Positions 1 through 64,000 of a DNA stretch of 64,000 nt are shown piece after piece; the first letter of the stretch is position 1, and every line of letters starts with the position of its first letter. The stretch covers positions 1 through 64,000 of the IMG/VR virus record IMGVR_UViG_3300009164_004014. One strand, 5' to 3'. Source of the DNA: a virus. The position numbers and the translations under genes were made by a program. The notes beneath the pieces were generated by a model that was not told the DNA's origin, made no database searches, and was given only the letters and a program-made list of their open reading frames with translations.

Positions 1-325
1 AATGTTTAGCCCACTCAACACTATGAATGTCCCTGCGGTCACGATAATAAAGGTCATGATTGCCCGGTATAAAATATACCCTATCAAAGTTATCATTTAG
101 TTTCTCCAATGCTTGCAATCCAAACTGTAGTGTATGGATGTTGATACTTGCCCTATGATGATTATAATCACCTAAGAAAAAACAAGTTTCACATCCCTCA
201 CTTTTAGCTTTGGATATAAACCAATCAACAAAATTATTGCAATCATGGTTATGCTGTAAACTATTTGATTTCAATCCAAAGTGAATATCAGTAAAAACTG
301 CGGCTTTTTTAAATAAATTACTCAT
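1..325 (-). CDS. gp47: gp47-like recombination endonuclease subunit, partial (Mre11/SbcD-type metallophosphoesterase)
   Basis: This is the first 108 codons of a protein running off the left edge. Translation from the ATG whose complement is at 323-325 gives three metallophosphoesterase signatures in order: DIHFG near residue 14, LGDYNHHR near residue 46, and PGNHD near residue 84. These metal-ligand motifs match T4 gp47, which also has GD followed by a histidine-rich segment and then GNHDLHYKN; here it is GNHDLYYRD. In T4, gp47 pairs with the gp46 ATPase as an Mre11-Rad50-like nuclease that resects DNA ends for recombination-dependent replication. It lies 50 bases downstream of gp55 on the same strand, and gp46 would be expected just outside the window. 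The assignment rests on the motifs and on the known gp55-gp47 neighbourhood. The C-terminal part is not visible. Confidence 0.88.
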   Translation of the reverse strand, partial: MSNLFKKAAVFTDIHFGLKSNSLQHNHDCNNFVDWFISKAKSEGCETCFFLGDYNHHRASINIHTLQFGLQALEKLNDNFDRVYFIPGNHDLYYRDRRDIHSVEWAKH

Positions 326-342
326 TTTTCTATTGTATAATA

Positions 343-368
343 AATGATGTTGCCGTAGCAACATCATT
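343..368 (-). terminator. Perfect hairpin with C(UACG)G loop between gp55 and gp47
   Basis: The 11-base arms AATGATGTTGC (343-353) and GCAACATCATT (358-368) are exactly complementary around four bases. Read on the minus strand the loop is TACG closed by C and G, which is the extra-stable cUNCGg tetraloop class. Read on the plus strand the loop (CGTA) is not of that class, so the element belongs to the gp55-gp47 transcript. It begins 8 bases after the gp55 stop and is followed on the minus strand by TTATTATA, a weak T-rich tract. It could be an intrinsic terminator or an mRNA-stabilising or processing hairpin; T4 uses C(UUCG)G hairpins at intergenic positions. Confidence 0.7.
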
Positions 369-375
369 GGGGAAA

Positions 376-1287
376 TTATTCTTCGTAAACTACGGAACTC
401 ATACCAGCGCCCAGACCTTGACGAGTCCAGCTTGGGTTAAGTCCGTTAATTTCTAAGATATCATCACGGATATTTTGATTACGCTTTTCGGTATTTAATA
501 CACGACAGAAACTATTTGTTATAGCTGCGGTATAATAAGCAAATGGGTTAGCTGATTTAGCTTCATTGAATCGTAATCCAACGTATGTTAATTGTAGAAT
601 GGCACTGTTACGCATTTCATCGTTGTATGTGTATCCACGCCAATTGTATTTCATGGCATATTTTTCGCACATCATAATATACATACGGGCTAGTTTGTTT
701 GTAACTTGACCATGATCCTTACTGAATTCTCCAGTTTCCAGATCACCTTTCCAATGACTTTTACCTACGCAATAGAAAGTATTATTTTTATCAATTTTAT
801 AATGTTGGAATGGGGGAAAGTTTACTTTAACATGAACCATATCATCTACTTCAGCTTTAGTGGTTACATCTTCTAAATCAGCAAAGATTTCATCTGGGTC
901 AGTTTCATCAAATTCAAAGATATCCTTTGCTGTTTTCTTTTTAACTGTTTTGCGGGGAACTTTTGGGGCTACCGGGACATGATCCCAATTCATTACACGA
1001 AATACTAAATCTGTTACAGGGATAGATTCTGGATCAACACTATCTTTAACCCCTGCTTCTAAACTTAATCTAGTTGCCCTAGTTTCTTTTGCTTGTTGAA
1101 TTGTTTCGGGTTTAAATGCGTATTCTAAACTTTCTTCAATAGAAGATTGGGGCATATCCACAATAAAATCGTATCTATGATATTCTGGTTTTGCAAAATG
1201 ACAGTATGCATTTTTGCTTTCGTGTATCTCTTTTAGTATATCTTTGTTATTTAAATAATTGACGGGTTTTCTTGAGGGTAATGACAT
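376..1287 (-). CDS. gp55: gp55-like RNA polymerase sigma factor for late transcription
   Basis: In T4, gp55 replaces the host sigma factor so that host RNA polymerase recognises TATAAATA late promoters, together with gp33 and the gp45 clamp. The N-terminus here (PVNYLNNKDILKEI) parallels T4 gp55 (YNYVNNKELLQAI). The C-terminal third holds the sigma-like core, including RGYTYNDEMRNSAI and KSANPFAYYTAAITNSFCR, matching the T4 segments FSGYT..EMIADGI and YKNPHAYITQACFNAF. I chose the start at 1287 (303 aa) rather than the ATG at 1329 because AAGGAG lies 4 bases before it and homology begins there. At 303 aa it is much longer than T4 gp55 (185 aa). The extra length is a charged insert at roughly residues 50-190 with an acidic stretch (FDETDPDEIFADLED). 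A late-promoter-like GATAAATA lies about 95 bases upstream, so it may act on its own transcription. Confidence 0.85.
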   Translation of the reverse strand: MSLPSRKPVNYLNNKDILKEIHESKNAYCHFAKPEYHRYDFIVDMPQSSIEESLEYAFKPETIQQAKETRATRLSLEAGVKDSVDPESIPVTDLVFRVMNWDHVPVAPKVPRKTVKKKTAKDIFEFDETDPDEIFADLEDVTTKAEVDDMVHVKVNFPPFQHYKIDKNNTFYCVGKSHWKGDLETGEFSKDHGQVTNKLARMYIMMCEKYAMKYNWRGYTYNDEMRNSAILQLTYVGLRFNEAKSANPFAYYTAAITNSFCRVLNTEKRNQNIRDDILEINGLNPSWTRQGLGAGMSSVVYEE

Positions 1288-1382
1288 AGGTCTCCTTGAG
1301 TTATAGTTATGCTGTAGTGAGTATAGCATAATGGTTGCAGAAAAGCAACATATTTTATGTAGAAAAGGTAAAATACTAGTAT

Positions 1383-1390
1383 TATTTATC
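1383..1390 (-). promoter_or_regulatory. Late-promoter-like motif GATAAATA, leftward
   Basis: The minus strand reads GATAAATA at 1390-1383, one base from the T4 late consensus TATAAATA, facing gp55. It is separated by two bases from a rightward motif at 1393-1399, so the pair forms a compact divergent late-promoter unit. Function is inferred from the motif and from the presence of gp55. Confidence 0.5.
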
Positions 1391-1392
1391 GA

Positions 1393-1399
1393 CTAAATA
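1393..1399 (+). promoter_or_regulatory. Late-promoter-like motif CTAAATA, rightward
   Basis: CTAAATA ends 23 bases before the ATG of the first baseplate gene at 1423 and is followed by GTGTATAAG. The same extension (TAAATAGTGTAT) recurs at 58024-58035 before another gene, which suggests an extended promoter element. Confidence 0.6.
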
Positions 1400-1422
1400 G
1401 TGTATAAGGATAAGAATAATAT

Positions 1423-3144
1423 ATGCCATCATATTCTAGTGTAAACATCCCGCTTACGGGTTTTGCCGTTGACGTAACTCTGAATACAACATCAAACGAG
1501 ATAACCATCTATGTTTCGGGCCCAAACGGAAAAACCGCAGAGGCAACACAACCCTATCCCGGTGCGGCTAATAGCGCATCTTTTCCTGCATTGTTGTCAC
1601 AACTTCAAGCCTCTGGCGCATTGCCAGCAGGTAGCAATCCCCCCGGAGCCACAGCCATTTACAATGCGGTTAGGTCTACAGTTGACGCAGCAGTGGCGCA
1701 GGCGGATAGGGCAGAAAAAGCAGCAAGAGCGACCGGTACCCCGGTAGCACAAAATCCAGCACCCCCTCCAGGTACTAACAACGCAACTAATCCTGCAGTC
1801 CCGCCGGCAGCAAACAATACTCCGCCGGTAGAAAATCCTAAACCCGCAACAGTTACGCCTCCGGTCGTAGATGAACTATCTGCATTCCCACCAAACACAG
1901 TAGCGCAACAATCTACTGAGATAGATGAAGAATCCGCATATCCGGAAAACCCAGTGGGTCAATTACCAAGCGGAGTGGATGAAGAATCTGCTTACCCGCC
2001 GGCTACAGTAGCACAACGATCAACCGAAATAGATGAAGAATCTGCTTACCCTCCAAACACAGTAGCACAACGATCAACCGAAATAGATGAAGAATCTGCA
2101 TATCCACCGAACCCAGTAGATCAAGTACAGCCCGAAATAGATGAACTATCTGCATATCCGCCAAACACAGTAGCACAACGATCAACCGAAATAGATGAAG
2201 ATTCTGCATATCCACCAAATCCAGTAGATGTTGCTGCAAAGGCACAGTTATTAGCAGGTGTTGGTAGGACTGCCCCTGGAGAAGCACTAAAGGGATTGAC
2301 GGCTCAACAATTAAACACTAATTCGCAAGCTACACAACAAGACACCTCTAATTTTGCTCAGAAAAAAGATTGGCGTGTAAAATTAAGTTTAGCTCCGGGG
2401 GCCACTTACTTGTATAAAAATGCTAATCCAGGCATATTGGCGCCACTTCAAGCAACCAATGGAGTTATATTCCCGTATACTCCTGCAATCACTGTGGCAT
2501 ATAATGCAAGTTATGACCCCACTGATCTAACTCACAGTAATTATAAATATTTCACATATAGAGGTAGCGCAGTAGATTCAATATCATTGGGCTGTGAATT
2601 TACAGCACAAGATACTACTGAAGCAGCATATCTATTAGCAGTAATACACTTCTTTAAATCAGTTACTAAAATGTTTTATGGACAAGATAAAAATCCCATT
2701 GCAGGTACACCTCCCCCGTTGTGTTATCTAACTGGATTAGGTACATTTCAATTTGATAATCATCCATTGGTAATAACTAGTTTTACCTACACACTACCTG
2801 TAGATGTTGATTATATTCAAACAAGTGGTAGTTCTCCTCCCGGAGTCAACACTGCACCAGGACAATCTAAAGGTTCACCAAATGCAGATCCGGGTAGTAG
2901 CAGACGGGACGCAGGAGGATTAAACACAGGTGCTGTAGCCTCTCCCCCTAATTTCACTCCAAATACAGGCGCTGCTTCAGGGGGTGCATCAGATCCTACG
3001 TATGTCCCTACAAAAATGCAAATAACAATTGGTGCGGTTCCAATCGTCACTCGTGCTGATATTAGTAACACATTTAGTTTAGAAAAATATGCAACGGGCG
3101 AACTACTAAGAGGAAGTCAACGCAAAGGCGGAGGAATTTGGTAA
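1423..3144 (+). CDS. Baseplate/tail-tube structural protein (gp48-like core) with DEESAYPPN repeats
   Basis: A 573-residue virion protein at the head of the baseplate cluster, directly upstream of gp53. The conserved part is roughly residues 310-470: WRVKLSLAPGATYLYKN, GVIFPYTPAITVAYNASY, then an FTAQDTTEAAYLLAVIHFFKS block and a TSFTYTLPVDVDYI block. I associate this pattern with the gp48/gp54 tube-baseplate proteins of marine T4-like phages. Before it, residues 150-275 are seven 18-residue repeats of the type DEESAYPPNTVAQRSTEI, preceded by Pro/Ala/Asn-rich linker. The C-terminal 100 residues are Gly/Pro/Ser linker followed by a basic tail ending GGGIW. The repeats look like an inserted flexible or protein-binding spacer and are not part of any gp48 I know. 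Placement as gp48 is moderately sure; a structural role is very likely. Confidence 0.65.
   Translation: MPSYSSVNIPLTGFAVDVTLNTTSNEITIYVSGPNGKTAEATQPYPGAANSASFPALLSQLQASGALPAGSNPPGATAIYNAVRSTVDAAVAQADRAEKAARATGTPVAQNPAPPPGTNNATNPAVPPAANNTPPVENPKPATVTPPVVDELSAFPPNTVAQQSTEIDEESAYPENPVGQLPSGVDEESAYPPATVAQRSTEIDEESAYPPNTVAQRSTEIDEESAYPPNPVDQVQPEIDELSAYPPNTVAQRSTEIDEDSAYPPNPVDVAAKAQLLAGVGRTAPGEALKGLTAQQLNTNSQATQQDTSNFAQKKDWRVKLSLAPGATYLYKNANPGILAPLQATNGVIFPYTPAITVAYNASYDPTDLTHSNYKYFTYRGSAVDSISLGCEFTAQDTTEAAYLLAVIHFFKSVTKMFYGQDKNPIAGTPPPLCYLTGLGTFQFDNHPLVITSFTYTLPVDVDYIQTSGSSPPGVNTAPGQSKGSPNADPGSSRRDAGGLNTGAVASPPNFTPNTGAASGGASDPTYVPTKMQITIGAVPIVTRADISNTFSLEKYATGELLRGSQRKGGGIW
1870..2247 (+). repeat. 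Seven tandem 54-bp in-frame repeats (18-aa units)
   Basis: Units begin at 1870 and every 54 bases after it. Each encodes DE-x-SA-(F/Y)-P followed by P/E-N/A-x-V and a polar tail; the core DEESAYPPN is the most constant. Units 3, 4 and 6 share the tail VAQRSTEI, while units 2, 5 and 7 have diverged tails. Near-identical DNA between units 3 and 4 points to recent tandem duplication. Confidence 0.9.
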
Positions 3145-3452
3145 TGGCAAATAATTTATACCCGGCAACAAGCCCATACTATTTTAGTGATATAGTTAAT
3201 AATAACTTTTTAGATGTTATGATTAATAGACCTATCCCTATGCAACCATCTGATATATATTGGGAGATTACAGTTGCCTATCAATATAGACCTGACTTGT
3301 TAGCATATGACTTATATAGTGATAGTAGATTATGGTGGGTATTTGCAAGCAGAAATCCAAACAGATTAAAAGATCCTTACTTTGATTTTGTTGCTGGGGT
3401 GGGTATATACTTGCCTAAACAAGATTTGTTATCATCAGTGTTAGGTATATAA
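3144..3452 (+). CDS. gp53: gp53-like baseplate wedge protein
   Basis: A 102-residue protein matching the conserved N-terminal core of T4 gp53, which joins neighbouring baseplate wedges. The diagnostic stretch is ITVAYQYRPDLLAYDLY followed by DSRLWWVFASRNPNRLKDP and then a GIYLP end; T4 gp53 has the corresponding YRLRTYYIKGSPRPEELA..YGNPQLYWVLL region. It is about half the length of T4 gp53 (196 aa), which is usual for the short marine forms. The start is ATG at 3144, overlapping the previous stop as TAATG, with GGAGG about 10 bases before. A TTG six bases further upstream is in frame but less likely. Confidence 0.85.
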   Translation: MANNLYPATSPYYFSDIVNNNFLDVMINRPIPMQPSDIYWEITVAYQYRPDLLAYDLYSDSRLWWVFASRNPNRLKDPYFDFVAGVGIYLPKQDLLSSVLGI

Positions 3453-3453
3453 G

Positions 3454-6400
3454 ATGTCAGCAGCGTTAGACCTTTTACAGCAACAAGCAAATGAAATAGA
3501 TGCTGCACTTGCTGCCTTTAGCCCAGTAGTTCAATCAGTAACAGAAAGACTGAATGCAGTTGATCCAAAAGATCCAAAAGCATTAGAACAAATTGCTGCC
3601 ATACAAGCAGAATATAAAGCAGCCAGAGACATATATGTAGGTATAGTAAAGCCATTGTTTACTACTATGGCACAAGAAGTTAATGCATTACCGACTGATG
3701 AAAGAGCAGCAGGATCAGCAATATATGAAGCTGCTGTAGCACGTAACGATGCTACCAGTGCACTGGCAAAGGTTTATACCACATCTAGAGATGCAAAAAA
3801 AGTTGAAGCACAAGCAGCAGTAGATGCTAAAAACAAAGAAGTAGAAGCTAACGCTGCTAAAACTCCAGAACAAACTGACCAACAAAATAAACAATATGCT
3901 GCTGGGGGAGGAGCCCAAGACGATAAAAGTAATCCTCCTCAAGCAGGACAAACTAATAACACATCAACCAGTAATACTTCTCCAGGACTACCTACTCCTG
4001 CAGTTGCGACACCTACAACACAAGCAGCATCACAGGCAGCTCCCGTAGAATTGGATCCTGTAACTATTACTGGTAAAAGAATAGATAATAAATTACCAGG
4101 CAAACGATTAGAAAATCCATTGAGTAATTTTAGTAGCTACACATACAAAATATCATTGTATATGATAACTCCTGATGCATATGAAGCATTTGTATCATCT
4201 GGTAGAAAAAACTTAAATGCTATATATAATATATCTGCTGACGGGGAAAAGGCAACGGCTAAAGCTAACGAACAATCAGCAAGAGATTTAACCACAAGTA
4301 ACAACGCTCCCTCAGTACTGAGGGGAATGGGGGGAGGTCCGCCTGCTTCATCTTCATCTTCTGCTAAACCAGTAAAACAAGGTGGTGCATATTTAATTGC
4401 TCAAAGTGGGGGAATTAATAACTCATTTGAAAAACGTGCCCCTAATTTTGATTTAGATTTTTATATTGATGACTTGAAAATTACTCAGGCAATTTCAGGC
4501 AAAGATGTTCAAGGTCCCACGAATGTAACTGAATTTTCTTTTACCATAACAGAACCGTACGGGTTCTCATTATTAACAAAATTAAGATTGGCTCAAAATG
4601 AATTAGCTGCTAATACTAATAGTAAAAATTTTCCATTAGTTCAAAATCCGGGTAGGCAAATGTTTATATTAGGTATTAGATTTTTAGGATATGATAAAGA
4701 TGGAAATGTAATAGACCCCTCTAAAATTCCTGGTTTTGATGGAAATCCAGAAGGAAATGCGTTTGGATTATACGAAAGATATTATGATATACTGATCAGA
4801 GATTTGAAATTTAAAATAACAGGTAAACCAACTGTTTATAATATTCTTGCTAAAAGTGCCGGAGAAGTAGTTGGATTTGGATCAAAGTTTTCTACAGTAT
4901 GGTATGATACCCCAATAGTAGCAAATAATGTATATAATGCATTAATGGGTGGAGCAGGTGCAGGACTTAAACCTAATGAAAATCCTAATACTGCCCCTGC
5001 AACAGGTGCAGGCGCAATGGTTGGGTTATTATCAAAATTAAATTATGATCAACAACAATTAGTAGGTAAAGGTGGGGTTACGATCCCCAGAGAATATACT
5101 GTAACATTTATTGGGCCTGATTCTGATTATATAAAAGATGCTTCTTTAATTAGTAATGCTGATATAGATTTTAGAAAAATGCCTACCTCTACTGCAACAA
5201 AAACTTCAGAATCTACCATAGCTATTGCATTAGCTAATGGTAATCCGGATACTACATTAAGAACCATAAAAATAGCACAAGGCACACCTATAATTCAAGC
5301 TATTTCAGATATTATAAAACAAAGTCAATATATGGAAGATGCATTAGCTGCAATTGATCAAACTAGTTTAACTCCTGATGAAGATAAAAAATCTAGTGTA
5401 CAGCAACCCACCGAAAAACCACGTAGACTTAATTGGTTTTCAATAACTGCCGAAGTAACAAATTTGGGATGGGACCCAAATCAAGGTGATTTTTCATATA
5501 AAATTAATTATATTATCCAAGAATATTTAACTCCTGTCGTAGTTGCGGCTTCCGCTTCAAATCTTAGTCCATATTATGGGCCACACAAAAGATATAACTA
5601 TTGGTATACTGGAAAAAACTCAGAGGTAATAAGTTACGAACAAAATTTGGATTACACATTTTATAATGTGACACTAAATGGATTTGGTGTTAATGATGTT
5701 GCACAAGGGGGTGCTGCTGATATACCAATGTCTGTTGGACAACCACAGGGACAACCTGATCAGGGTAGAATAAATGAAGGTATGGAAGCACAAAATATGT
5801 ATATGAATAGTTTGTTCTCTACAAAAGATTTTGGAAATGTTAAAATTAAAATTTTAGGTGATCCTGATTTTTTAATGCAACCTACCCCTAGTAGCATAAA
5901 TTCTTTATATAACAGATATTATGGAACTGATGGATATACAGTTAATCCAAATGGCGGTATGGTTTTTATTGAGATTAATTTTAAAGAACCAAAAGATTAT
6001 AATAATCAAAAAGGTACAATGAATATTAATGACTCAATCAAATTTTTTAATTATCCAGATTCTATACAAAAGGGCATTGATAGTCGGGGCGGCGGAGTTA
6101 GTCTAATGGTAAAAACAGTAGTAAGCACTTTTAGTAAAGGTAAATTTGAACAAGATTTAAATTGTTCTTTAAACACATTTGGCGACCCTGGAAAAAAATC
6201 TACAGAAGATGGTAGTGATAATAGATTTGCACGACAAGGAACACCTACTGCTACTGGTTCAGCGGATCGTAGTGGTACAACAGGCGTAGCACCAACTGCA
6301 AATGCTGTGGGATCCGCATCTGGTACTGGGTTTTCTGCAAGCGCCGCAGGACTACCTAGTGCATCAACTTTTTTAGATCCGGCACAAAGAGCACAATTGG

Positions 6401-6564
6401 CATCACTTAACTCCGTAGGAAGTATCAACAATGTAATGGATCCAATGCAAAGAATGCAGCAAAATCAAAGTATAACAATACTTACTAAATCTGGACCAGT
6501 TGCAGACGGTGAAGCAGGAACTCCCACAACAGCTACATCACCTACTATTTTTGGTAGAGGATAA
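3454..6564 (+). CDS. Large virion structural protein between gp53 and gp5 (possible hub component)
   Basis: A 1036-residue protein. Residues 1-190 are Ala/Glu/Lys-rich and probably helical, then a Gln/Thr/Pro linker. A conserved-looking core starts near residue 219 (LENPLSNFSSYTYKISLYM) and runs to about 945, with features such as NVTEFSFTITEPYGFSLL, NPGRQMFILGIRFLGYD and ERYYDILIRDLKFKITGKP. The last 90 residues are low-complexity Ser/Thr/Ala. Its place between gp53 and gp5 and its size suggest a baseplate hub or inner-baseplate component, perhaps the partner on which the gp5 spike sits (the role gp27 has in T4). I see no clear gp27 similarity, so the role is inference from position. It begins two bases after the gp53 stop and is probably co-transcribed with it. 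Confidence 0.6.
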   Translation: MSAALDLLQQQANEIDAALAAFSPVVQSVTERLNAVDPKDPKALEQIAAIQAEYKAARDIYVGIVKPLFTTMAQEVNALPTDERAAGSAIYEAAVARNDATSALAKVYTTSRDAKKVEAQAAVDAKNKEVEANAAKTPEQTDQQNKQYAAGGGAQDDKSNPPQAGQTNNTSTSNTSPGLPTPAVATPTTQAASQAAPVELDPVTITGKRIDNKLPGKRLENPLSNFSSYTYKISLYMITPDAYEAFVSSGRKNLNAIYNISADGEKATAKANEQSARDLTTSNNAPSVLRGMGGGPPASSSSSAKPVKQGGAYLIAQSGGINNSFEKRAPNFDLDFYIDDLKITQAISGKDVQGPTNVTEFSFTITEPYGFSLLTKLRLAQNELAANTNSKNFPLVQNPGRQMFILGIRFLGYDKDGNVIDPSKIPGFDGNPEGNAFGLYERYYDILIRDLKFKITGKPTVYNILAKSAGEVVGFGSKFSTVWYDTPIVANNVYNALMGGAGAGLKPNENPNTAPATGAGAMVGLLSKLNYDQQQLVGKGGVTIPREYTVTFIGPDSDYIKDASLISNADIDFRKMPTSTATKTSESTIAIALANGNPDTTLRTIKIAQGTPIIQAISDIIKQSQYMEDALAAIDQTSLTPDEDKKSSVQQPTEKPRRLNWFSITAEVTNLGWDPNQGDFSYKINYIIQEYLTPVVVAASASNLSPYYGPHKRYNYWYTGKNSEVISYEQNLDYTFYNVTLNGFGVNDVAQGGAADIPMSVGQPQGQPDQGRINEGMEAQNMYMNSLFSTKDFGNVKIKILGDPDFLMQPTPSSINSLYNRYYGTDGYTVNPNGGMVFIEINFKEPKDYNNQKGTMNINDSIKFFNYPDSIQKGIDSRGGGVSLMVKTVVSTFSKGKFEQDLNCSLNTFGDPGKKSTEDGSDNRFARQGTPTATGSADRSGTTGVAPTANAVGSASGTGFSASAAGLPSASTFLDPAQRAQLASLNSVGSINNVMDPMQRMQQNQSITILTKSGPVADGEAGTPTTATSPTIFGRG

Positions 6565-6572
6565 TACTTTAG

Positions 6573-6579
6573 GTAAATA
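6573..6579 (+). promoter_or_regulatory. Late-promoter-like GTAAATA 4 bases before the gp5 start
   Basis: GTAAATA is followed by ATAT and then the ATG at 6584. If this is a late promoter with T4-like initiation about 5-7 bases downstream, the transcript would begin at or inside the start codon. The same 4-base spacing recurs before the genes at 10435 and 34202. No Shine-Dalgarno sequence is visible. Confidence 0.45.
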
Positions 6580-6583
6580 ATAT

Positions 6584-8635
6584 ATGGCAACAGATGATTT
6601 TAAAGCAAAAGGACAAGCAAAGTCAACAAAACCTGACGCAGGTGGCGGGGTCATACGTTCTGTGCCAGTACTTGGTGTAGTAAAAAATAATATTGATGCT
6701 ACACGAGCAGGCAGAATAGATGTTTACATTTCAGACTTTGGTGCACCAGATCCTAATGCAAAAAGTAGTTGGATAACAGTAAGTTACTTAAGTCCTTTTA
6801 TGGGCAACACCCCTGCGTCAGGTGGAAGCAAAAATACCGAGTATGGAAGTTTCACTAGTAACCCAAGTTCATATGGTATGTGGTATAGCGCGCCGGACAT
6901 AGGTAGCACGGTAGTTTGTATTTTTATTAATGGTGATGTTAACTATGGATACTATATTGGTGGAGTATTAACTCCGCCGCTATTGCAAATGGTGCCGGCT
7001 ATAGGAACTTCAGATAATGTAACATTAAATTCTGGAGAAGCAGGGGGATATGGTGGCTCAGGAAAATTACCTGTATCTAACTTAAACACCAATAATCCAA
7101 ACGCAGCTTCTAACTTAAATTATTTGAGTGCTGCAAAACCTGTACATAGTTATTCGGCTGCAATATATCAACAACAGGGATTACTTAGAGATCCAATAAG
7201 AGGGCCAGTGTCATCAAGTGCATTAAGAGAAACTCCATCAAGAGTTGGATGGGGAGTAAGTACACCGGGTAGACCTATATTTCAAGGTGGGTACACAGAT
7301 AGTACTATATTAGATAATTTAAAATCTTCTCCAGAATCTTTAAAAATAATTGGTAGACGCGGCGGACATACACTAGTTATGGACGACGGCGACGTGACAG
7401 GAAACGACCAAATGATACGCCTTAGAACTTCATTGGGTCATCAAATATTAATGAGTGATAATGGACAAACTTTATTCATCATTCATAGCAATGGTCAAAG
7501 TTATATTGAGTTAGGAAAAGAAGGTACAATTGACATGTACTCTACCAATAGTGTTAATATTAGAACACAGGGAGATTTAAATTTACATGCAGATAATAAT
7601 ATCAATATCAATGCTAAAAAAGATTTAAACATTGCTGCAAATAACATAAACATTAATGCAGCTACTGATTTTAAATATAGAGTAGGTGGAAATTATAGTG
7701 GTTATACTTTGGGAAAATATACTATTAAAGTGAATGGAGCAATGAGTATGGCAGCGGGAGGAGAGGGTTCTTATGCTAGTGCAAATGATATGTATATCAA
7801 CGGCAGTAAGATTTATTTAAATACCGGCGCCACCTCTGTAACACCTGCTGAAGTTCCTTTGATACCACAGACCGCACATACTGACACATTGGGAGATGCA
7901 AAGAAAGGATTTGCAGCAGCACCGGGTCTTCTTTTGTCAATCGTTAGTCGAGCACCTGCACACGCACCATGGGCTAGTTCAGGGCAGGGAGTTGATGTAA
8001 AAGTATCTACCAGTGCTAGTGCAGCACTACCTGCTGCTCCTTCGCCCGCTGTTGATTCAACCAATAGTGCAAGTAGTACTGCTCCTGCTACACAAACTAG
8101 TCCAGCAGTATCGTCTACTGTCCCCGGTAGCAACAAATTAAGTGATGCAATTAACCCAGGAGTAGCTTCAGCATTAGTAAGTAGTGCCGCAGTTGGTGCA
8201 GCAGCTTCAGCTGCCAGTGTTGTAAACGGCGGAAGTGGGGTCGTATCAGGTCTTACTGGTCAACTTAATGCAGCAGTAGGCTCACTCGCACTATCACCAG
8301 ATCAAATGAGTAGTGTATTAAAACCTGGAGCAGCATCATTGGTTACAGGATTAGTACAAGGTGGTGCAAGTGTGCAATCAGCATTAACTGATAATTTATT
8401 CAAAGGTGCACCCGGAGCAGAAAACTTAAGTTCATTTATACAAAATACCGGTGCTCAAATTGGTGCTCAAGTTGATAATTTTCAAAAGGCACAGACAGGC
8501 TTAACAAATGCAGGATTAATAACAGGTAATGAATCAGCCGGGGCAATTGCAGGTTTAGTTAATGCAGCAGCCACAGTAGGGTTAAAAGATACAACTGCTT
8601 TTATAAAAAATTCAGCAAACACGTTAGGGGGATAA
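6584..8635 (+). CDS. gp5: gp5-like baseplate central spike, lysozyme-less
   Basis: This 683-residue protein has the two end domains of T4 gp5. Residues about 20-145 form the OB-fold domain (VLGVVKNNIDATRAGRIDVYI, then SAPDIGSTVVCIFINGDVNYGYYIGG). Residues about 262-400 form the spike: GHTLVMDDGDVTGNDQ, LRTSLGHQILMSDNG, and then the alternating NININAKKDLNIAANN pattern of an intertwined triple beta-helix, as in VgrG. The T4 lysozyme domain that lies between them is absent; the intervening segment is a 100-residue linker. Residues 400-683 are an Ala/Ser/Gly-rich extension that T4 gp5 lacks. The protein should trimerise and pierce the outer membrane at the tip of the tail tube. Loss of lysozyme is common in marine T4-like phages, so peptidoglycan cleavage must come from elsewhere. 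Confidence 0.88.
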   Translation: MATDDFKAKGQAKSTKPDAGGGVIRSVPVLGVVKNNIDATRAGRIDVYISDFGAPDPNAKSSWITVSYLSPFMGNTPASGGSKNTEYGSFTSNPSSYGMWYSAPDIGSTVVCIFINGDVNYGYYIGGVLTPPLLQMVPAIGTSDNVTLNSGEAGGYGGSGKLPVSNLNTNNPNAASNLNYLSAAKPVHSYSAAIYQQQGLLRDPIRGPVSSSALRETPSRVGWGVSTPGRPIFQGGYTDSTILDNLKSSPESLKIIGRRGGHTLVMDDGDVTGNDQMIRLRTSLGHQILMSDNGQTLFIIHSNGQSYIELGKEGTIDMYSTNSVNIRTQGDLNLHADNNININAKKDLNIAANNININAATDFKYRVGGNYSGYTLGKYTIKVNGAMSMAAGGEGSYASANDMYINGSKIYLNTGATSVTPAEVPLIPQTAHTDTLGDAKKGFAAAPGLLLSIVSRAPAHAPWASSGQGVDVKVSTSASAALPAAPSPAVDSTNSASSTAPATQTSPAVSSTVPGSNKLSDAINPGVASALVSSAAVGAAASAASVVNGGSGVVSGLTGQLNAAVGSLALSPDQMSSVLKPGAASLVTGLVQGGASVQSALTDNLFKGAPGAENLSSFIQNTGAQIGAQVDNFQKAQTGLTNAGLITGNESAGAIAGLVNAAATVGLKDTTAFIKNSANTLGG

Positions 8636-8636
8636 T

Positions 8637-10424
8637 ATGGCAGATAACTTATTATCATCTCCAATTACTCTTACAAATTCAATTTCAGGCAACGCAGTTG
8701 CTAGTGCTATTAATGCAGGAAATTTTGCCTCAAATATGGCAACAAATGTTACTGGAGGATTAGGCTCAATTGCTTCATCATTGAGTGCAGTAAATCCTGT
8801 TTCTTCTTTGACTGGAGCAGCAGGTGGCGCATTGGGTGGATTAGCTGGTGCAGCAGGCGGAGCATTAGGTGGATTAACAGGAGCAGCAGGCGGAGCATTA
8901 GGTGGATTAACAGGAGCAGCAGGTGGTGCCTTAGGTGGATTAACAGGAGCAGCAGGCGGAGCATTAGGTGGATTAACAGGAGCAGCAGGTGGTGCCTTAG
9001 GTGGATTAACAGGAGCAGCAGGTGGTGCCTTAGGTGGATTAACAGGAGCAGCAGGCGGAGCATTGGGTAAATTGGCCGGAGAAGTACCCAAACTATCAGC
9101 CGCCGGAGCATTAGATGCGGCAAAAGGTATAGCCGGTTCAGCGTTCTCTGCTATAACAGCCTCATTCAAACCTTTGGCAGCAGGTGTACCTCAAAATCTA
9201 ACAGCAATTGCTGAGAAAAATTTAGCAGAAGCTGCATCACAGGGAACCGGTGCAGCCGCAGATGCAGCAAAATCAGCAGCCGGTTTGGCAGGATCAGCCG
9301 GCGCAGCAATATCCGGGGCTGCTGGGGCGATAGGTAGTGCAGTTCCAGGTTTAGCTGGTGCAGCAGGTGGTGCATTAGGAGGGTTAGCTGGTGCAGCAGG
9401 TGGTGCATTAGGAGGGTTAGCTGGTGCAGCAGGTGGTGCATTAGGAGGGTTAGCTGTTGCAGCAGGTGGAGCATTATCTAGCGCAGCAGGTGGTGCATTA
9501 GGAGGATTAGCTGGTGCAGCAGGTGGAGCATTATCATCAGTGGCATCTGCTTCATCATTAGCTAGTGGAATCAGTAGTCTGCCAGGGGGATTTGCAGCAG
9601 TAGCCGGTGTAACATCTGGTGCAGTTCCCGGTCTTTCTGGATTAAAATCAGCAGTTGGTAGTATATCTTCTTCAGTTCAAAACGGTATAAGCGTTCCTTC
9701 TAGTATAGGAAGTAGTTTAGCTGGTGCAGCAGGTGGCGCATTGGGTGGATTAGCTGGTGCAGCAGGTGGCGCATTGGGTGGATTAGCAGGAGCAGCAGGT
9801 GGCGCATTGGGTGGATTAGCTGGTGCAGCAGGTGGCGCATTGGGTGGATTAGCTGGTGCAGCAGGTGGCGCATTGGGTAAATTGACCGGAGCAGCAGGTG
9901 GATTAGGTGGACTAGCTAGCGCCGCCGCCGGAGCATTAGGATCACTGACAGGTAAAATTGATGGAGGAAAATTGGGACTAGCTGCGTTGGCAAGTGCAGG
10001 ATTGTCGCCGGCAGCATCCGCGCAATTGTCCGCAAGTTTAAATTCATTAAATTCATCAAGTCCTTTCCCAATAAAAATGCCAATAGTAGGTCAAGGAACA
10101 TTAGATAGAAGTGAAATATCTGCTTCAATTAGTACAGCACTGGGTGATTCAAGAGTACCGGCCCCAAATTTTTCTAGTCAAGAAGAACAGTTAGCAGCAG
10201 CAAAAAAATATCTTGCTGAATCTGAAACCAAACTAGAAAAAACAAGAAAACTTATTGCTGCTCTTAACGCTGGCCAAGCTAAGTCTGAAGAAAAAAAGAA
10301 AATATGGAAAAATCTACGTGATACTTTACCAGAAGGTGATCCGGCAATAAGTGCCGCATATCAAGAATATAGTGCTGCTTGGGACGCCAAAGATGCATTG
10401 AGAACTGAACTTATAAACTCTTGA
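8637..10424 (+). CDS. Gly/Ala-rich glycine-zipper repeat protein of the baseplate region
   Basis: A 595-residue protein whose main feature is 11-residue units GAAGGALGGL(T/A) in three blocks: residues about 60-147, 241-301 and 363-439. Glycines and small residues recur every three to four positions, the pattern of glycine-zipper helices that pack tightly or insert in membranes; a polyglycine-type fold is another possibility. The final 80 residues are different: charged and helical (EEQLAAAKKYLAESETKLEKTRK), a likely coiled coil. It starts one base after the gp5 stop, and the Ala/Gly-rich end of gp5 has similar composition, so it probably acts with the spike. I do not recognise a T4 counterpart. 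Candidate roles are a spike-associated or ejected membrane-active protein, or an elastic linker; none is proven. Confidence 0.6.
   Translation: MADNLLSSPITLTNSISGNAVASAINAGNFASNMATNVTGGLGSIASSLSAVNPVSSLTGAAGGALGGLAGAAGGALGGLTGAAGGALGGLTGAAGGALGGLTGAAGGALGGLTGAAGGALGGLTGAAGGALGGLTGAAGGALGKLAGEVPKLSAAGALDAAKGIAGSAFSAITASFKPLAAGVPQNLTAIAEKNLAEAASQGTGAAADAAKSAAGLAGSAGAAISGAAGAIGSAVPGLAGAAGGALGGLAGAAGGALGGLAGAAGGALGGLAVAAGGALSSAAGGALGGLAGAAGGALSSVASASSLASGISSLPGGFAAVAGVTSGAVPGLSGLKSAVGSISSSVQNGISVPSSIGSSLAGAAGGALGGLAGAAGGALGGLAGAAGGALGGLAGAAGGALGGLAGAAGGALGKLTGAAGGLGGLASAAAGALGSLTGKIDGGKLGLAALASAGLSPAASAQLSASLNSLNSSSPFPIKMPIVGQGTLDRSEISASISTALGDSRVPAPNFSSQEEQLAAAKKYLAESETKLEKTRKLIAALNAGQAKSEEKKKIWKNLRDTLPEGDPAISAAYQEYSAAWDAKDALRTELINS
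8814..9077 (+). repeat. Block A: eight tandem 33-bp repeats (GAAGGALGGLT)
   Basis: Units start at 8814 and every 33 bases. Two synonymous versions alternate (ggcggagcatta and ggtggtgcctta), showing that units were copied in small groups. The last unit diverges to GKLAGE. Confidence 0.92.
9357..9540 (+). repeat. Block B: 33-bp repeats of the same family
   Basis: Three near-identical units start at 9357, 9390 and 9423, followed by degenerate ones (AVAAGGALSS, AAGGALGGLAG). Codon choice (ggtgcattaggaggg) differs from block A, so this block amplified independently. Confidence 0.88.
9723..9953 (+). repeat. Block C: five 33-bp repeats plus degenerate tail
   Basis: Units start at 9723, 9756, 9789, 9822 and 9855, each GAAGGALGGLA with nearly the same codons (ggtggcgcattgggt), then two decayed units ending at GSLTG. 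A third independent expansion of the same peptide within one gene. Confidence 0.88.
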
Positions 10425-10430
10425 TAAATA
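10423..10430 (+). promoter_or_regulatory. Late-promoter-like GATAAATA 4 bases before gp25
   Basis: GATAAATA overlaps the stop codon of the preceding gene and ends four bases before the ATG at 10435, the same geometry as before gp5. There is no Shine-Dalgarno sequence in the gap. Confidence 0.5.
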
Positions 10431-10434
10431 TAGT

Positions 10435-10884
10435 ATGGCAACATATATTGGATTCAGTACAATTCACGCAAATGATCCTAGATCAACCAATCTTCCTAGA
10501 GGAAAAGACGGCGGTGCAGGCTCTATGGTTCAACCCGTCTCGATTGGAAATAAATTTCAACTAGTTGACACCCCGTTAGTCGTTCAAGATTTTATTAATT
10601 CACTAAATATTCAACAGGGACAAAAAGTAGGACAACCGGGATATGGCACAACACTATGGAGTTTTGTTTTTGAACCCAACACTGCCGACGTTCAATTTCA
10701 ATTAGAAAATGAAATAAGACGAGTAGCTAGTCTAGATCCTAGATTGATACTTAATACCGTAAGAGCCTATCCACAAGAAAACGGAATCTTGTTGGAAGTA
10801 GAAATGGCCATAGCCCCGTTCAATAACGCATTTGCATTGAGTGTATTTTTCAATAACTCAACAAATACTGCGGTATTACAATAA
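10435..10884 (+). CDS. gp25: gp25-like baseplate wedge protein (GPW/gp25 family)
   Basis: A 149-residue protein of the GPW/gp25 family, a small wedge component that in contractile tails nucleates the sheath at the baseplate. The family core is visible: DTPLVVQDFINSLNIQQGQ, then GYGTTLWSFVFEPNT, then QFQLENEIRRVASLDPRLIL. The glycine-rich GT-x-LW-x-x-(F/L)-F-E-P segment and the ExEIRR helix are the usual anchors. The family is sometimes labelled lysozyme-like, but wedge gp25 is structural and no catalytic claim is made. It is followed by gp6, as in relatives, and the two wedge subunits contact each other in T4. Confidence 0.9.
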   Translation: MATYIGFSTIHANDPRSTNLPRGKDGGAGSMVQPVSIGNKFQLVDTPLVVQDFINSLNIQQGQKVGQPGYGTTLWSFVFEPNTADVQFQLENEIRRVASLDPRLILNTVRAYPQENGILLEVEMAIAPFNNAFALSVFFNNSTNTAVLQ

Positions 10885-10913
10885 ACTAACTAAAAAACCA
10901 TATTTACAGGTAT

Positions 10914-10921
10914 GATAAATA
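10914..10921 (+). promoter_or_regulatory. Late-promoter-like GATAAATA before gp6
   Basis: GATAAATACTT ends its core 17 bases before the gp6 ATG at 10939, leaving room for a short leader that includes the ribosome-binding-like GAAAGAG. It lies in the 54-base gap between gp25 and gp6. Confidence 0.6.
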
Positions 10922-10938
10922 CTTGAAAGAGAATAACT

Positions 10939-13900
10939 ATGGCTACAAGTTCACGACAATCAGCATTATTTGGAGTAAATGACTGGAAAGCAATATACCA
11001 GACATTTAACCAAGCCGACTTCAGAAGTTATGACTATGAAACACTACGTAAAAGTTTCATAGATTACTTACGCATTTATTATCCAGAAACATTTAACGAC
11101 TACATTGAAAGTTCTGAATTTATAGCATTAATGGATGTTATGGCTTTTATGGGGCAAGGTCTTGCCTTCCGCAACGACTTAAATACCCGCGAAAATTTCA
11201 TTGATACCGCTGAACGTAGAGATAGTGTTATTAAATTGGCTAACCTAGTAAGTTACACACCAAAAAGAAATTTAACAGGTCAGGGTTATCTTAAAGTAAC
11301 AAGCATACGGACTACACAAAATATCACTGACATCAATGGATTTAATTTGAGCAATCTTACTGTATTATGGAATGATCCTGCAAATCCATATTGGTTAGAA
11401 CAGTTTAACACGATTATTAACGCTGCATTAATCAATACACAAAGAGTTGGGGTTTCTGGAAATACCGCACAGATTTTAGGTGTTACTACAGATGAGTATG
11501 CGTTACAAATACCAGCTGGTACAGTACCTGTAATACCATTTAACTCTAATGTTAATGGATTGAATATGAATTTTGAATTGTGTAGTGTAAGCACAGTTGG
11601 TGAAAACTATGTTTATGAATTGCCACCTGCACCAACTAATCAATTTAATATGTTATATCGTAATGACAAATTGGGATATGGTAGTCCAAATACAGGATTC
11701 TTCTTTTACTTTAAACAAGGTACTTTACAAAACTTTGATTTTGTTTTACAAAATCAAATTTCTAATCAAGTAATTAATGTTGATATACAAGGTATTAATA
11801 ACACTGATACTTGGTTGTATCAAATAAGTCAGGTTAACGGATCTTTTGGATTATGGGAACAAGTAGAAAATGTTTATGCAAACGCATATTTGCAAACTGA
11901 AAACAGTCTAAGACAAATATTTTCAGTCAATAGTAGATTCAATGATCAAGTAAGTTATGTATTTGGTGACGGAGTATTTAGTCAGATACCAGTTGGTAAC
12001 TTTAGAGCGTATGTTCGTGCGGGAAATGCATTAACATATACAATACAACCTACTAATATGCAAGGTATTAGTATTTCAATTAGTTATGTAAGTAGAGTAG
12101 GAAGACAAGAAACTTTAACAATTGGATTATCACTACAAGTGCCAGTGTCAAATGCACAAGTACGTGAAAGTCTTGCTCAAATTAAACAACGTGCTCCAAG
12201 TCGTTACTATACTCAAAATCGTATGGTCAATGGTGAAGATTATAATAACTTCCCATATACCTTGTATAGTTCTATTATTAAAAGTAAAGCTATTAATCGT
12301 AGTAGTGTAGGTATAAGTAAAAATTTAGATTTACTAGATCCAACTGGAAAATATAGTAGTACAAATAGTTTTGCAAATGACGGAGGCATTTGGTTAAATA
12401 ATGCAGAAGGTTATGCAAATTTAAACATTGCTAATACTAGCGACATCATAACATTTTTAACCGGTACCTTAGCAAATATATTAGCAAACAACCAATCACT
12501 ACAATACTATGCTCAAAATTATACACGATATAATATTAACTCAAGTTCAGGTGACGGAATAGTATACTGGAATACTAGTACTGTAGATGCAAATAGCATG
12601 ACTGGTTACTTTTATAATATTACTAATGGTGCCGATACTCCCATACCAGTAGGAACATATTCAACCTATAATGCAAAGTATATTACACAAGGAGCACTAT
12701 TAAAATTTGTAGCACCGGATGGATTTTATTTTGACAATAATAATAGATTAGTAAGTGGTGTAGCTAGTCCGGCTGACGTAACATATTTGTGGACAACTGT
12801 ATTAAATGTAATAGGTGATGGCTACAACAACGGGGTTGGTCAATTTACAAATGGAACAGGACCTATAACTTTAAATGCTTATATACCACAGGGTGCTATA
12901 CTCACAGTAGTATTGCCGGCTTTTAGTAACACCTTACCAACTACGGTCATACAAGAAGCTATAATAAAACTACAACTACAACAAAATTTTTCATTAGTGT
13001 TTAATAATTCGTTGACTGTGGCACAAATTCGCTGGAGTGTTGATACATTTAATGCAACAAATTATTTTGTTAATTTTCAAAGTGTGGGTTACAATAGGTA
13101 TACTGTAACATATCGTTCTCTTAAATATTATTTTGGTAGTGTAGCAGATACTAGATTTACGTATGAACAAGATAAATTAGTTTATGATCCATTTACTGGA
13201 AAAATATTACAAGATTTTGTAAATGTATTAGCAACTAATACACAACCAGGATCAAACTATCCGTTAGCGCATTCAATTAATGCTAGCATTATTGGACAAA
13301 CCGTACAATCAGATGGGTACGTAGATGATTTTGAAGTTGAAGTTGCTAGTATTGATGCTAACAATAGAACAATAATAGAAAATCCTGATTTCTTTAATGA
13401 AGTTACTGGGTATATTACCGGTAATACCAATATAGGAATATATGCATTTTTTGAAGAAGTGCAAGATGCTATAAATTTAACACGTAAACAATTAATTCCC
13501 ACTACTGATGTAGTATATCAATACGCTACATTATCTCAAATTGATATTATCAAATATCAATATCCAGTAGGACAATTGTTTTATGCATATTCAGCTAATT
13601 TATTTTATATAACTGTTCAAGATCCACTAATAATAACACCTTATTTTGAATTGGCAATACAACCACAATATAGTGTTTTACCAGGTCGTCAAGGTTTGCA
13701 ATTTCAATATCGTCACAATAGTAATAATACTACACGCATTGATCCAGCAACAACTAACATAATTGATTTATACGTTGTTACACAATCATATTATACTCAA
13801 TATCAAAATTGGATTCAAGATACGACCGGAACTGTGCCAATGCCATCTAAACCAACTATTAATGAATTGACAACTGAATATAGTAAAATTCAAGATTATA

Positions 13901-14310
13901 AAATGTTAAGTGATAGTGTAGTGTTAAACAGTGTTGTGTTTTTACCTTTGTTTGGGTCTAAGGCGCCGGCGGCACTAAGAGGAACAATTAAAGTTATTAA
14001 AAATTCTACAACCAATGCAAGTGATAGTGAAATACGTAGTGCGGTTCTTACAACAATGAATGATTATTTTAATATTAATAATTGGAATTTTGGAGACACT
14101 TTCTACTTTAGTGAATTGAGTGCTTACATACATAATCAAATTGGTGATTTTGTAAGTTCTTGTGTATTGGTCCCTAACGACCCTAATTTAAATTTTGGTG
14201 ATTTATATGAAATTAAAAGTGCCCCATATGAAATTTTTGCTAATGCAGCCACATCTAATGATGTAGTAGTAATTGCTGCACTTACTCCGGCGGAATTACA
14301 AATAGCATAA
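10939..14310 (+). CDS. gp6: gp6-like baseplate wedge protein
   Basis: A 1123-residue baseplate wedge subunit. In T4, gp6 dimers form the continuous ring that ties the wedges around the hub. The N-terminus has the gp6/gpJ-type start: FNQADFRSYDYETLRKSFIDYL, then YPETFNDYIESSEFIALMD, then LAFRNDLNTRENFIDTAERRDSV and LVSYTPKRN. Further on, RAYVRAGNALTY and APSRYYTQNRMVNGEDYNNFP fit the middle of the family. It is much longer than T4 gp6 (660 aa); residues about 480-1000 add Asn/Thr/Tyr-rich beta-like material before a conserved-looking end (IRSAVLTTMNDYF). It lies directly after gp25 and before the giant structural gene. Confidence 0.88.
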   Translation: MATSSRQSALFGVNDWKAIYQTFNQADFRSYDYETLRKSFIDYLRIYYPETFNDYIESSEFIALMDVMAFMGQGLAFRNDLNTRENFIDTAERRDSVIKLANLVSYTPKRNLTGQGYLKVTSIRTTQNITDINGFNLSNLTVLWNDPANPYWLEQFNTIINAALINTQRVGVSGNTAQILGVTTDEYALQIPAGTVPVIPFNSNVNGLNMNFELCSVSTVGENYVYELPPAPTNQFNMLYRNDKLGYGSPNTGFFFYFKQGTLQNFDFVLQNQISNQVINVDIQGINNTDTWLYQISQVNGSFGLWEQVENVYANAYLQTENSLRQIFSVNSRFNDQVSYVFGDGVFSQIPVGNFRAYVRAGNALTYTIQPTNMQGISISISYVSRVGRQETLTIGLSLQVPVSNAQVRESLAQIKQRAPSRYYTQNRMVNGEDYNNFPYTLYSSIIKSKAINRSSVGISKNLDLLDPTGKYSSTNSFANDGGIWLNNAEGYANLNIANTSDIITFLTGTLANILANNQSLQYYAQNYTRYNINSSSGDGIVYWNTSTVDANSMTGYFYNITNGADTPIPVGTYSTYNAKYITQGALLKFVAPDGFYFDNNNRLVSGVASPADVTYLWTTVLNVIGDGYNNGVGQFTNGTGPITLNAYIPQGAILTVVLPAFSNTLPTTVIQEAIIKLQLQQNFSLVFNNSLTVAQIRWSVDTFNATNYFVNFQSVGYNRYTVTYRSLKYYFGSVADTRFTYEQDKLVYDPFTGKILQDFVNVLATNTQPGSNYPLAHSINASIIGQTVQSDGYVDDFEVEVASIDANNRTIIENPDFFNEVTGYITGNTNIGIYAFFEEVQDAINLTRKQLIPTTDVVYQYATLSQIDIIKYQYPVGQLFYAYSANLFYITVQDPLIITPYFELAIQPQYSVLPGRQGLQFQYRHNSNNTTRIDPATTNIIDLYVVTQSYYTQYQNWIQDTTGTVPMPSKPTINELTTEYSKIQDYKMLSDSVVLNSVVFLPLFGSKAPAALRGTIKVIKNSTTNASDSEIRSAVLTTMNDYFNINNWNFGDTFYFSELSAYIHNQIGDFVSSCVLVPNDPNLNFGDLYEIKSAPYEIFANAATSNDVVVIAALTPAELQIA

Positions 14311-14317
14311 GTAAATA
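14311..14317 (+). promoter_or_regulatory. Late-promoter-like GTAAATA before the giant gene
   Basis: GTAAATA begins immediately after the gp6 stop and ends 16 bases before the ATG at 14334. A second TTTATAAA follows, so the exact start of transcription is unclear. Confidence 0.5.
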
Positions 14318-14333
14318 ATAGAGATTTATAAAA

Positions 14334-17300
14334 ATGGCAACAAGAATTAGAACATTAGATTTTCTTCCTGAAATATTCAAAACACCTACCAATAGTCAGT
14401 TTCTTCAGGCAACGCTGGATCAATTAACTGCACAACCAAATACCAAAAAAATAGAAGGGTATATTGGAAGTACGTTTGGATATGGAATAAACGCCAATGA
14501 TTATTATGTTACTGAACCAACTAAAGTTAGAACCGATTATCAATTAGATCCGGGAGTTGTATTTTTAAAAGAAGATACATCTACTGCTAATGATTTTATT
14601 AGTTACCCTGGAATTGTTGATTCATTAACGATACAGGGTGGAGTAACTAATAATAACAATCGATTATTTAACAGTGAATTTTATTCATGGGATTCTTTTA
14701 CTAATTTAGATAAAATAATTAATTTTAATCAGTACTATTGGTTACCTGTTGGTCCTGAACGTGTAGTTGTTACAAGTGATATAGTTTATAATTCTTCAGA
14801 TTATGTTGTTATTAGTACACCAACTGAATATTTAATTTCATCTGAAACTTTAACTACACCTACTGCTAACCCATCATTAACCTTACTAAGAGGTGGTACG
14901 TACACATTTACAGTAAATCAAGATACTGAATTTTGGATACAAGGTCAGCCGAGTGTCACCGGTTATAGCCCAACTCAACCAAATGTACAAACACGAAATG
15001 TATATGGTGTTACTAACAATGGCGCTTCAATAGGGACAATAACATTTACTGTACCTGAAAAAAATGCGCTAGATGAATATAATTTTCCAACTGGACCCGG
15101 TGTTGATGTAATATCTAGCATACCCTTTGATGAATTAAACGGAGCATTTGTAAATGACATAGGTGGAGTAGACGGGATTACTGCATTGGATGGGTTAACA
15201 GTACTGTTCTACAATACTGGAATACTTGATGAAATAGGATATGTTGAAAAATTTTATGATCAAACATTATATGATCAAGAGACAAGCGGTTCAGTTAGCC
15301 CGGGCGGCGGAGTACCATATGATAATACAACAGATTATCCCGGAACATCAATCTTTAATTATAATTATGAAGGTGGATATTATACAACAGTAAATGCTAA
15401 TTTTTATACTATAACATTATTGGGTGATCAAGATAATCCTCAAATTCAACTTACACCAGCAGGCACTGTTCCTACTAATTTAACGATAACACCAAATTTT
15501 GGTGACTCTTATGCTAACCTTAAATTCTATAGAAATACGGCGGGTTATATTTCACTTGTTCCCTACAACAGTGCAATATTAGATACGTTATATTATCAAG
15601 ATGGAACTAATCCAAATAAAGTTGGTGCAATAAGATTAATTAATAGTAATATTACTAACACTATAAATGTAGTAACTCAGATATTAGGTAAAAGTAGTTA
15701 TACTTCTCCTAACGGTGTAGTGTTTACTAATGGATTGAAAGTATTATTTCAAGGTGATATTTACCCCGAAAGTTATAACAACGTAGAATACTATGTAGAG
15801 GGTGTAGGAGATTCTATTGAATTAATACCAGTAACAACTTTGGTGACACCGGGATTGTTTTCTGAGGGAACATATATTCCTTTTGATACCACTCCATACG
15901 ATGTTGGTAATTATGACATTAGTTTAAATATCCCCATTACACCGGATTATATTACTATTGCTAGAAATGCAATTAATAAAAATGCTTGGTCAAGAAGTAA
16001 CAGATGGTTTCATATTGATGTTATTAGGGCTACCGCGGAATATAATAATACACCCGCATTGATCACTCAATTAGCAACATTAAATAGTAAAGCAAAGCGT
16101 CCAATTATTGAGTTTTATCCAAACTTACGTTTATTTGATTCTGGTGTATACGGAAAATCCCCGATTGATTTTATGGATACTAGAACTACTGACGCATTTA
16201 GCTATGTAGCAGGTCAACCTAATTATTACCCTGATACGGCAGGTTATACAAATTCAGTTGCTACTATTGCTCCAGTTACCGGATCTCTTACAAAAACAGC
16301 AACAGTAACGGTGGCTTTATTAAATCAAGTAACATTATCTAATACTACTGGTATACACGTTAACGATACTATAACATTTACTGGAAGTGCGTTTGGTGGA
16401 ATAAGCACTGACCCTACAAACAAAAATAATGTATATTATATTTTAGATATATTAGGAAATAATGTAATAATATCAAAAACAAAACAAGGAACTCCGGTTG
16501 TATTGACCACTGCATCGGGATCAATGACAGCAGCAGTGTATCCATATAGTACTTCTATTACAGTACCTAGTACAGATGTATTTGGTTTGTTTAGTGTTGG
16601 TCAATATATTACAGATTCTACTAACTTACTACCTTCAATTACTTTTGTTACTGATGTGTCTGTGGTAAGTTCTAATACAATAATCACGGTATCTTGGGAT
16701 AACCAATCTATCGTATACGGTACATCTGTTGCATCAGTTGTTACTGCCGACACGCCTTTAGACAATTATGCACTTTTTGATGGATCAAGAATAGTTTTTG
16801 CAGCCGACACAAATTTAGAAGTAAGAAATAAAATATATATTTCACATTTTTCTACTATCTCTGGATCAACTACTCCAGTAATTACACTTACTGAAGCAGC
16901 AGATGGTACTGTATTATTAGATGAGCAAACGGCAGTATATAGAGGATATAATAACAAAGGTAGTGATTTTTACTTTGACGGACTTAATTGGTATAAGGGA
17001 CAGCAGAAAACTAATGTAAATCAACCACCTCTTTTTGATATATTTGATAGTAATGGTATAAGTTTTGGTAATAAAGAATATTATATAGGTACGTCTTTTG
17101 TAGGATCTAAATTATTTTCTTATGGAATAGGTAGTGGATCAAACGATTCAATCCTAGGCTTTCCTTTAAGATATAGTTCTGTTGATAACGTGGGTGACAT
17201 TAGCTTTGATGTTACATTGAATAGTCAAACTTTTAACTATGTTACCGGAACAAAACCCATAACACAAAATGTAAATACTGGATATGTATATAATTATACT

Positions 17301-20300
17301 GCATATACAGACACTAGTTTATCTGTTGTCAAACAATTGGGATGGCAAACTGCTGTATCCCCAAGTGTTCAATATCAAATTTTTGAGTTTGATTATAACC
17401 CGTTAGTAACTGTAAACAACACCTTTGCTTGTGACATTGCAGCAATAACTAACACAAACTGGCCACCAATTCAGGTATACATTAATAATAATTATGTATC
17501 TAAACAAAAGGGTGCTTCTCAAATAATTGGAAATGTTGTCTCAGTAGGAATAGACCCCCAAACCATATTGAATTCACTTTTCCCCGACGCAATAACCGGC
17601 GACGCGGTGCTTGATAATTTATCCGGCAGTCTTTGGGTTAAAGGTGGGTTATTGTGGACAAGTGTAGGACAAATGAAAGGTTGGATAATTACAAATGCTT
17701 CAACTGACACTACTACTGAAGTTTATGTTCCAAATTTAGGTGCAGTTGAAACTGTCGTACAAATTTTAATATTAAGCAACCAAGTAAGTAAAACTGCGTA
17801 CTATCAAACTCCAATTAATTTAAATAATAATCCATTGAATCAAAGTATTACTACTGCTAATATAGGTGATATTCGTGGTCAATATCAAAGTATTTTTTAC
17901 AACAATCCAAATACAACCGGCGAAGTATTTGGATCAAACAACTATCGTGACTTAGGTAACTTAGTGCCATGGGGCAATAGAATTATTCAAAATAGTGCAT
18001 CATTAGTATTGCCGGGCGTATTTTTACGTAAACCCAGTCATAATTTATTTGATGCATTGATGTTTAACAGTTATCAGTATATTAACTTTAAAGCATTATT
18101 AATAAACACAGTAAATGACACTGCGTATTCTACTATAAATACTCCTGCCGAGATGTTAGATGGTGCATTAGATATAATGAACGCTTCCAAAACAGAAAGT
18201 GAATCTTTCTTTTGGAGTGATATGTTACCGTCAAAATCACCATATATAACTAATACATATAGTTTTGCGAATTCATTAGATATTAGCATTTATCCTTTAA
18301 GTAAAATTTATAATTTTGCAACTGCAAATTATAATGGTATTTTGGTATATTTAATAAGAAATGGTGAACAAACACAACTAGTTAAGGGAGTTGATTATAC
18401 TATAAGTACTGACAGCCCTTCACTGACTATTACTGTTGATTTATTGGCAAATGATACTATAACAATTAATGAGTATAATCAAACATATGGTAACTTTGTG
18501 CCAAATACTCCAACTAAGTTGGGATTGTATCCTGCAACAATTCCTAATGTTACCTTAGATACCGCATATTCTAATCCTACTTATTTTATTGTAGGACACG
18601 ATGGGTCATTTAATAAGTTATACGGAAGTTATGATTCTACTACAGGCAGTTTAACTGATTTTAGAGATCAAGTGTTATTAGAGTATGAAACTCGTGTTTA
18701 TAATAATTTAAAATTATCTGAAACTGTACCAGCTGGCTCTTATCAAGGTGTTGTGATACCAGGCTTCTTTAGACAAACAGATTATTCATATGATGAGTTT
18801 TTGCAAATTTATAGTGAAACATTTTTAAATTGGATTGGTAAAAATCGTATTGATTATAAAACTCAATTGTATAATGTTGCAAATCAATATACTTATAATT
18901 ATAGACAGTCTGGTAATAGAATAAATCAACAACCGCTGGATCAAGGATATTTTAGAGGATTGTATTTATATTTTTATGATACCTCTACGCCAGATCAAAC
19001 CCCATGGGAAATGCTAGGGTTAGCAAATAAACCAGCATGGTGGGAAACTAGATACGGTCCTGCACCGTATACAAGTGATAACTTGATATTATGGGATGAT
19101 TTAGCTGAGGGTTTAGTTTGGAATAACGGCAACTCATTCATAAAACCTAGTTATGCTCGTCCTAACTTGTTGGAAGTAATTCCGGTTGATAGTTACGGCA
19201 ATTTAGTTTCACCTTTTGTTTCTATTGTAGGAAATTACGATGATAACTTATTTAAGCGTGATTGGATAGTTGGCGATGTGGGTCCCGCTGAGTTTAGCTA
19301 TCGCAGAAGTAGCACGTGGCCTTTTGATTTGATGCGTATATTAGCAGTAACTAAACCTACAGATTTCTTTAATTTGGGTGTTGACGTTGACAATTACAAA
19401 TATAATATTGAATTTAATCAATACCTGGTAAACAATAGGAGTCATTTGGCGTTGTCTAATATTCCAATATATGGAAATGGAACTGCGGCAACCAGTTATA
19501 TTAATTGGATAGTAGACTATGAAAAACAAGTTGGTATTGATGCAACTACCAATATAACAACATTGTTGAATAATGTTGATGTTCGTTTGGTTTATCGTTT
19601 GGCAGGATTTAGTGATCAAGCATTGTTGAAATTCTTTGTAGAAAAAAGTTCAGCTAATAGTAATAATAGTTCATTGTTGATACCAGATGAAAGTTATGAT
19701 GTATTACTTTATGAAAATCAACCGTTTGATAAAATTGTATATAGCGGCGTAGTAATTCAAATATCAGAATATGGTTTTAAAGTATTTGGAAATTCACAAA
19801 CAAATGCATACTTTAAAGTATCAGTTCCGGCAAATGATGGTAAAGTTGAACGTATAACAGTTGAAGGTGACTCTGTATCATTGCCAATTACTTTTACTAA
19901 TAATGTTCAATTAATTCCATACGGATTTGAATTTTATAATATACAAGAAGTTGCAATTTTCTTAACTAGTTACGGTAATTATTTAAAAACACAGGGTATG
20001 AAGTTTGATGAAGTTGAAAACGGAATACCAGTGACATGGACACAAATGGTTGGTGAATTTTTATATTGGGCTCAGACCGGCTGGGAGATAGGTAGTATTA
20101 CAACAACAAATCCATGCGCTAATTTATTAGCAATAGATAAAGATAGTTACATTGTACAACCATTAACATTGAGACAATTAAATTTTGTATTGAATCAAAA
20201 TTTATATCCTATTCAATCTAATGATCTAGCAGTAGTACGTGACAATACCTTGTTTACAGCAGCACCATTAAATGTAGGAGATTCAATAAGTTACGGACAA

Positions 20301-23300
20301 TTTAATATTAGCAATATAGAACATGGAATTGTTTTTAATAATGTTACATTGTTCAATGATGTAATTTATAATTTAATTACTGGCTTACGTCAAAATAGAA
20401 TTTATGTACGTGGAACTAAAACTGCTGATTGGAACGGTACGGTAGATGCATATGGATTTATTTTAAATCAAGATAATATTAAAGCCTGGGATAAAAATAT
20501 AAAGTATACTACAGGTTCAGTTATAAAATATAAAAATAAATATTGGATAGCAATAACTATAGTTCAACCTAAAGAAATTTTTGACGAACGTGAGTGGAAA
20601 CAAACTTCTTATAATGAAATACAAAAAGGATTGTTACCTAATAGCCAAACACGTTCATATGAAAGCACATTGTATTATGATACAAACAATGCTAATCTAG
20701 AAAAAGATGGTGATTTATTAAGTTTTTCATTAATTGGTTATCGTCCTAGAGACTACATGACTAGTGCTGATTTAACAGATGTTACACAAGTTAATGTTTA
20801 TCAAAATTTAATTAAAGAAAAAGGTACAAAAAATGCAGCCAGTGCTTTTAGAGGAGCCACACTAGCACAAGGTGGAATTAACTATGACCTGTATGAAAAT
20901 TGGGCAATAAAATCCGGAGAGTTTGGTGGAGTTTTAAATAGTAACTTTGTTGAAATTCCATTACAAGAAAGTGTATTGACTGGAAATCCTTCTATTGTGG
21001 GGTTAACTAATGGGGTATATACCGACGGAGTTCAACAAGAAGTGCCTTTATACTCTATAACAAATTACGGTAGACCAATAAACAGTCCAAACATACTACC
21101 TACTATTGCTCTGGATACTCCTTCTACTTTATTACCAACTGCCGGTTATGTTAATTTTAACGATGTTAAAATGGCAAGCTATTTTTATTCAGGTTTGGCA
21201 AATGCAGTAAATGCATCAGGTACCGTAATTCCAATAAATCAATTTTATGTACGTGATTATGTTTGGTTAGCAAATTATCTTTCAACTTGGCAAGTGTTTA
21301 CTCCTGCTAGTTTGGGATCAATTGTTAATGCTAAAAATAATTTAAACAACACTGTTACTATAACATTTAGCCAAGCACATAACTTAGTTAAGTATCAAGT
21401 CTTTGCAATAGTTAATTTTAATGCTTCAATTGATAATTATTATAGTATTGCAGCGGTTGTAGATCCATTTAATGTTATTATAAACCTGTCATTAGATCCT
21501 GGCATAAGAAATATTACTGGATTGGGTGTTGGATTTAGAATGCAAACTCAACGTGTTGCAACTGCACCGGAAATTATTAATTTACCATTATTAGATAATG
21601 AATTTAATAAATTAAAAGTATGGGTAGATACAAACAATGACGGCAGCTGGGCAGTTTATCGTAAGAGTATAAACTATCAATATAATAAAGAAATAACAAA
21701 TTCTCAAACTAGCCAAAGTTTTGGTAGCGCAGTAGCCTACACATCAACTCTGGGTTATTTAATTGCAGATAGTGGTGTTGGAAGTGTTTATAGATATCGT
21801 TACTATAGTGAAATAAATTCTTATTCAATAATTCAAACTATTACTAAGGGTTCATCATTTGGTTCAAACATAACATACACTGATGATATTTTTATAATTT
21901 CTGAACCCACCGGTGCTAAAAATGTTTATGTATACCAATTAATAACTACTGCATTGGTCAATGACCTTGAATTGATTCAAACAATACCCTATACAGATGG
22001 TACAGGAGTAACAAACTGGGGTAGTTCAACTTCATTATCAGGAGATAAAAATTGGCTTTATATATCTGACATTAATAATAATAGTGTCTATGTCTATAGA
22101 AAATCTGTTGTTACTAGTTTGTACGAAAAAGTAAACGTACTTGACGGTGATATATTAGGATTAACATCTGCTGGCGATAACTTTGGATATTCTATCTCTA
22201 CTGATTATTATGGAGATACAGTAGTCATTGGTACACCTAAGCAAGATTACTCTACTCTTGCTAACTATGGATATTCTTATGTTTTCTCTCGTCTAGTACA
22301 AAATTTTACTGCTACGAATACCAGTCAATTATATTCACCTTCAATCTTTAATTTAGCATGGACTATATCTCCGGCTCTATTATCAACAACTGCAAATACT
22401 ATATCAAGTAATTATATCACATTGGGTAGCGTAGCCGGTTTAAGTTCTGGTGCTACTGGAACCCCTGTTGTATTTACAGGTTCACCCTATGGTGGATTAG
22501 CAGCAAACACAGTTTATTATGTAAAATCAATAGTAGGTTCTACTATTTCAGTATCTTTAACTAGAAACGGTACTGCATTGACATTAACAAACGGTACAGG
22601 CACAATGACCGCAGTTGGTCAAACATATCCATTATTTGTTACAGTCAACGGTACTGCTTTAGCAGATAATTATTATAGTATAATAGGATCAACTTTAAAT
22701 GTTTATAGTTCTCAAGTTCCTACATTAAATGCAGGTGATATACTTAATGTTAGTGGTATGAATTTTGTACTTGTACAAACATTAGATACTGAGCAAACTC
22801 CTAAAACCGGTGTGCAATTTGGAACAAGTGTTGATACTAATAAATTTGCAAGCGAAATTTTAATTGGTGCACCGTTTGAGTTAGATTCTCAAAATCATGA
22901 GGGTGCAGTATATCGTTATACTAACGGCGGTGAAAGTTATGGTGTCATAATAGGAACTTCTGTTTGTTCCATTACAACACCAAGAACTATAATGTTAAAT
23001 GGTTATGCTATTGTGTTGCCAGCCGGCAACGCAAGTGCAGCAGTACAGGTAATAAATCAAACAAGAGTGACTAATATTACTGCAAGTGAATTTAACGGTA
23101 AATTATTAATTCAATTGATAGATAATGCACTAGGAACCCCAAATAATAAGTTGTCTCTAACCGCAGTAGAGTCAGCTACATTTGCCGAAATGGGGATAGA
23201 TATTTATGCTCAAACACAAACTATTAATTGCCCGCATTTGACCGGCACAACTCAATTTGGAACAAAAATAAAATTTGATAAATCAGATTCGGGTTCTTTT

Positions 23301-26300
23301 ATTGCAAGTGCTCCAACCGGAATTAGGTTCTCTGCAACTACATTTGACTTTACAGATGATGAATTAGACAATGATACTGTGTTTGATAATAACGCCACTC
23401 AGTGGATAGATACTTTTAATAATGCCGGTGCAGTTTACATGTTTGATTACTTGGCTGCGTATAATGAAAATCTATCTAATCTTGGTAAATTTGTATATGC
23501 ACAAAGTACAAATGCATTGAATATTGATTATGGCAGTCAACCTCTATATGGAACCGCATTGGATTTCAATGAAAACACAGTTACTGTTGGTGCACAAAAC
23601 TTTAATCCAACTACTGATAATATTGATCTGTTTGGACAAGTAGTAACTTACACAAGTTCAAGTGCTACTCCCGACTGGACGGTATATAGATATTCATCTC
23701 CAATTGTTGATGTCAATGGAATAGGCCCAATTCAATTGTATAGTGCTTCAACAAATGAAACATTAATTAATTTAGATTATTTTGATCCAATGCAAGGTAA
23801 ATTGTTAGGGGCTGTTCAAGAAAATATTGACGTTATATCAAATGCTGATCCAGCTAGATATAACTCAGCTAATAATCAAGGTGGATTAGTTTGGGGAGCA
23901 GATAAAGTTGGTCAAATTTGGTTAGACACTTCAAGTATTAGATTTATGAATTATCATCAAAATGATGATGTTTTATACAATAGCAGATTTTGGGGAAGAG
24001 TTTTTCCCGGAAGTAATATTGCGGTTTATACTTGGATTTCAAGTAATGTTCCCCCGGCACAATATATCGGGCCCGGAACACCATTATTAATAGACACCTA
24101 CTCTATTCAAGGTACAGTTAACGCAGAAGGATTAGTAGTTCCAATATACTTTTTCTGGGTCAGAAATACAAATATAGTTTTTGAAACAATAGGAAAAACA
24201 TTAGCTGATTCTACCTTAGAATTATATATTGCTCAACCCCAAGGAACAGGAATTAGTTATCTATCACCTTTCTTACCTAATGTGTTTGGATTATATAACT
24301 GTTCAAATTATGTCAATGCTTTTGATACAAGATTGCATTTAGGATATGCTACTAGCAATACCAACGACGATCCAATGCACAACCAATATAGTTTGATTAG
24401 ATCAAACTATGCAGATGATTTCTTGCCCGGGCTACCTAGAAATAGTCAGTCATATTCTGCAAATACGTCTTACATTGATGCGCCAACAAGTTTATATAAC
24501 AAATTACTAGACAGCATGTGCGGTGTTGATATTAGCGGAGCAGTAGTACCAAATCCATTATTACCAAAATTGGTGCAGACCGGGGTTATGTCAAGACCAA
24601 GACAAGGATTTTTCTATGATAGATTTGGTGCATTGAAAAATTATTTACAATATGCCAATACTATATTGGCGCAATTTCCAATAACAGAAAGTAGAAGCGC
24701 AGCATTTTTGTCAACATCTGGTGTGTTTTTCAATACCAAAGATTATTGGAATTATATAAACTGGTGGGAGACCGGCTACAATGACAATACTAAAGCAACC
24801 TTGCAAGTTCCCATATATGCAGATTTAGCTACTTTGAATGTAGCAACAGGTACAATTGTTTCAGTGTTGTCTAACAGTACTGGTAATACTGAAACATACA
24901 TATACAATGGTGATACAACTTGGACTAGAATTGGACTAGCAAATGGTACTATAGAATTTAGCAGCTACTTATGGGATTACTCAGCGGCTAAGTTAGGCTT
25001 TGGTGATAATTTTTACGATACCAATGTGTATGATGAATATCCTAGCGAAGAAACAAGATATATTGTTCGTGCTTTAAACGAAGAAATTTATACCAATGAA
25101 TTATTAATTTTTAGAAATAATAGTTTGATTTTATTGTTTGATTATATTCAAAGTGAAACTGCTGAAAATCAAAACTACTTACCATGGTTAAATAAAACTT
25201 CATTAGTAGACGTATCACACACTATACGAGAATTATTGCCACTAGAAGTATTTAGGTCAGATAATCAAATATTTTTAGAAGGTTATATCAACGAAGTTAA
25301 ACCATATCATGTGGTTATAAAAGATTTCTTATTTAAATATACCAAGACTGATGTTTTTGAAGGAGACATCACTGACTTTGATTTACCATCTGAATGGAAC
25401 TCAACTTACCAACAATTCATATCTCCTCAATTAGTATATTCTAATCCTGGTGATATAAATCAATATTTACCAAGTGATCCGATTTGGCAAACTGCTCAAT
25501 ACAATCAGTGGTTTAATAATTATGGATTGAGTGTTGGTTATCGTACAAATAATACTATTACCGGTGAGCAAGATTATCCTATTACATTGTTAACATCATA
25601 TGTTTCTTTAAATTCAAGTAATTTGTTTGTTGAAAATGTTTCGGGGTTCCCTGTAACAGGTACAATATTAATAGGTACAGAATTAATTGGATATGCCGGA
25701 GTAAATTTATTAACAAATCAATTAATTGGATTATCTAGAGGTAGAAACAATACTATTACACAAATACATTTACCGAGTGAACAAATTTATATTGATTTGC
25801 CTGCGGTAATAGTACTAAATTCAGGAAGAAATTACGCAGAACCTCCCCGTGTTACTGCATATATTGATACTAATTTATACCCTGCGCCTAGAGTACCGGC
25901 GCAACTTGCTCCAATAATGGCTCTAGATAAAGTCATAGGAGTGGAAGTAATTAATCCCGGAGAAGGTTACGCTGTTCTTCCAACTATTAACATTGATCCT
26001 GCATTTACCATTACTGTAAATAGCACAGCAGTTGATATTATTAATGATGCAATTGAAGTAACTTCAGCAATCATACAAACAGGAGACATTGCAATATATC
26101 AGCCAGCAGCCGGCTCAACTAAAATTGGTGGGTTGTATGCAGGACAAAGATACTATATTAGAGTATTAGAAACTACTCCGTCAAAATTAATTGCGTTCTA
26201 TGAAAGTTATATTAATTTAAATAATGATCACGACCGTGTTTTGTTGACTAGTACTGGATCCGGTAATCAATATTTTAGTATAGGTGCGATAGCTTCTTGT

Positions 26301-29300
26301 ATTACAAGTTCTATACCAATACGAGAAAATACTATTAAATTAAGATTTGATAGAACATCATATACTTCTCAAGTATATGATTGGGTTCCCGGAAGTTTCT
26401 ACGGTTCTTTCTATGCTGGATCATTTAATGATTCTGCTCGCATTGCATCTTCATCTATATTATTGCCAAATACACAAGAAGATGCATCGGAACCAGTAAA
26501 ATCAATACTAGCAAGCAATCACGGTGTAGTATTTGAAATATTAGATGTAGAAAATTTACAAACTTCATCTTGGTCATCACGCACTAGAGATACTGTTCAA
26601 ACATATGGACCTGCAACATCTTATCCAAATGCAATAAGAATTAATCCAAGTGAAGGCGGCTCATCGGTTGACTTACTATTAGGCTCGACTATAGGTTTCT
26701 ATGTAGGTATGCCAGTTAAATTTGAGGGAGAAATACAGTCAGGAAGTCCAATAACAAATTACACAACATACTATATAAAATCATTAGTTAAGTTGCCAAA
26801 TATTACTGTTGGTAGTCCGTATTACGGTCAACTAGAAAACACTGGATTTACAATTTCTACTAGTGTAGATGGCGCCGGAGTTCCAGGATCAGTACTAACA
26901 TTAACGACTGCAACAGTCCCTGCAGCAGGATTAACTTTATATGTGGGCGAAGTAACTAATAATGCATTATTAACTATCAACTATGATGGCATTAGAACTG
27001 CGACTGCTACTACAGCGGGAATAAATGCTATTACAGTTCCGTTGACACCCACTGGATTAGGTGGAACGATCAATTTTTATTCAGGGCTTACTGTATTCTT
27101 TACCGGTGATGTATTTGGACAAGTGATAGAAAATGAACAGTATTATGTAACTACTGTGATAGACTTAGAACATTTTACAATGTCAGCTACTAATACACCA
27201 ACCATACTTGATATTACTGCTACAAGTTCAGTTGGTTCTAAAGTAACATGTAACAGTACGCTAGATTTATATGTAAATGAACCTATAATATTTACTGGAA
27301 CAACTTTTGGTAATATAGTTGCTGGAACAACATATTATATTAGAGAATTATTTTCAGGAAATGCAACATTCTCTATTTCTCAATCAATCAATGGTCCTTT
27401 GTTTGTATTGACTACTGCCACTGGTTCGTGTACTTGCACAAGTCAAGCAGATACTGTTGTATTATCAACAGTATCTGATAAATCAATGACATTGAATGTT
27501 GGAATACCAGTAAGTCCAGGACAAATCAACGGTCAAGAATTAACATTCTATGGTTCAGGTGGTCCATATGTTGGTGTATCAGGAACTGTTTCTAACTTAT
27601 TAACTAGAGAAATTACTTCAACATTAACGTCGGTAAATAGAATTTGTTTATCAGCAGCTAGCGGCGGTATTACTAATATCTATAATAACATGAATTTTAA
27701 TGTCGCTAGTAATATAGGTGGATTAACAACATCAAGTGGTCCATACACTGTTGTAACAAATGGTGTTACTTCAATAACAGTAACTAATACTAGTGGGACA
27801 GGAAATTGGTTAACATTGCCTGTTGCGTCTAACCCCAACACAACTGCTATCTTGTATGTTGGCATGCCAATATACTTCAGTGGAGTATCGTTGGGGGGAG
27901 TATCATTGAATACAGTTTACTATGTTTATAGTATTGATGGCAGTCCACCAGCTAACACCGGCAGATTTAAAATTGCAGATGCAATTGATAGCGTTTCTCC
28001 TGTTACTGTTTCAAACGATAATGGTGTAATGACTGGTACAGGAGAAACTTATATTACTGTAAGTAATAGTTTATCAACACAGATTGGACCTGTAGCGTTG
28101 ACACAAGCAGTTGGCACTACTCCAACATTCAATGTAAGCTATACTTTAGGTGGTTATAGTACAGTTCCTGTAATTACAGGTAGTGGATATGCAGTTAATA
28201 ATATTATAACTATCCTTGGCACAGATATTGGTGGAACAACTACGACAAATGATTTATCATACCAAGTATTAACTATAAATTCAACCGGCGGAGTATTGAC
28301 GGGCATAGTTACAGGAACCCCTGCAGGCAACGAACAAAAATATTATGCCAAAGTTTATTCTGAAAATCAAATCGAGTTATATTCAAACCCTACATTAACC
28401 TCAGCAGTAACTGGACAAAACTTCCCGTATGTAGGAATAACATTAACAACCGCAACACAATCAGTTGCATCGACTGATAGAATTACTGTAGGAAGTTCTG
28501 CTTCATTTAATATCAACGATCCAGTGGTGTTCACTGGGACAGTGTTTGGAAATATTGTATTGGGTAGTACATATTATATTAATGGCAAACCTACATCTAC
28601 TACAGTAACAGTAACTGAAACAATTGGTGGAAGCACATTCCAACTAGCCGATGCAACAGGATCAATGACTATGGCCAAAACAGGTGATTACACCTTCTTA
28701 CCAGAACCATTCTTCTTTAGTAGTAGTATAGTTAAATTTAATAACCAAGTATATCAATGTATTATTAGTAATAATGATCAAGATTTCATTGTAGGTAAAT
28801 GGGAATTATTAACTTCTGGCAACAGTAAATTAAACGCATTGGATAGGGTAATAGGATATTATCAACCTACAGTAAATATGCCGGGTGTAGATTTGACTCA
28901 ATTGGTAACTGGAATAACATATCCAAATAGCACATACTTGGGTAATGCATTTGCTCCGGCAGATGAATATCCGTTGGATACTATACTAATTGATCAACCT
29001 TTCTATCAAACTGGTATAAATTTAAAAACAATAATTTGGAATGGCACAGTTTATTTGGCTGGAGCAGATTTAAGTACATATTCTTCAGTTAACATAAGTG
29101 CTGACGCCATGACATGGGATATTGCTAAATTAGCAAATCAACCTATTAGTGTGACAGATTTTATATTTGCTGGTGGAAGATATGTAATTACTAGTAACAA
29201 TAGCGCAACTCCTATATTAGTAAGTGATAACGGATACAATTGGATAACTAATGGATTGTATACTCCTTACAGTAGTGTTGGTTGGGACGATACAACATTT

Positions 29301-32300
29301 GACATATCATCTATTCTTGCCCCTTCACTGTCATTAAATAGTGTTGCGTATTATAATGGAATATATGTTGCAGTAGGTAATAATATTATATCTTCTACTG
29401 ATTTATACACTTGGACTGAAAGATATAGTTTCCCTAGCACTCTACCTAACAATGTATTCAACGGGGTAGCCTATGTAAGTACTGCTGGATTTACTGGATT
29501 TATTGCAGTTGGTCTAGGTCAAACTGTAGGAAATAATAATGCACTTTTAAATGTAAGTATAATATTTACAAGCACTGATGGTTACTCATGGACTCAGATA
29601 CCGTTCGGTAGTTCAACGTTTGCATTTAATGCTATAACATCTAATGGACAGACTATTGTTGCAGTGGGCAATAATGGAATTATTTACACAAGTTTTAATG
29701 CTACTACATGGTTCGCACAATCATCAGGAACTGTTCAGAATTTAAATAGTATTATTTGGAATAATGTTAGTGGATTGTTTGTTGTAGTAGGAGACAATGG
29801 TACTATATTAACAGCTGGGTCCGACGGAGGCACATGGACTCCAAGAACATCAGGAGTTAGCTATAGCTTACAAAGCATAGTGTGGAATAACGCAAACACA
29901 GAATATGTTGTTGTGGGTTATAATAATACAGTGTTGAGAAGTTCAAACGTGAGTACATGGACTGCATCGTCTACCTTTGTTTCGGCACCGTCAGTTTACA
30001 GTGTTCAGGGTAGTGAATTTACTGATGGTTATGGACCAGAAGAAATGATTCCGGGTGTTGTAACAGACACTATCACAATGATAACTAACACACGTCCCGG
30101 AACTAACTGGGACGAAACTATATACCAACATGTTGGATACAATGTAGTTTCATTGGAAATATCTCCTACGTCAGGAACACAAAAAACATATAGTTTTGCT
30201 GACGCAGTTACTACCCCGGCACAACTTGGTATTTTTGTGATTAGTTATATAACTGGATTGAGCACCTCATTATATGAAGGCATTGATTATACAATTAATT
30301 GGATAACAAAGACTGTTACATTAGAAAATTCAATAACATTTGTTCCTAACGGTATTTCAGATAAATTGCGTATTGATGTATATGAAGTAGGCAACGGAGA
30401 TCAATTAGTAAAAGCTAACACCGAAACTGATCCAATAAGATATAATACAAATACTACTTTTAGTGAGATTTATCTTAACGCAAACTTTACTGCTGAAATT
30501 TATCAAGGATCAGGTCTTGTACGTCCATCTACACAACCAATCGTAGTTAATGCAATTGAAACTAACTCAGTTTCTAATGCAATAACATGTACAGAGGTAA
30601 ATGATTTTGTACTTAATAGTCCTGTCAGATTTAGCGGAGCAGTTTTTGGTAACATAGTAGAAGATCAAATTTATTATGTAAAATCTATAAGTAGTGTATC
30701 ATCAAGAATTACTATATCAGAGACATATAATACTACAACAGGAACTGCTGGATCTACCTTTGAGTTAGCATCCGCTACGGGAAGTATGGGTGTTATTATT
30801 CAGACTAGCACTGCACAAGTTTGGACAGAACCTAGTATATTCCATAACGGGACTGCATTGATTTTAGGAACCTCTGAGAATGTTTTAAAAACAAAATCAA
30901 TTACTAATACTATTACAACGGTGACCACTAGTGGATTGATTCCAAATACTCCTATTGTGTTTAGTAGTACTATTTTTGGTGGCATAACTCCAAAGACAAC
31001 ATATTATATAAAAACTATATACGATGCAAATGAATTTACCATTTCAACTACTCCGGGAGGAACTGTATTTCCATTAACTGATGCTACTGGCGGCGCAATA
31101 TTTATAACAAATGATTATGCTATTGGAATGGCTAGCAATGGTATTAACGCCTCAATTATGTTCCCGGTAAATTACGATGCTACTGTTGACTATATAACGT
31201 ATACATTAATGGGTCAAACAATACCTATTCAATATGGCTATACATTGCCGCAGACACAATTTTTCACCGGTAACGGCAGTGCATCTTCATTCAATTTGAC
31301 AAATTATATGGGAGGAACAAACCCAAATAATGCTATAGTAGAAGTAAATGGTATTAGACAAAATAAATCAGCCTATACTATTAATTCTTCAACTAACACA
31401 TTACTTTTTAATAATACTCCACCGGCAAACGGGGACTTAATATGCGTAACATCATATAATTTAACTGACCGTCAATATTTAAATTCACAGTACAACGTTA
31501 CTGGTATTAATAGTATAGCTAGTATTACTGTAAGCAACACTACAGCAACTGGAATACCTTTTGATTACGGTATACTTGCTGGAAGTTTTGTTGTTGGACA
31601 ACGCTATACTATACAATCACTCAATGATAATGCATATCCAACCCCTGGCGCAAACACAGATTTTACAGCAATTGGTGCATCATCTAATACAGTTGGTGTT
31701 ACATTTACTGCAACTGGAGCAGGTACAGGCACAGGGTCTGCTATTATAGCCGGTGATGGATTTGATGCAACTGTCCAATCAGCTGGTTCATTTATACTTG
31801 GACAAAGTTACACTATAGTAACATTGGGTACTACTACAAATACTCAATGGAATACTATTGCTGGAACCTCAGCGATAACGTATTCAGTTGGTAGCACATT
31901 TACTTGCGCTAACATAGGAACTGGACTTGGTACTGGAACAGCGTATACAGTAGGGTTATACAGTCAGTCGTTGAATTATTTGACATTGGCATCAGGTTCA
32001 ACTAGCAGCTTAGTACTCAATAGTGCTATAGTATTTGAAAACGTAATAGGTGGAATAATTGCCGGACAAACTTATTACATAACACAAATATTAAATTCTA
32101 CTGACTTTGTTATTTCTACTCAAGTTGGTGGAGTGCCGTACGAAGTTACTACCGCTAGCGGAGCAATGACCAGTGTTGTTAAGGGCCTAACCGTGTCACC
32201 TATAGTGGGCGTTGATTCTAACATCAGCAATCAACTAAGAATTGGAGTATCCGGTACAGTAGGTGCAACTGATTATGTAATATGTGACTCAACTGCAGGT

Positions 32301-34187
32301 ATGGTTGAAGGTCAAGATATTGTTTTTCAAGCACCAGTCTTTGCAATCAATTCTGCATTAATAGTTACCTATCAATATGAAATAGTTTCTTTGGGTAACA
32401 CTACACAATTGCAATGGAACGATGCTGCCGGAACTTCGGGAGTTGATTATGCAGTTGGAGATAGATTTACGGCAGCGACAACTGGTGTGGGTACCGGTAC
32501 AGTGTTCCTTTCTGACTTGGGTGGAATTAGCACACTTGGTCAAATATATTATGTAAGAGAAATTAATATTGATGGTATACATTTTAGTATCGAAAATCAA
32601 GAAGGTGATATAATTAATCTTTCTAATTCTTCTAGTACAGTCATAGCATTTATGGGCGGTTTAACTGCGGTAAGAATTGTTACTGGAATTGATAATAATT
32701 TCACACAGAACCAAATAGTAAGACTTGATGGATTGGGCGGATCAGTTCAATTAAACAATAATACATATTATGCTAGAATAATTAGTAACACTGAATTTGA
32801 TTTATATAATCAACCGTATGTCCCATATTATGGCGCTGCAAATAGTCCAGTAACTAATATATCTGCATATACTTCAGGTGGGTATGCATGGTTAGATCAA
32901 TTATTTACTATTGTTGACACTACAACTATTAGTACTAAATCATCAACTAATAGAATTGTAGTTGATGATGCAACTATGATGGTATCAGGAACACCGGTAT
33001 ATTTCACACAAGCTGCTGCGGTAACAGATCAAAATATTTTAAGTAATATAAAAGCAAACCATGAATATTATGTATTAGATGCAACACCAATTACTATTGC
33101 TGGAAATTTTGTTGTAGGCTTACAATATCAAATCTTAGATTTGGGTACTACTACAAACACTCAGTGGAATACTATTGCAGGAACATCGGGTGTTACCTAT
33201 CAAGTAGATGATATCTTCACCGCTGCAACAGTGGGTACAGGAACAGGAAGTGCTTCCGGTTTGCAAGAATTTACTATTACCGACGATAGATATCCAAATG
33301 AAGCTGAAGTTGTATTAACAAATGCTACAGGTGTAGTAAATGTTACTCAGTTCCAGCAAGTTAACGTAGACAGATTATGGGTAACCGTTAACGGATTAAG
33401 AGTTCCATCTTCATCATTAAAATTAAATGCATATAACAACTTGAGTATTTTGACAACTATTCAAACAGGTGATGTAGTAATCATATCTAGTATGATGCCA
33501 ACAGCAACTCCTAACGAAGAAACTTACTTATTAAATGTAAATACAACCAATCAAGCAGTGGTATATAGAGCAAACACACAAACTAGAACTTGGTTAACAA
33601 GTCCTTTATCATATACCAATGATACAATCTATTTGAATGATATCTCAAGAATTACTGATAGTATTGTTCAAAATAACACTTGCCCTGCAATTGATTTAGA
33701 TACAGGGACATATTTAATAGGATTAATTTCTAATAAAAACACATTATGTCATCTTACAGTTTATAATGATACTACAGGAAATTTAATAGACCCTAGTCAT
33801 TGGAAAATAGTTATCATTGATACTGCCCCAACATTACAAATTACTAATCCTAATGTTCCAGTAGTAACAACGGGAGATTTATTAACAATTACATCTATTG
33901 AAGGCAGGGTTTTATATGTCAATGGTGAACAAATTGGATTTAGTGAATGTGATTTGATTGCAAATACAGTAACTCAATTATTTAGAGGAGCGAACGGCAC
34001 AGGTGTTCAAAATTATATCCCTAAATATTCAGAAGTGTTTGGATTAACTCCTAATAATAAAATGACAAGTGTGTTGTATTCTGAATTATGGAATCCAATC
34101 CCAGGAATTTATAACACAGTTGAAGGGGATCCTTTACAAATAGCTGATACGCAGGGAGCAAACTTCTTGCGAGGGGACATAAACTAA
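14334..34187 (+). CDS. Giant (6617-aa) modular virion/baseplate structural protein
   Basis: One uninterrupted reading frame of 19.85 kb. The first ~130 residues (TLDFLPEIFKTPTNSQFL, then NFNQYYWLPVGPERV) and the end (WNPIPGIYNTVEGDPLQIAD) match the layout of large structural proteins that follow gp6 in marine T4-like phages; by position it could replace T4 gp7. Between these lie beta-rich modules: a CBM5/12-like segment near residues 2050-2090 (W..NIKYTTGSVIKYKNKYWIA) and a second near 4790-4828; FG-GAP-like repeats at about 2440-3080 (FGSAVAYTS, FGTSVDTNKFASEILIGAP); a seven-motif Asp-box region at 4896-5216 (STDGYSWT type); about eleven copies of an FTG-xxFGxI-xxYYV module; and four copies of a GTTTNTQWNTIAGTS module in 5749-6280. 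Sugar-binding-like modules suggest host-surface contact (inference). Starts ATG after a late-type motif. Confidence 0.8.
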   Translation: MATRIRTLDFLPEIFKTPTNSQFLQATLDQLTAQPNTKKIEGYIGSTFGYGINANDYYVTEPTKVRTDYQLDPGVVFLKEDTSTANDFISYPGIVDSLTIQGGVTNNNNRLFNSEFYSWDSFTNLDKIINFNQYYWLPVGPERVVVTSDIVYNSSDYVVISTPTEYLISSETLTTPTANPSLTLLRGGTYTFTVNQDTEFWIQGQPSVTGYSPTQPNVQTRNVYGVTNNGASIGTITFTVPEKNALDEYNFPTGPGVDVISSIPFDELNGAFVNDIGGVDGITALDGLTVLFYNTGILDEIGYVEKFYDQTLYDQETSGSVSPGGGVPYDNTTDYPGTSIFNYNYEGGYYTTVNANFYTITLLGDQDNPQIQLTPAGTVPTNLTITPNFGDSYANLKFYRNTAGYISLVPYNSAILDTLYYQDGTNPNKVGAIRLINSNITNTINVVTQILGKSSYTSPNGVVFTNGLKVLFQGDIYPESYNNVEYYVEGVGDSIELIPVTTLVTPGLFSEGTYIPFDTTPYDVGNYDISLNIPITPDYITIARNAINKNAWSRSNRWFHIDVIRATAEYNNTPALITQLATLNSKAKRPIIEFYPNLRLFDSGVYGKSPIDFMDTRTTDAFSYVAGQPNYYPDTAGYTNSVATIAPVTGSLTKTATVTVALLNQVTLSNTTGIHVNDTITFTGSAFGGISTDPTNKNNVYYILDILGNNVIISKTKQGTPVVLTTASGSMTAAVYPYSTSITVPSTDVFGLFSVGQYITDSTNLLPSITFVTDVSVVSSNTIITVSWDNQSIVYGTSVASVVTADTPLDNYALFDGSRIVFAADTNLEVRNKIYISHFSTISGSTTPVITLTEAADGTVLLDEQTAVYRGYNNKGSDFYFDGLNWYKGQQKTNVNQPPLFDIFDSNGISFGNKEYYIGTSFVGSKLFSYGIGSGSNDSILGFPLRYSSVDNVGDISFDVTLNSQTFNYVTGTKPITQNVNTGYVYNYTAYTDTSLSVVKQLGWQTAVSPSVQYQIFEFDYNPLVTVNNTFACDIAAITNTNWPPIQVYINNNYVSKQKGASQIIGNVVSVGIDPQTILNSLFPDAITGDAVLDNLSGSLWVKGGLLWTSVGQMKGWIITNASTDTTTEVYVPNLGAVETVVQILILSNQVSKTAYYQTPINLNNNPLNQSITTANIGDIRGQYQSIFYNNPNTTGEVFGSNNYRDLGNLVPWGNRIIQNSASLVLPGVFLRKPSHNLFDALMFNSYQYINFKALLINTVNDTAYSTINTPAEMLDGALDIMNASKTESESFFWSDMLPSKSPYITNTYSFANSLDISIYPLSKIYNFATANYNGILVYLIRNGEQTQLVKGVDYTISTDSPSLTITVDLLANDTITINEYNQTYGNFVPNTPTKLGLYPATIPNVTLDTAYSNPTYFIVGHDGSFNKLYGSYDSTTGSLTDFRDQVLLEYETRVYNNLKLSETVPAGSYQGVVIPGFFRQTDYSYDEFLQIYSETFLNWIGKNRIDYKTQLYNVANQYTYNYRQSGNRINQQPLDQGYFRGLYLYFYDTSTPDQTPWEMLGLANKPAWWETRYGPAPYTSDNLILWDDLAEGLVWNNGNSFIKPSYARPNLLEVIPVDSYGNLVSPFVSIVGNYDDNLFKRDWIVGDVGPAEFSYRRSSTWPFDLMRILAVTKPTDFFNLGVDVDNYKYNIEFNQYLVNNRSHLALSNIPIYGNGTAATSYINWIVDYEKQVGIDATTNITTLLNNVDVRLVYRLAGFSDQALLKFFVEKSSANSNNSSLLIPDESYDVLLYENQPFDKIVYSGVVIQISEYGFKVFGNSQTNAYFKVSVPANDGKVERITVEGDSVSLPITFTNNVQLIPYGFEFYNIQEVAIFLTSYGNYLKTQGMKFDEVENGIPVTWTQMVGEFLYWAQTGWEIGSITTTNPCANLLAIDKDSYIVQPLTLRQLNFVLNQNLYPIQSNDLAVVRDNTLFTAAPLNVGDSISYGQFNISNIEHGIVFNNVTLFNDVIYNLITGLRQNRIYVRGTKTADWNGTVDAYGFILNQDNIKAWDKNIKYTTGSVIKYKNKYWIAITIVQPKEIFDEREWKQTSYNEIQKGLLPNSQTRSYESTLYYDTNNANLEKDGDLLSFSLIGYRPRDYMTSADLTDVTQVNVYQNLIKEKGTKNAASAFRGATLAQGGINYDLYENWAIKSGEFGGVLNSNFVEIPLQESVLTGNPSIVGLTNGVYTDGVQQEVPLYSITNYGRPINSPNILPTIALDTPSTLLPTAGYVNFNDVKMASYFYSGLANAVNASGTVIPINQFYVRDYVWLANYLSTWQVFTPASLGSIVNAKNNLNNTVTITFSQAHNLVKYQVFAIVNFNASIDNYYSIAAVVDPFNVIINLSLDPGIRNITGLGVGFRMQTQRVATAPEIINLPLLDNEFNKLKVWVDTNNDGSWAVYRKSINYQYNKEITNSQTSQSFGSAVAYTSTLGYLIADSGVGSVYRYRYYSEINSYSIIQTITKGSSFGSNITYTDDIFIISEPTGAKNVYVYQLITTALVNDLELIQTIPYTDGTGVTNWGSSTSLSGDKNWLYISDINNNSVYVYRKSVVTSLYEKVNVLDGDILGLTSAGDNFGYSISTDYYGDTVVIGTPKQDYSTLANYGYSYVFSRLVQNFTATNTSQLYSPSIFNLAWTISPALLSTTANTISSNYITLGSVAGLSSGATGTPVVFTGSPYGGLAANTVYYVKSIVGSTISVSLTRNGTALTLTNGTGTMTAVGQTYPLFVTVNGTALADNYYSIIGSTLNVYSSQVPTLNAGDILNVSGMNFVLVQTLDTEQTPKTGVQFGTSVDTNKFASEILIGAPFELDSQNHEGAVYRYTNGGESYGVIIGTSVCSITTPRTIMLNGYAIVLPAGNASAAVQVINQTRVTNITASEFNGKLLIQLIDNALGTPNNKLSLTAVESATFAEMGIDIYAQTQTINCPHLTGTTQFGTKIKFDKSDSGSFIASAPTGIRFSATTFDFTDDELDNDTVFDNNATQWIDTFNNAGAVYMFDYLAAYNENLSNLGKFVYAQSTNALNIDYGSQPLYGTALDFNENTVTVGAQNFNPTTDNIDLFGQVVTYTSSSATPDWTVYRYSSPIVDVNGIGPIQLYSASTNETLINLDYFDPMQGKLLGAVQENIDVISNADPARYNSANNQGGLVWGADKVGQIWLDTSSIRFMNYHQNDDVLYNSRFWGRVFPGSNIAVYTWISSNVPPAQYIGPGTPLLIDTYSIQGTVNAEGLVVPIYFFWVRNTNIVFETIGKTLADSTLELYIAQPQGTGISYLSPFLPNVFGLYNCSNYVNAFDTRLHLGYATSNTNDDPMHNQYSLIRSNYADDFLPGLPRNSQSYSANTSYIDAPTSLYNKLLDSMCGVDISGAVVPNPLLPKLVQTGVMSRPRQGFFYDRFGALKNYLQYANTILAQFPITESRSAAFLSTSGVFFNTKDYWNYINWWETGYNDNTKATLQVPIYADLATLNVATGTIVSVLSNSTGNTETYIYNGDTTWTRIGLANGTIEFSSYLWDYSAAKLGFGDNFYDTNVYDEYPSEETRYIVRALNEEIYTNELLIFRNNSLILLFDYIQSETAENQNYLPWLNKTSLVDVSHTIRELLPLEVFRSDNQIFLEGYINEVKPYHVVIKDFLFKYTKTDVFEGDITDFDLPSEWNSTYQQFISPQLVYSNPGDINQYLPSDPIWQTAQYNQWFNNYGLSVGYRTNNTITGEQDYPITLLTSYVSLNSSNLFVENVSGFPVTGTILIGTELIGYAGVNLLTNQLIGLSRGRNNTITQIHLPSEQIYIDLPAVIVLNSGRNYAEPPRVTAYIDTNLYPAPRVPAQLAPIMALDKVIGVEVINPGEGYAVLPTINIDPAFTITVNSTAVDIINDAIEVTSAIIQTGDIAIYQPAAGSTKIGGLYAGQRYYIRVLETTPSKLIAFYESYINLNNDHDRVLLTSTGSGNQYFSIGAIASCITSSIPIRENTIKLRFDRTSYTSQVYDWVPGSFYGSFYAGSFNDSARIASSSILLPNTQEDASEPVKSILASNHGVVFEILDVENLQTSSWSSRTRDTVQTYGPATSYPNAIRINPSEGGSSVDLLLGSTIGFYVGMPVKFEGEIQSGSPITNYTTYYIKSLVKLPNITVGSPYYGQLENTGFTISTSVDGAGVPGSVLTLTTATVPAAGLTLYVGEVTNNALLTINYDGIRTATATTAGINAITVPLTPTGLGGTINFYSGLTVFFTGDVFGQVIENEQYYVTTVIDLEHFTMSATNTPTILDITATSSVGSKVTCNSTLDLYVNEPIIFTGTTFGNIVAGTTYYIRELFSGNATFSISQSINGPLFVLTTATGSCTCTSQADTVVLSTVSDKSMTLNVGIPVSPGQINGQELTFYGSGGPYVGVSGTVSNLLTREITSTLTSVNRICLSAASGGITNIYNNMNFNVASNIGGLTTSSGPYTVVTNGVTSITVTNTSGTGNWLTLPVASNPNTTAILYVGMPIYFSGVSLGGVSLNTVYYVYSIDGSPPANTGRFKIADAIDSVSPVTVSNDNGVMTGTGETYITVSNSLSTQIGPVALTQAVGTTPTFNVSYTLGGYSTVPVITGSGYAVNNIITILGTDIGGTTTTNDLSYQVLTINSTGGVLTGIVTGTPAGNEQKYYAKVYSENQIELYSNPTLTSAVTGQNFPYVGITLTTATQSVASTDRITVGSSASFNINDPVVFTGTVFGNIVLGSTYYINGKPTSTTVTVTETIGGSTFQLADATGSMTMAKTGDYTFLPEPFFFSSSIVKFNNQVYQCIISNNDQDFIVGKWELLTSGNSKLNALDRVIGYYQPTVNMPGVDLTQLVTGITYPNSTYLGNAFAPADEYPLDTILIDQPFYQTGINLKTIIWNGTVYLAGADLSTYSSVNISADAMTWDIAKLANQPISVTDFIFAGGRYVITSNNSATPILVSDNGYNWITNGLYTPYSSVGWDDTTFDISSILAPSLSLNSVAYYNGIYVAVGNNIISSTDLYTWTERYSFPSTLPNNVFNGVAYVSTAGFTGFIAVGLGQTVGNNNALLNVSIIFTSTDGYSWTQIPFGSSTFAFNAITSNGQTIVAVGNNGIIYTSFNATTWFAQSSGTVQNLNSIIWNNVSGLFVVVGDNGTILTAGSDGGTWTPRTSGVSYSLQSIVWNNANTEYVVVGYNNTVLRSSNVSTWTASSTFVSAPSVYSVQGSEFTDGYGPEEMIPGVVTDTITMITNTRPGTNWDETIYQHVGYNVVSLEISPTSGTQKTYSFADAVTTPAQLGIFVISYITGLSTSLYEGIDYTINWITKTVTLENSITFVPNGISDKLRIDVYEVGNGDQLVKANTETDPIRYNTNTTFSEIYLNANFTAEIYQGSGLVRPSTQPIVVNAIETNSVSNAITCTEVNDFVLNSPVRFSGAVFGNIVEDQIYYVKSISSVSSRITISETYNTTTGTAGSTFELASATGSMGVIIQTSTAQVWTEPSIFHNGTALILGTSENVLKTKSITNTITTVTTSGLIPNTPIVFSSTIFGGITPKTTYYIKTIYDANEFTISTTPGGTVFPLTDATGGAIFITNDYAIGMASNGINASIMFPVNYDATVDYITYTLMGQTIPIQYGYTLPQTQFFTGNGSASSFNLTNYMGGTNPNNAIVEVNGIRQNKSAYTINSSTNTLLFNNTPPANGDLICVTSYNLTDRQYLNSQYNVTGINSIASITVSNTTATGIPFDYGILAGSFVVGQRYTIQSLNDNAYPTPGANTDFTAIGASSNTVGVTFTATGAGTGTGSAIIAGDGFDATVQSAGSFILGQSYTIVTLGTTTNTQWNTIAGTSAITYSVGSTFTCANIGTGLGTGTAYTVGLYSQSLNYLTLASGSTSSLVLNSAIVFENVIGGIIAGQTYYITQILNSTDFVISTQVGGVPYEVTTASGAMTSVVKGLTVSPIVGVDSNISNQLRIGVSGTVGATDYVICDSTAGMVEGQDIVFQAPVFAINSALIVTYQYEIVSLGNTTQLQWNDAAGTSGVDYAVGDRFTAATTGVGTGTVFLSDLGGISTLGQIYYVREINIDGIHFSIENQEGDIINLSNSSSTVIAFMGGLTAVRIVTGIDNNFTQNQIVRLDGLGGSVQLNNNTYYARIISNTEFDLYNQPYVPYYGAANSPVTNISAYTSGGYAWLDQLFTIVDTTTISTKSSTNRIVVDDATMMVSGTPVYFTQAAAVTDQNILSNIKANHEYYVLDATPITIAGNFVVGLQYQILDLGTTTNTQWNTIAGTSGVTYQVDDIFTAATVGTGTGSASGLQEFTITDDRYPNEAEVVLTNATGVVNVTQFQQVNVDRLWVTVNGLRVPSSSLKLNAYNNLSILTTIQTGDVVIISSMMPTATPNEETYLLNVNTTNQAVVYRANTQTRTWLTSPLSYTNDTIYLNDISRITDSIVQNNTCPAIDLDTGTYLIGLISNKNTLCHLTVYNDTTGNLIDPSHWKIVIIDTAPTLQITNPNVPVVTTGDLLTITSIEGRVLYVNGEQIGFSECDLIANTVTQLFRGANGTGVQNYIPKYSEVFGLTPNNKMTSVLYSELWNPIPGIYNTVEGDPLQIADTQGANFLRGDIN
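27085..33290 (+). repeat. Interleaved protein-module repeats in the giant gene
   Basis: Module 1 (about 50 residues; FTG-x-x-FG-x-I then YY(V/I) then an (L/F)-x-x-ATGSMT end) occurs at about 27090, 27285, 27865, 28518, 30620, 30952, 32024, 32316 and 32994, with earlier single copies near 16375 and 22467. Module 2 (about 50 residues; G-x-Y-x-I-x-x-LGTTTNTQWN, then FTAA-x-x-GTGTG) occurs at about 31578, 31785, 32364 and 33105. The last two copies of module 2 sit inside copies of module 1. Module 2 copies at 31829 and 33143 are nearly identical in DNA, so at least one duplication is recent. Confidence 0.75.
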
Positions 34188-34189
34188 AA

Positions 34190-34197
34190 GATAAATA
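34190..34197 (+). promoter_or_regulatory. Late-promoter-like GATAAATA 4 bases before the 50-aa ORF
   Basis: GATAAATA, then ATAT, then ATG at 34202. This is the third case of a NTAAATA core exactly four bases from a start codon, after gp5 and gp25. Confidence 0.5.
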
Positions 34198-34201
34198 ATA
34201 T

Positions 34202-34354
34202 ATGAACAATAATACGGAAGAAACTAAACAATTACCACCGCAGGTACAGGAGAAAAAACCCAATGAAAACGGGGGTTTTTACTTTTCTTCCAGTATAAAA
34301 ATAACGGACCCAGACTCAAAAGAAATACTAGTCCAGATGCGAGGCGATAATTAA
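34202..34354 (+). CDS. Small 50-aa conserved-type protein
   Basis: A short reading frame filling the gap between the giant gene and the next structural gene. Its stop directly abuts the next ATG at 34355, so translation is probably coupled. The N-terminal half is polar (NNNTEETKQLPP). The C-terminal half, FYFSSSIKITDPDSKEILVQ, resembles the beginning of the next protein (VDGFIKIYDPNNGKVFVDKK): both have a hydrophobic strand, IKI, DP, and then a hydrophobic strand and a basic residue. It may be a paralogous or split-off N-terminal segment, or an assembly partner. Function unknown. Confidence 0.6.
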   Translation: MNNNTEETKQLPPQVQEKKPNENGGFYFSSSIKITDPDSKEILVQMRGDN

Positions 34355-34975
34355 ATGTCAGTAATAACACTATCATATAAAGTAGATGGATTTATCAAAA
34401 TCTATGACCCTAACAACGGGAAGGTATTTGTAGACAAGAAAAATGCTATAAATTATGAAACTATGTCAGAGGCTATTGCTGATACGTTAAGCAGTCGCGG
34501 TTACGGGGAAATTTATGAAATGGCTTTTGGGAACGGCGGCGCAAGTGTTTCTGACACCGGAGTTATTACTTACTTGCCCCCAAACGTAACTGGACAGAAC
34601 GCAGCACTATACAACCAAACTTACGCTAAAATCGTAGATGATACCAGCGTTTTTAACTTAGACCCTACACGCAATAAAATGACGGTTACCCATACTACGG
34701 GTAAATATTATACTGATATACTAGTACAATGTTTACTAGATTACGGCGAACCGTCAGGGCAGGCAGCGTTTGATAATAGTACGCAAACTGATGGGGCGTA
34801 TGTTTTTGATGAATTGGGATTACTTGCAAATTATGGTACAGATAGTTCCGGACAAGTGATTACCAGATTACTAACTCATGTAATCTTTCATCCGGTTCAA
34901 AAGAGTTTAAATAGACAGATTCAGATTGATTACACCGTTAGAATTCAGAGTTTGACTAATTTAGTAACAATATAA
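34355..34975 (+). CDS. Virion structural protein (T4-like marine phage type)
   Basis: A 206-residue protein with the start VDGFIKIYDPNNGKVFVDKKNAINYE, then SRGYGEIYEMAFGNGGASV, GVITYLPPN, and an end with FDELGLLANYG and LTHVIFHPVQKSLNRQIQIDYTVRI. This arrangement is what I associate with a conserved structural protein that follows the giant wedge-associated protein in cyanophage-like genomes; I cannot give it a T4 gene number. It lacks a signal peptide and membrane segments. It sits between the giant gene and the fibre genes, which suggests a connector between baseplate and fibres (inference). Confidence 0.6.
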   Translation: MSVITLSYKVDGFIKIYDPNNGKVFVDKKNAINYETMSEAIADTLSSRGYGEIYEMAFGNGGASVSDTGVITYLPPNVTGQNAALYNQTYAKIVDDTSVFNLDPTRNKMTVTHTTGKYYTDILVQCLLDYGEPSGQAAFDNSTQTDGAYVFDELGLLANYGTDSSGQVITRLLTHVIFHPVQKSLNRQIQIDYTVRIQSLTNLVTI

Positions 34976-34983
34976 GATAAATA
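34976..34983 (+). promoter_or_regulatory. Late-promoter-like GATAAATA before the fibre gene
   Basis: GATAAATA overlaps the end of the preceding gene and ends 23 bases before the ATG at 35007. GGAGAG lies between and can serve as ribosome-binding site, so this is a complete promoter-leader arrangement. Confidence 0.6.
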
Positions 34984-35006
34984 ACAGATATCGGAGAGAT
35001 TTTAAA

Positions 35007-36254
35007 ATGGCATATACAATTGTAAAAACAAATGGTTCAGTATTAACAACCATTGCTGATGGTACTATTAATACCAGCAGTACATCATTAGCATTACCGG
35101 GTAGAAACTTTGCTGGTTACGGACAATACGTAGACACAAACTTTGTACATCAATTAGAAAATTTTGCTAATACAAGTCCCCCGGCTAATCCATTACAGGG
35201 ACAACTATGGTATAATACAAATGCTAATACATTGTATGTTTGCCCGGCAGACGGAACCAGTAACGCAAATGCTTGGTTAGCATTAACTTCAACTTCTAGT
35301 GGTGGTACAACAACTTTTGGCGCAATAACAGTCACTGGAAACATTGCTTCTAACAACTTGACCGTTACTAATGGTATAACTGCTGATACTATTACTGTAC
35401 GTTTGGCAACCGTAACTTCAACTGCAAATATAGCAACAGGTAATATTACTACAGCTAATTTAGGAACAACAAACACTCAATTAATTTCTGCTGGTAGCAA
35501 CACAACAGCCGGCACACTTACCGGTACTTGGACTGTAAATGGTGGCGGAACTGCAAACTCACTAGCCGGTACATCAATGTGGATTCAAAATGGTAATCTA
35601 TTAATTTCAGGTGGATCCAATGTTGGTATTCTTACAGATAATTATCGTTATGCTAATGGAAATGTAGTTAGTTTTGCAGGTACATATAATAACGCCAATG
35701 TATCAGAATACTTGTCAAATGCAAGTGTATCTGGCGGACGTTTTGCTGGTGCAATTTTTCCGTCTAGTATCACTACTGCAAACGTAACAACTGGAGCAAA
35801 TTCTACCGCTGGTCAACTCACTGGTAATTGGTCATTAACTACTGGATCAAGACTTAATGCAACATATGCTGACTTGGCAGAACGTTTTGCAGCAGATGCG
35901 TATTATGATGCAGGTACTGTAGTTGAATTGGGCGGGGACAAAGAAATTACTAGTGTTAAGTACGAACTAAGCGAAGATATATTTGGTGTTATTTCAGATA
36001 CTGCTGCTTATTTAATGAATTCGGGTGCAGGTGATAATACAACTCATCCGCCGGTAGCTATGACAGGTCGTGTACAAGTAAAAGTCACTGGTATAGTAAA
36101 GAAGGGTGATCGTCTAGTTAGTGCAGGAAATGGAATAGCCCGTGCAGCACAATCAGGCGAAGCAACAGCGTTTAATGTTATTGGAAGAGCATTGGAAAAC
36201 AAAACAACAAATAGTATTGGAACAGTTTTAGCAATTGTTACTGTTTCTAAATAA
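35007..36254 (+). CDS. Tail-fibre-like protein with C-terminal chaperone/G2-like domain
   Basis: A 415-residue probable fibre. The N-terminal 75 residues (TINTSSTSLALPGRNFAGYG, then NPLQGQLWYN) are a start I have seen on fibre or appendage proteins of marine myoviruses. The shaft is a chain of short Thr/Asn/Gly repeats (NITTANLGTTN, TAGTLTGTW, TAGQLTGNW) that fit a trimeric beta fibre. From about residue 287 (ATYADLAERFAADAYYDAGTVVELGG) a conserved domain follows, with VAMTGRVQVKVTG and VKKGDRLVSAGNGIARAA. It resembles C-terminal fibre domains of the peptidase-G2/intramolecular-chaperone type; self-cleavage is not established here. Confidence 0.65.
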   Translation: MAYTIVKTNGSVLTTIADGTINTSSTSLALPGRNFAGYGQYVDTNFVHQLENFANTSPPANPLQGQLWYNTNANTLYVCPADGTSNANAWLALTSTSSGGTTTFGAITVTGNIASNNLTVTNGITADTITVRLATVTSTANIATGNITTANLGTTNTQLISAGSNTTAGTLTGTWTVNGGGTANSLAGTSMWIQNGNLLISGGSNVGILTDNYRYANGNVVSFAGTYNNANVSEYLSNASVSGGRFAGAIFPSSITTANVTTGANSTAGQLTGNWSLTTGSRLNATYADLAERFAADAYYDAGTVVELGGDKEITSVKYELSEDIFGVISDTAAYLMNSGAGDNTTHPPVAMTGRVQVKVTGIVKKGDRLVSAGNGIARAAQSGEATAFNVIGRALENKTTNSIGTVLAIVTVSK

Positions 36255-36265
36255 GGATTTAACAA

Positions 36266-37225
36266 ATGTCATACGCACAATACGGAACAATAGCAGCATC
36301 AGACTATAATGGATTAGTGGGCGCAGCTAATTCAACTACCAGTGGAACATTAAATGCAGTTTGGGCAACAGGTGGGACTAGTGCTGGATATGGTCAAACT
36401 GCTGAAGCAAACGTAGCAGTGGGTGACACGGTTACTGCTACCAAATGGGCTAATCTTGTAAACAAAACTAGTAACTCAGCATCACATCAAGGAACTTCAA
36501 TTACTGCGGTAACCGCACCTGCAACAGGTGGAACAGTCACTTATTTGTCTGCAATTCCAACAAATTTAACCTCAATATATACTGGTAGATTAAATTCCGC
36601 TACATTAGGTTCAACTGCTGCTAATTCTGCTAATCGCGGAACATCATGGTCAAACAATCTAGTAGCAACACTTACAGCTACTTTTGCTAATGGTAATGCT
36701 GCACGTTACTTCTTTAACTCAGGTGGGCAACTTAAATTAACATTCAGTCACCCAACCGGATCAACTATTGATAACTCATTGAATGCACTTGCAACCGCAT
36801 GCGGAACTGTTGTTATCTCTGCCCCTTCAAGTGGCACAATTACAGTAGCTTCAGTTTCATTTAATGGGGTCACTAAAATAGGCGGAAGCGGGACAGTAAA
36901 TGCAATATCAAATAACTCAGGGTATTTTGGTTTGACTCCGGCTAATGCCAATGTTCAGATATTTAAACAATTAGTAGCATCTGCTCCATCAGGGTACACT
37001 AATACTAATATTAATATCAATGCAAAAACAAACGGCACTCAAGGTTCAAATGGTGACAACGGTAGTGTAATTACTATATATTGTCAATGGGCAGAATTAA
37101 ATTCTACAGGATTAACCGCTTCAGCTGGGTCAAATTCAATATTAACTGTCGCTTACCCAGAAACAACATATCTTTCTAACTCTTGGGGAACAGTTACCAC
37201 TTCTGCATCAGTATCAGGTACATAA
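36266..37225 (+). CDS. Tail-fibre-associated virion protein
   Basis: A 319-residue Thr/Ser/Asn/Gly-rich protein starting MSYAQYGTIAASDYNGLVG, with AVGDTVTATKWANLVNKTS and later YFFNSGGQLKLTFSHPTGS and ITIYCQWAEL. The FNSGGxL(K/R)xxxS segment is frequent in structural proteins of marine T4-like phages. No membrane or enzymatic motif is visible. It begins 11 bases after the preceding fibre gene with AAGGA upstream and is the last gene of the structural run. A distal fibre or adhesin role is inferred from position and composition only. Confidence 0.55.
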   Translation: MSYAQYGTIAASDYNGLVGAANSTTSGTLNAVWATGGTSAGYGQTAEANVAVGDTVTATKWANLVNKTSNSASHQGTSITAVTAPATGGTVTYLSAIPTNLTSIYTGRLNSATLGSTAANSANRGTSWSNNLVATLTATFANGNAARYFFNSGGQLKLTFSHPTGSTIDNSLNALATACGTVVISAPSSGTITVASVSFNGVTKIGGSGTVNAISNNSGYFGLTPANANVQIFKQLVASAPSGYTNTNININAKTNGTQGSNGDNGSVITIYCQWAELNSTGLTASAGSNSILTVAYPETTYLSNSWGTVTTSASVSGT

Positions 37226-37231
37226 TTTTTT

Positions 37232-37250
37232 ATGGGTGTGTGATACCTAT
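37232..37250 (+). other. Short hairpin at the structural/accessory boundary
   Basis: ATGGGTGT and ATACCTAT can pair over eight positions (two or three as G-U in RNA) around a three-base loop. No long T run follows, so it is a weak terminator candidate at best. It directly precedes a late-promoter motif. Confidence 0.35.
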
Positions 37251-37257
37251 CTAAATA
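37251..37257 (+). promoter_or_regulatory. Late-promoter-like CTAAATA opening the accessory operon
   Basis: CTAAATACTT ends 16 bases before the ATG at 37274, with AGGAG at 37263-37267 as a good ribosome-binding site. The same TAAATACTT extension occurs before gp6. It indicates that the glycan/radical-SAM operon is expressed late, with the virion genes. Confidence 0.6.
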
Positions 37258-37273
37258 CTTTTAGGAGTACCAG

Positions 37274-37579
37274 ATGGATATCAAAAACTTACTTATAGAA
37301 TCTAAGGCTAGATTTAATCACAATTCAGCTAAAGCATATCTTGCAGAAAAATATAAATCAAAATTGATTGTAGCTGAACAAGGTGGGTTATGGAAAGCCA
37401 ACCATGATACCATTGCATTCCTCAATAGCCTTTCATCTGACCAAATAGTTATTATTGACACATTTGATACACCAGTCAAAGTAAATCGTCAAGAACTATT
37501 AGAAAAACTTCAACAAGTATACGAAACTACTATGGAACAATGGTACGTTGAGTGGAAAGAACTTGAGAACAAGAGATGA
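37274..37579 (+). CDS. Small helical protein of unknown function, first gene of the accessory operon
   Basis: A 101-residue protein: ARFNHNSAKAYLAEKYKSKL, then a QGGLWKANHDTIAFLNSL segment and DTFDTPVKVNRQELLEKLQQ, ending in a charged helix. The N-terminal helix, central beta pair with GG, and NRxELLEKxxxxYxxxMxxW helix resemble a small hypothetical protein found near tail genes of marine phages. No catalytic motif. It has a strong AGGAG site and overlaps the next gene as ATGA, so it is translated with the glycosyltransferases. Function unknown. Confidence 0.65.
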   Translation: MDIKNLLIESKARFNHNSAKAYLAEKYKSKLIVAEQGGLWKANHDTIAFLNSLSSDQIVIIDTFDTPVKVNRQELLEKLQQVYETTMEQWYVEWKELENKR

Positions 37580-38388
37580 CACGAGGCGCAATTTTATTTG
37601 CTTTCAATACTGAGAAATTTAATTATTATGAAATGGCAGAATATGCTGCCAAACGCATTAATCACTTTCTTAATCTACCAGTAACAATTGTCACCGATGT
37701 AGATTCATATCCAGAAGATACAGATTACGTTTGGGACAAGGTAATCAAAATTGTTCCTGACAAAAATAATACACGAGTATGGGGTACATGGATTAATAAA
37801 GGAAGATGGCAGGCATATGAATTTACACCCTACAATGAGACATTACTATTAGATGTTGATTACATTGTAAATTCATCAAACTTGTTAAAAATATTTGACT
37901 TTTACGATGATTTTTGCTGCCATAACACTATTGACTTTTTAATGCAACCAAATGCAGAACAAGAAAAGATAAGTTATTACGGATACAATAGTCTTTGGGC
38001 TACTGTAGTTGCATTTAAAAAAACTCAAAAAGTTGAAAATATTTTTAGCTGCATGAAGATGGTGCAAAATAATTATGAATTTTATATGAACCTACATTCA
38101 TTTAACACAGGGATATATAGAAATGACTATGCACTAACTATTGCATTAAATATTGTCAATGGTCATTTAACTAACAACCGTGATTTTATTCCATGGAATT
38201 TGTTGCACATTGGAAGTAATACTCAAATTTATAAAACTAGTGACGAAGAATTGAATACAGAATTTACTGTAACATTTGATAATTGGCAGCGTGGTAAAAT
38301 TCGTAAAGAATATATTAATGTCGAAAATTTAGATTTTCATGTAATGAACAAAGAACTTTATGTGGAGATAATTCAAAATGGAAAGTAA
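37576..38388 (+). CDS. GT-A-type glycosyltransferase-like protein (DVD motif)
   Basis: A 270-residue protein with the layout of a nucleotide-sugar-dependent GT-A transferase. It has an N-terminal strand GAILFAFNTEKFNYYEMAEY, then VTIVTDVDSYPE, and the motif LLLDVDYIV with D93-x-D95, where GT8-like enzymes bind the metal and the nucleotide diphosphate. Beyond this lies HSFNTGIYRNDYA, in the place of the acceptor-side segment. No signal peptide or membrane segment is seen, so it is probably cytoplasmic. It is translationally coupled to both neighbours (ATGA upstream, 11-base overlap downstream). Donor and acceptor are unknown. Similar proteins occur in marine phages without known targets. Confidence 0.6.
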   Translation: MTRGAILFAFNTEKFNYYEMAEYAAKRINHFLNLPVTIVTDVDSYPEDTDYVWDKVIKIVPDKNNTRVWGTWINKGRWQAYEFTPYNETLLLDVDYIVNSSNLLKIFDFYDDFCCHNTIDFLMQPNAEQEKISYYGYNSLWATVVAFKKTQKVENIFSCMKMVQNNYEFYMNLHSFNTGIYRNDYALTIALNIVNGHLTNNRDFIPWNLLHIGSNTQIYKTSDEELNTEFTVTFDNWQRGKIRKEYINVENLDFHVMNKELYVEIIQNGK

Positions 38389-39139
38389 TAAGGGCTTTGT
38401 AATTATGGCACAAGGTGATGACTATATAAAATGTGCCCGTGCATTAGAACTTAGCATCAAACGTGCTATGCCTGATGCCAATGTAACTATTATAACAACT
38501 GATATGTTACCGCACGGAGATCAATGCTCTGATACATTTTGGAAATTACAAAACGATTGGCAAGTTTATGAAGCTAGCCCATATGAATATACAATCAAGT
38601 TAGAATCAGATATGTACATCCCAAGACCAATTGACTACTGGTTTGATTCATTAAAAGATAGAGATGTTGTTATTTGCACTAGAATAAAAGATTTTATGCA
38701 GGAAGATTCTGATGTTACTTTTTATCGCAAATTTATAATTGATAACAAATTGCCCAATACATATAATGGTATTACATATTTTAAAAAATCTATTATTGCT
38801 CAACAATTTTTTGAAACAACTAAAAATATTTGGGAAAATTGGGAAGAAGTTCGCAGTACGTTACAGTGCAATGTAAATGAATTTGCTACTACCGATTGGG
38901 TATATGCAATTGCTTCACATATTATGGGAGTAGAAAAAACCACATATCCTCAGTTTGAGCCAATGGCAATGGTTCATATGAAAAAATATATTAATAAGAT
39001 TCCATCTGAAGATTGGACAGATATCTTTACCTGTGAAATTCTACAGCACTCTATAAGAGTAAATACTATTCCTCAATTATATCCGTTTCATTATCATGTA
39101 AAACATTTTGCAAATACTATTTTGGAGACAGCCAAATGA
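38378..39139 (+). CDS. GT-A-like glycosyltransferase family protein
   Basis: A 253-residue protein starting with GFVIMAQGDDYIKCARALELSIK, the opening of a GT-A fold (first strand, then a helix with a small-residue face), followed by DANVTIITTDMLP. A D-x-D-like site is present as KLESDMYIPRP (E76-S77-D78). Later YNGITYFKKS and TTDWVYAIAS fit donor- and acceptor-site segments. It is probably paralogous in fold to the gene before it but shares little sequence. GGAG lies 10 bases before the start, which is inside the previous gene. Substrate unknown. Confidence 0.55.
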   Translation: MESNKGFVIMAQGDDYIKCARALELSIKRAMPDANVTIITTDMLPHGDQCSDTFWKLQNDWQVYEASPYEYTIKLESDMYIPRPIDYWFDSLKDRDVVICTRIKDFMQEDSDVTFYRKFIIDNKLPNTYNGITYFKKSIIAQQFFETTKNIWENWEEVRSTLQCNVNEFATTDWVYAIASHIMGVEKTTYPQFEPMAMVHMKKYINKIPSEDWTDIFTCEILQHSIRVNTIPQLYPFHYHVKHFANTILETAK

Positions 39140-39480
39140 TTAATGATGAAGAAAAATATATAATTATTTGGGAACCTCCCGTATTAGAAAAGCCTGAATT
39201 TAGACTATATTATGATGACTTAGGCAAGATTATATGTTATACTGGAGAGAAGTTAGAAGGAAACTATATTGTAGTTGATGCTATGACCTTTGCTGAAAGT
39301 AGGCAAGATATTAGAGTAATTGATGGTAGAATTGTTAAAGATTCTTCTAATGCAACTATAGTTAGATTAACGCCGAGTGATTTCGGACATTTATGTGCAA
39401 CAGAAGACCTAAGTATTATCGTAACTAATGATGATGCGATTGAAAAACAATATTGGAAATTAACAGTTTATGAGTTTTGA
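39136..39480 (+). CDS. Small protein of unknown function in the glycosyltransferase operon
   Basis: A 114-residue acidic protein: YIIIWEPPVLEKPEFRLYYDD, then GKIICYTGEKLEGNYIVVD and RVIDGRIVKDSS, ending QYWKLTVYEF. The alternation suggests a small beta protein. It has no cysteine cluster and no membrane segment, and I do not recognise a family. It overlaps its neighbours on both sides (ATGA start, 11-base overlap at the end), with GGAGACAG as ribosome site. Tight coupling suggests a partner of one of the flanking glycosyltransferase-like proteins. Confidence 0.55.
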   Translation: MINDEEKYIIIWEPPVLEKPEFRLYYDDLGKIICYTGEKLEGNYIVVDAMTFAESRQDIRVIDGRIVKDSSNATIVRLTPSDFGHLCATEDLSIIVTNDDAIEKQYWKLTVYEF

Positions 39481-40423
39481 TAATATTGTTGACGTGGCAG
39501 ATTTAGATTGTATCTATCTAAGCTATGATGAGCCTCAAAAAGAAGAATTTTGGCTTAAGATAAAGAATATGATTCCATGGGCCAAGCGTGTTGATAGTGT
39601 TAAAGGTAGTGATGCTGCACATAAAGCAGCGGGTCTAGCTAGTGACACAGAACGATTCATTCTAATCGACGGTGACAACATGCCAGAAGAAAGTTTCTTC
39701 AACATGCAATTAGACTTCACTGACAAAGACCCTAAATATAAATTAGCACAATATCGTTGGAAAGCTGTGAATAGTATTAACGGATTGCGTTACGGCAACG
39801 GCGGCATGAGTAGTTGGACTAAAACTTATGTTGCCAACATGCAAACTCACGAAAATCAAAAAAACGGCGATGTAGCACGTATTGCTGATTTCTGTATGGA
39901 TGGCAAAGATAACTTATACTGGGCAATGCATGATTGTTATTCTATTACTTATCCTAATTATACTCCGTTTCAAGCGTGGCGTGCTGGATTCCGTGAAGGA
40001 GTAAAGATGGTTCTTGATAAAGGTGCAAGACCTGATATCAATACATTTAAAGAAACTGTTGCTAGTCGCAACTTAAACAACTTAACTATATGGCACAATG
40101 TTGGTAGTGATGTTGAAAATGGATTGTGGGCTATCTATGGCGCACGATTAGGCACATACATGACTATGCTAACTGATTGGGAACATACCAATGTTCAATG
40201 GTTTGATAACTATATAGTATTGTGGGAAGAACAAGAATACAGAGACCCAAAAATTGAAGCAGAGTCTATTGGATCAGCATTAAGTGATAAACTTGGGTTA
40301 CCTATGTGTACATTAAGTAGTGAACAAAGCAAATTCTTCAAACGTCACTATAATGCAGACAAATATAATTTGGGCCCACTCGTAACTGAGATGGATGTTA
40401 TTCGTAGAATAGAAGGTTGGTAA
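39470..40423 (+). CDS. Glycosyltransferase-like protein with IDGDN motif
   Basis: A 317-residue protein. The N-terminal part has LDCIYLSYDEPQKEEFW, PWAKRVDSVKGSDAAHKAA and ERFILIDGDNMPEESFF; the D67-G68-D69 motif sits at the end of a hydrophobic strand as in GT-A transferases. The rest contains many aromatic residues: YRWKAVNSINGLRYGNGGMSSW and TPFQAWRAGFREGVKMVLD. It is a recurrent marine-phage type, but biochemical function is unproven. It overlaps both neighbours; the downstream radical SAM gene begins at its stop codon (TAATG), so the two products are made together. Confidence 0.55.
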   Translation: MSFDNIVDVADLDCIYLSYDEPQKEEFWLKIKNMIPWAKRVDSVKGSDAAHKAAGLASDTERFILIDGDNMPEESFFNMQLDFTDKDPKYKLAQYRWKAVNSINGLRYGNGGMSSWTKTYVANMQTHENQKNGDVARIADFCMDGKDNLYWAMHDCYSITYPNYTPFQAWRAGFREGVKMVLDKGARPDINTFKETVASRNLNNLTIWHNVGSDVENGLWAIYGARLGTYMTMLTDWEHTNVQWFDNYIVLWEEQEYRDPKIEAESIGSALSDKLGLPMCTLSSEQSKFFKRHYNADKYNLGPLVTEMDVIRRIEGW

Positions 40424-41817
40424 TGAGTAGTGAACATCAAAAAATACAAGATATCAAAATAAAAATTGAAAATGAAGTAGGCCCCACGTTTTGTCTGGCT
40501 AAATTTCACCATGTGACTATGTACTTGCAGTCAGGTGAAACACATAGTTGTTATCATCCTCAACCACATAAGATTCCATTAGCCGAATTAAAAGATAATC
40601 CATCTGCATTGCATAATACAATTCAGAAAAAAGAAGAACGTAAGTTAATGCTTGAAGGGGGTAAACCCACTGGATGTAAATACTGCTGGAACATTGAAGC
40701 AATGGGACCTGATTATATTAGTGACCGTCATATTCGTAATGCAAGTATCTTTACAGAAGAACGTTATGAACAAACAGTTAAAGGTCCGTGGGATCAAAAC
40801 ATTAATCCAGAATACTTAGAGATTAACTTTGGTAACGAATGTAACTTCAAGTGCGGTTACTGTCATCCAAAGTATAGTACAAGTTTCTATAATGAAATTA
40901 AGGTCAATGGCCCTGTAACAACAGTAAAGAATCATCGTTGTGATATTGACTGGATGAAACTATATCAGCGTGAGGAAGAAAATCCTTACGTTGATGCATT
41001 CTGGAAGTGGTGGCCTGAACTACGCAAGACATTGAATATCATGCGTGTTACAGGAGGTGAACCAACAATGCATACTAGTACATGGAAGTTACTAAAAGAG
41101 ATTAACAATGACCCCATGCCATGGTTAGAGTTAAACATCAATAGTAATTTGGGTACTAAGACCGGATTGGTTGAAAAGTTAAGTGATAGTGTTAAGCAAC
41201 TATGTGACGACGGAAAAATCAAGTCATTTAAGTTGTTTACTAGTCTAGACACATGGGGACCTAAAGCTGAATATATTCGCACAGGACTAGATTTAGAGTT
41301 GTGGGAGAAGAATTTTCACACATACTTACAACGTACTAGCAGTCCAATAACGTTTATGATTACGTTTAATATCTTTAGTGTAACTACATTTAAAGAGTAT
41401 TTGGCTAAGTTTTTAGAATGGCGTGAACAATATGGCTGGTACGATGACATAAAAAGCCATCGTGTTCGTTTTGATACTCCATACTTGCGTGACCCAATAC
41501 AGTATGATATGAATATTCTTCCCAAAGAAGAATTCATGCCCTATATGCACGATGCACTAGAGTTTATGTTAGCTAACGTAGATGACAATGCAAGTAATAA
41601 ATTTACTACAGTTGAATATGAGAAATTTAAGCGTGTAGTAGATTATATGGCCGAGACTGTTTATCCCGATGATAAATTAATAGAAGGCCGAAGAGATTTC
41701 TACAATTGGTTTAACGAAATAGACGAGCGTAGAGACACAGACATGTTATCTATATTTCCTGAATACATGGGATTCTATAGATTATGTCAAGAAACAAATC
41801 AACTAAATCCATTATGA
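40423..41817 (+). CDS. Radical SAM protein with N-terminal Cys cluster (1 of 8)
   Basis: A 464-residue radical SAM enzyme. The [4Fe-4S]-binding CxxxCxxC is CNFKCGYC at C140, C144 and C147, and the SAM-contacting GGEP lies at 211-214. Upstream, C-x-LAKFHH, THSCYHP and GCKYCW supply cysteines for a possible N-terminal auxiliary (twitch-type) cluster, comparable to but diverged from the four genes that follow. Its Trp- and His-rich middle (WKWWPELRKTLN) is not shared with them. It probably generates a 5'-deoxyadenosyl radical to modify a peptide or sugar substrate. I chose ATG at 40423 (TAATG overlap, AAGG before it) over a TTG six bases upstream. Confidence 0.8.
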   Translation: MSSEHQKIQDIKIKIENEVGPTFCLAKFHHVTMYLQSGETHSCYHPQPHKIPLAELKDNPSALHNTIQKKEERKLMLEGGKPTGCKYCWNIEAMGPDYISDRHIRNASIFTEERYEQTVKGPWDQNINPEYLEINFGNECNFKCGYCHPKYSTSFYNEIKVNGPVTTVKNHRCDIDWMKLYQREEENPYVDAFWKWWPELRKTLNIMRVTGGEPTMHTSTWKLLKEINNDPMPWLELNINSNLGTKTGLVEKLSDSVKQLCDDGKIKSFKLFTSLDTWGPKAEYIRTGLDLELWEKNFHTYLQRTSSPITFMITFNIFSVTTFKEYLAKFLEWREQYGWYDDIKSHRVRFDTPYLRDPIQYDMNILPKEEFMPYMHDALEFMLANVDDNASNKFTTVEYEKFKRVVDYMAETVYPDDKLIEGRRDFYNWFNEIDERRDTDMLSIFPEYMGFYRLCQETNQLNPL

Positions 41818-43067
41818 ATGATAAAGAATATTTAATAAACAAAAGTAAATCGTTTTGCATGTTACCTTGGGTGCATGTTTATACAACTCCCTCAGGTGAG
41901 GCAGGACCCTGTTGCATTGCAAAAAATCCCCGAGACAAATTTGGAAGACATATTCCAATAGCCAATTCAACAAAAGATAATATGATGGAAATTGTAAATT
42001 CTGATGGCATGAAAAAACTTAGAGTGGATATGCTGTCTGATGTTAAAAATCCCATATGTGAGACTTGCCATGCTCAAGAAGATTTAAATATCGTAAGTTC
42101 ACGAATTTCCTATAATCATCAATTTGTTAAATATTTTGATGAATCAATGAGTGCAACAACTGACGATGGTTCTTTGTCTGAATTTAAAATGAGATATTTT
42201 GATATTAGGTTTAGTAATATTTGCAATTTTAAATGCAGAACATGTGGTCCTGCTTTTAGCAGCCAATGGGAACAAGAAAATATAAGAAATGGTATATATC
42301 AACACCCTATAGCAAAAAATGATAGAAAAGAATTCTTACAAGAAACACTTGATCATATACCAAATTTAGAAAAAGCCTATTTTGCAGGCGGAGAACCACT
42401 AATTACCGAAGAACATTATATAATGTTAGAGGAAATGATACGTCAAGGACGCACAGACATTACGTTAATGTATAATACAAATTTAAGTAATTTGAAATTT
42501 AAAGACAAAGATTTAATGAGTCTTTGGAAACACTTTACTAATAATATAATGATTTACGCTAGTGTGGATCATTATGGTGAACGTGCTGAATATATACGTA
42601 GTGGAACAAATTGGACAACTGTGGAAGAGAATTTTTTATTAGTTAAAAAATCTTCAAACATTAATCTTCAAATGAACACAGTTTTAAGCCTATATAATTA
42701 CAAAACATTTTTAGAATTTTATGAATATTTGTATGACAAAAATTTGTACACAAAAGATGATTATACTTATTCAATTTATAATATGAATTCACCTGAGCAT
42801 CTTAGTTCAAATATTTTACCACAACATCACAAAGAAGAAGGAAAATTAAAAATATTAAAACTATTAGAGATAATTAAAGAAAAACAACCAAACTTTCAGA
42901 AAATTAAAACAGTTAAAAGTATTATTGATTGGACTATGGCGCCTGGTAGACATGAATGGGATAATTATAAAAACTTATTTAGATTTCACACCACACAAAG
43001 AGATAATATCAGAGGGGAAAGTTTTGTTAAAACTTTTCCGGAACTTGCTGATCTAATGGAGGATTAA
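41814..43067 (+). CDS. N-twitch radical SAM protein, tandem copy 1
   Basis: A 417-residue radical SAM enzyme with an N-terminal twitch-type auxiliary cluster. The N-terminus has KSFCMLPWVHVYTTPSG, then GPCC and PICETCH; these cysteines likely hold a second iron-sulfur cluster. The radical SAM motif CNFKCRTC is at C137, C141 and C144, and YFAGGEP at about 189-195. It belongs with the next three genes, which share the same order of motifs and EEHY-x-M-LEEMIR. The start is ATG at 41814 (ATGA overlap), because the paralogues begin at the equivalent point; an upstream in-frame ATG at 41784 lies inside the previous gene. Twitch enzymes such as BtrN oxidise sugar-like substrates and SPASM relatives modify peptides; the substrate here is unknown. 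Confidence 0.8.
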   Translation: MNDKEYLINKSKSFCMLPWVHVYTTPSGEAGPCCIAKNPRDKFGRHIPIANSTKDNMMEIVNSDGMKKLRVDMLSDVKNPICETCHAQEDLNIVSSRISYNHQFVKYFDESMSATTDDGSLSEFKMRYFDIRFSNICNFKCRTCGPAFSSQWEQENIRNGIYQHPIAKNDRKEFLQETLDHIPNLEKAYFAGGEPLITEEHYIMLEEMIRQGRTDITLMYNTNLSNLKFKDKDLMSLWKHFTNNIMIYASVDHYGERAEYIRSGTNWTTVEENFLLVKKSSNINLQMNTVLSLYNYKTFLEFYEYLYDKNLYTKDDYTYSIYNMNSPEHLSSNILPQHHKEEGKLKILKLLEIIKEKQPNFQKIKTVKSIIDWTMAPGRHEWDNYKNLFRFHTTQRDNIRGESFVKTFPELADLMED

Positions 43068-43068
43068 T

Positions 43069-44307
43069 ATGGTGCATGATACCAAATACTTATTAACAGA
43101 AAGTAAGACATTCTGCATGTTACCGTGGGTTCACTTTATGGCCATTCCTTCAGGTGATGTGTTTCCCTGTTGTGTTGGAGTAACAGAGAAAGCTATGACC
43201 AAAGTTAACCCCGATTCAACCTTTGAATCTATTATCAACGATGATAGTTTTAAAAAATTACGCAAAGATATGTTAGCGGAGATTAAAAATCCAATTTGTA
43301 CTCATTGTTATGATACTGAAACTTTTACCAGTGCAAGTTGGAGATCTTTTGGTAATGAGAATTTTCACTCAAGTATAGATGAAGTATTAAAGAACACCAA
43401 AGAAGATGGTACACTTGAAAATTTTAAAATGAAATATTACGATATTAGATTCAATAATATTTGTAATTTTAAATGCCGCATGTGCGGTCCGGATTATAGT
43501 ACATTATGGGCACAGGAAGAGAACCAACGATTATCTCCCCCGTATAATAATGTGCCGATATATAATTTATCCAAAACTACTAAAATTTTGAAAGAATTTT
43601 TGGAATATGTAGATGATGTTGAATTTGTTTACTTTGCAGGTGGAGAACCGCTAATCACCGAAGAACATTATCTTATTTTAGAGGAATTGATTAGAAAAAA
43701 TAAAACTAATATTAAAATAAGGTACAACACTAATTGTAGTGTACTATCATATAAAGATAAAAATATATTTGATTTATGGAAACATTTTGATCATGTTGAC
43801 ATATCTGCAAGTATAGACCACATAGGTGAACGTGCGGAATATATTAGAACCGGTACTGATTGGGGGAAAGTTGAACATAATTTACAAAAGTTTAATAGCA
43901 AAGACAATATAACATTGTCAGTTAATACAGTACTTAGTGTCTACAATTATACTACATTACCGTTGTTATATGAATATTTGATTAATTTTGGACTGTTTAA
44001 TGGTGAATCATTTAATAGTTTGGTATGTACAAAAACTCCTGAATATTTTTCATCTACAGTTTTGCCTAAAATTTTAAAAGACAATTGTTTGCCAAATCAT
44101 TTGAAATTGCTTGATAAGATGAAAAATCTATCAAAAGATTGGAGACATTTAATTGAACCTGCAATAAAATTTACAAACTCTAGTGATGACTGGTCTACTC
44201 AAAAAGAAAACTTTTTAAAAGAAACATTAATACGAGACTCTATTAGAAATGATTCATTTGAAAAAACTTTTCCTGAATTAGTAATGATGATGGACACCTC
44301 TTTATGA
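43069..44307 (+). CDS. N-twitch radical SAM protein, tandem copy 2
   Basis: A 412-residue paralogue of the preceding gene. It has KTFCMLPWVHFMAIPSGD, FPCC and PICTHCY for the N-terminal cluster, CNFKCRMC at C132, C136 and C139, and YFAGGEPLITEEHYL. A SIDHIGERAEYIRTGTDW segment in the C-terminal half is also shared by the family. It has a strong GGAGG ribosome site one base after its neighbour's gene and ends overlapping the next as ATGA. Compared with copy 1, the region after residue 300 is the most different, so substrate specificity may lie there (inference). Confidence 0.8.
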   Translation: MVHDTKYLLTESKTFCMLPWVHFMAIPSGDVFPCCVGVTEKAMTKVNPDSTFESIINDDSFKKLRKDMLAEIKNPICTHCYDTETFTSASWRSFGNENFHSSIDEVLKNTKEDGTLENFKMKYYDIRFNNICNFKCRMCGPDYSTLWAQEENQRLSPPYNNVPIYNLSKTTKILKEFLEYVDDVEFVYFAGGEPLITEEHYLILEELIRKNKTNIKIRYNTNCSVLSYKDKNIFDLWKHFDHVDISASIDHIGERAEYIRTGTDWGKVEHNLQKFNSKDNITLSVNTVLSVYNYTTLPLLYEYLINFGLFNGESFNSLVCTKTPEYFSSTVLPKILKDNCLPNHLKLLDKMKNLSKDWRHLIEPAIKFTNSSDDWSTQKENFLKETLIRDSIRNDSFEKTFPELVMMMDTSL

Positions 44308-45536
44308 TCACCAACAAAAACTATTTACTAAATGAAAGTAAAGTGTTTTGTATGTTTCCGTGGATGCATTTAAATGTAACTCCTAAGGGAGATATATATC
44401 CCTGTTGTAGTAATGATTATACTGTACCATTTGGTAATACAAAGCAATCTAGTCTCAAAGATGCATTTAACAATGAACTAATGAAGCAAATGCGCTTGGA
44501 TATGTTAGCAGATAAACCAAATAAGATATGCAACTTTTGTTACAAGCACGAAGAAGCAGGACCGCATAGTTTTAGAAATTATAGTAAAGAACAATTTGGT
44601 AAACATTTTGATGAATTAATACCTACAACACTTGATGATGGCACTGTGCCTGAATTTAAAATGCATTACTTTGATATTCGATTCAGTAATATATGTAACT
44701 TCAAATGTAGAACATGTGGCTCAGAATTTTCTAGTCAATGGGGAGCAGAGATGCGAGCCAATTATGATCCAAATCATCCTATTGTAATTCATGCTGACGA
44801 GAAGGGCAATTTGTTACGTGAAATACTAGATCAAGTAGAACATATTGATTTAGCTTACTTTGCAGGTGGTGAACCTACACTAACAGAAGAACATTATATA
44901 ATGTTAGAGGAAATGATACGCAAAGGTCGTACTGACATTACACTACGTTACAATACAAATGCTAGCAATATCAAGTTCAAAGACTATGACTTACTAGACA
45001 TGTGGAAGCACTTTAAGAAGATTGAGTTAAGTTGTAGTATTGACCATTATGGTGAACGTGCAGAATGGTTACGGCATGGAACTGATTGGGGATTAGTTGA
45101 AAGCAATCTATTAAAATTCCGTGAATTAGACTATGTTTCATTTCAAATTAATACAGTATTTTCAATATTCAATTACTTGACCATAAGTGAATTTTATTCA
45201 TATTTAAAAAGTAAAGGGCTTGTTAGACCACACGACTGGTATAATAGTTTATATTTAGCAGTGCATCCAAGTCATTATAGCGGTAAAAGTTTGCCCAAAG
45301 AGTTAAAAATTGAAGCAGAAGCTAAGGCTCTATCTTGGGCTGAAAACAATAAAGACGATAATACTTCATTGTCCAGACTAGTTAATGATGCAGTAAACTT
45401 TGCCAAAGAGAAGGATGCATGGGCTGATAATAAAAAAGAATTTATGATGCACACTGGTTCTGGTGATAAGATACGCAATGAAAGTTTCTGGAAAACGTTC
45501 CCTGAATTAAATAAATTGCAAGACTTGATGGAGTAA
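44304..45536 (+). CDS. N-twitch radical SAM protein, tandem copy 3
   Basis: A 410-residue paralogue. KVFCMFPWMHLNVTPKGD, YPCC and KICNFCY form the presumed auxiliary cluster site; CNFKCRTC at C131, C135 and C138 is the radical SAM site; YFAGGEPTLTEEHYIMLEEM follows. It shares CSIDHYGERAEWLRHGTDW with its neighbours. The start overlaps the previous stop (ATGA). Codon use here looks slightly less AT-extreme than copies 1 and 2, closer to copy 4 and to the gene at 40423, which may indicate different ages of duplication or separate acquisition. That is an impression, not a calculation. Confidence 0.8.
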   Translation: MITNKNYLLNESKVFCMFPWMHLNVTPKGDIYPCCSNDYTVPFGNTKQSSLKDAFNNELMKQMRLDMLADKPNKICNFCYKHEEAGPHSFRNYSKEQFGKHFDELIPTTLDDGTVPEFKMHYFDIRFSNICNFKCRTCGSEFSSQWGAEMRANYDPNHPIVIHADEKGNLLREILDQVEHIDLAYFAGGEPTLTEEHYIMLEEMIRKGRTDITLRYNTNASNIKFKDYDLLDMWKHFKKIELSCSIDHYGERAEWLRHGTDWGLVESNLLKFRELDYVSFQINTVFSIFNYLTISEFYSYLKSKGLVRPHDWYNSLYLAVHPSHYSGKSLPKELKIEAEAKALSWAENNKDDNTSLSRLVNDAVNFAKEKDAWADNKKEFMMHTGSGDKIRNESFWKTFPELNKLQDLME

Positions 45537-45538
45537 AA

Positions 45539-46816
45539 ATGCAAGATCCCTTAGTAATAGAAAATTTAGTAAAGCACGGTAAACATTTCTGTGTGCTACC
45601 TTGGGTACATTTCCATTCATGGCCCGACGGTAAAGTAATGCCCTGCTGTATTGCAGACAGTGACATGCCGGTCGCAAACATTAATAATAATGAATCTATT
45701 ATTCAGATGATGAATAGTGATGAATATAAAAAAATACGTGCCGGTATGTTAATTGATGAGCCAGTGGCAACTTGTAAACGGTGTTATGACTTAGAATTAA
45801 TGGGCACATGGACAATGCGTCAAAGTCATAATATGCGTAGAGGACTTGAATATGTTGATATGATTTCAAAGAATACAGAAAATGATGGTACATTATCTGA
45901 ATTTCAAATGAAATACATGGATTTGCGTTTTAGTAACATGTGTAATATGAAATGTCGTAGTTGCGGCCCGGGTTGCAGTAGTCTATGGGCACAAGAATAT
46001 GTTGATGAAAAAGGTTTAGGGGAATACGAAAAATATTTTCATACTAAAAAAATTATAGTCAATACTGCTGAAGAAATGAGTTTTATGAGTAAATTAAAAC
46101 CCTATCTCAAAGACGTATTAGAAGTTTACTTTGCCGGCGGAGAAATAATTATCACTCCTGAACATTACGAATGTTTAGATTACTGGATTGAGAACGGACT
46201 TACTGACCAAGTTGAATTAACATATACTACTAATTTTAGTTCATTAAAATACAAAGACAAAGATTTAATTGGTTATTGGAAACAGTTTTCTCAATTAAAA
46301 ATTTGGGCTAGCTTAGATGCTCACGGTGATGTAGCAGAGATTATACGCAAGGGTTCAGATTGGGAACGTATTGTCAAAAACATTAAAACACTAAAAGAAC
46401 AAGTACCGCATGCACAATTTCAAATTACTCCAACGTTAAGTATTTGGAACGTATTTGATTTTCCTGACTTTTTTGATTATTTGATTAGTGAGGGATTGAT
46501 TGATGACAAAACTACTAGCCCTAGATTTAATCTATTGACTAACCCATGGTATGCAAACATTATGATATTACCCGTGTCAGTTAAGCGAAGATTAATAGAA
46601 TTATATCGTGTATATGCAGATAGATATGAAAATGTTAATACTGAGTTACACAATGGTTTTAAAATGATCATTTATAATCTAAGTGTTGGTGATGAGAATA
46701 AGGGTGGCATATTAGAATTTAAAAAATTCAATGAGCAAATAGATGAATATAGAAATGAAAAAATAGAAGATATCATCCCAGAACTTAAAGAGGTTTATCA
46801 GTGGGCAGAAAGTTAA
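45539..46816 (+). CDS. N-twitch radical SAM protein, tandem copy 4 (GGEI variant)
   Basis: A 425-residue member. KHFCVLPWVHFHSWPDGK, MPCC and ATCKRCY are the N-terminal cysteines; CNMKCRSC at C135, C139 and C142 is the radical SAM site. The usual GGEP, which contacts the SAM amino group, reads YFAGGEIIITPEHY here, with Ile for Pro. The Gly-Gly-Glu is kept, so activity is plausible. SLDAHGDVAEIIRKGSDW replaces the SIDHYGERAEYIR-x-GTDW of the others, making this the most divergent of the four. GGAG lies before its start, and its 3' end overlaps the next gene by 16 bases. Confidence 0.78.
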   Translation: MQDPLVIENLVKHGKHFCVLPWVHFHSWPDGKVMPCCIADSDMPVANINNNESIIQMMNSDEYKKIRAGMLIDEPVATCKRCYDLELMGTWTMRQSHNMRRGLEYVDMISKNTENDGTLSEFQMKYMDLRFSNMCNMKCRSCGPGCSSLWAQEYVDEKGLGEYEKYFHTKKIIVNTAEEMSFMSKLKPYLKDVLEVYFAGGEIIITPEHYECLDYWIENGLTDQVELTYTTNFSSLKYKDKDLIGYWKQFSQLKIWASLDAHGDVAEIIRKGSDWERIVKNIKTLKEQVPHAQFQITPTLSIWNVFDFPDFFDYLISEGLIDDKTTSPRFNLLTNPWYANIMILPVSVKRRLIELYRVYADRYENVNTELHNGFKMIIYNLSVGDENKGGILEFKKFNEQIDEYRNEKIEDIIPELKEVYQWAES

Positions 46817-47778
46817 TAGCCATTCAGGCCCCAGAGCCTTACCTAGCAGTTACATGGCAGGTGAACAATTATTGTAACTTTAAATGTAGTTATTGTAATC
46901 CGGGTAATTGGGGAGGAACTGACGTTAATGATGGCAATACTGATTTATATATTCGCAATCTAGAAACAATAATCAATCGTTATAAAGAAGTTGGATATAA
47001 AAATTTTAAGTTCTTTTTTAGTGGTGGAGAACCAACTGCATGGCGCAATTTTATTCCAATTTGTGAATGGTTGTATAATGAGTTACCCCAAGCCACCTTG
47101 GCAGTTAACACTAATCTAAGTCGTCCATTAAAATGGTGGGAAAAGAATCACTATCTATTTGATGATGTAGTTGCTAGTTTTCACGTAGAGTTTGCAGACA
47201 AACAACGTTATGAAGAAAACAGTATATATCTATGTGATAAGGTAAACTACTTAGCAACTAAGATGCTATTACATGAAGAAAGATTCTGGGAAGTGGTGGA
47301 GTTTGGGAAATATTTAAAAACAGTCATGCCAAATTATTTTTTAGAATGGACACCGTTGTTTGATGAAATGAGTGTTAACACGGGACCATGGTCATATAAA
47401 GATCCAGCAAAGACTCAGTTTATCAACGATTGCACTAGTGAGCACTATCAATCAAAACCAAAACCAAATAAAAGAACTAGATTTACGGTAAGTTACAATA
47501 AGTATGATGATAATCATTTTGAAGTCTGTAACAGCAATGAATTAATTGTCGCTGGTAATAATTTTTTCAGTGGCTGGAACTGTAATGTTGGCGATGCAAT
47601 TTTTATTAGCCCAATTGGCGACATGAGTTTAGCAAGTTGCGGTATGGGAGGTAGAGTTGGTCATATACTAACAGATATTTCTCGTGTTGGACCCAAACAA
47701 ATTGTATGTAAAAAAGAACATTGCCATTGCGGAACTGATATTATTATTCCAAAATTTATAAAAAATGACAATACTTAA
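46801..47778 (+). CDS. Radical SAM protein with C-terminal Cys/His cluster
   Basis: A 325-residue enzyme of a different subtype. The radical SAM motif is near the N-terminus (CNFKCSYC, C25, C29 and C32), GGEP is at 75-78, and there is no N-terminal auxiliary region. Instead the C-terminus carries cysteines in GWNCNVGDAI, LASCGMGG and VCKKEHCHCG, a SPASM-like place for an auxiliary cluster. The start is a GTG at 46801 inside the previous gene, preceded by GAGG at 7 bases. The 3' end overlaps the following gene by 14 bases. With five N-cluster enzymes before it, this is the sixth consecutive radical SAM gene. Confidence 0.78.
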   Translation: MGRKLIAIQAPEPYLAVTWQVNNYCNFKCSYCNPGNWGGTDVNDGNTDLYIRNLETIINRYKEVGYKNFKFFFSGGEPTAWRNFIPICEWLYNELPQATLAVNTNLSRPLKWWEKNHYLFDDVVASFHVEFADKQRYEENSIYLCDKVNYLATKMLLHEERFWEVVEFGKYLKTVMPNYFLEWTPLFDEMSVNTGPWSYKDPAKTQFINDCTSEHYQSKPKPNKRTRFTVSYNKYDDNHFEVCNSNELIVAGNNFFSGWNCNVGDAIFISPIGDMSLASCGMGGRVGHILTDISRVGPKQIVCKKEHCHCGTDIIIPKFIKNDNT

Positions 47779-49000
47779 TAGAAATAATTACTCTAAAATA
47801 AATACCAGTTTTGAAAGAATAGGTTCTGAATTTTGGACACCTCCTATTCATGAAATTATGTATGATGGAAATATTTTATTGGATTGTATTCGTACAGATT
47901 TTAAAGATACAGAGTATTGGTTTATTGAAATATACAACGGAAATGCATTTCAAGCATACCCAATAGAAACTATAATACCCATAGATGTATTAAAGAAAAT
48001 TTGGAAAAGAGAAACATTTTTAATAATAAGTAACGGTCATGAAACTTATCATGATGTAGTCACCGGAATTTATAGAGATTTAATAGTACGTGCTAATATT
48101 CCAATAGAACAAATAATATTAATAAGTGAGTCTGCTGATATAATAGAAGAAGTAAAAATAGTTAGTAAAAATTATAATTTAGATCAAATAAAAGTAGAAT
48201 GGGTTAGAGCATTTGAATATAATGCAAAAACTCAATTTAATGTTTCTCTTAATGAAAAAATAACACCCACACTTGAAAATAAACATTATAATAAAAAATT
48301 TTTAAGTTTTAATAGACACATGATGACACATGGTAGACTGCATCGGGGCAGCCTTATTTCATTACTATGTGCTATGAATATGTTAGATTATGGATATATT
48401 AGTGCCGGGATGTTTTATGATTATCCTACATGGGCTGACATATTAGAAGAATTAAAAAAATATCATAATGATAATATAGAAATACTGTCCTTGCTAAATG
48501 ATAATGAACAAAAAATATTGAATATTGAAAAACTTACAGTTGATGCAGATTATTTAACTTTACAGATACGTAATAATGCTGATTTACTTCCGTCAACTAC
48601 TGAGTTCTATTCTAATAGTTATTTTAGTGTAGTTACCGAAACAAACTGTTTTGCTAGAGGAAAATATCCAAATGAGTTATTTTATCCGGGAAGATTACTT
48701 AGCGAAAAAACATTTAAAACTATTGTGCAAAAGCACCCCTTTGTTATAGTCGCACCCGTAAACACACTTAGTCTATTAAAAGAAATAGGTTATAAAACAT
48801 TTAGTCCATGGATCAATGAAAATTACGATACAGAAACAAACGAATCAATGAGAATGCTAATGATTGTAAAAGAAATCAAAAGATTGTGTGAATTATCGCC
48901 CGAACAATTAACTGATTTTTTAAACAATGTTAGAGAAATATGTGAGCATAATTTTAATATATTGCTTAACAAAACAGAGTGGATTACTAAATTAAATTAA
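47765..49000 (+). CDS. Glycosyltransferase-like protein, YFSVVTET family, copy 1
   Basis: A 411-residue protein of a family present three times here. The C-terminal half holds the family signature: YFSVVTET at 286-293, then RLLSEKTFKTIVQKHPFVIVA, then GYKTFSPWINENYD, and a final helical segment. The N-terminal half has FLIISNGHETYHD and IILISESAD, repeated in copy 2. The EKTFK(P/T)I...HPF(V/I)-x(n)-L-x-x-(L/I)-GYKTF pattern is reminiscent of the donor-site region of GT-B fucosyltransferase-like (GT10) enzymes, so a glycosyltransferase role is inferred, not shown. Its stop overlaps the convergent gene on the other strand by four bases. Confidence 0.55.
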   Translation: MTILNRNNYSKINTSFERIGSEFWTPPIHEIMYDGNILLDCIRTDFKDTEYWFIEIYNGNAFQAYPIETIIPIDVLKKIWKRETFLIISNGHETYHDVVTGIYRDLIVRANIPIEQIILISESADIIEEVKIVSKNYNLDQIKVEWVRAFEYNAKTQFNVSLNEKITPTLENKHYNKKFLSFNRHMMTHGRLHRGSLISLLCAMNMLDYGYISAGMFYDYPTWADILEELKKYHNDNIEILSLLNDNEQKILNIEKLTVDADYLTLQIRNNADLLPSTTEFYSNSYFSVVTETNCFARGKYPNELFYPGRLLSEKTFKTIVQKHPFVIVAPVNTLSLLKEIGYKTFSPWINENYDTETNESMRMLMIVKEIKRLCELSPEQLTDFLNNVREICEHNFNILLNKTEWITKLN

Positions 49001-49347
49001 CCGTACTTTTTAATTTCTTTAACTGGGTCATTTAATTTATCAGCCATTTTATTTTTCAAATCATATCGTTTATGCATTACATCTCTAATGTATAATGCTC
49101 TACGCCCAACTTCAGCTAAATCGTACATATGTTCAATTCGATTTTTTTTAAAATCATCTTCTAAGTCCCATACCTCAGCGTGTACCTCATATAATTGATC
49201 TAAATCTTCTTGGATCAACATGAAATCAATATCGTGCAATTGATCGGTATAAAAGTCCAATTCTTCTTTGTTTGTACCAAGTTTTGCAAATTTAAGTTTT
49301 GCAATACAATAGCGATCTACTAATTCAATAACGGGAAATTTATACAT
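48997..49347 (-). CDS. Small helical protein in the minus-strand sugar cassette
   Basis: A 116-residue protein: FPVIELVDRYCIAKLKFAKLG, then NKEELDFYTDQLHDID, and a C-terminal helical part with EVGRRALYIRDVMHKRYDLKNKM. The opening ELVDRxxIAxLK and following helices resemble small proteins (DUF6165-type) encoded next to sugar-modifying genes in phages and bacteria. No catalytic motif is visible. Its start overlaps the methyltransferase stop by eight bases, so it is the last gene of a three-gene operon. Possibly a partner of the sugar enzymes. Confidence 0.6.
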   Translation of the reverse strand: MYKFPVIELVDRYCIAKLKFAKLGTNKEELDFYTDQLHDIDFMLIQEDLDQLYEVHAEVWDLEDDFKKNRIEHMYDLAEVGRRALYIRDVMHKRYDLKNKMADKLNDPVKEIKKYG

Positions 49348-50554
49348 TTATTATTTCTACCTTTGGAAAATACTTTAAAAAAATATCTTGCTTCATGTTA
49401 CGTATATTTTTTATTTTTTTGCTTATTTCTGTAACAAAGTTCCAAGCTAATGGCATAAAAACAATTTTATCATCCAAGCTAAACTCCTTGATAAAATTAG
49501 GTCCTTTGATAAGAATCTTTGTTCCCGGAGTATATAAATTTTGTTTTAATGGGTTGTCATCTATAATAAAGTCTAACTTAACATCAATAAAATTTAGTAA
49601 AGTGTTACCCTTAGCAGCAGCACCGTATCCTACAACCTTATACCCTTGTTGTTGGTAGTTTAATATAGCTTCTTTTAAGTTAATCATGTTAGATTTAACA
49701 TTATTTTCCCATTGAATGTATGTGTCTAATTTTTGCAAAGATTCTTCCAGTTTGATTTTATTTTCAATATTATAAACTCTACTATTTTTACAACTTAGTA
49801 CAAATACATAACTACTGCCGTGAATTGGAGTTTTGAAAACATCTATTAGGTTCAACCCTGCTCTTATAGCTAATCTGTTCATACTATTAATATTAAAGAA
49901 ATTTATATGTTCATGGTATATAGTATCAAACTCATTATTTAAAATCATATCTGCTTGGCTTGTTTGAATAAACAATAAGGTATCATCTGACATTAATTTT
50001 TTACATGTAGTTAAAAAACTATACGGATTTGGATTATGTGCCATAACGTTCTGTGCAATAATAGCATCAAAGTTATACTTAATTTTTTCTATTATAGAAG
50101 GACCAAAGAAATCACAAATAACATCATGTTTTGCAGAACTGATAGGATGAATATTTTCAGCTGGATCAACTCCAAATGTATTGTATCCTCTACTTTTAAA
50201 ATAATCTAATTGAGTGCCGTCATTACACCCAATATCTAGTATATTAGAGGTCTGTCTATCAATTGATTCTACTACGTATCCGGCAAACCAATCACTGTAT
50301 TCTTTTATAGTATTATTAGTTCCGGTAATATAAAGATAATTTTTATATATAATTGATGGATCAATCGTATGTGTTAATTGTAAGTGATAGCAATCCTTGC
50401 ATACATTAACACCTAAGGGATATTTTTTTTCATGTTCACTACTTGAAGTCAAGTAACTATTGGCTAATGGTTGATTTCTTAAGTCAAGTGAGAGCAACAA
50501 GTTAGTGCTACCGCAAGCTAAACATTTACTATTAACATTACAACCATCTGTCAT
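49340..50554 (-). CDS. NDP-sugar C-methyltransferase (TylC3/NovU/TcaB9 type)
   Basis: A 404-residue SAM-dependent methyltransferase with the three-part layout of C-3/C-5 methyltransferases of deoxysugars. The N-terminal zinc-binding part has C11-x2-C14 and C52-x2-C55 with NQPLANSYL between. The Rossmann SAM site is ILDIGCNDGTQLDYF (about 105-119). YHEHINFFNI carries the Tyr/His/Glu residues used in this family, and the C-terminal half has the GYGAAAKGNTLLN glycine-rich segment. The usual substrate is a dTDP-4-keto-6-deoxysugar, which is the product expected of the dehydratase encoded just upstream. It overlaps that gene by 17 bases and the small gene downstream by eight. Confidence 0.85.
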   Translation of the reverse strand: MTDGCNVNSKCLACGSTNLLLSLDLRNQPLANSYLTSSSEHEKKYPLGVNVCKDCYHLQLTHTIDPSIIYKNYLYITGTNNTIKEYSDWFAGYVVESIDRQTSNILDIGCNDGTQLDYFKSRGYNTFGVDPAENIHPISSAKHDVICDFFGPSIIEKIKYNFDAIIAQNVMAHNPNPYSFLTTCKKLMSDDTLLFIQTSQADMILNNEFDTIYHEHINFFNINSMNRLAIRAGLNLIDVFKTPIHGSSYVFVLSCKNSRVYNIENKIKLEESLQKLDTYIQWENNVKSNMINLKEAILNYQQQGYKVVGYGAAAKGNTLLNFIDVKLDFIIDDNPLKQNLYTPGTKILIKGPNFIKEFSLDDKIVFMPLAWNFVTEISKKIKNIRNMKQDIFLKYFPKVEIINV

Positions 50555-51569
50555 TTTTTAATGTCCACTCAACCATTTGTTTCAATCTCAAATCAAAATC
50601 ATATTTGGGTTCCCAGCCTAGGCCTTTCATATATTCACCACTTAGGCTGTATCTGAAATCATGTCCAGGACGTTGTAAATCGTAACCTACCATGGTATAT
50701 TTTAATTCTTTGCTTAAAATATCTGCTATCTTTTGTGCAACTTCTAAGTTACTAACTTCATATTGTCCCACAATGTTAAACTTAGGGCAAGTTGCTATCC
50801 CGGCATCACTTGCTAGCTTGAATTTCTTATGCGGTAAATCAACTATAAACATAGTAGCATCTGCAACATCGGCTGCATGTACCCAATGTCGTAGTCCTGA
50901 TTTTGTACCGGTTTCTTCATCACAGTGAATAGTAACTGGTTCATCCGCTAATATCTTACGCATAGCAATACCAATAAACTTTTCAGGTAGTTGTCTCTCT
51001 CCAAATACATTCATAGTGTGAGTACAGTATATAGGCATTCCGTACGTGTTCTCATATGCTACGCACAATTCTTCTGCGCCCGCTTTTGATGCACTATACG
51101 GACTACGACTGTTATATCTATCGTATTCTTTGAAATCAACATCATCAGGTGCTGATCCAAACACTTCATCTGTACCAAAATTAATAAATTTTTCTAAGTT
51201 GGGTAGATATTTTCTTGCATAGTCTAATAGATTGCATGTCCCCACTACATTATCTAATACGAATGCTAATGGATTTTCAATGGATCTAGTAACATGACTA
51301 CCTGCTGCCATATGAACGATAATATCTATGTTTCCTAACTGTTTAGCTAATTGGTCATTTATTTCAGCCTTTAAGTCATGATAAATGACTTTTACCCTAT
51401 GTATATCTGCTGGGAATTCATCTTTTAGTTCTGCCAATCTATTAAGATTTCCTGAAAAATCTAATCTATCCAATGATATGATATTATATTCGGGATGCTT
51501 TAATAGACGCCGAATCATATGGTGTCCTATGAATCCGGCACCACCAGTAACTAATATTGTTTTTGTCAT
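50538..51569 (-). CDS. NDP-sugar 4,6-dehydratase-like SDR enzyme (RmlB type)
   Basis: A 343-residue extended short-chain dehydrogenase. It has the NAD-binding GGAGFIG at 9-15, D34 at the end of the second strand, and YSASK with Y158 and K162 as catalytic pair. The segment FGTDEVFG supplies Thr133-Asp134-Glu135, the TDE triad specific for NDP-glucose 4,6-dehydratases (RmlB has STDEVYG). MNVFGERQLPEKF and a C-terminal RPGHDFRYSL complete the family pattern. The expected product is an NDP-4-keto-6-deoxyhexose, feeding the C-methyltransferase next to it. First gene of the leftward operon. Confidence 0.86.
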   Translation of the reverse strand: MTKTILVTGGAGFIGHHMIRRLLKHPEYNIISLDRLDFSGNLNRLAELKDEFPADIHRVKVIYHDLKAEINDQLAKQLGNIDIIVHMAAGSHVTRSIENPLAFVLDNVVGTCNLLDYARKYLPNLEKFINFGTDEVFGSAPDDVDFKEYDRYNSRSPYSASKAGAEELCVAYENTYGMPIYCTHTMNVFGERQLPEKFIGIAMRKILADEPVTIHCDEETGTKSGLRHWVHAADVADATMFIVDLPHKKFKLASDAGIATCPKFNIVGQYEVSNLEVAQKIADILSKELKYTMVGYDLQRPGHDFRYSLSGEYMKGLGWEPKYDFDLRLKQMVEWTLKNDRWL

Positions 51570-51576
51570 AATGATT

Positions 51577-51608
51577 TATTTATTTGATTAAAACACTAAC
51601 AATAAATA
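51577..51608. promoter_or_regulatory. Divergent AATAAATA motifs between two sugar genes
   Basis: The plus strand has AATAAATA at 51601-51608, seven bases before the ATG at 51616. The minus strand has AATAAATA at 51584-51577, before the dehydratase start at 51569. In the 46-base intergenic gap both directions are thus served by late-promoter-like sequences. The region is very AT-rich, so chance matches are possible. Confidence 0.35.
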
Positions 51609-51615
51609 ATGTACT

Positions 51616-52734
51616 ATGATTATCAATTCTAAAGGCTTTTACTATATTGACGACCAAAATATAGAAAAACGAGCAATGAGCACCTACACTTATCTCTCGG
51701 GCTTCAATGAACACAAGTATTATTACATAGAATTTAAAAGTAGTTTGAATAAACTAGCTGACTGTTTAGTTGAGAATGATCTTTTAAATAAATTAATAAA
51801 TGAAGATTTGTATTTGATTTTATGTAACAGCCATGAAGCCTTTCATTGGATAGTTTCAGAAGTATATAATAAAGCAATAATAGAACTAGGAATACCGGAA
51901 CATAAAATTTTATTACTAAGTGAATCTGCGGATATTTTAACTGAAGTTAAAAAAGTAGCTGCAAATTTGAGTAAACAAGAAATAAAAGTCAAATGGACTA
52001 GAATGTTTGAATGGTCTTGTACTCAACAAGCTATACATAATCATAAAAAAAATCCAAAATTAATTAATAAACACTTTAATAAGGCTTTTCTAAATTTCAA
52101 TAGAAGATGGAGATTGCATCGTGTTGCCCTTGTAGCTTTATTATATAGCACCAATTTGTTAGATAGGGGTCACGTAAGTTTAGCACCAGTAGAAGGTCAA
52201 GATTGGGATAGGGTATTTTGGCAGCTAGAAATACAGCACAACGAAGAAATGAAAGAATTGTTTAAACAAAATAAACAAGGAATACTTAATTTACCACCGA
52301 TGTATTTAGATACTACTAATTTAAATGAAAACCATGCAAGGTGTAAACCATCTACAGATTATTTATATGCTGACAGTTATTTTAGTGTAGTGTCTGAAAC
52401 AAATTTTTATAAAGATGCACCGGGTAGATTTTTAAGTGAAAAAGTATTTAAACCTGTTGTACATGAACATCCCTTTATTTTGGTTTCTAGACCACACTCA
52501 TTAGAAGCGTTTCGTAGTTTGGGTTATAAAACATTTAGTCCATATATAAATGAAAGTTATGACCTTGAAGAAGATGAATCAAAAAGACTTTTTATGATAA
52601 TAGCAGAAATAAAAAGATTATCAACTTTAAATCAATCCGAACTAAATGAATTTTTACACGGGTTGAAAGAGGTATGTGATTATAACCTAGAAGTTTTGTT
52701 AAACAAAACAAATTTTATTACGGATTTAAATTAA
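51616..52734 (+). CDS. Glycosyltransferase-like protein, YFSVVTET family, copy 2
   Basis: A 372-residue paralogue of the gene at 47765. Shared blocks in order: LYLILCNSHEAFH, ILLLSESADIL-x-EVKKV, KAFLNFNRRWRLHRVALVALL, YFSVVSETNFY (from Y255), RFLSEKVFKPVVHEHPFILVS, and LGYKTFSPYINESYD. The C-terminal ending (VLLNKT-x-(F/W)IT-x-LN) is also the same as in copy 1, so the proteins are homologous along their length. No signal peptide. The motif set is glycosyltransferase-like by resemblance only. It is followed after one base by an SGNH-hydrolase-like gene. Confidence 0.55.
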   Translation: MIINSKGFYYIDDQNIEKRAMSTYTYLSGFNEHKYYYIEFKSSLNKLADCLVENDLLNKLINEDLYLILCNSHEAFHWIVSEVYNKAIIELGIPEHKILLLSESADILTEVKKVAANLSKQEIKVKWTRMFEWSCTQQAIHNHKKNPKLINKHFNKAFLNFNRRWRLHRVALVALLYSTNLLDRGHVSLAPVEGQDWDRVFWQLEIQHNEEMKELFKQNKQGILNLPPMYLDTTNLNENHARCKPSTDYLYADSYFSVVSETNFYKDAPGRFLSEKVFKPVVHEHPFILVSRPHSLEAFRSLGYKTFSPYINESYDLEEDESKRLFMIIAEIKRLSTLNQSELNEFLHGLKEVCDYNLEVLLNKTNFITDLN

Positions 52735-52735
52735 T

Positions 52736-53548
52736 ATGATTATAGATTTTAAAAATATAGATTTTACCAAATACAAACGTTTTTTTGTATTTGGTTGTAG
52801 TTTTACTGAATATCGATGGCCAACTTGGGCTAATGTATTGTCAAAAGAAATGCCTACTGTGGATTTTTATAATTTTGGTCATTGTGGAGGCGGCAATTCA
52901 ATGATATCCAATCGTATTACTGAAGCTAATTGTAGATTTAATTTTACTGAAACTGATTTAGTTATTCCAATGTGGACTACATTTTGTAGAGAAGACAGGT
53001 ATAAGTTTGGTAGTTGGTTAAGTGTTGGTAATATGTTTTCTCAACAAGAATATAGTGCAGAATTTGTGAAAAAATATTGTGATCCAAAAGGATATTTATT
53101 GAGAGATTTAGCAATAATTACTATTACTAGTGCCTATCTTAAAAATTTACCATGCGACTCGTTTACGTTAGCTAGTGTACCTTACAATTATCAAATGATA
53201 ATGAATGATAACCATAAACCAACTCCATCAGAGATATTGGACGTGTATAAAGATACTATCAATTTAACACCGCCGTCGTTAATAGATTTAGAATTAGATG
53301 GAGAATTTAAGTATGGTCATACATATAAAAGAAAAGATAGTGAGGAAATTTATATTGATTATCACCCTCACACATTAAATTATTATAATTATCTTTCTAA
53401 AATAGGATTGCCCCTAACAAATAAATCGTTAGAATATACTGAAAAATCTATGGAATTATTAAAATCAACGACAACTGAAATAGAACTTCTTGAATGTTTT
53501 AAGTCAATGCAATGGCAAAGAGTCATTAAAGTAAGAAGTATTTTTTAA
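52736..53548 (+). CDS. SGNH-hydrolase-like protein
   Basis: A 270-residue protein with SGNH-family blocks. Block I is FFVFGCSFTEYRWPTW with the candidate nucleophile S22 in a GCSFT context; GHCGGGNSMISNR fits the Gly and Asn blocks; IDYHPHTLNYYNYL near residue 207 gives the Asp-His block (D208, H210). Such enzymes remove or transfer O-acyl groups on polysaccharides. There is no signal peptide, so it would act in the cytoplasm on precursors or on phage proteins. It is the last plus-strand gene before a convergent gene 22 bases away. The oxyanion-hole residues cannot be confirmed by eye. Confidence 0.6.
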   Translation: MIIDFKNIDFTKYKRFFVFGCSFTEYRWPTWANVLSKEMPTVDFYNFGHCGGGNSMISNRITEANCRFNFTETDLVIPMWTTFCREDRYKFGSWLSVGNMFSQQEYSAEFVKKYCDPKGYLLRDLAIITITSAYLKNLPCDSFTLASVPYNYQMIMNDNHKPTPSEILDVYKDTINLTPPSLIDLELDGEFKYGHTYKRKDSEEIYIDYHPHTLNYYNYLSKIGLPLTNKSLEYTEKSMELLKSTTTEIELLECFKSMQWQRVIKVRSIF

Positions 53549-53570
53549 ATAAGAAAAAACAAAAAAATTC

Positions 53571-55508
53571 CTACTTCATTGAATTAATATCTTGAGTAAT
53601 AATAGTTTTACCAAAATTACGCTTTCTACCAAAATACATATTTTCTAAAAATCTATCTAGGCTAATATCTTTACTTTCGTGAAAATCAAAATTATATCTT
53701 ACATTAGTTTCTAATTTGGTATTATCTATAATGTATCCAAGAAAGTCATAGTCAAATTCTACCGTATACGGAAACTTTGAAATATCATCATAATTTATCA
53801 CATAGTTCTTTTGTAACAATAATAACTGTTTTAAACAATTGCTCTCTAAATCAAATTCGTTAGTTACAAATCGTTCTATCAAATCAAAAACATATTCGTA
53901 TCGTCTATCCTTGTGCATTTGCAGAGTAGTTCTGTGTATAAGATTCCATCCATGGATTTCAATATTACTAATATTAGAGTGGTTGATCTTACCTAATGTA
54001 ATCCAATTTCTATAATACATACGAACAGCATCTCTTTCTTCTATAAACCACGAATCCTCAATGAGGTACTTCCATAACTTTTCATAGAACACAGAGTAGT
54101 CTATACCTGCTTTTTTGTGTAAGAATCTACTGATATATGTAGTAAGGCCATTAATATGAAACGTCTGCATAAACCAACTGAATATTTGACTATCTAGCAT
54201 TTCTTCTACAGACATATCTTTGGTGCTAGTAACTACATTTACACATTCTTCTAACTCATGATAGTTATAACTGCCGCTCATATAATCGTAAACAGGTACA
54301 CTGGTAATTTTGTACAGTTTTTCTTGTAGTAGATTCATTTCGGCATTTTCTAACATCTGTGCTTGCAGAATATTAATGCCTGTATGATTACCGGCACGAA
54401 AAATCTTGTAGAAACCTTCCTTCCAACTTGCAACGGTTTCACCGGGCAAGCCTAAAATAATTTCAGTGTACACCGGTACATTGTTTTTATCGCACAATGC
54501 AAAAATATTTTCAATTTTATGTTGTGCAAGGTTCTTGCGTTTGATATTCTCTAGTACATCTAAGTCCATGCTTTGTACACTAACAGTGAGCCCTTGATTA
54601 AACTTGGGATTTTTAATTAATTTGAATATAATATCAAACACTTCTGGCTTTTGATCCTTGGCCCATGTCATACTAAAACTGTTAGGATAACCGTACTTCT
54701 CTTGTACTTCAATTAGTTTATCTGCAATAGCATTATCACGTTCAACAAACATACCAAAGTTAGCATCAGCAACAGTAACAAACCCACATCCTTTCTTACC
54801 AATCCATTCTAATTCTGCAAATACTTTTTCTAAACCAAATTTTTTAACCTTGTTATAGGTTAAGCTGCCCCAATCACAGAATGTACAAGCATATGGACAT
54901 CCTCGATTAGTCTCGATAGTTGCGTTCCACTCTATATCAGTTACTTCACGCATGATCTTGTCAAAGACTCCTGTAAGATAAGGACTAGGTAAGTTTTTTA
55001 AATTGCTAATGCGGTCGCCGCTGCCGGTATCTACTGCTACTCCGTCTTTGTTAATTAATAATCCTTTGATATCAAACCAAGCAGTGTTGTCTGAAATTGC
55101 GTCTAACAGTTGTCGTAGTATTAGTTCACCTTCTGATTTAATAACAACATCTATGAAGGGCAACTTTTTAAATATATCTTTCTTTGTTATTGGCATTTCT
55201 GGGCCACCAAAAAATATTATACAGTTGGGATTACGTTCCTTTACCTTACGTGCTAAGGTATAATTATAATTCTTGTTCCATACATAGGTACTAAATCCCA
55301 CAATGTTGCATTGAGATAGTTTAGTAACAGTATCCTCAATGTTGTCTCTGCGCCATATCAAATCTTCTAATTGGTAATTAGATTTAATTGAATCAAATTG
55401 ATTAACATATGCCCATAACACTCCTATGCTATATGGCAAATAGTGTGCATTGTATTCTTTTGGGCCTTGTTGAAAATTGGGCTGAACAAAGCTAATTTTT
55501 TTATTCAT
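53571..55508 (-). CDS. B12-binding-domain radical SAM protein, leftward
   Basis: A radical SAM enzyme of the class with an N-terminal cobalamin-binding-like domain. The N-terminal part has SIGVLWAYVNQF, CNIVGFSTYVWNKNY and NCIIFFGGPEMP, the Rossmann-type pattern of this class; no DxHxxG cobalamin ligand is obvious, which is common in it. CPYACTFC (C204, C208 and C211 from this start) is the radical SAM site, followed by ADANFGMFVERD and ETIVLGLPGET-type text (EIILGLPGETVASW). I prefer ATG at 55508 (645 aa), because family similarity starts at ISFVQPNFQQGP; an in-frame ATG at 55541 is possible. Neither has a clear ribosome site. Such enzymes methylate or rearrange unactivated carbons; substrate unknown. 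Confidence 0.78.
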   Translation of the reverse strand: MNKKISFVQPNFQQGPKEYNAHYLPYSIGVLWAYVNQFDSIKSNYQLEDLIWRRDNIEDTVTKLSQCNIVGFSTYVWNKNYNYTLARKVKERNPNCIIFFGGPEMPITKKDIFKKLPFIDVVIKSEGELILRQLLDAISDNTAWFDIKGLLINKDGVAVDTGSGDRISNLKNLPSPYLTGVFDKIMREVTDIEWNATIETNRGCPYACTFCDWGSLTYNKVKKFGLEKVFAELEWIGKKGCGFVTVADANFGMFVERDNAIADKLIEVQEKYGYPNSFSMTWAKDQKPEVFDIIFKLIKNPKFNQGLTVSVQSMDLDVLENIKRKNLAQHKIENIFALCDKNNVPVYTEIILGLPGETVASWKEGFYKIFRAGNHTGINILQAQMLENAEMNLLQEKLYKITSVPVYDYMSGSYNYHELEECVNVVTSTKDMSVEEMLDSQIFSWFMQTFHINGLTTYISRFLHKKAGIDYSVFYEKLWKYLIEDSWFIEERDAVRMYYRNWITLGKINHSNISNIEIHGWNLIHRTTLQMHKDRRYEYVFDLIERFVTNEFDLESNCLKQLLLLQKNYVINYDDISKFPYTVEFDYDFLGYIIDNTKLETNVRYNFDFHESKDISLDRFLENMYFGRKRNFGKTIITQDINSMK

Positions 55509-55569
55509 TGAGTATTTAATCAATTTTTTTTCACAGAGCATTAAATTTTTGGCACCATTGATACTTTAG

Positions 55570-55576
55570 TTAAATA
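55570..55576 (+). promoter_or_regulatory. Late-promoter-like TTAAATA before the dehydrogenase fusion gene
   Basis: TTAAATA ends 23 bases before the ATG at 55600, and AAGGA lies in between as ribosome site. It is in the gap between two divergently transcribed genes. Confidence 0.45.
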
Positions 55577-55599
55577 TATTATTAAAATAAGGATTGTAA

Positions 55600-57993
55600 A
55601 TGAAAACAGTAGCAATGATAGGCGTGGGTAAGTTAGGACAAGATTGTGCTGAAGTAATGGCAGCGGCTGGTTATGACGTAGTGGGTTATGATGTAGAACC
55701 AAGAACTCCCGAATTTCCCATGTGCAATACAATACAAGAAGCAGTAAAAGATAGAGACTTTATTTTCATTGCGGCTCCTACTCCGCACGACTCAATGTAC
55801 GGTGGGGAAACTCCAACTAGTCATTTACCAAATAAAGATTTTGATTATACTATTGTAACAAATATTCTTAATGAGGTTAATTTATACGTAAACAAAAGTC
55901 AATTAGTTATATTAATAAGCACAGTATTACCCGGGACAGTTCGTAATCAGTTGGAACCGTGCATCACCAATGCACGTTTCATTTATAATCCTTACTTGAT
56001 TGCAATGGGAACAATTAAATGGGATATGGTTAATCCAGAAATGGTTATTATTGGAACAGAGAGTGGTAGTTTAACAGGTGATGCAAAAGAATTGATTGAT
56101 TTCTACAAAGTGTTTATGGAGAATGACCCTAGGTATGAAGTTGGTACATGGGATGAAGCTGAGTCAATTAAGATTTTCTATAACACATTTATTAGTACTA
56201 AACTAGCATTGGTAAACATGATACAAGATGTAGCCGAGACTAATGGAAATATCAATGTAGATGTGGTAACAACAGCATTAGCAAAAAGTACGTATCGCAT
56301 TATGGGTCCAATGTATATGAAAGCTGCGTTTGGAGATGCAGGTGCATGTCATCCTAGAGATAATATTGCATTGCGTTATCTTGCCGATAGGTTAGATTTG
56401 GGGTACGATTTATTTGATAGTATAATGACAGCCCGTGAAGTACAAGCAGAGCGTATGGCATTGCGTTGTTTAAAAAACGGAAAAAATGTTACTATCATCG
56501 GTAAGGCGTATAAACCAGGAGTACCCTATACCAATGGCAGTGCTAGTATGTTAGTGGGATATTATATTGAAAAACATGGCGGAAACGTAAATTATTATGA
56601 TGAGAATACCAAAGATTTAGATTTAAAATTAAGTTGGACAGAAGTATATTTAATTGGTTATTGGGAAGATTGGGTATATTCTTTAATGCCAATAATAGGT
56701 CATCAACAACGATCAGTAGTAATAATAGATCCATGGCGGAATCCTAAGTATAATGATCCAATGGAAAAGATAATGTATGGTAATACTAGACCAACTTTTA
56801 ATTTTGGTGTACTCCCTAACGACTTAGAACATTGGAAAATTGGGGCCGAGAAAAATGTAATTGAATTGTTTCCTAAAATTGAAAAATACAAAGATATTAT
56901 ACATATAATTGATGCTGAAGTGGGTCCTACTAATTTTGGAATGAGGCCCACGGAACTCATTGTAGAAGAAATGATGGAAGCCAAACGTAATGGAAAAACT
57001 AAATTTTTATTCTATAATTTAGCTGAAGGTTATTTAAACAATGTAGTAGAGAAAATTCATCGTATTGCAAATATAGTTGAAAATCAGATAGATTCAAAAG
57101 ATATATTTTATTTGTGTGCTTCTCCGGGTTCGGAAAAAACTTATGAAAATATATTTAACATTAAAAATTTAACAAAAACAAATTGGAAAAATAAAATTTC
57201 AATATTAGCAACTGCATCTTTTCAGTATTTTGTTCAACACAATGGCGCGGGGCAATTTAAAGATGTTGTGTATACAGTTAAAGAAAAACCCAAAAAGTTT
57301 TTATGTTTTAACAAATTGCCCCGCGCACATAGAGTTAAATTAATTGAAAAATTTTTAGAACATGATATATTAGATGAAGGTTTTTATTCGTTTTTACCAA
57401 TGAATGGGATGGATACTAAAGATTTTTCATGGATAGATACATTACCAGACACATTTGTGAATGTAAAAGCAAATAAAGATAAATTTCCATTAAAATTAAA
57501 TTTAAGCCCTCACCGAAGTATGAATCCATCGATGTTAGATATAGAAGATTTACCTTGCTTTGATGATAGTTATTTTAGTATAGTTACGGAAACTACTTTT
57601 TATTCTAATAGAACAAAACATTCTGATTCTTTTAATAAATTTCAACGACATGCTACTTTAGATGATATTTTTATAACTGAAAAAACTTTTAAGTGCATCC
57701 CTGCAATGCACCCGTTTATAATATTTTCATATCCGGGAATACTGTCTGCATTAAGAACTCTTGGATATAAAACATTCTCTCCCATGATAGATGAAACATA
57801 TGATACTATTATCAACGATGATGAAAGATTTAATGCTCTTTGGAATGAAATAACTAGATTATTACAAAAGACACCTGAAGAATGGATTCAGTGGCAGACC
57901 GAGATTAAGGAAATTGTTGAATATAATAAAAATCATTTTTATTCTAACACAAATCATAATTCAACTAAAGACATTTCTCGTTTGTTTGAGTAA
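55600..57993 (+). CDS. Nucleotide-sugar dehydrogenase fused to a YFSIVTET glycosyltransferase-like domain
   Basis: A 797-residue two-part protein. Residues 1 to about 400 follow the UDP-glucose/GDP-mannose dehydrogenase plan: GVGKLGQDC at 8-16 for NAD, FIAAPTPHD, ISTVLPGTVRNQ, KIFYNTFISTKLALVN, and GDAGACHPRDN with the probable catalytic Cys250, then IGKAYKPGVPYTNGSAS. The motif is GACHPRD where standard enzymes have GGxCFPKD. Residues about 425-797 are a third copy of the family at 47765 and 51616: YFSIVTET at 658-665, then ITEKTFKCIPAMHPFIIFS and LGYKTFSPMIDETYD. The fusion ties sugar oxidation to the transferase-like domain in one chain and supports a sugar-related role for that family. 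Confidence 0.75.
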   Translation: MKTVAMIGVGKLGQDCAEVMAAAGYDVVGYDVEPRTPEFPMCNTIQEAVKDRDFIFIAAPTPHDSMYGGETPTSHLPNKDFDYTIVTNILNEVNLYVNKSQLVILISTVLPGTVRNQLEPCITNARFIYNPYLIAMGTIKWDMVNPEMVIIGTESGSLTGDAKELIDFYKVFMENDPRYEVGTWDEAESIKIFYNTFISTKLALVNMIQDVAETNGNINVDVVTTALAKSTYRIMGPMYMKAAFGDAGACHPRDNIALRYLADRLDLGYDLFDSIMTAREVQAERMALRCLKNGKNVTIIGKAYKPGVPYTNGSASMLVGYYIEKHGGNVNYYDENTKDLDLKLSWTEVYLIGYWEDWVYSLMPIIGHQQRSVVIIDPWRNPKYNDPMEKIMYGNTRPTFNFGVLPNDLEHWKIGAEKNVIELFPKIEKYKDIIHIIDAEVGPTNFGMRPTELIVEEMMEAKRNGKTKFLFYNLAEGYLNNVVEKIHRIANIVENQIDSKDIFYLCASPGSEKTYENIFNIKNLTKTNWKNKISILATASFQYFVQHNGAGQFKDVVYTVKEKPKKFLCFNKLPRAHRVKLIEKFLEHDILDEGFYSFLPMNGMDTKDFSWIDTLPDTFVNVKANKDKFPLKLNLSPHRSMNPSMLDIEDLPCFDDSYFSIVTETTFYSNRTKHSDSFNKFQRHATLDDIFITEKTFKCIPAMHPFIIFSYPGILSALRTLGYKTFSPMIDETYDTIINDDERFNALWNEITRLLQKTPEEWIQWQTEIKEIVEYNKNHFYSNTNHNSTKDISRLFE

Positions 57994-58022
57994 TAAATTA
58001 TCTTTACCCCTTTGTAAAACTA

Positions 58023-58029
58023 TTAAATA
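58023..58029 (+). promoter_or_regulatory. Late-promoter-like TTAAATA with GTGTATG hairpin
   Basis: TTAAATA is followed immediately by the inverted repeat GTGTATG (58030-58036), AGAGAA, CATACAC (58043-58049), then GGGAG and the TTG start at 58062. The extended stretch TAAATAGTGTAT is identical to that at 1394-1405 before the first baseplate gene. Confidence 0.5.
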
Positions 58030-58061
58030 GTGTATGAGAGAACATACACGGGAGATTACTT

Positions 58062-60299
58062 TTGGACTTTAATTTAAAATCACTTGCGGTAGATAAACTA
58101 GTACCAAAAGAAAAACCAACTGAAGATATAGCAGACGCACGCCATCGTAGCATGATGGAGGCAATAGCACCCTACGCTAAAAAAACAGTTCAAAAAAACT
58201 TAACTCCGGTATATGTGGATTACAAAACACGAAAAACTAAATTAGTTTTAGTATTGTGTCCAGAATGGAGTCCCTATATGCCCCCATTTAGCCTTGCAAG
58301 ATTAAGTGGAATAGCAAAAAGTTCAGGATATGAAACACACATTATGGACTTGAATGTTAAGGCATACAATGAATTTATGAATGATTGGTTGCCCAATAAA
58401 AAACTACCATTCAGATTATGGGATCCTAGTAGTAGTTGGCACTGGTTAGGTGACACATATATGAATGATATTCATCCTGTGCTAGAACCTATACTTAGTA
58501 AAGCAGTAGATGACATTGTTGCATTGAATCCTGAAGTCGTTGGGTTTAGTATATATTATATCAGTGAAGAACCTAGTAAATGGATGTGTCGTGAATTGAA
58601 GCGCAGACTCCCTAACGTGAAAATAGTTGTAGGTGGACCAAATGTGCATAAGAGTTGGTTTAATATTGAACCTTATTATGATTATGTTGTAGTGGGTGAA
58701 GGTGAAGCAAACTTGTTAGTATTATTAGAAGAAGTTGAAAATGGTGTAAATCACTCTAAACCAAAAGTATTAGATCAACCGGAAGATCAACGTATCAATA
58801 TTAATGGCTTACCTATGCCAGATTATGAATCTATCGACTTTAGCCAATACGAATTGCCCAACGGTATCAATACTGAGATTAGTAGAGGGTGTACAGCTAA
58901 GTGTACATTTTGTGAAGAAACACATTTTTGGAAATATCGTCAACGCCAAGCAGTTGACTTAATTGACGAAATTGAATGGCTTTATTATAATAAGGGAACA
59001 GATGTTATTTGGTTCATTGATAGCTTAGTTAACGGTAATTTGAAAGAACTCAGGGCATTTGCTAAGGGTGTTGCAGCAAAAGGACTAAAAATTAAATGGA
59101 CAGGTTATGCCCGATGCGACGGTCGCATGGATTTAGAATATATGGAAGATTTAGCCGCCGGCGGCTGCATTATGTTCAATTATGGAATTGAATCCGGTAG
59201 TCAAAAAGTACTAGATGATATGGCAAAGGGTGTTACTATTGCCGAGATGGAACAAAACTTTATTGATGGAAAAAAAGTAGGTATATGGGCAGCAACAAAC
59301 TGGATTGTTGGGTTCCCCACTGAAAACTTTCAAGACTACGCTGATAGTATGACATTGTTATGGCGTATGCGTAATAATAATATTAATAACGCCGGATTGG
59401 GTGTAGGGTATGGATTGGGGCCAGAAACAATTGTTGGTCAAAATCCACATAAGTTTAATATTAGTTGGCACAAGTATCAAGGGCATTGGATAACAAATGA
59501 TTTTAAAATTGGCGGTACACATGTAATGATACGTGTTAAAACATTTCATATGTTTGCTGATTATTTAAGGGGATGCAGTGAAGTACCAATTAGTTATCCG
59601 ATAAGAGTTAATTTGGCTAAAGAACATTATAAGATTTTATTAAATAATCCTAAAAATATCAAAGAAGTTGAATATGAAAATTTTGACTACAATATAATTA
59701 AACCAAACATTAATCCTTTTGCTGATACTCTTGTAAACGAGATGTGGCCATTTTTTAGAATGTTGTGGAGAACTAGAGGCGGTTATAGATCAATAATTAA
59801 ATTTAATCCTGAAATTGATTTAAAAGAGTTTGGTGGTCAATTTGGTCCCGGTATGTTCAATGCAGTATACAAATTTTCTATCACTGATGACGGCAAATGG
59901 CAAGCTGACTTTAATATTAACTTTGAGCAAGTAGATAATATATTTGATGATAGAGAGCCATCACGCAAGGGACCATTTTATGCACAAGACTATAGTAGAT
60001 TGCAAAGCAACACGACCAAACGTGCTAGAAAATTAGCAAAACCAACATGGAGTGACGAGGATGGTCGTAGCGGTCAAGACTTTATGGATTTGCTTAATGA
60101 AGAAAAAATGCTAAATGAAACTATTGATTTCTCATTTAAATTGCATTGGGTAGAATCAGGTGATTGGAGTAATTATGATGATTACAAAGTAAAAGTTTCT
60201 GATACTACAAGTGTCATTATACCCGAAAAAGAAGCAATGGATAAAACAGAATTTGTATCTATTGACATATCATCTATCAAAAAGAATAAAAATGACTAA
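58062..60299 (+). CDS. B12-binding-domain radical SAM protein, rightward
   Basis: A 745-residue enzyme. After an 65-residue N-terminal extension comes the cobalamin-binding-like domain: LVLVLCPEWSPYMPPFSLARL, GYETHIMDLN, PEVVGFSIYYISEEPS, KIVVGGPNVHKSW and YVVVGEGEANL. The radical SAM site is CTAKCTFC (C277, C281 and C284), followed by VIWFIDSLVNGNLKEL, FNYGIESGSQKVLDDM and NWIVGFPTENFQDY, all typical of this class. The last 250 residues are an extension with no recognised domain. The start codon is TTG with GGGAG seven bases upstream; no ATG in frame fits better. It differs from the leftward enzyme at 53571, so the two are not simple duplicates. Confidence 0.8.
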   Translation: MDFNLKSLAVDKLVPKEKPTEDIADARHRSMMEAIAPYAKKTVQKNLTPVYVDYKTRKTKLVLVLCPEWSPYMPPFSLARLSGIAKSSGYETHIMDLNVKAYNEFMNDWLPNKKLPFRLWDPSSSWHWLGDTYMNDIHPVLEPILSKAVDDIVALNPEVVGFSIYYISEEPSKWMCRELKRRLPNVKIVVGGPNVHKSWFNIEPYYDYVVVGEGEANLLVLLEEVENGVNHSKPKVLDQPEDQRININGLPMPDYESIDFSQYELPNGINTEISRGCTAKCTFCEETHFWKYRQRQAVDLIDEIEWLYYNKGTDVIWFIDSLVNGNLKELRAFAKGVAAKGLKIKWTGYARCDGRMDLEYMEDLAAGGCIMFNYGIESGSQKVLDDMAKGVTIAEMEQNFIDGKKVGIWAATNWIVGFPTENFQDYADSMTLLWRMRNNNINNAGLGVGYGLGPETIVGQNPHKFNISWHKYQGHWITNDFKIGGTHVMIRVKTFHMFADYLRGCSEVPISYPIRVNLAKEHYKILLNNPKNIKEVEYENFDYNIIKPNINPFADTLVNEMWPFFRMLWRTRGGYRSIIKFNPEIDLKEFGGQFGPGMFNAVYKFSITDDGKWQADFNINFEQVDNIFDDREPSRKGPFYAQDYSRLQSNTTKRARKLAKPTWSDEDGRSGQDFMDLLNEEKMLNETIDFSFKLHWVESGDWSNYDDYKVKVSDTTSVIIPEKEAMDKTEFVSIDISSIKKNKND

Positions 60300-61044
60300 A
60301 AAAAAGATAATGTTAATTGCAGGGTGCAGCCATTCTTCAGGTTCAGAAATAGATGGTAGCCAAGACTCTGCATATAATAGACAACATTCATTTGGTAATG
60401 TATTAGCAATTAAAATGGGATACACGCCTGTTAATATAGCAGAGCCCGGCTCTACTAATCCTTCAATTGCAAGAAGTGTTTTACAATGGTTCAGTGAAAA
60501 GTATGATAGTGAATCCATGGAAGTTTTTGTATTAGTAAGTTGGACTGATAGTTCTAGAATGGAAGTGCCGTGGGAAGGAAAAACATGGTATGGAGATCAC
60601 AATCCGTTTAACGACTATTATGCTAGTACTGGTGAAGATTACGTTCGTATAAATTTAGGATGGCCTGGTGGAAATGCAGAAGAAAAAATATTTATTGCAG
60701 AATATCAAAAATTTATGGTCAAAAACGAAACGTATTTAGAGATAGTAAGTGCCAATTTAATATTACAATTACAATATTTTTTTAAATCAAAGGACATTAA
60801 TTATTTAATGTGTAATTCTTCTCATATGTTTGATAAAAGAAATATACACACCAATTTTTACCTAAATCAAATTGATACTACTAAATATTACAATATAGAA
60901 GATATTGAGCAGTCTTTTTATATAAAATACAAAAATGCAGGATATACTAATCCAAAAGCAAAATATTGGCATCACAACGAAACTCCACATCAATTATATG
61001 CTGATGAGTTGTATAACTTTATAGAGGTAAACAAATGTTTATAG
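60292..61044 (+). CDS. SGNH-hydrolase-like protein, second
   Basis: A 250-residue protein starting KKKIMLIAGCSHSSGSEIDG, where GCSHS supplies the candidate nucleophile (S13) of block I. AEPGSTNPSIARS fits the Gly/Asn blocks and the C-terminal WHHNETPHQLYADELYNFI fits the His block. It is only distantly similar to the gene at 52736. The start ATG at 60292 overlaps the stop of the preceding gene by eight bases; the longer in-frame reading from 60211 is inside that gene and is not favoured. Probable esterase or acyltransferase acting on a glycan or cofactor; unproven. Confidence 0.6.
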   Translation: MTKKKIMLIAGCSHSSGSEIDGSQDSAYNRQHSFGNVLAIKMGYTPVNIAEPGSTNPSIARSVLQWFSEKYDSESMEVFVLVSWTDSSRMEVPWEGKTWYGDHNPFNDYYASTGEDYVRINLGWPGGNAEEKIFIAEYQKFMVKNETYLEIVSANLILQLQYFFKSKDINYLMCNSSHMFDKRNIHTNFYLNQIDTTKYYNIEDIEQSFYIKYKNAGYTNPKAKYWHHNETPHQLYADELYNFIEVNKCL

Positions 61045-61133
61045 TAAGATGGTTTAAAAATTTAGTCAGAGAATATAAATACCGCAAACGTTTAAAAGAA
61101 CTACGCAAGCGTGATCCATTTATTTACAAATGA
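61035..61133 (+). CDS. Very small basic protein (32 aa) coupled to the carbamoyltransferase
   Basis: An ATG preceded by GAGG opens a 32-codon frame: MFIVRWFKNLVREYKYRKRL followed by KELRKRDPFIYK. It overlaps the previous gene by 10 bases and its stop overlaps the next start as ATGA, so it fills the gap completely and is translationally coupled on both sides. The peptide is strongly basic and amphipathic; the ending RKRDPFIYK resembles tiny ORFs in cyanophage genomes that I remember but cannot verify here. Function unknown; possibly a membrane- or nucleic-acid-binding peptide. Confidence 0.6.
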   Translation: MFIVRWFKNLVREYKYRKRLKELRKRDPFIYK

Positions 61134-62611
61134 ATTATATTGGTATTTCGGCTGGATTCCATGACGCGGCAATAAGCGTTGTAGATGATTATGGCAATAT
61201 ATTGTTTGCTGGACATAGTGAACGATATAGTAAAAACAAACATGACAAAGATGTTTGTAAAGAATTATTAATAGATGCTCTAAAACATACTAATTCGGCT
61301 TATTTACAATATCATTACTACGAACGTCCTTGGTTAAAGTCATTGCGTCAATTACGCAGTGGTGAAGGCTTTAGTTGGCCGTCTTGGGAAAAGATACTAG
61401 GTTCTACTTATCATCAGATGGGTACTCCTAAAATTTACACACATGGGCATCATCTATGTCATGCTGCCGCTGGCTTTCAAACAAGTAGTTTTCAAGATGC
61501 TACTATAGTAGTCATTGATGCCATTGGTGAGTTTGACACTGTTACTATATGGGATGCTTGGTATGATTTTTCAACGGGCAAAGCAGAATATCAAAAACTA
61601 TGGAGTATGCGATACCCAGATAGCATTGGACTATTCTATTCAGCAATGACTGAACGAGTTGGACTACGCCCACTTGATGAAGAATATATACTAATGGGTA
61701 TGGCAGCATACGGCGAACCAGTTCACCTTCAAGAAATGATTACTGAGTTTGTAGATAATAAAGATATATTTACGTTCAAACAAAATCTACACACTGGAGT
61801 TGATAAAGATTTCTTACACGATGCTAATCCAATGAACATTGCCAGTAGTACTCAATATCTAGTAGAACATATGATTACTAGAGTAATGAGTAAAGCTAGA
61901 ACATTAGGTCGTAGTAAAAATTTAGTATACGGCGGTGGTGTAGCATTGAATTGTTTAGCTAATAGATTATTAGGAAATTTCTATGAGAATATTTGGATCA
62001 TGCCTAACCCAGGCGATGCGGGCAATAGTCTTGGTGCGGCAGCATTGGGATACGGTTGTAAAGTTAATTGGACTAATGCATATCTTGGTAGTAATATTGC
62101 TGGCAATTATCCTGTTAATTCCCTGCTCGATGTTTTGCTCTCTGATAAAATTGTCGGTGTTGCGTCGGGAAGAGCTGAATTTGGTCCAAGAGCATTGGGC
62201 AACAGAAGTTTATTAGCAGACCCTAGGGGTGATGAGATAAAAGATAAAGTAAATGAGATTAAACGCAGACAAAAGTTTAGACCTTTTGCCCCTGTTATCT
62301 TAGAAGAATATGCTGATCAATATTTTGAAATGCCTAAACACTGGCATGATAGCAGATATATGCAAGTGATTAGTAAGTGTAAGTACCCTGAGAAATTTCC
62401 TGCTATTGTACACCATGATTGGACTAGTCGTGTTCAAACTGTTCCAAAAGATGGATCAGGAATTAGAGAACTATTAGAGAAATGGTATGTGTTGACTGAA
62501 TGCCCAATGTTACTAAACACAAGTTTAAACATACGTGGCGAGCCAATGGTCAATGATAGAGATGATGCTGATAGATTTGAAAAACTATATGGGGTTAAAG
62601 TTTTATCATAA
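61130..62611 (+). CDS. Carbamoyltransferase (NodU/CmcH/TobZ family)
   Basis: A 493-residue protein with the two-domain plan of O-carbamoyltransferases. The Kae1-like N-terminal domain starts YIGISAGFHDAAISVVD, has GHSERYSKNKHDKD, and carries the metal-binding GHHLCHAAAGF around residues 106-116; VVIDAIGEFDTVTIW and PLDEEYILMGMAAYGEP follow. VYGGGVALNCLANRLL and MPNPGDAGNSLGAA contribute to the nucleotide site. The C-terminal YrdC-like domain has GRAEFGPRALGNRSLLADPR and FRPFAPVIL, and ends with LLNTSLNIRGEPMV. The family transfers a carbamoyl group from carbamoyl phosphate, via carbamoyl-AMP, to a sugar hydroxyl. The length is slightly shorter than the usual 550-600. It is the clearest enzyme in the cluster for tailoring a finished sugar. 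Confidence 0.88.
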   Translation: MNYIGISAGFHDAAISVVDDYGNILFAGHSERYSKNKHDKDVCKELLIDALKHTNSAYLQYHYYERPWLKSLRQLRSGEGFSWPSWEKILGSTYHQMGTPKIYTHGHHLCHAAAGFQTSSFQDATIVVIDAIGEFDTVTIWDAWYDFSTGKAEYQKLWSMRYPDSIGLFYSAMTERVGLRPLDEEYILMGMAAYGEPVHLQEMITEFVDNKDIFTFKQNLHTGVDKDFLHDANPMNIASSTQYLVEHMITRVMSKARTLGRSKNLVYGGGVALNCLANRLLGNFYENIWIMPNPGDAGNSLGAAALGYGCKVNWTNAYLGSNIAGNYPVNSLLDVLLSDKIVGVASGRAEFGPRALGNRSLLADPRGDEIKDKVNEIKRRQKFRPFAPVILEEYADQYFEMPKHWHDSRYMQVISKCKYPEKFPAIVHHDWTSRVQTVPKDGSGIRELLEKWYVLTECPMLLNTSLNIRGEPMVNDRDDADRFEKLYGVKVLS

Positions 62612-62619
62612 GTAATTAA

Positions 62620-64000
62620 ATGCTAAGAGATGTATTTTATTACGGTAATAAACCTAACGTTCACCCAAGAGAAAAATTTGCAGCTTCATTAGAAGATGCT
62701 AGAAATCAATGCACAACTAAACATTTTTGGATAATCAACGAATACTGTGATTATACTAATTTTGATTGGGATTGGGATTTTGAATTTCTACCCGATGAAG
62801 ATGTTTGGGCAGAAGAACACAACAATGTATGGCCTAGTCAACACCAAAAAGATAGCGGAACTTGGCTATGCAATACAACTAATAATCAACCACTGACAGT
62901 GTATCGGGCTGATGTTAATGCCATTAAACGTAAAAACATCACTTCAGATAATTGGGTTATTCTATCCCCTATAGACAATCTTAAATTTGACTTTAGCTGG
63001 CACCCAGATCCAACTGACCCTCCGTATATTTATGTATGGGGTAATCAATGGCATTCTGGCAAAGTTATGTCTACAATTGAGTATCATGTATTTGGTGCAA
63101 CATCAATCAAATATGTTGAAAATAATATTGCTATACTTGCACAACAACCTAAAAACTTTGATGTGTTTGAAGAAGTATCAGACTTTGATTTTAGTTGGGT
63201 CCCAAATCCAACCAGCCCGCCGTATATTTACGTTTGGGGGAATCAATGGAATACTCCAGAAGATGCGATATCTATTCAATATGTTGTTGAGGGTGCAAAA
63301 GAATACAAATATATGCAACAACGTGCAATTCGTAAACCGTGTAAAGATAATTGGCACATACCCACTGACGTTGATGTAAATGCGTTTGATTTTAGTTGGG
63401 TGCCTTCACCGCATGATGAGCCGTTCATATATCAGTTTGGAACACAATGGCACGACAGGGGTGGACCAAGATATGTACCCGAATCTATCGTTAGATTATC
63501 ATCCGGTGAACCAATTGGACAGATTAAGTATGTAACCGATATTGTTGCTACATTAATTCAAAATAAAGCTAGATGGATTATACCTAATAATATTGATACT
63601 AGTGATTTTGACTTTAGCTGGGTGCCTCATCCAGATGAACAACCGTATATACATCAGTTTGGAACTCAATGGCAAAAGACAGGTGGACCTCAGTATATTG
63701 CTCCAGAGATTGTTAAATTATCAAATGATAATTATTTAGGTCCAGTTAAGTATATTGATATTCAAACAGCAAAAAAATTACCAAGTAAAACTGATTTTAA
63801 TATATTAGATGACAACGTTATAGATGATTTTGATTATTCATGGCACCCAGATGACACAGAGCCTCCCTACATATATGTATTTGGTAATAATCAATATCCT
63901 GCACAAATAATGCCAACAGTTGAATATGTAGTCAAAGGTGCGACTCAAGTTAAACACATGCATAATATAGTTGCTACTTTGGGTGTAAATAAAACCAATT
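62620..64000 (+). CDS. FDFSW-repeat protein, partial (runs off the right edge)
   Basis: From the ATG at 62620 the frame stays open for 460 codons to the window edge. The N-terminus has LRDVFYYGNKPNVHPREKF, then FWIINEYCDYTNFDWDWDF and HNNVWPSQHQKDSGTWLC. From residue 123 a repeat of 66-74 residues appears: FD(F/Y)SW at 123, 189, 256, 330 and 404, each followed by (H/V)P, then (P/Q)P(Y/F)I(Y/H) and a (W/F)G-x-(Q/N)-(W/Y) block. Each unit ends with a segment like IKYV. I recall similar aromatic repeats in large proteins of marine phages, but the function is not established. No late-promoter motif precedes it; it probably shares the carbamoyltransferase transcript. Confidence 0.75.
   Translation, partial: MLRDVFYYGNKPNVHPREKFAASLEDARNQCTTKHFWIINEYCDYTNFDWDWDFEFLPDEDVWAEEHNNVWPSQHQKDSGTWLCNTTNNQPLTVYRADVNAIKRKNITSDNWVILSPIDNLKFDFSWHPDPTDPPYIYVWGNQWHSGKVMSTIEYHVFGATSIKYVENNIAILAQQPKNFDVFEEVSDFDFSWVPNPTSPPYIYVWGNQWNTPEDAISIQYVVEGAKEYKYMQQRAIRKPCKDNWHIPTDVDVNAFDFSWVPSPHDEPFIYQFGTQWHDRGGPRYVPESIVRLSSGEPIGQIKYVTDIVATLIQNKARWIIPNNIDTSDFDFSWVPHPDEQPYIHQFGTQWQKTGGPQYIAPEIVKLSNDNYLGPVKYIDIQTAKKLPSKTDFNILDDNVIDDFDYSWHPDDTEPPYIYVFGNNQYPAQIMPTVEYVVKGATQVKHMHNIVATLGVNKTN
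62986..64000 (+). repeat. Five FDFSW repeat units of about 66-74 codons
   Basis: Units begin at 62986, 63184, 63385, 63607 and 63829. Units 1, 2 and 5 have the form PPYIYV(W/F)GN(Q/N); units 3 and 4 have (P)(Y/F)I(Y/H)QFGTQW and a following GGPxY. The two subtypes suggest duplication of unit pairs. DNA identity is moderate, so the repeats are old. Confidence 0.85.

Follow-up and report, generated by a model that had tools for sequence, protein, structure and literature searches.

Proteins of up to 7,694 aa have been reported from huge phages, some of them tentatively structural, and the passages describing these giants, which fall in the same size class as the protein analyzed here, give neither a family nor a growth mechanism for them (PMC7162821). 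Named relatives of the present protein belong to the family phrog_10938, whose members (RaK2 ORF070w, CBB_236, PA5oct EST35_0128 and Atu_ph07 gp180) are virion structural proteins likewise encoded after gp6. CBB_236 (10,023 nt) lies directly after gp6 (CBB_237) and was detected in virions by ES-MS/MS, with 21 unique peptides and 7.7% coverage (PMC5259590). The PA5oct orthologue is marked 'ESI-MS/MS' in its database record, and virion mass spectrometry of Atu_ph07 was reported for the cluster CDS 170-215, within which gp180 lies (PMC6102473). Cyanophages, too, have a giant gene between gp6 and gp8, encoding 3495 aa in ACG-2014e, 5195 aa in P-SSM2, 3884 aa in S-CAM9 and, by coordinates, ~6076 aa in syn9 (gp101, gp7), and by profile this cyanophage giant is a true gp7 (98.5% match).

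The window, that is, the whole stretch of 64,000 nucleotides analyzed here, derives from a 64.8-kb virus contig that is a linear fragment, and contains 0 N. The genes around its giant ORF form a T4-type baseplate block:

376-1329, - strand, late sigma factor
3138-3452, gp53-like wedge subunit
6584-8635, hub/lysozyme-like gp5
10435..10884, + strand, gp25-like baseplate wedge subunit (Pfam GPW_gp25 28.5 bits, above cut-off; phrog_43/261)
10939..14310, + strand, gp6-like baseplate wedge subunit, directly upstream of the giant gene (phrog_10646, E 4e-253; phrog_219, E 1e-20)
14334..34187, + strand, giant gene, ATG to stop, 6617 aa, phrog_10938 family
34355..34975, + strand, next gene, conserved (phrog_11259), following the giant gene

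An earlier note, made from the letters of the window, had described an uninterrupted 6617-codon gene following gp6 and encoding a protein of roughly 700 kDa, with shorter versions in smaller relatives, and each of these points held. The frame runs from the ATG at 14334 to a single stop at its end (34187), the preceding ORF is gp6 with gp25 before it, and the computed mass is 719,860 Da (~720 kDa). GC3 is steady along the gene (0.16-0.25, falling to 0.10 in the last bin, which is short). The sole homopolymer flagged within it is GGGGGG at 27893. Given the base composition of the window, the longest ORF expected by chance is ~120 codons and the probability of 6617 open codons is ~10^-215. The phrog_10938 profile matches the two N-terminal thirds of the protein (E 1e-166 and 4e-86), and tblastn found it in 57 phage records, all of them jumbo-type save for short partial ones; no DNA-level relatives were found among named phages. 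Orthologues are shorter, at 3323-3341 aa in RaK2, 121Q, GAP32 and XaC1, 3771 aa in Vibrio 2.275.O, 3807 aa in SCTP-2, 3857 aa in PA5oct, 4449 aa in Atu_ph07 and 4555 aa in Phosso. Those checked lie directly after gp6 with the sole exception of Salicola phage SCTP-2 (L005 and 231230-234949), in which the orthologue is found ~92 kb from the gp6 match, after another 3.1-kaa ORF. By profile and alignment, the giant is thus identified as a phrog_10938 virion structural protein, of a family whose presence in virions is known from two orthologues.

In addition, 40 related IMG/VR contigs, fetched as 20 + 20, were compared; counts coincide within two pairs (G003/G010 and G007/G009), each of which may represent one phage. 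Downstream of gp6, 39 of these contigs have the gene as a single frame of 4811-7756 aa, the longest being that of G031, whose 7756 aa surpass the reported 7,694 aa, and the phrog_11259 gene lies downstream of the giant gene in 40/40. Proteins of the close clade of the window protein span 5.7-7.8 kaa, so that 6617 aa is no outlier there, and those of a sister clade, with a core that is ~44-47% identical, measure ~4.2-5.4 kaa. The claim that the protein is among the largest known from phages has to be qualified in view of cyanophage gp7 (~6.1 kaa), the reported 7,694 aa and the range of this clade.

Comparison by blastp identified five collinear blocks present in most of nine orthologues:

14334..14771, + strand, core block 1, aa 1-146 (collinear blastp, most named orthologues)
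15936..16175, + strand, core block 2, aa 535-614 (blastp)
16776..18224, + strand, core block 3, aa 815-1297 (blastp)
18495..21056, + strand, core block 4, aa 1388-2241, best conserved (blastp; AF2 model)
23676..25523, + strand, core block 5, aa 3115-3730 (blastp)

On these alignments, the blocks define a collinear core of ~2.2 kaa that is common to other jumbo phages, with 22-46% identity between the giant and the named members. An AF2 model of aa 1150-2300 has pLDDT values mostly of 80-90 over model residues 73-860. Searches of the PDB with aa 1-4334 and with profiles of the core and the N-terminal part found no sequence relatives, bar one match at E 0.8. Foldseek searches with both AF2 models returned no whole-core match (best E 0.02), VIA structure comparison covered mainly small domains, and Pfam on the whole chain gave only weak matches to FG-GAP_2, GEVED and TcaA. 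The stretches between and after the core blocks measure ~390, 200, 870 and 2890 aa in the window protein and are far shorter in RaK2-type orthologues. Relative to the latter, aa 147-534 constitute an insertion, aa 615-814 an insertion with one A module (see below), and aa 2280-3114 an insertion that contains one A module together with an FG-GAP-like repeat.

Repeat modules were defined by tiled self-comparison and then by HMMs; untiled self-blastp of the whole chain gave nothing. The HMMs detect 16 copies of module A (~72 aa) and 4 copies of module B (~47 aa) in the window protein, while module C (59 aa) is present in some relatives. The A modules are found in internal insertions and all along the C-terminal expansion:

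16323..16547, + strand, A module in the aa 615-814 insertion (self-comparison, HMM)
22410..22628, + strand, A module in the aa 2280-3115 insertion (self-comparison, HMM)
26676..28682, + strand, A-module cluster, aa 4115-4783, with one E (FCCH-like) copy (self-comparison, HMM)
30576..31118, + strand, two A modules, aa 5415-5595 (HMM, half-module models)
31578..31742, + strand, B copy 1 (HMM)
31782..31934, + strand, B copy 2 (HMM)
31989..32183, + strand, A module, aa 5886-5950 (HMM)
32271..32648, + strand, A split by B, nested A{B}, aa 5980-6105 (half-module order An-Bn-Bc-Ac; AF2 pLDDT ~90)
32355..32501, + strand, B copy 3, inside A{B} (HMM, half-module models, AF2)
32949..33254, + strand, A N-half, then B copy 4 (33099-33254); A C-half by eye only

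In the named jumbo-phage orthologues no A or B modules were found, except for one A-like match in GAP32, and the consensus sequences of A, B and C have no Pfam matches. Searching phages by tblastn for modules B and C returned almost nothing, probably because the low-complexity filter masks them; C-like stretches do occur in the PHROGs tail fibre proteins phrog_38233 and 21413. Protein length tracks the combined count of A and B modules (Spearman ρ = 0.91, 41 proteins), a correlation that is descriptive, since the sequences are related, and the number of B copies ranges from 0 to 19 among close relatives, with the 19 hits in G031. In a comparison of 14 close relatives, rare insertion segments numbered 38 and consisted on average of 80% module, compared with a mean of 21% under random placement (largest of 1000 draws 44%) and with 39% (largest 61%) when the null is confined to the C-terminal part; some of these segments are common by descent between genomes, and not all of them represent independent events. 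Recent length changes among close relatives correspond to whole modules. The proposal that the gene grew by module insertion is supported by module-filled insertions between core blocks, by the length correlation and by the excess over the null; the extra length of the giant over its orthologues consists of insertions filled with repeat modules. As a separate observation, a 38-aa insertion at aa 1079-1116 (17568-17681) is unique to the window protein among the 14 close relatives and matches none of modules A, B and C.

Other small domains are distributed along the chain:

18240..18497, + strand, D domain 1, fold like the T7 gp17 / CBA120 TSP4 N-terminal anchor (VIA, HMM)
20478..20615, + strand, CBM5/12-like (chitin-binding type) copy 1 (VIA; Pfam below cut-off)
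28692..28823, + strand, CBM5/12-like copy 2 (HMM)
29103..29597, + strand, propeller-like repeats, BNR/WD-like by eye (internal repeat; fold assignment visual)
31254..31478, + strand, D domain 2, aa 5641-5715 (VIA, HMM)
32652..32849, + strand, E module, main part of an E1-FCCH-like beta-barrel (VIA; Pfam below cut-off)
33303..33509, + strand, D domain 3, aa 6324-6392 (HMM, 81 bits)

D domain 1 resembles T7 gp17 and TSP4 with VIA Z-scores of 5.6-8.1 (rmsd 2.0-3.2, 64-74 residues), and D domain 2 resembles TSP4 and phage B2 gp48/gp49 (Z 8.1-8.2, rmsd 1.6-1.7, ~65 residues). Against several phage anchor domains, the D domains score Z 5-8, which is the range of common arrangements, yet the matches are consistently of one kind. 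The D domains may therefore have the fold of the T7 gp17 and CBA120 TSP4 anchors, in the giant as three copies inside one long chain. CBM5/12-like copy 1 matches the Milano baseplate (8fqc) with Z 7.9 and rmsd 0.9, and Pfam CBM_5_12 at E 0.004 (17.7 bits, below the cut-off of 26.2). Both anchor and CBM domains are small, with middling Z-scores (6-8), and their binding roles are predicted. For the E barrel, VIA yields Z ~11-12 and rmsd 1.6-2.0 for ~79 residues over model 574-812, and Pfam E1_FCCH (PF16190) yields E 0.013 (16.0 bits, below the cut-off of 29.5); the fold is that of the E1-FCCH domain, with the copies of the giant lying below the Pfam cut-off and in a phage tail context. The E profile also matches many A sites, which suggests that A probably has the same fold as E.

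Half-module models reveal modules nested within one another. In G031, aa 6196-6435 read Bn-Cn-Bn-Cn-Cc-Bc-Cc-Bc, that is, B{C{B{C}}}, a perfect four-level closure. The number of matched half-pairs exceeds that of all 500 label shuffles in G031, G032, G008, G013, G002, G021, the window (16, against 15 in the largest shuffle) and a few others, and only equals the largest shuffle in many genomes. In the AF2 model of the window A{B}, pLDDT is ~90 and B has its own strands and helix. The first strand or strands of the E barrel are probably located before the A{B} insert in the model, and the spread of the E1-FCCH-like barrel over model 574-812 around A{B} makes a three-level nest in the window likely. 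A bolder and still speculative reading is that B and C act as mobile protein modules in a baseplate-region protein, entering beta-barrel loops and each other time and again to a depth of four or more and giving the longest phage protein known to us (G031); if true, this would be a protein-level insertion process absent from the cited work. Literature searches on nested domain insertion and on the largest phage protein found no direct precedent beyond PMC7162821. What is new here is the giant size range and the nested growth, the gene family being already known.

The window is a lone metagenomic contig, and an assembly artefact, misjoined genes or a masked frameshift, the last a worry already voiced in the earlier note, might in principle account for the length of the frame. 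Such an origin has a virtually negligible probability, since the single frame is kept in 39 of the 40 related contigs and dN/dS is low (~0.04-0.22) in all computable 1000-codon bins along the gene (six pairs; two bins saturated). Together with the ~10^-215 estimate, this rules out assembly error and chance alike; the giant ORF is a genuine gene, and an assembly accident is excluded as the cause of its length. The remaining contig, G026 (L024), carries this sequence in two ORFs of 4110 and 1087 aa with an ATGA overlap, split exactly after a CBM-like module, at the site of CBM5/12-like copy 2, either by natural gene fission or by a frameshift. This version implies that a single chain is not essential, and it lends some weight to the idea that the chain is cleaved after translation, the virion then holding several mature proteins and no single 720-kDa chain, which is also compatible with the peptide coverage of CBB_236 (PMC5259590). 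We regard cleavage as distinctly unlikely, given that nearly all relatives retain one frame and that neither a protease domain nor a conserved motif for cleavage surfaced in a non-systematic look.

A more serious contender, although not the favored one, is that the giant is a true orthologue of gp7, the baseplate wedge initiator, hugely enlarged as in cyanophages. The gene position is the same on the upstream side (gp25-gp6-[giant]), cyanophage genes at that position are both giant and gp7, and some small modules are common with cyanophage gp7 (probability 83% for 3770-3888 of the window protein and 97% for Atu_ph07). The gp7 core domain (T4 aa ~640-870, tested by sequence and profile), however, matches the giant only at E 2.7 and nothing elsewhere in the window, while controls match strongly (T4 1e-111, cyanophage 1e-67); hhalign of the giant N-terminal part, core and block 5 against gp7 gives probabilities below 2%, and the segments in common are modules, not the gp7 core. 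The suggested equivalence with the cyanophage protein thus stands for the position after gp6 and for some modules, and finds no support in the core; judged on sequence, the giant appears to hold the gp7 position, and membership in gp7 is not claimed. A pelagimyophage review has VrlC replacing gp7 (PMC7029224), and identity with VrlC was considered and dropped, as in phiM7 both gp7 and gp8 precede VrlC, which has a gene of its own. It is also unlikely, though somewhat less so than cleavage, that the A, B and C modules of the arm are neutral or selfish insertions piling up without benefit. Their nesting, the wide variation in copy number between close relatives and their near absence from other jumbo-phage orthologues would all fit such a process, but the C-terminal 2.9 kaa are under purifying selection (dN/dS 0.05-0.22) and end in a conserved tail present in 44 loci.

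Our preferred reading, to which we assign a probability of about 70%, is that the giant is a phrog_10938 virion structural protein, present as a single long chain at the outer baseplate by gp6 and composed of a core and a modular arm or scaffold. A baseplate function is likely. The five-block core would probably dock on the gp6/gp25 wedge, and the remainder could form an arm-like scaffold of FCCH-like barrels, T7-gp17-type fibre-anchor, CBM5/12-like and propeller-like domains, in which small beta domains may hold fibres or spikes apart, present them and contact the cell surface. The baseplate of RaK2 virions bears ramified fibres (PMC3622015), in keeping with an arm that carries fibres but without showing it. 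The gene would grow by gaining whole modules in surface loops, the loops of earlier modules included. A traceable family of this kind shows a route to phage genes of 20-23 kb, through a fixed core and whole loop modules, with the reading frame kept in nearly all relatives and with nesting four or more levels deep. How giant phage proteins originate thereby becomes testable, and the baseplate region emerges as a place where structure changes quickly in a widespread metagenomic phage clade. Modules A-F are offered to annotators.

Several further features were observed in the window. A 54-bp tandem repeat (1868-2227, 6.7 copies) lies within a 573-aa ORF (1423-3144; virion structural, phrog_12050), and a 595-aa ORF (8637-10424) with a weak tape-measure match (phrog_58) contains 33-bp tandem arrays encoding GAAGGALGGL-type repeats. 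In a run of neighboring ORFs at 40417-47778, an FCxxPWxH...PCC-like start recurs in four, and the ORFs at either end of the run match radical SAM families. Finally, the region 55600-62611 encodes UDP-glucose dehydrogenase-like, B12-binding radical SAM and carbamoyltransferase genes, possibly a surface or nucleotide modification block.
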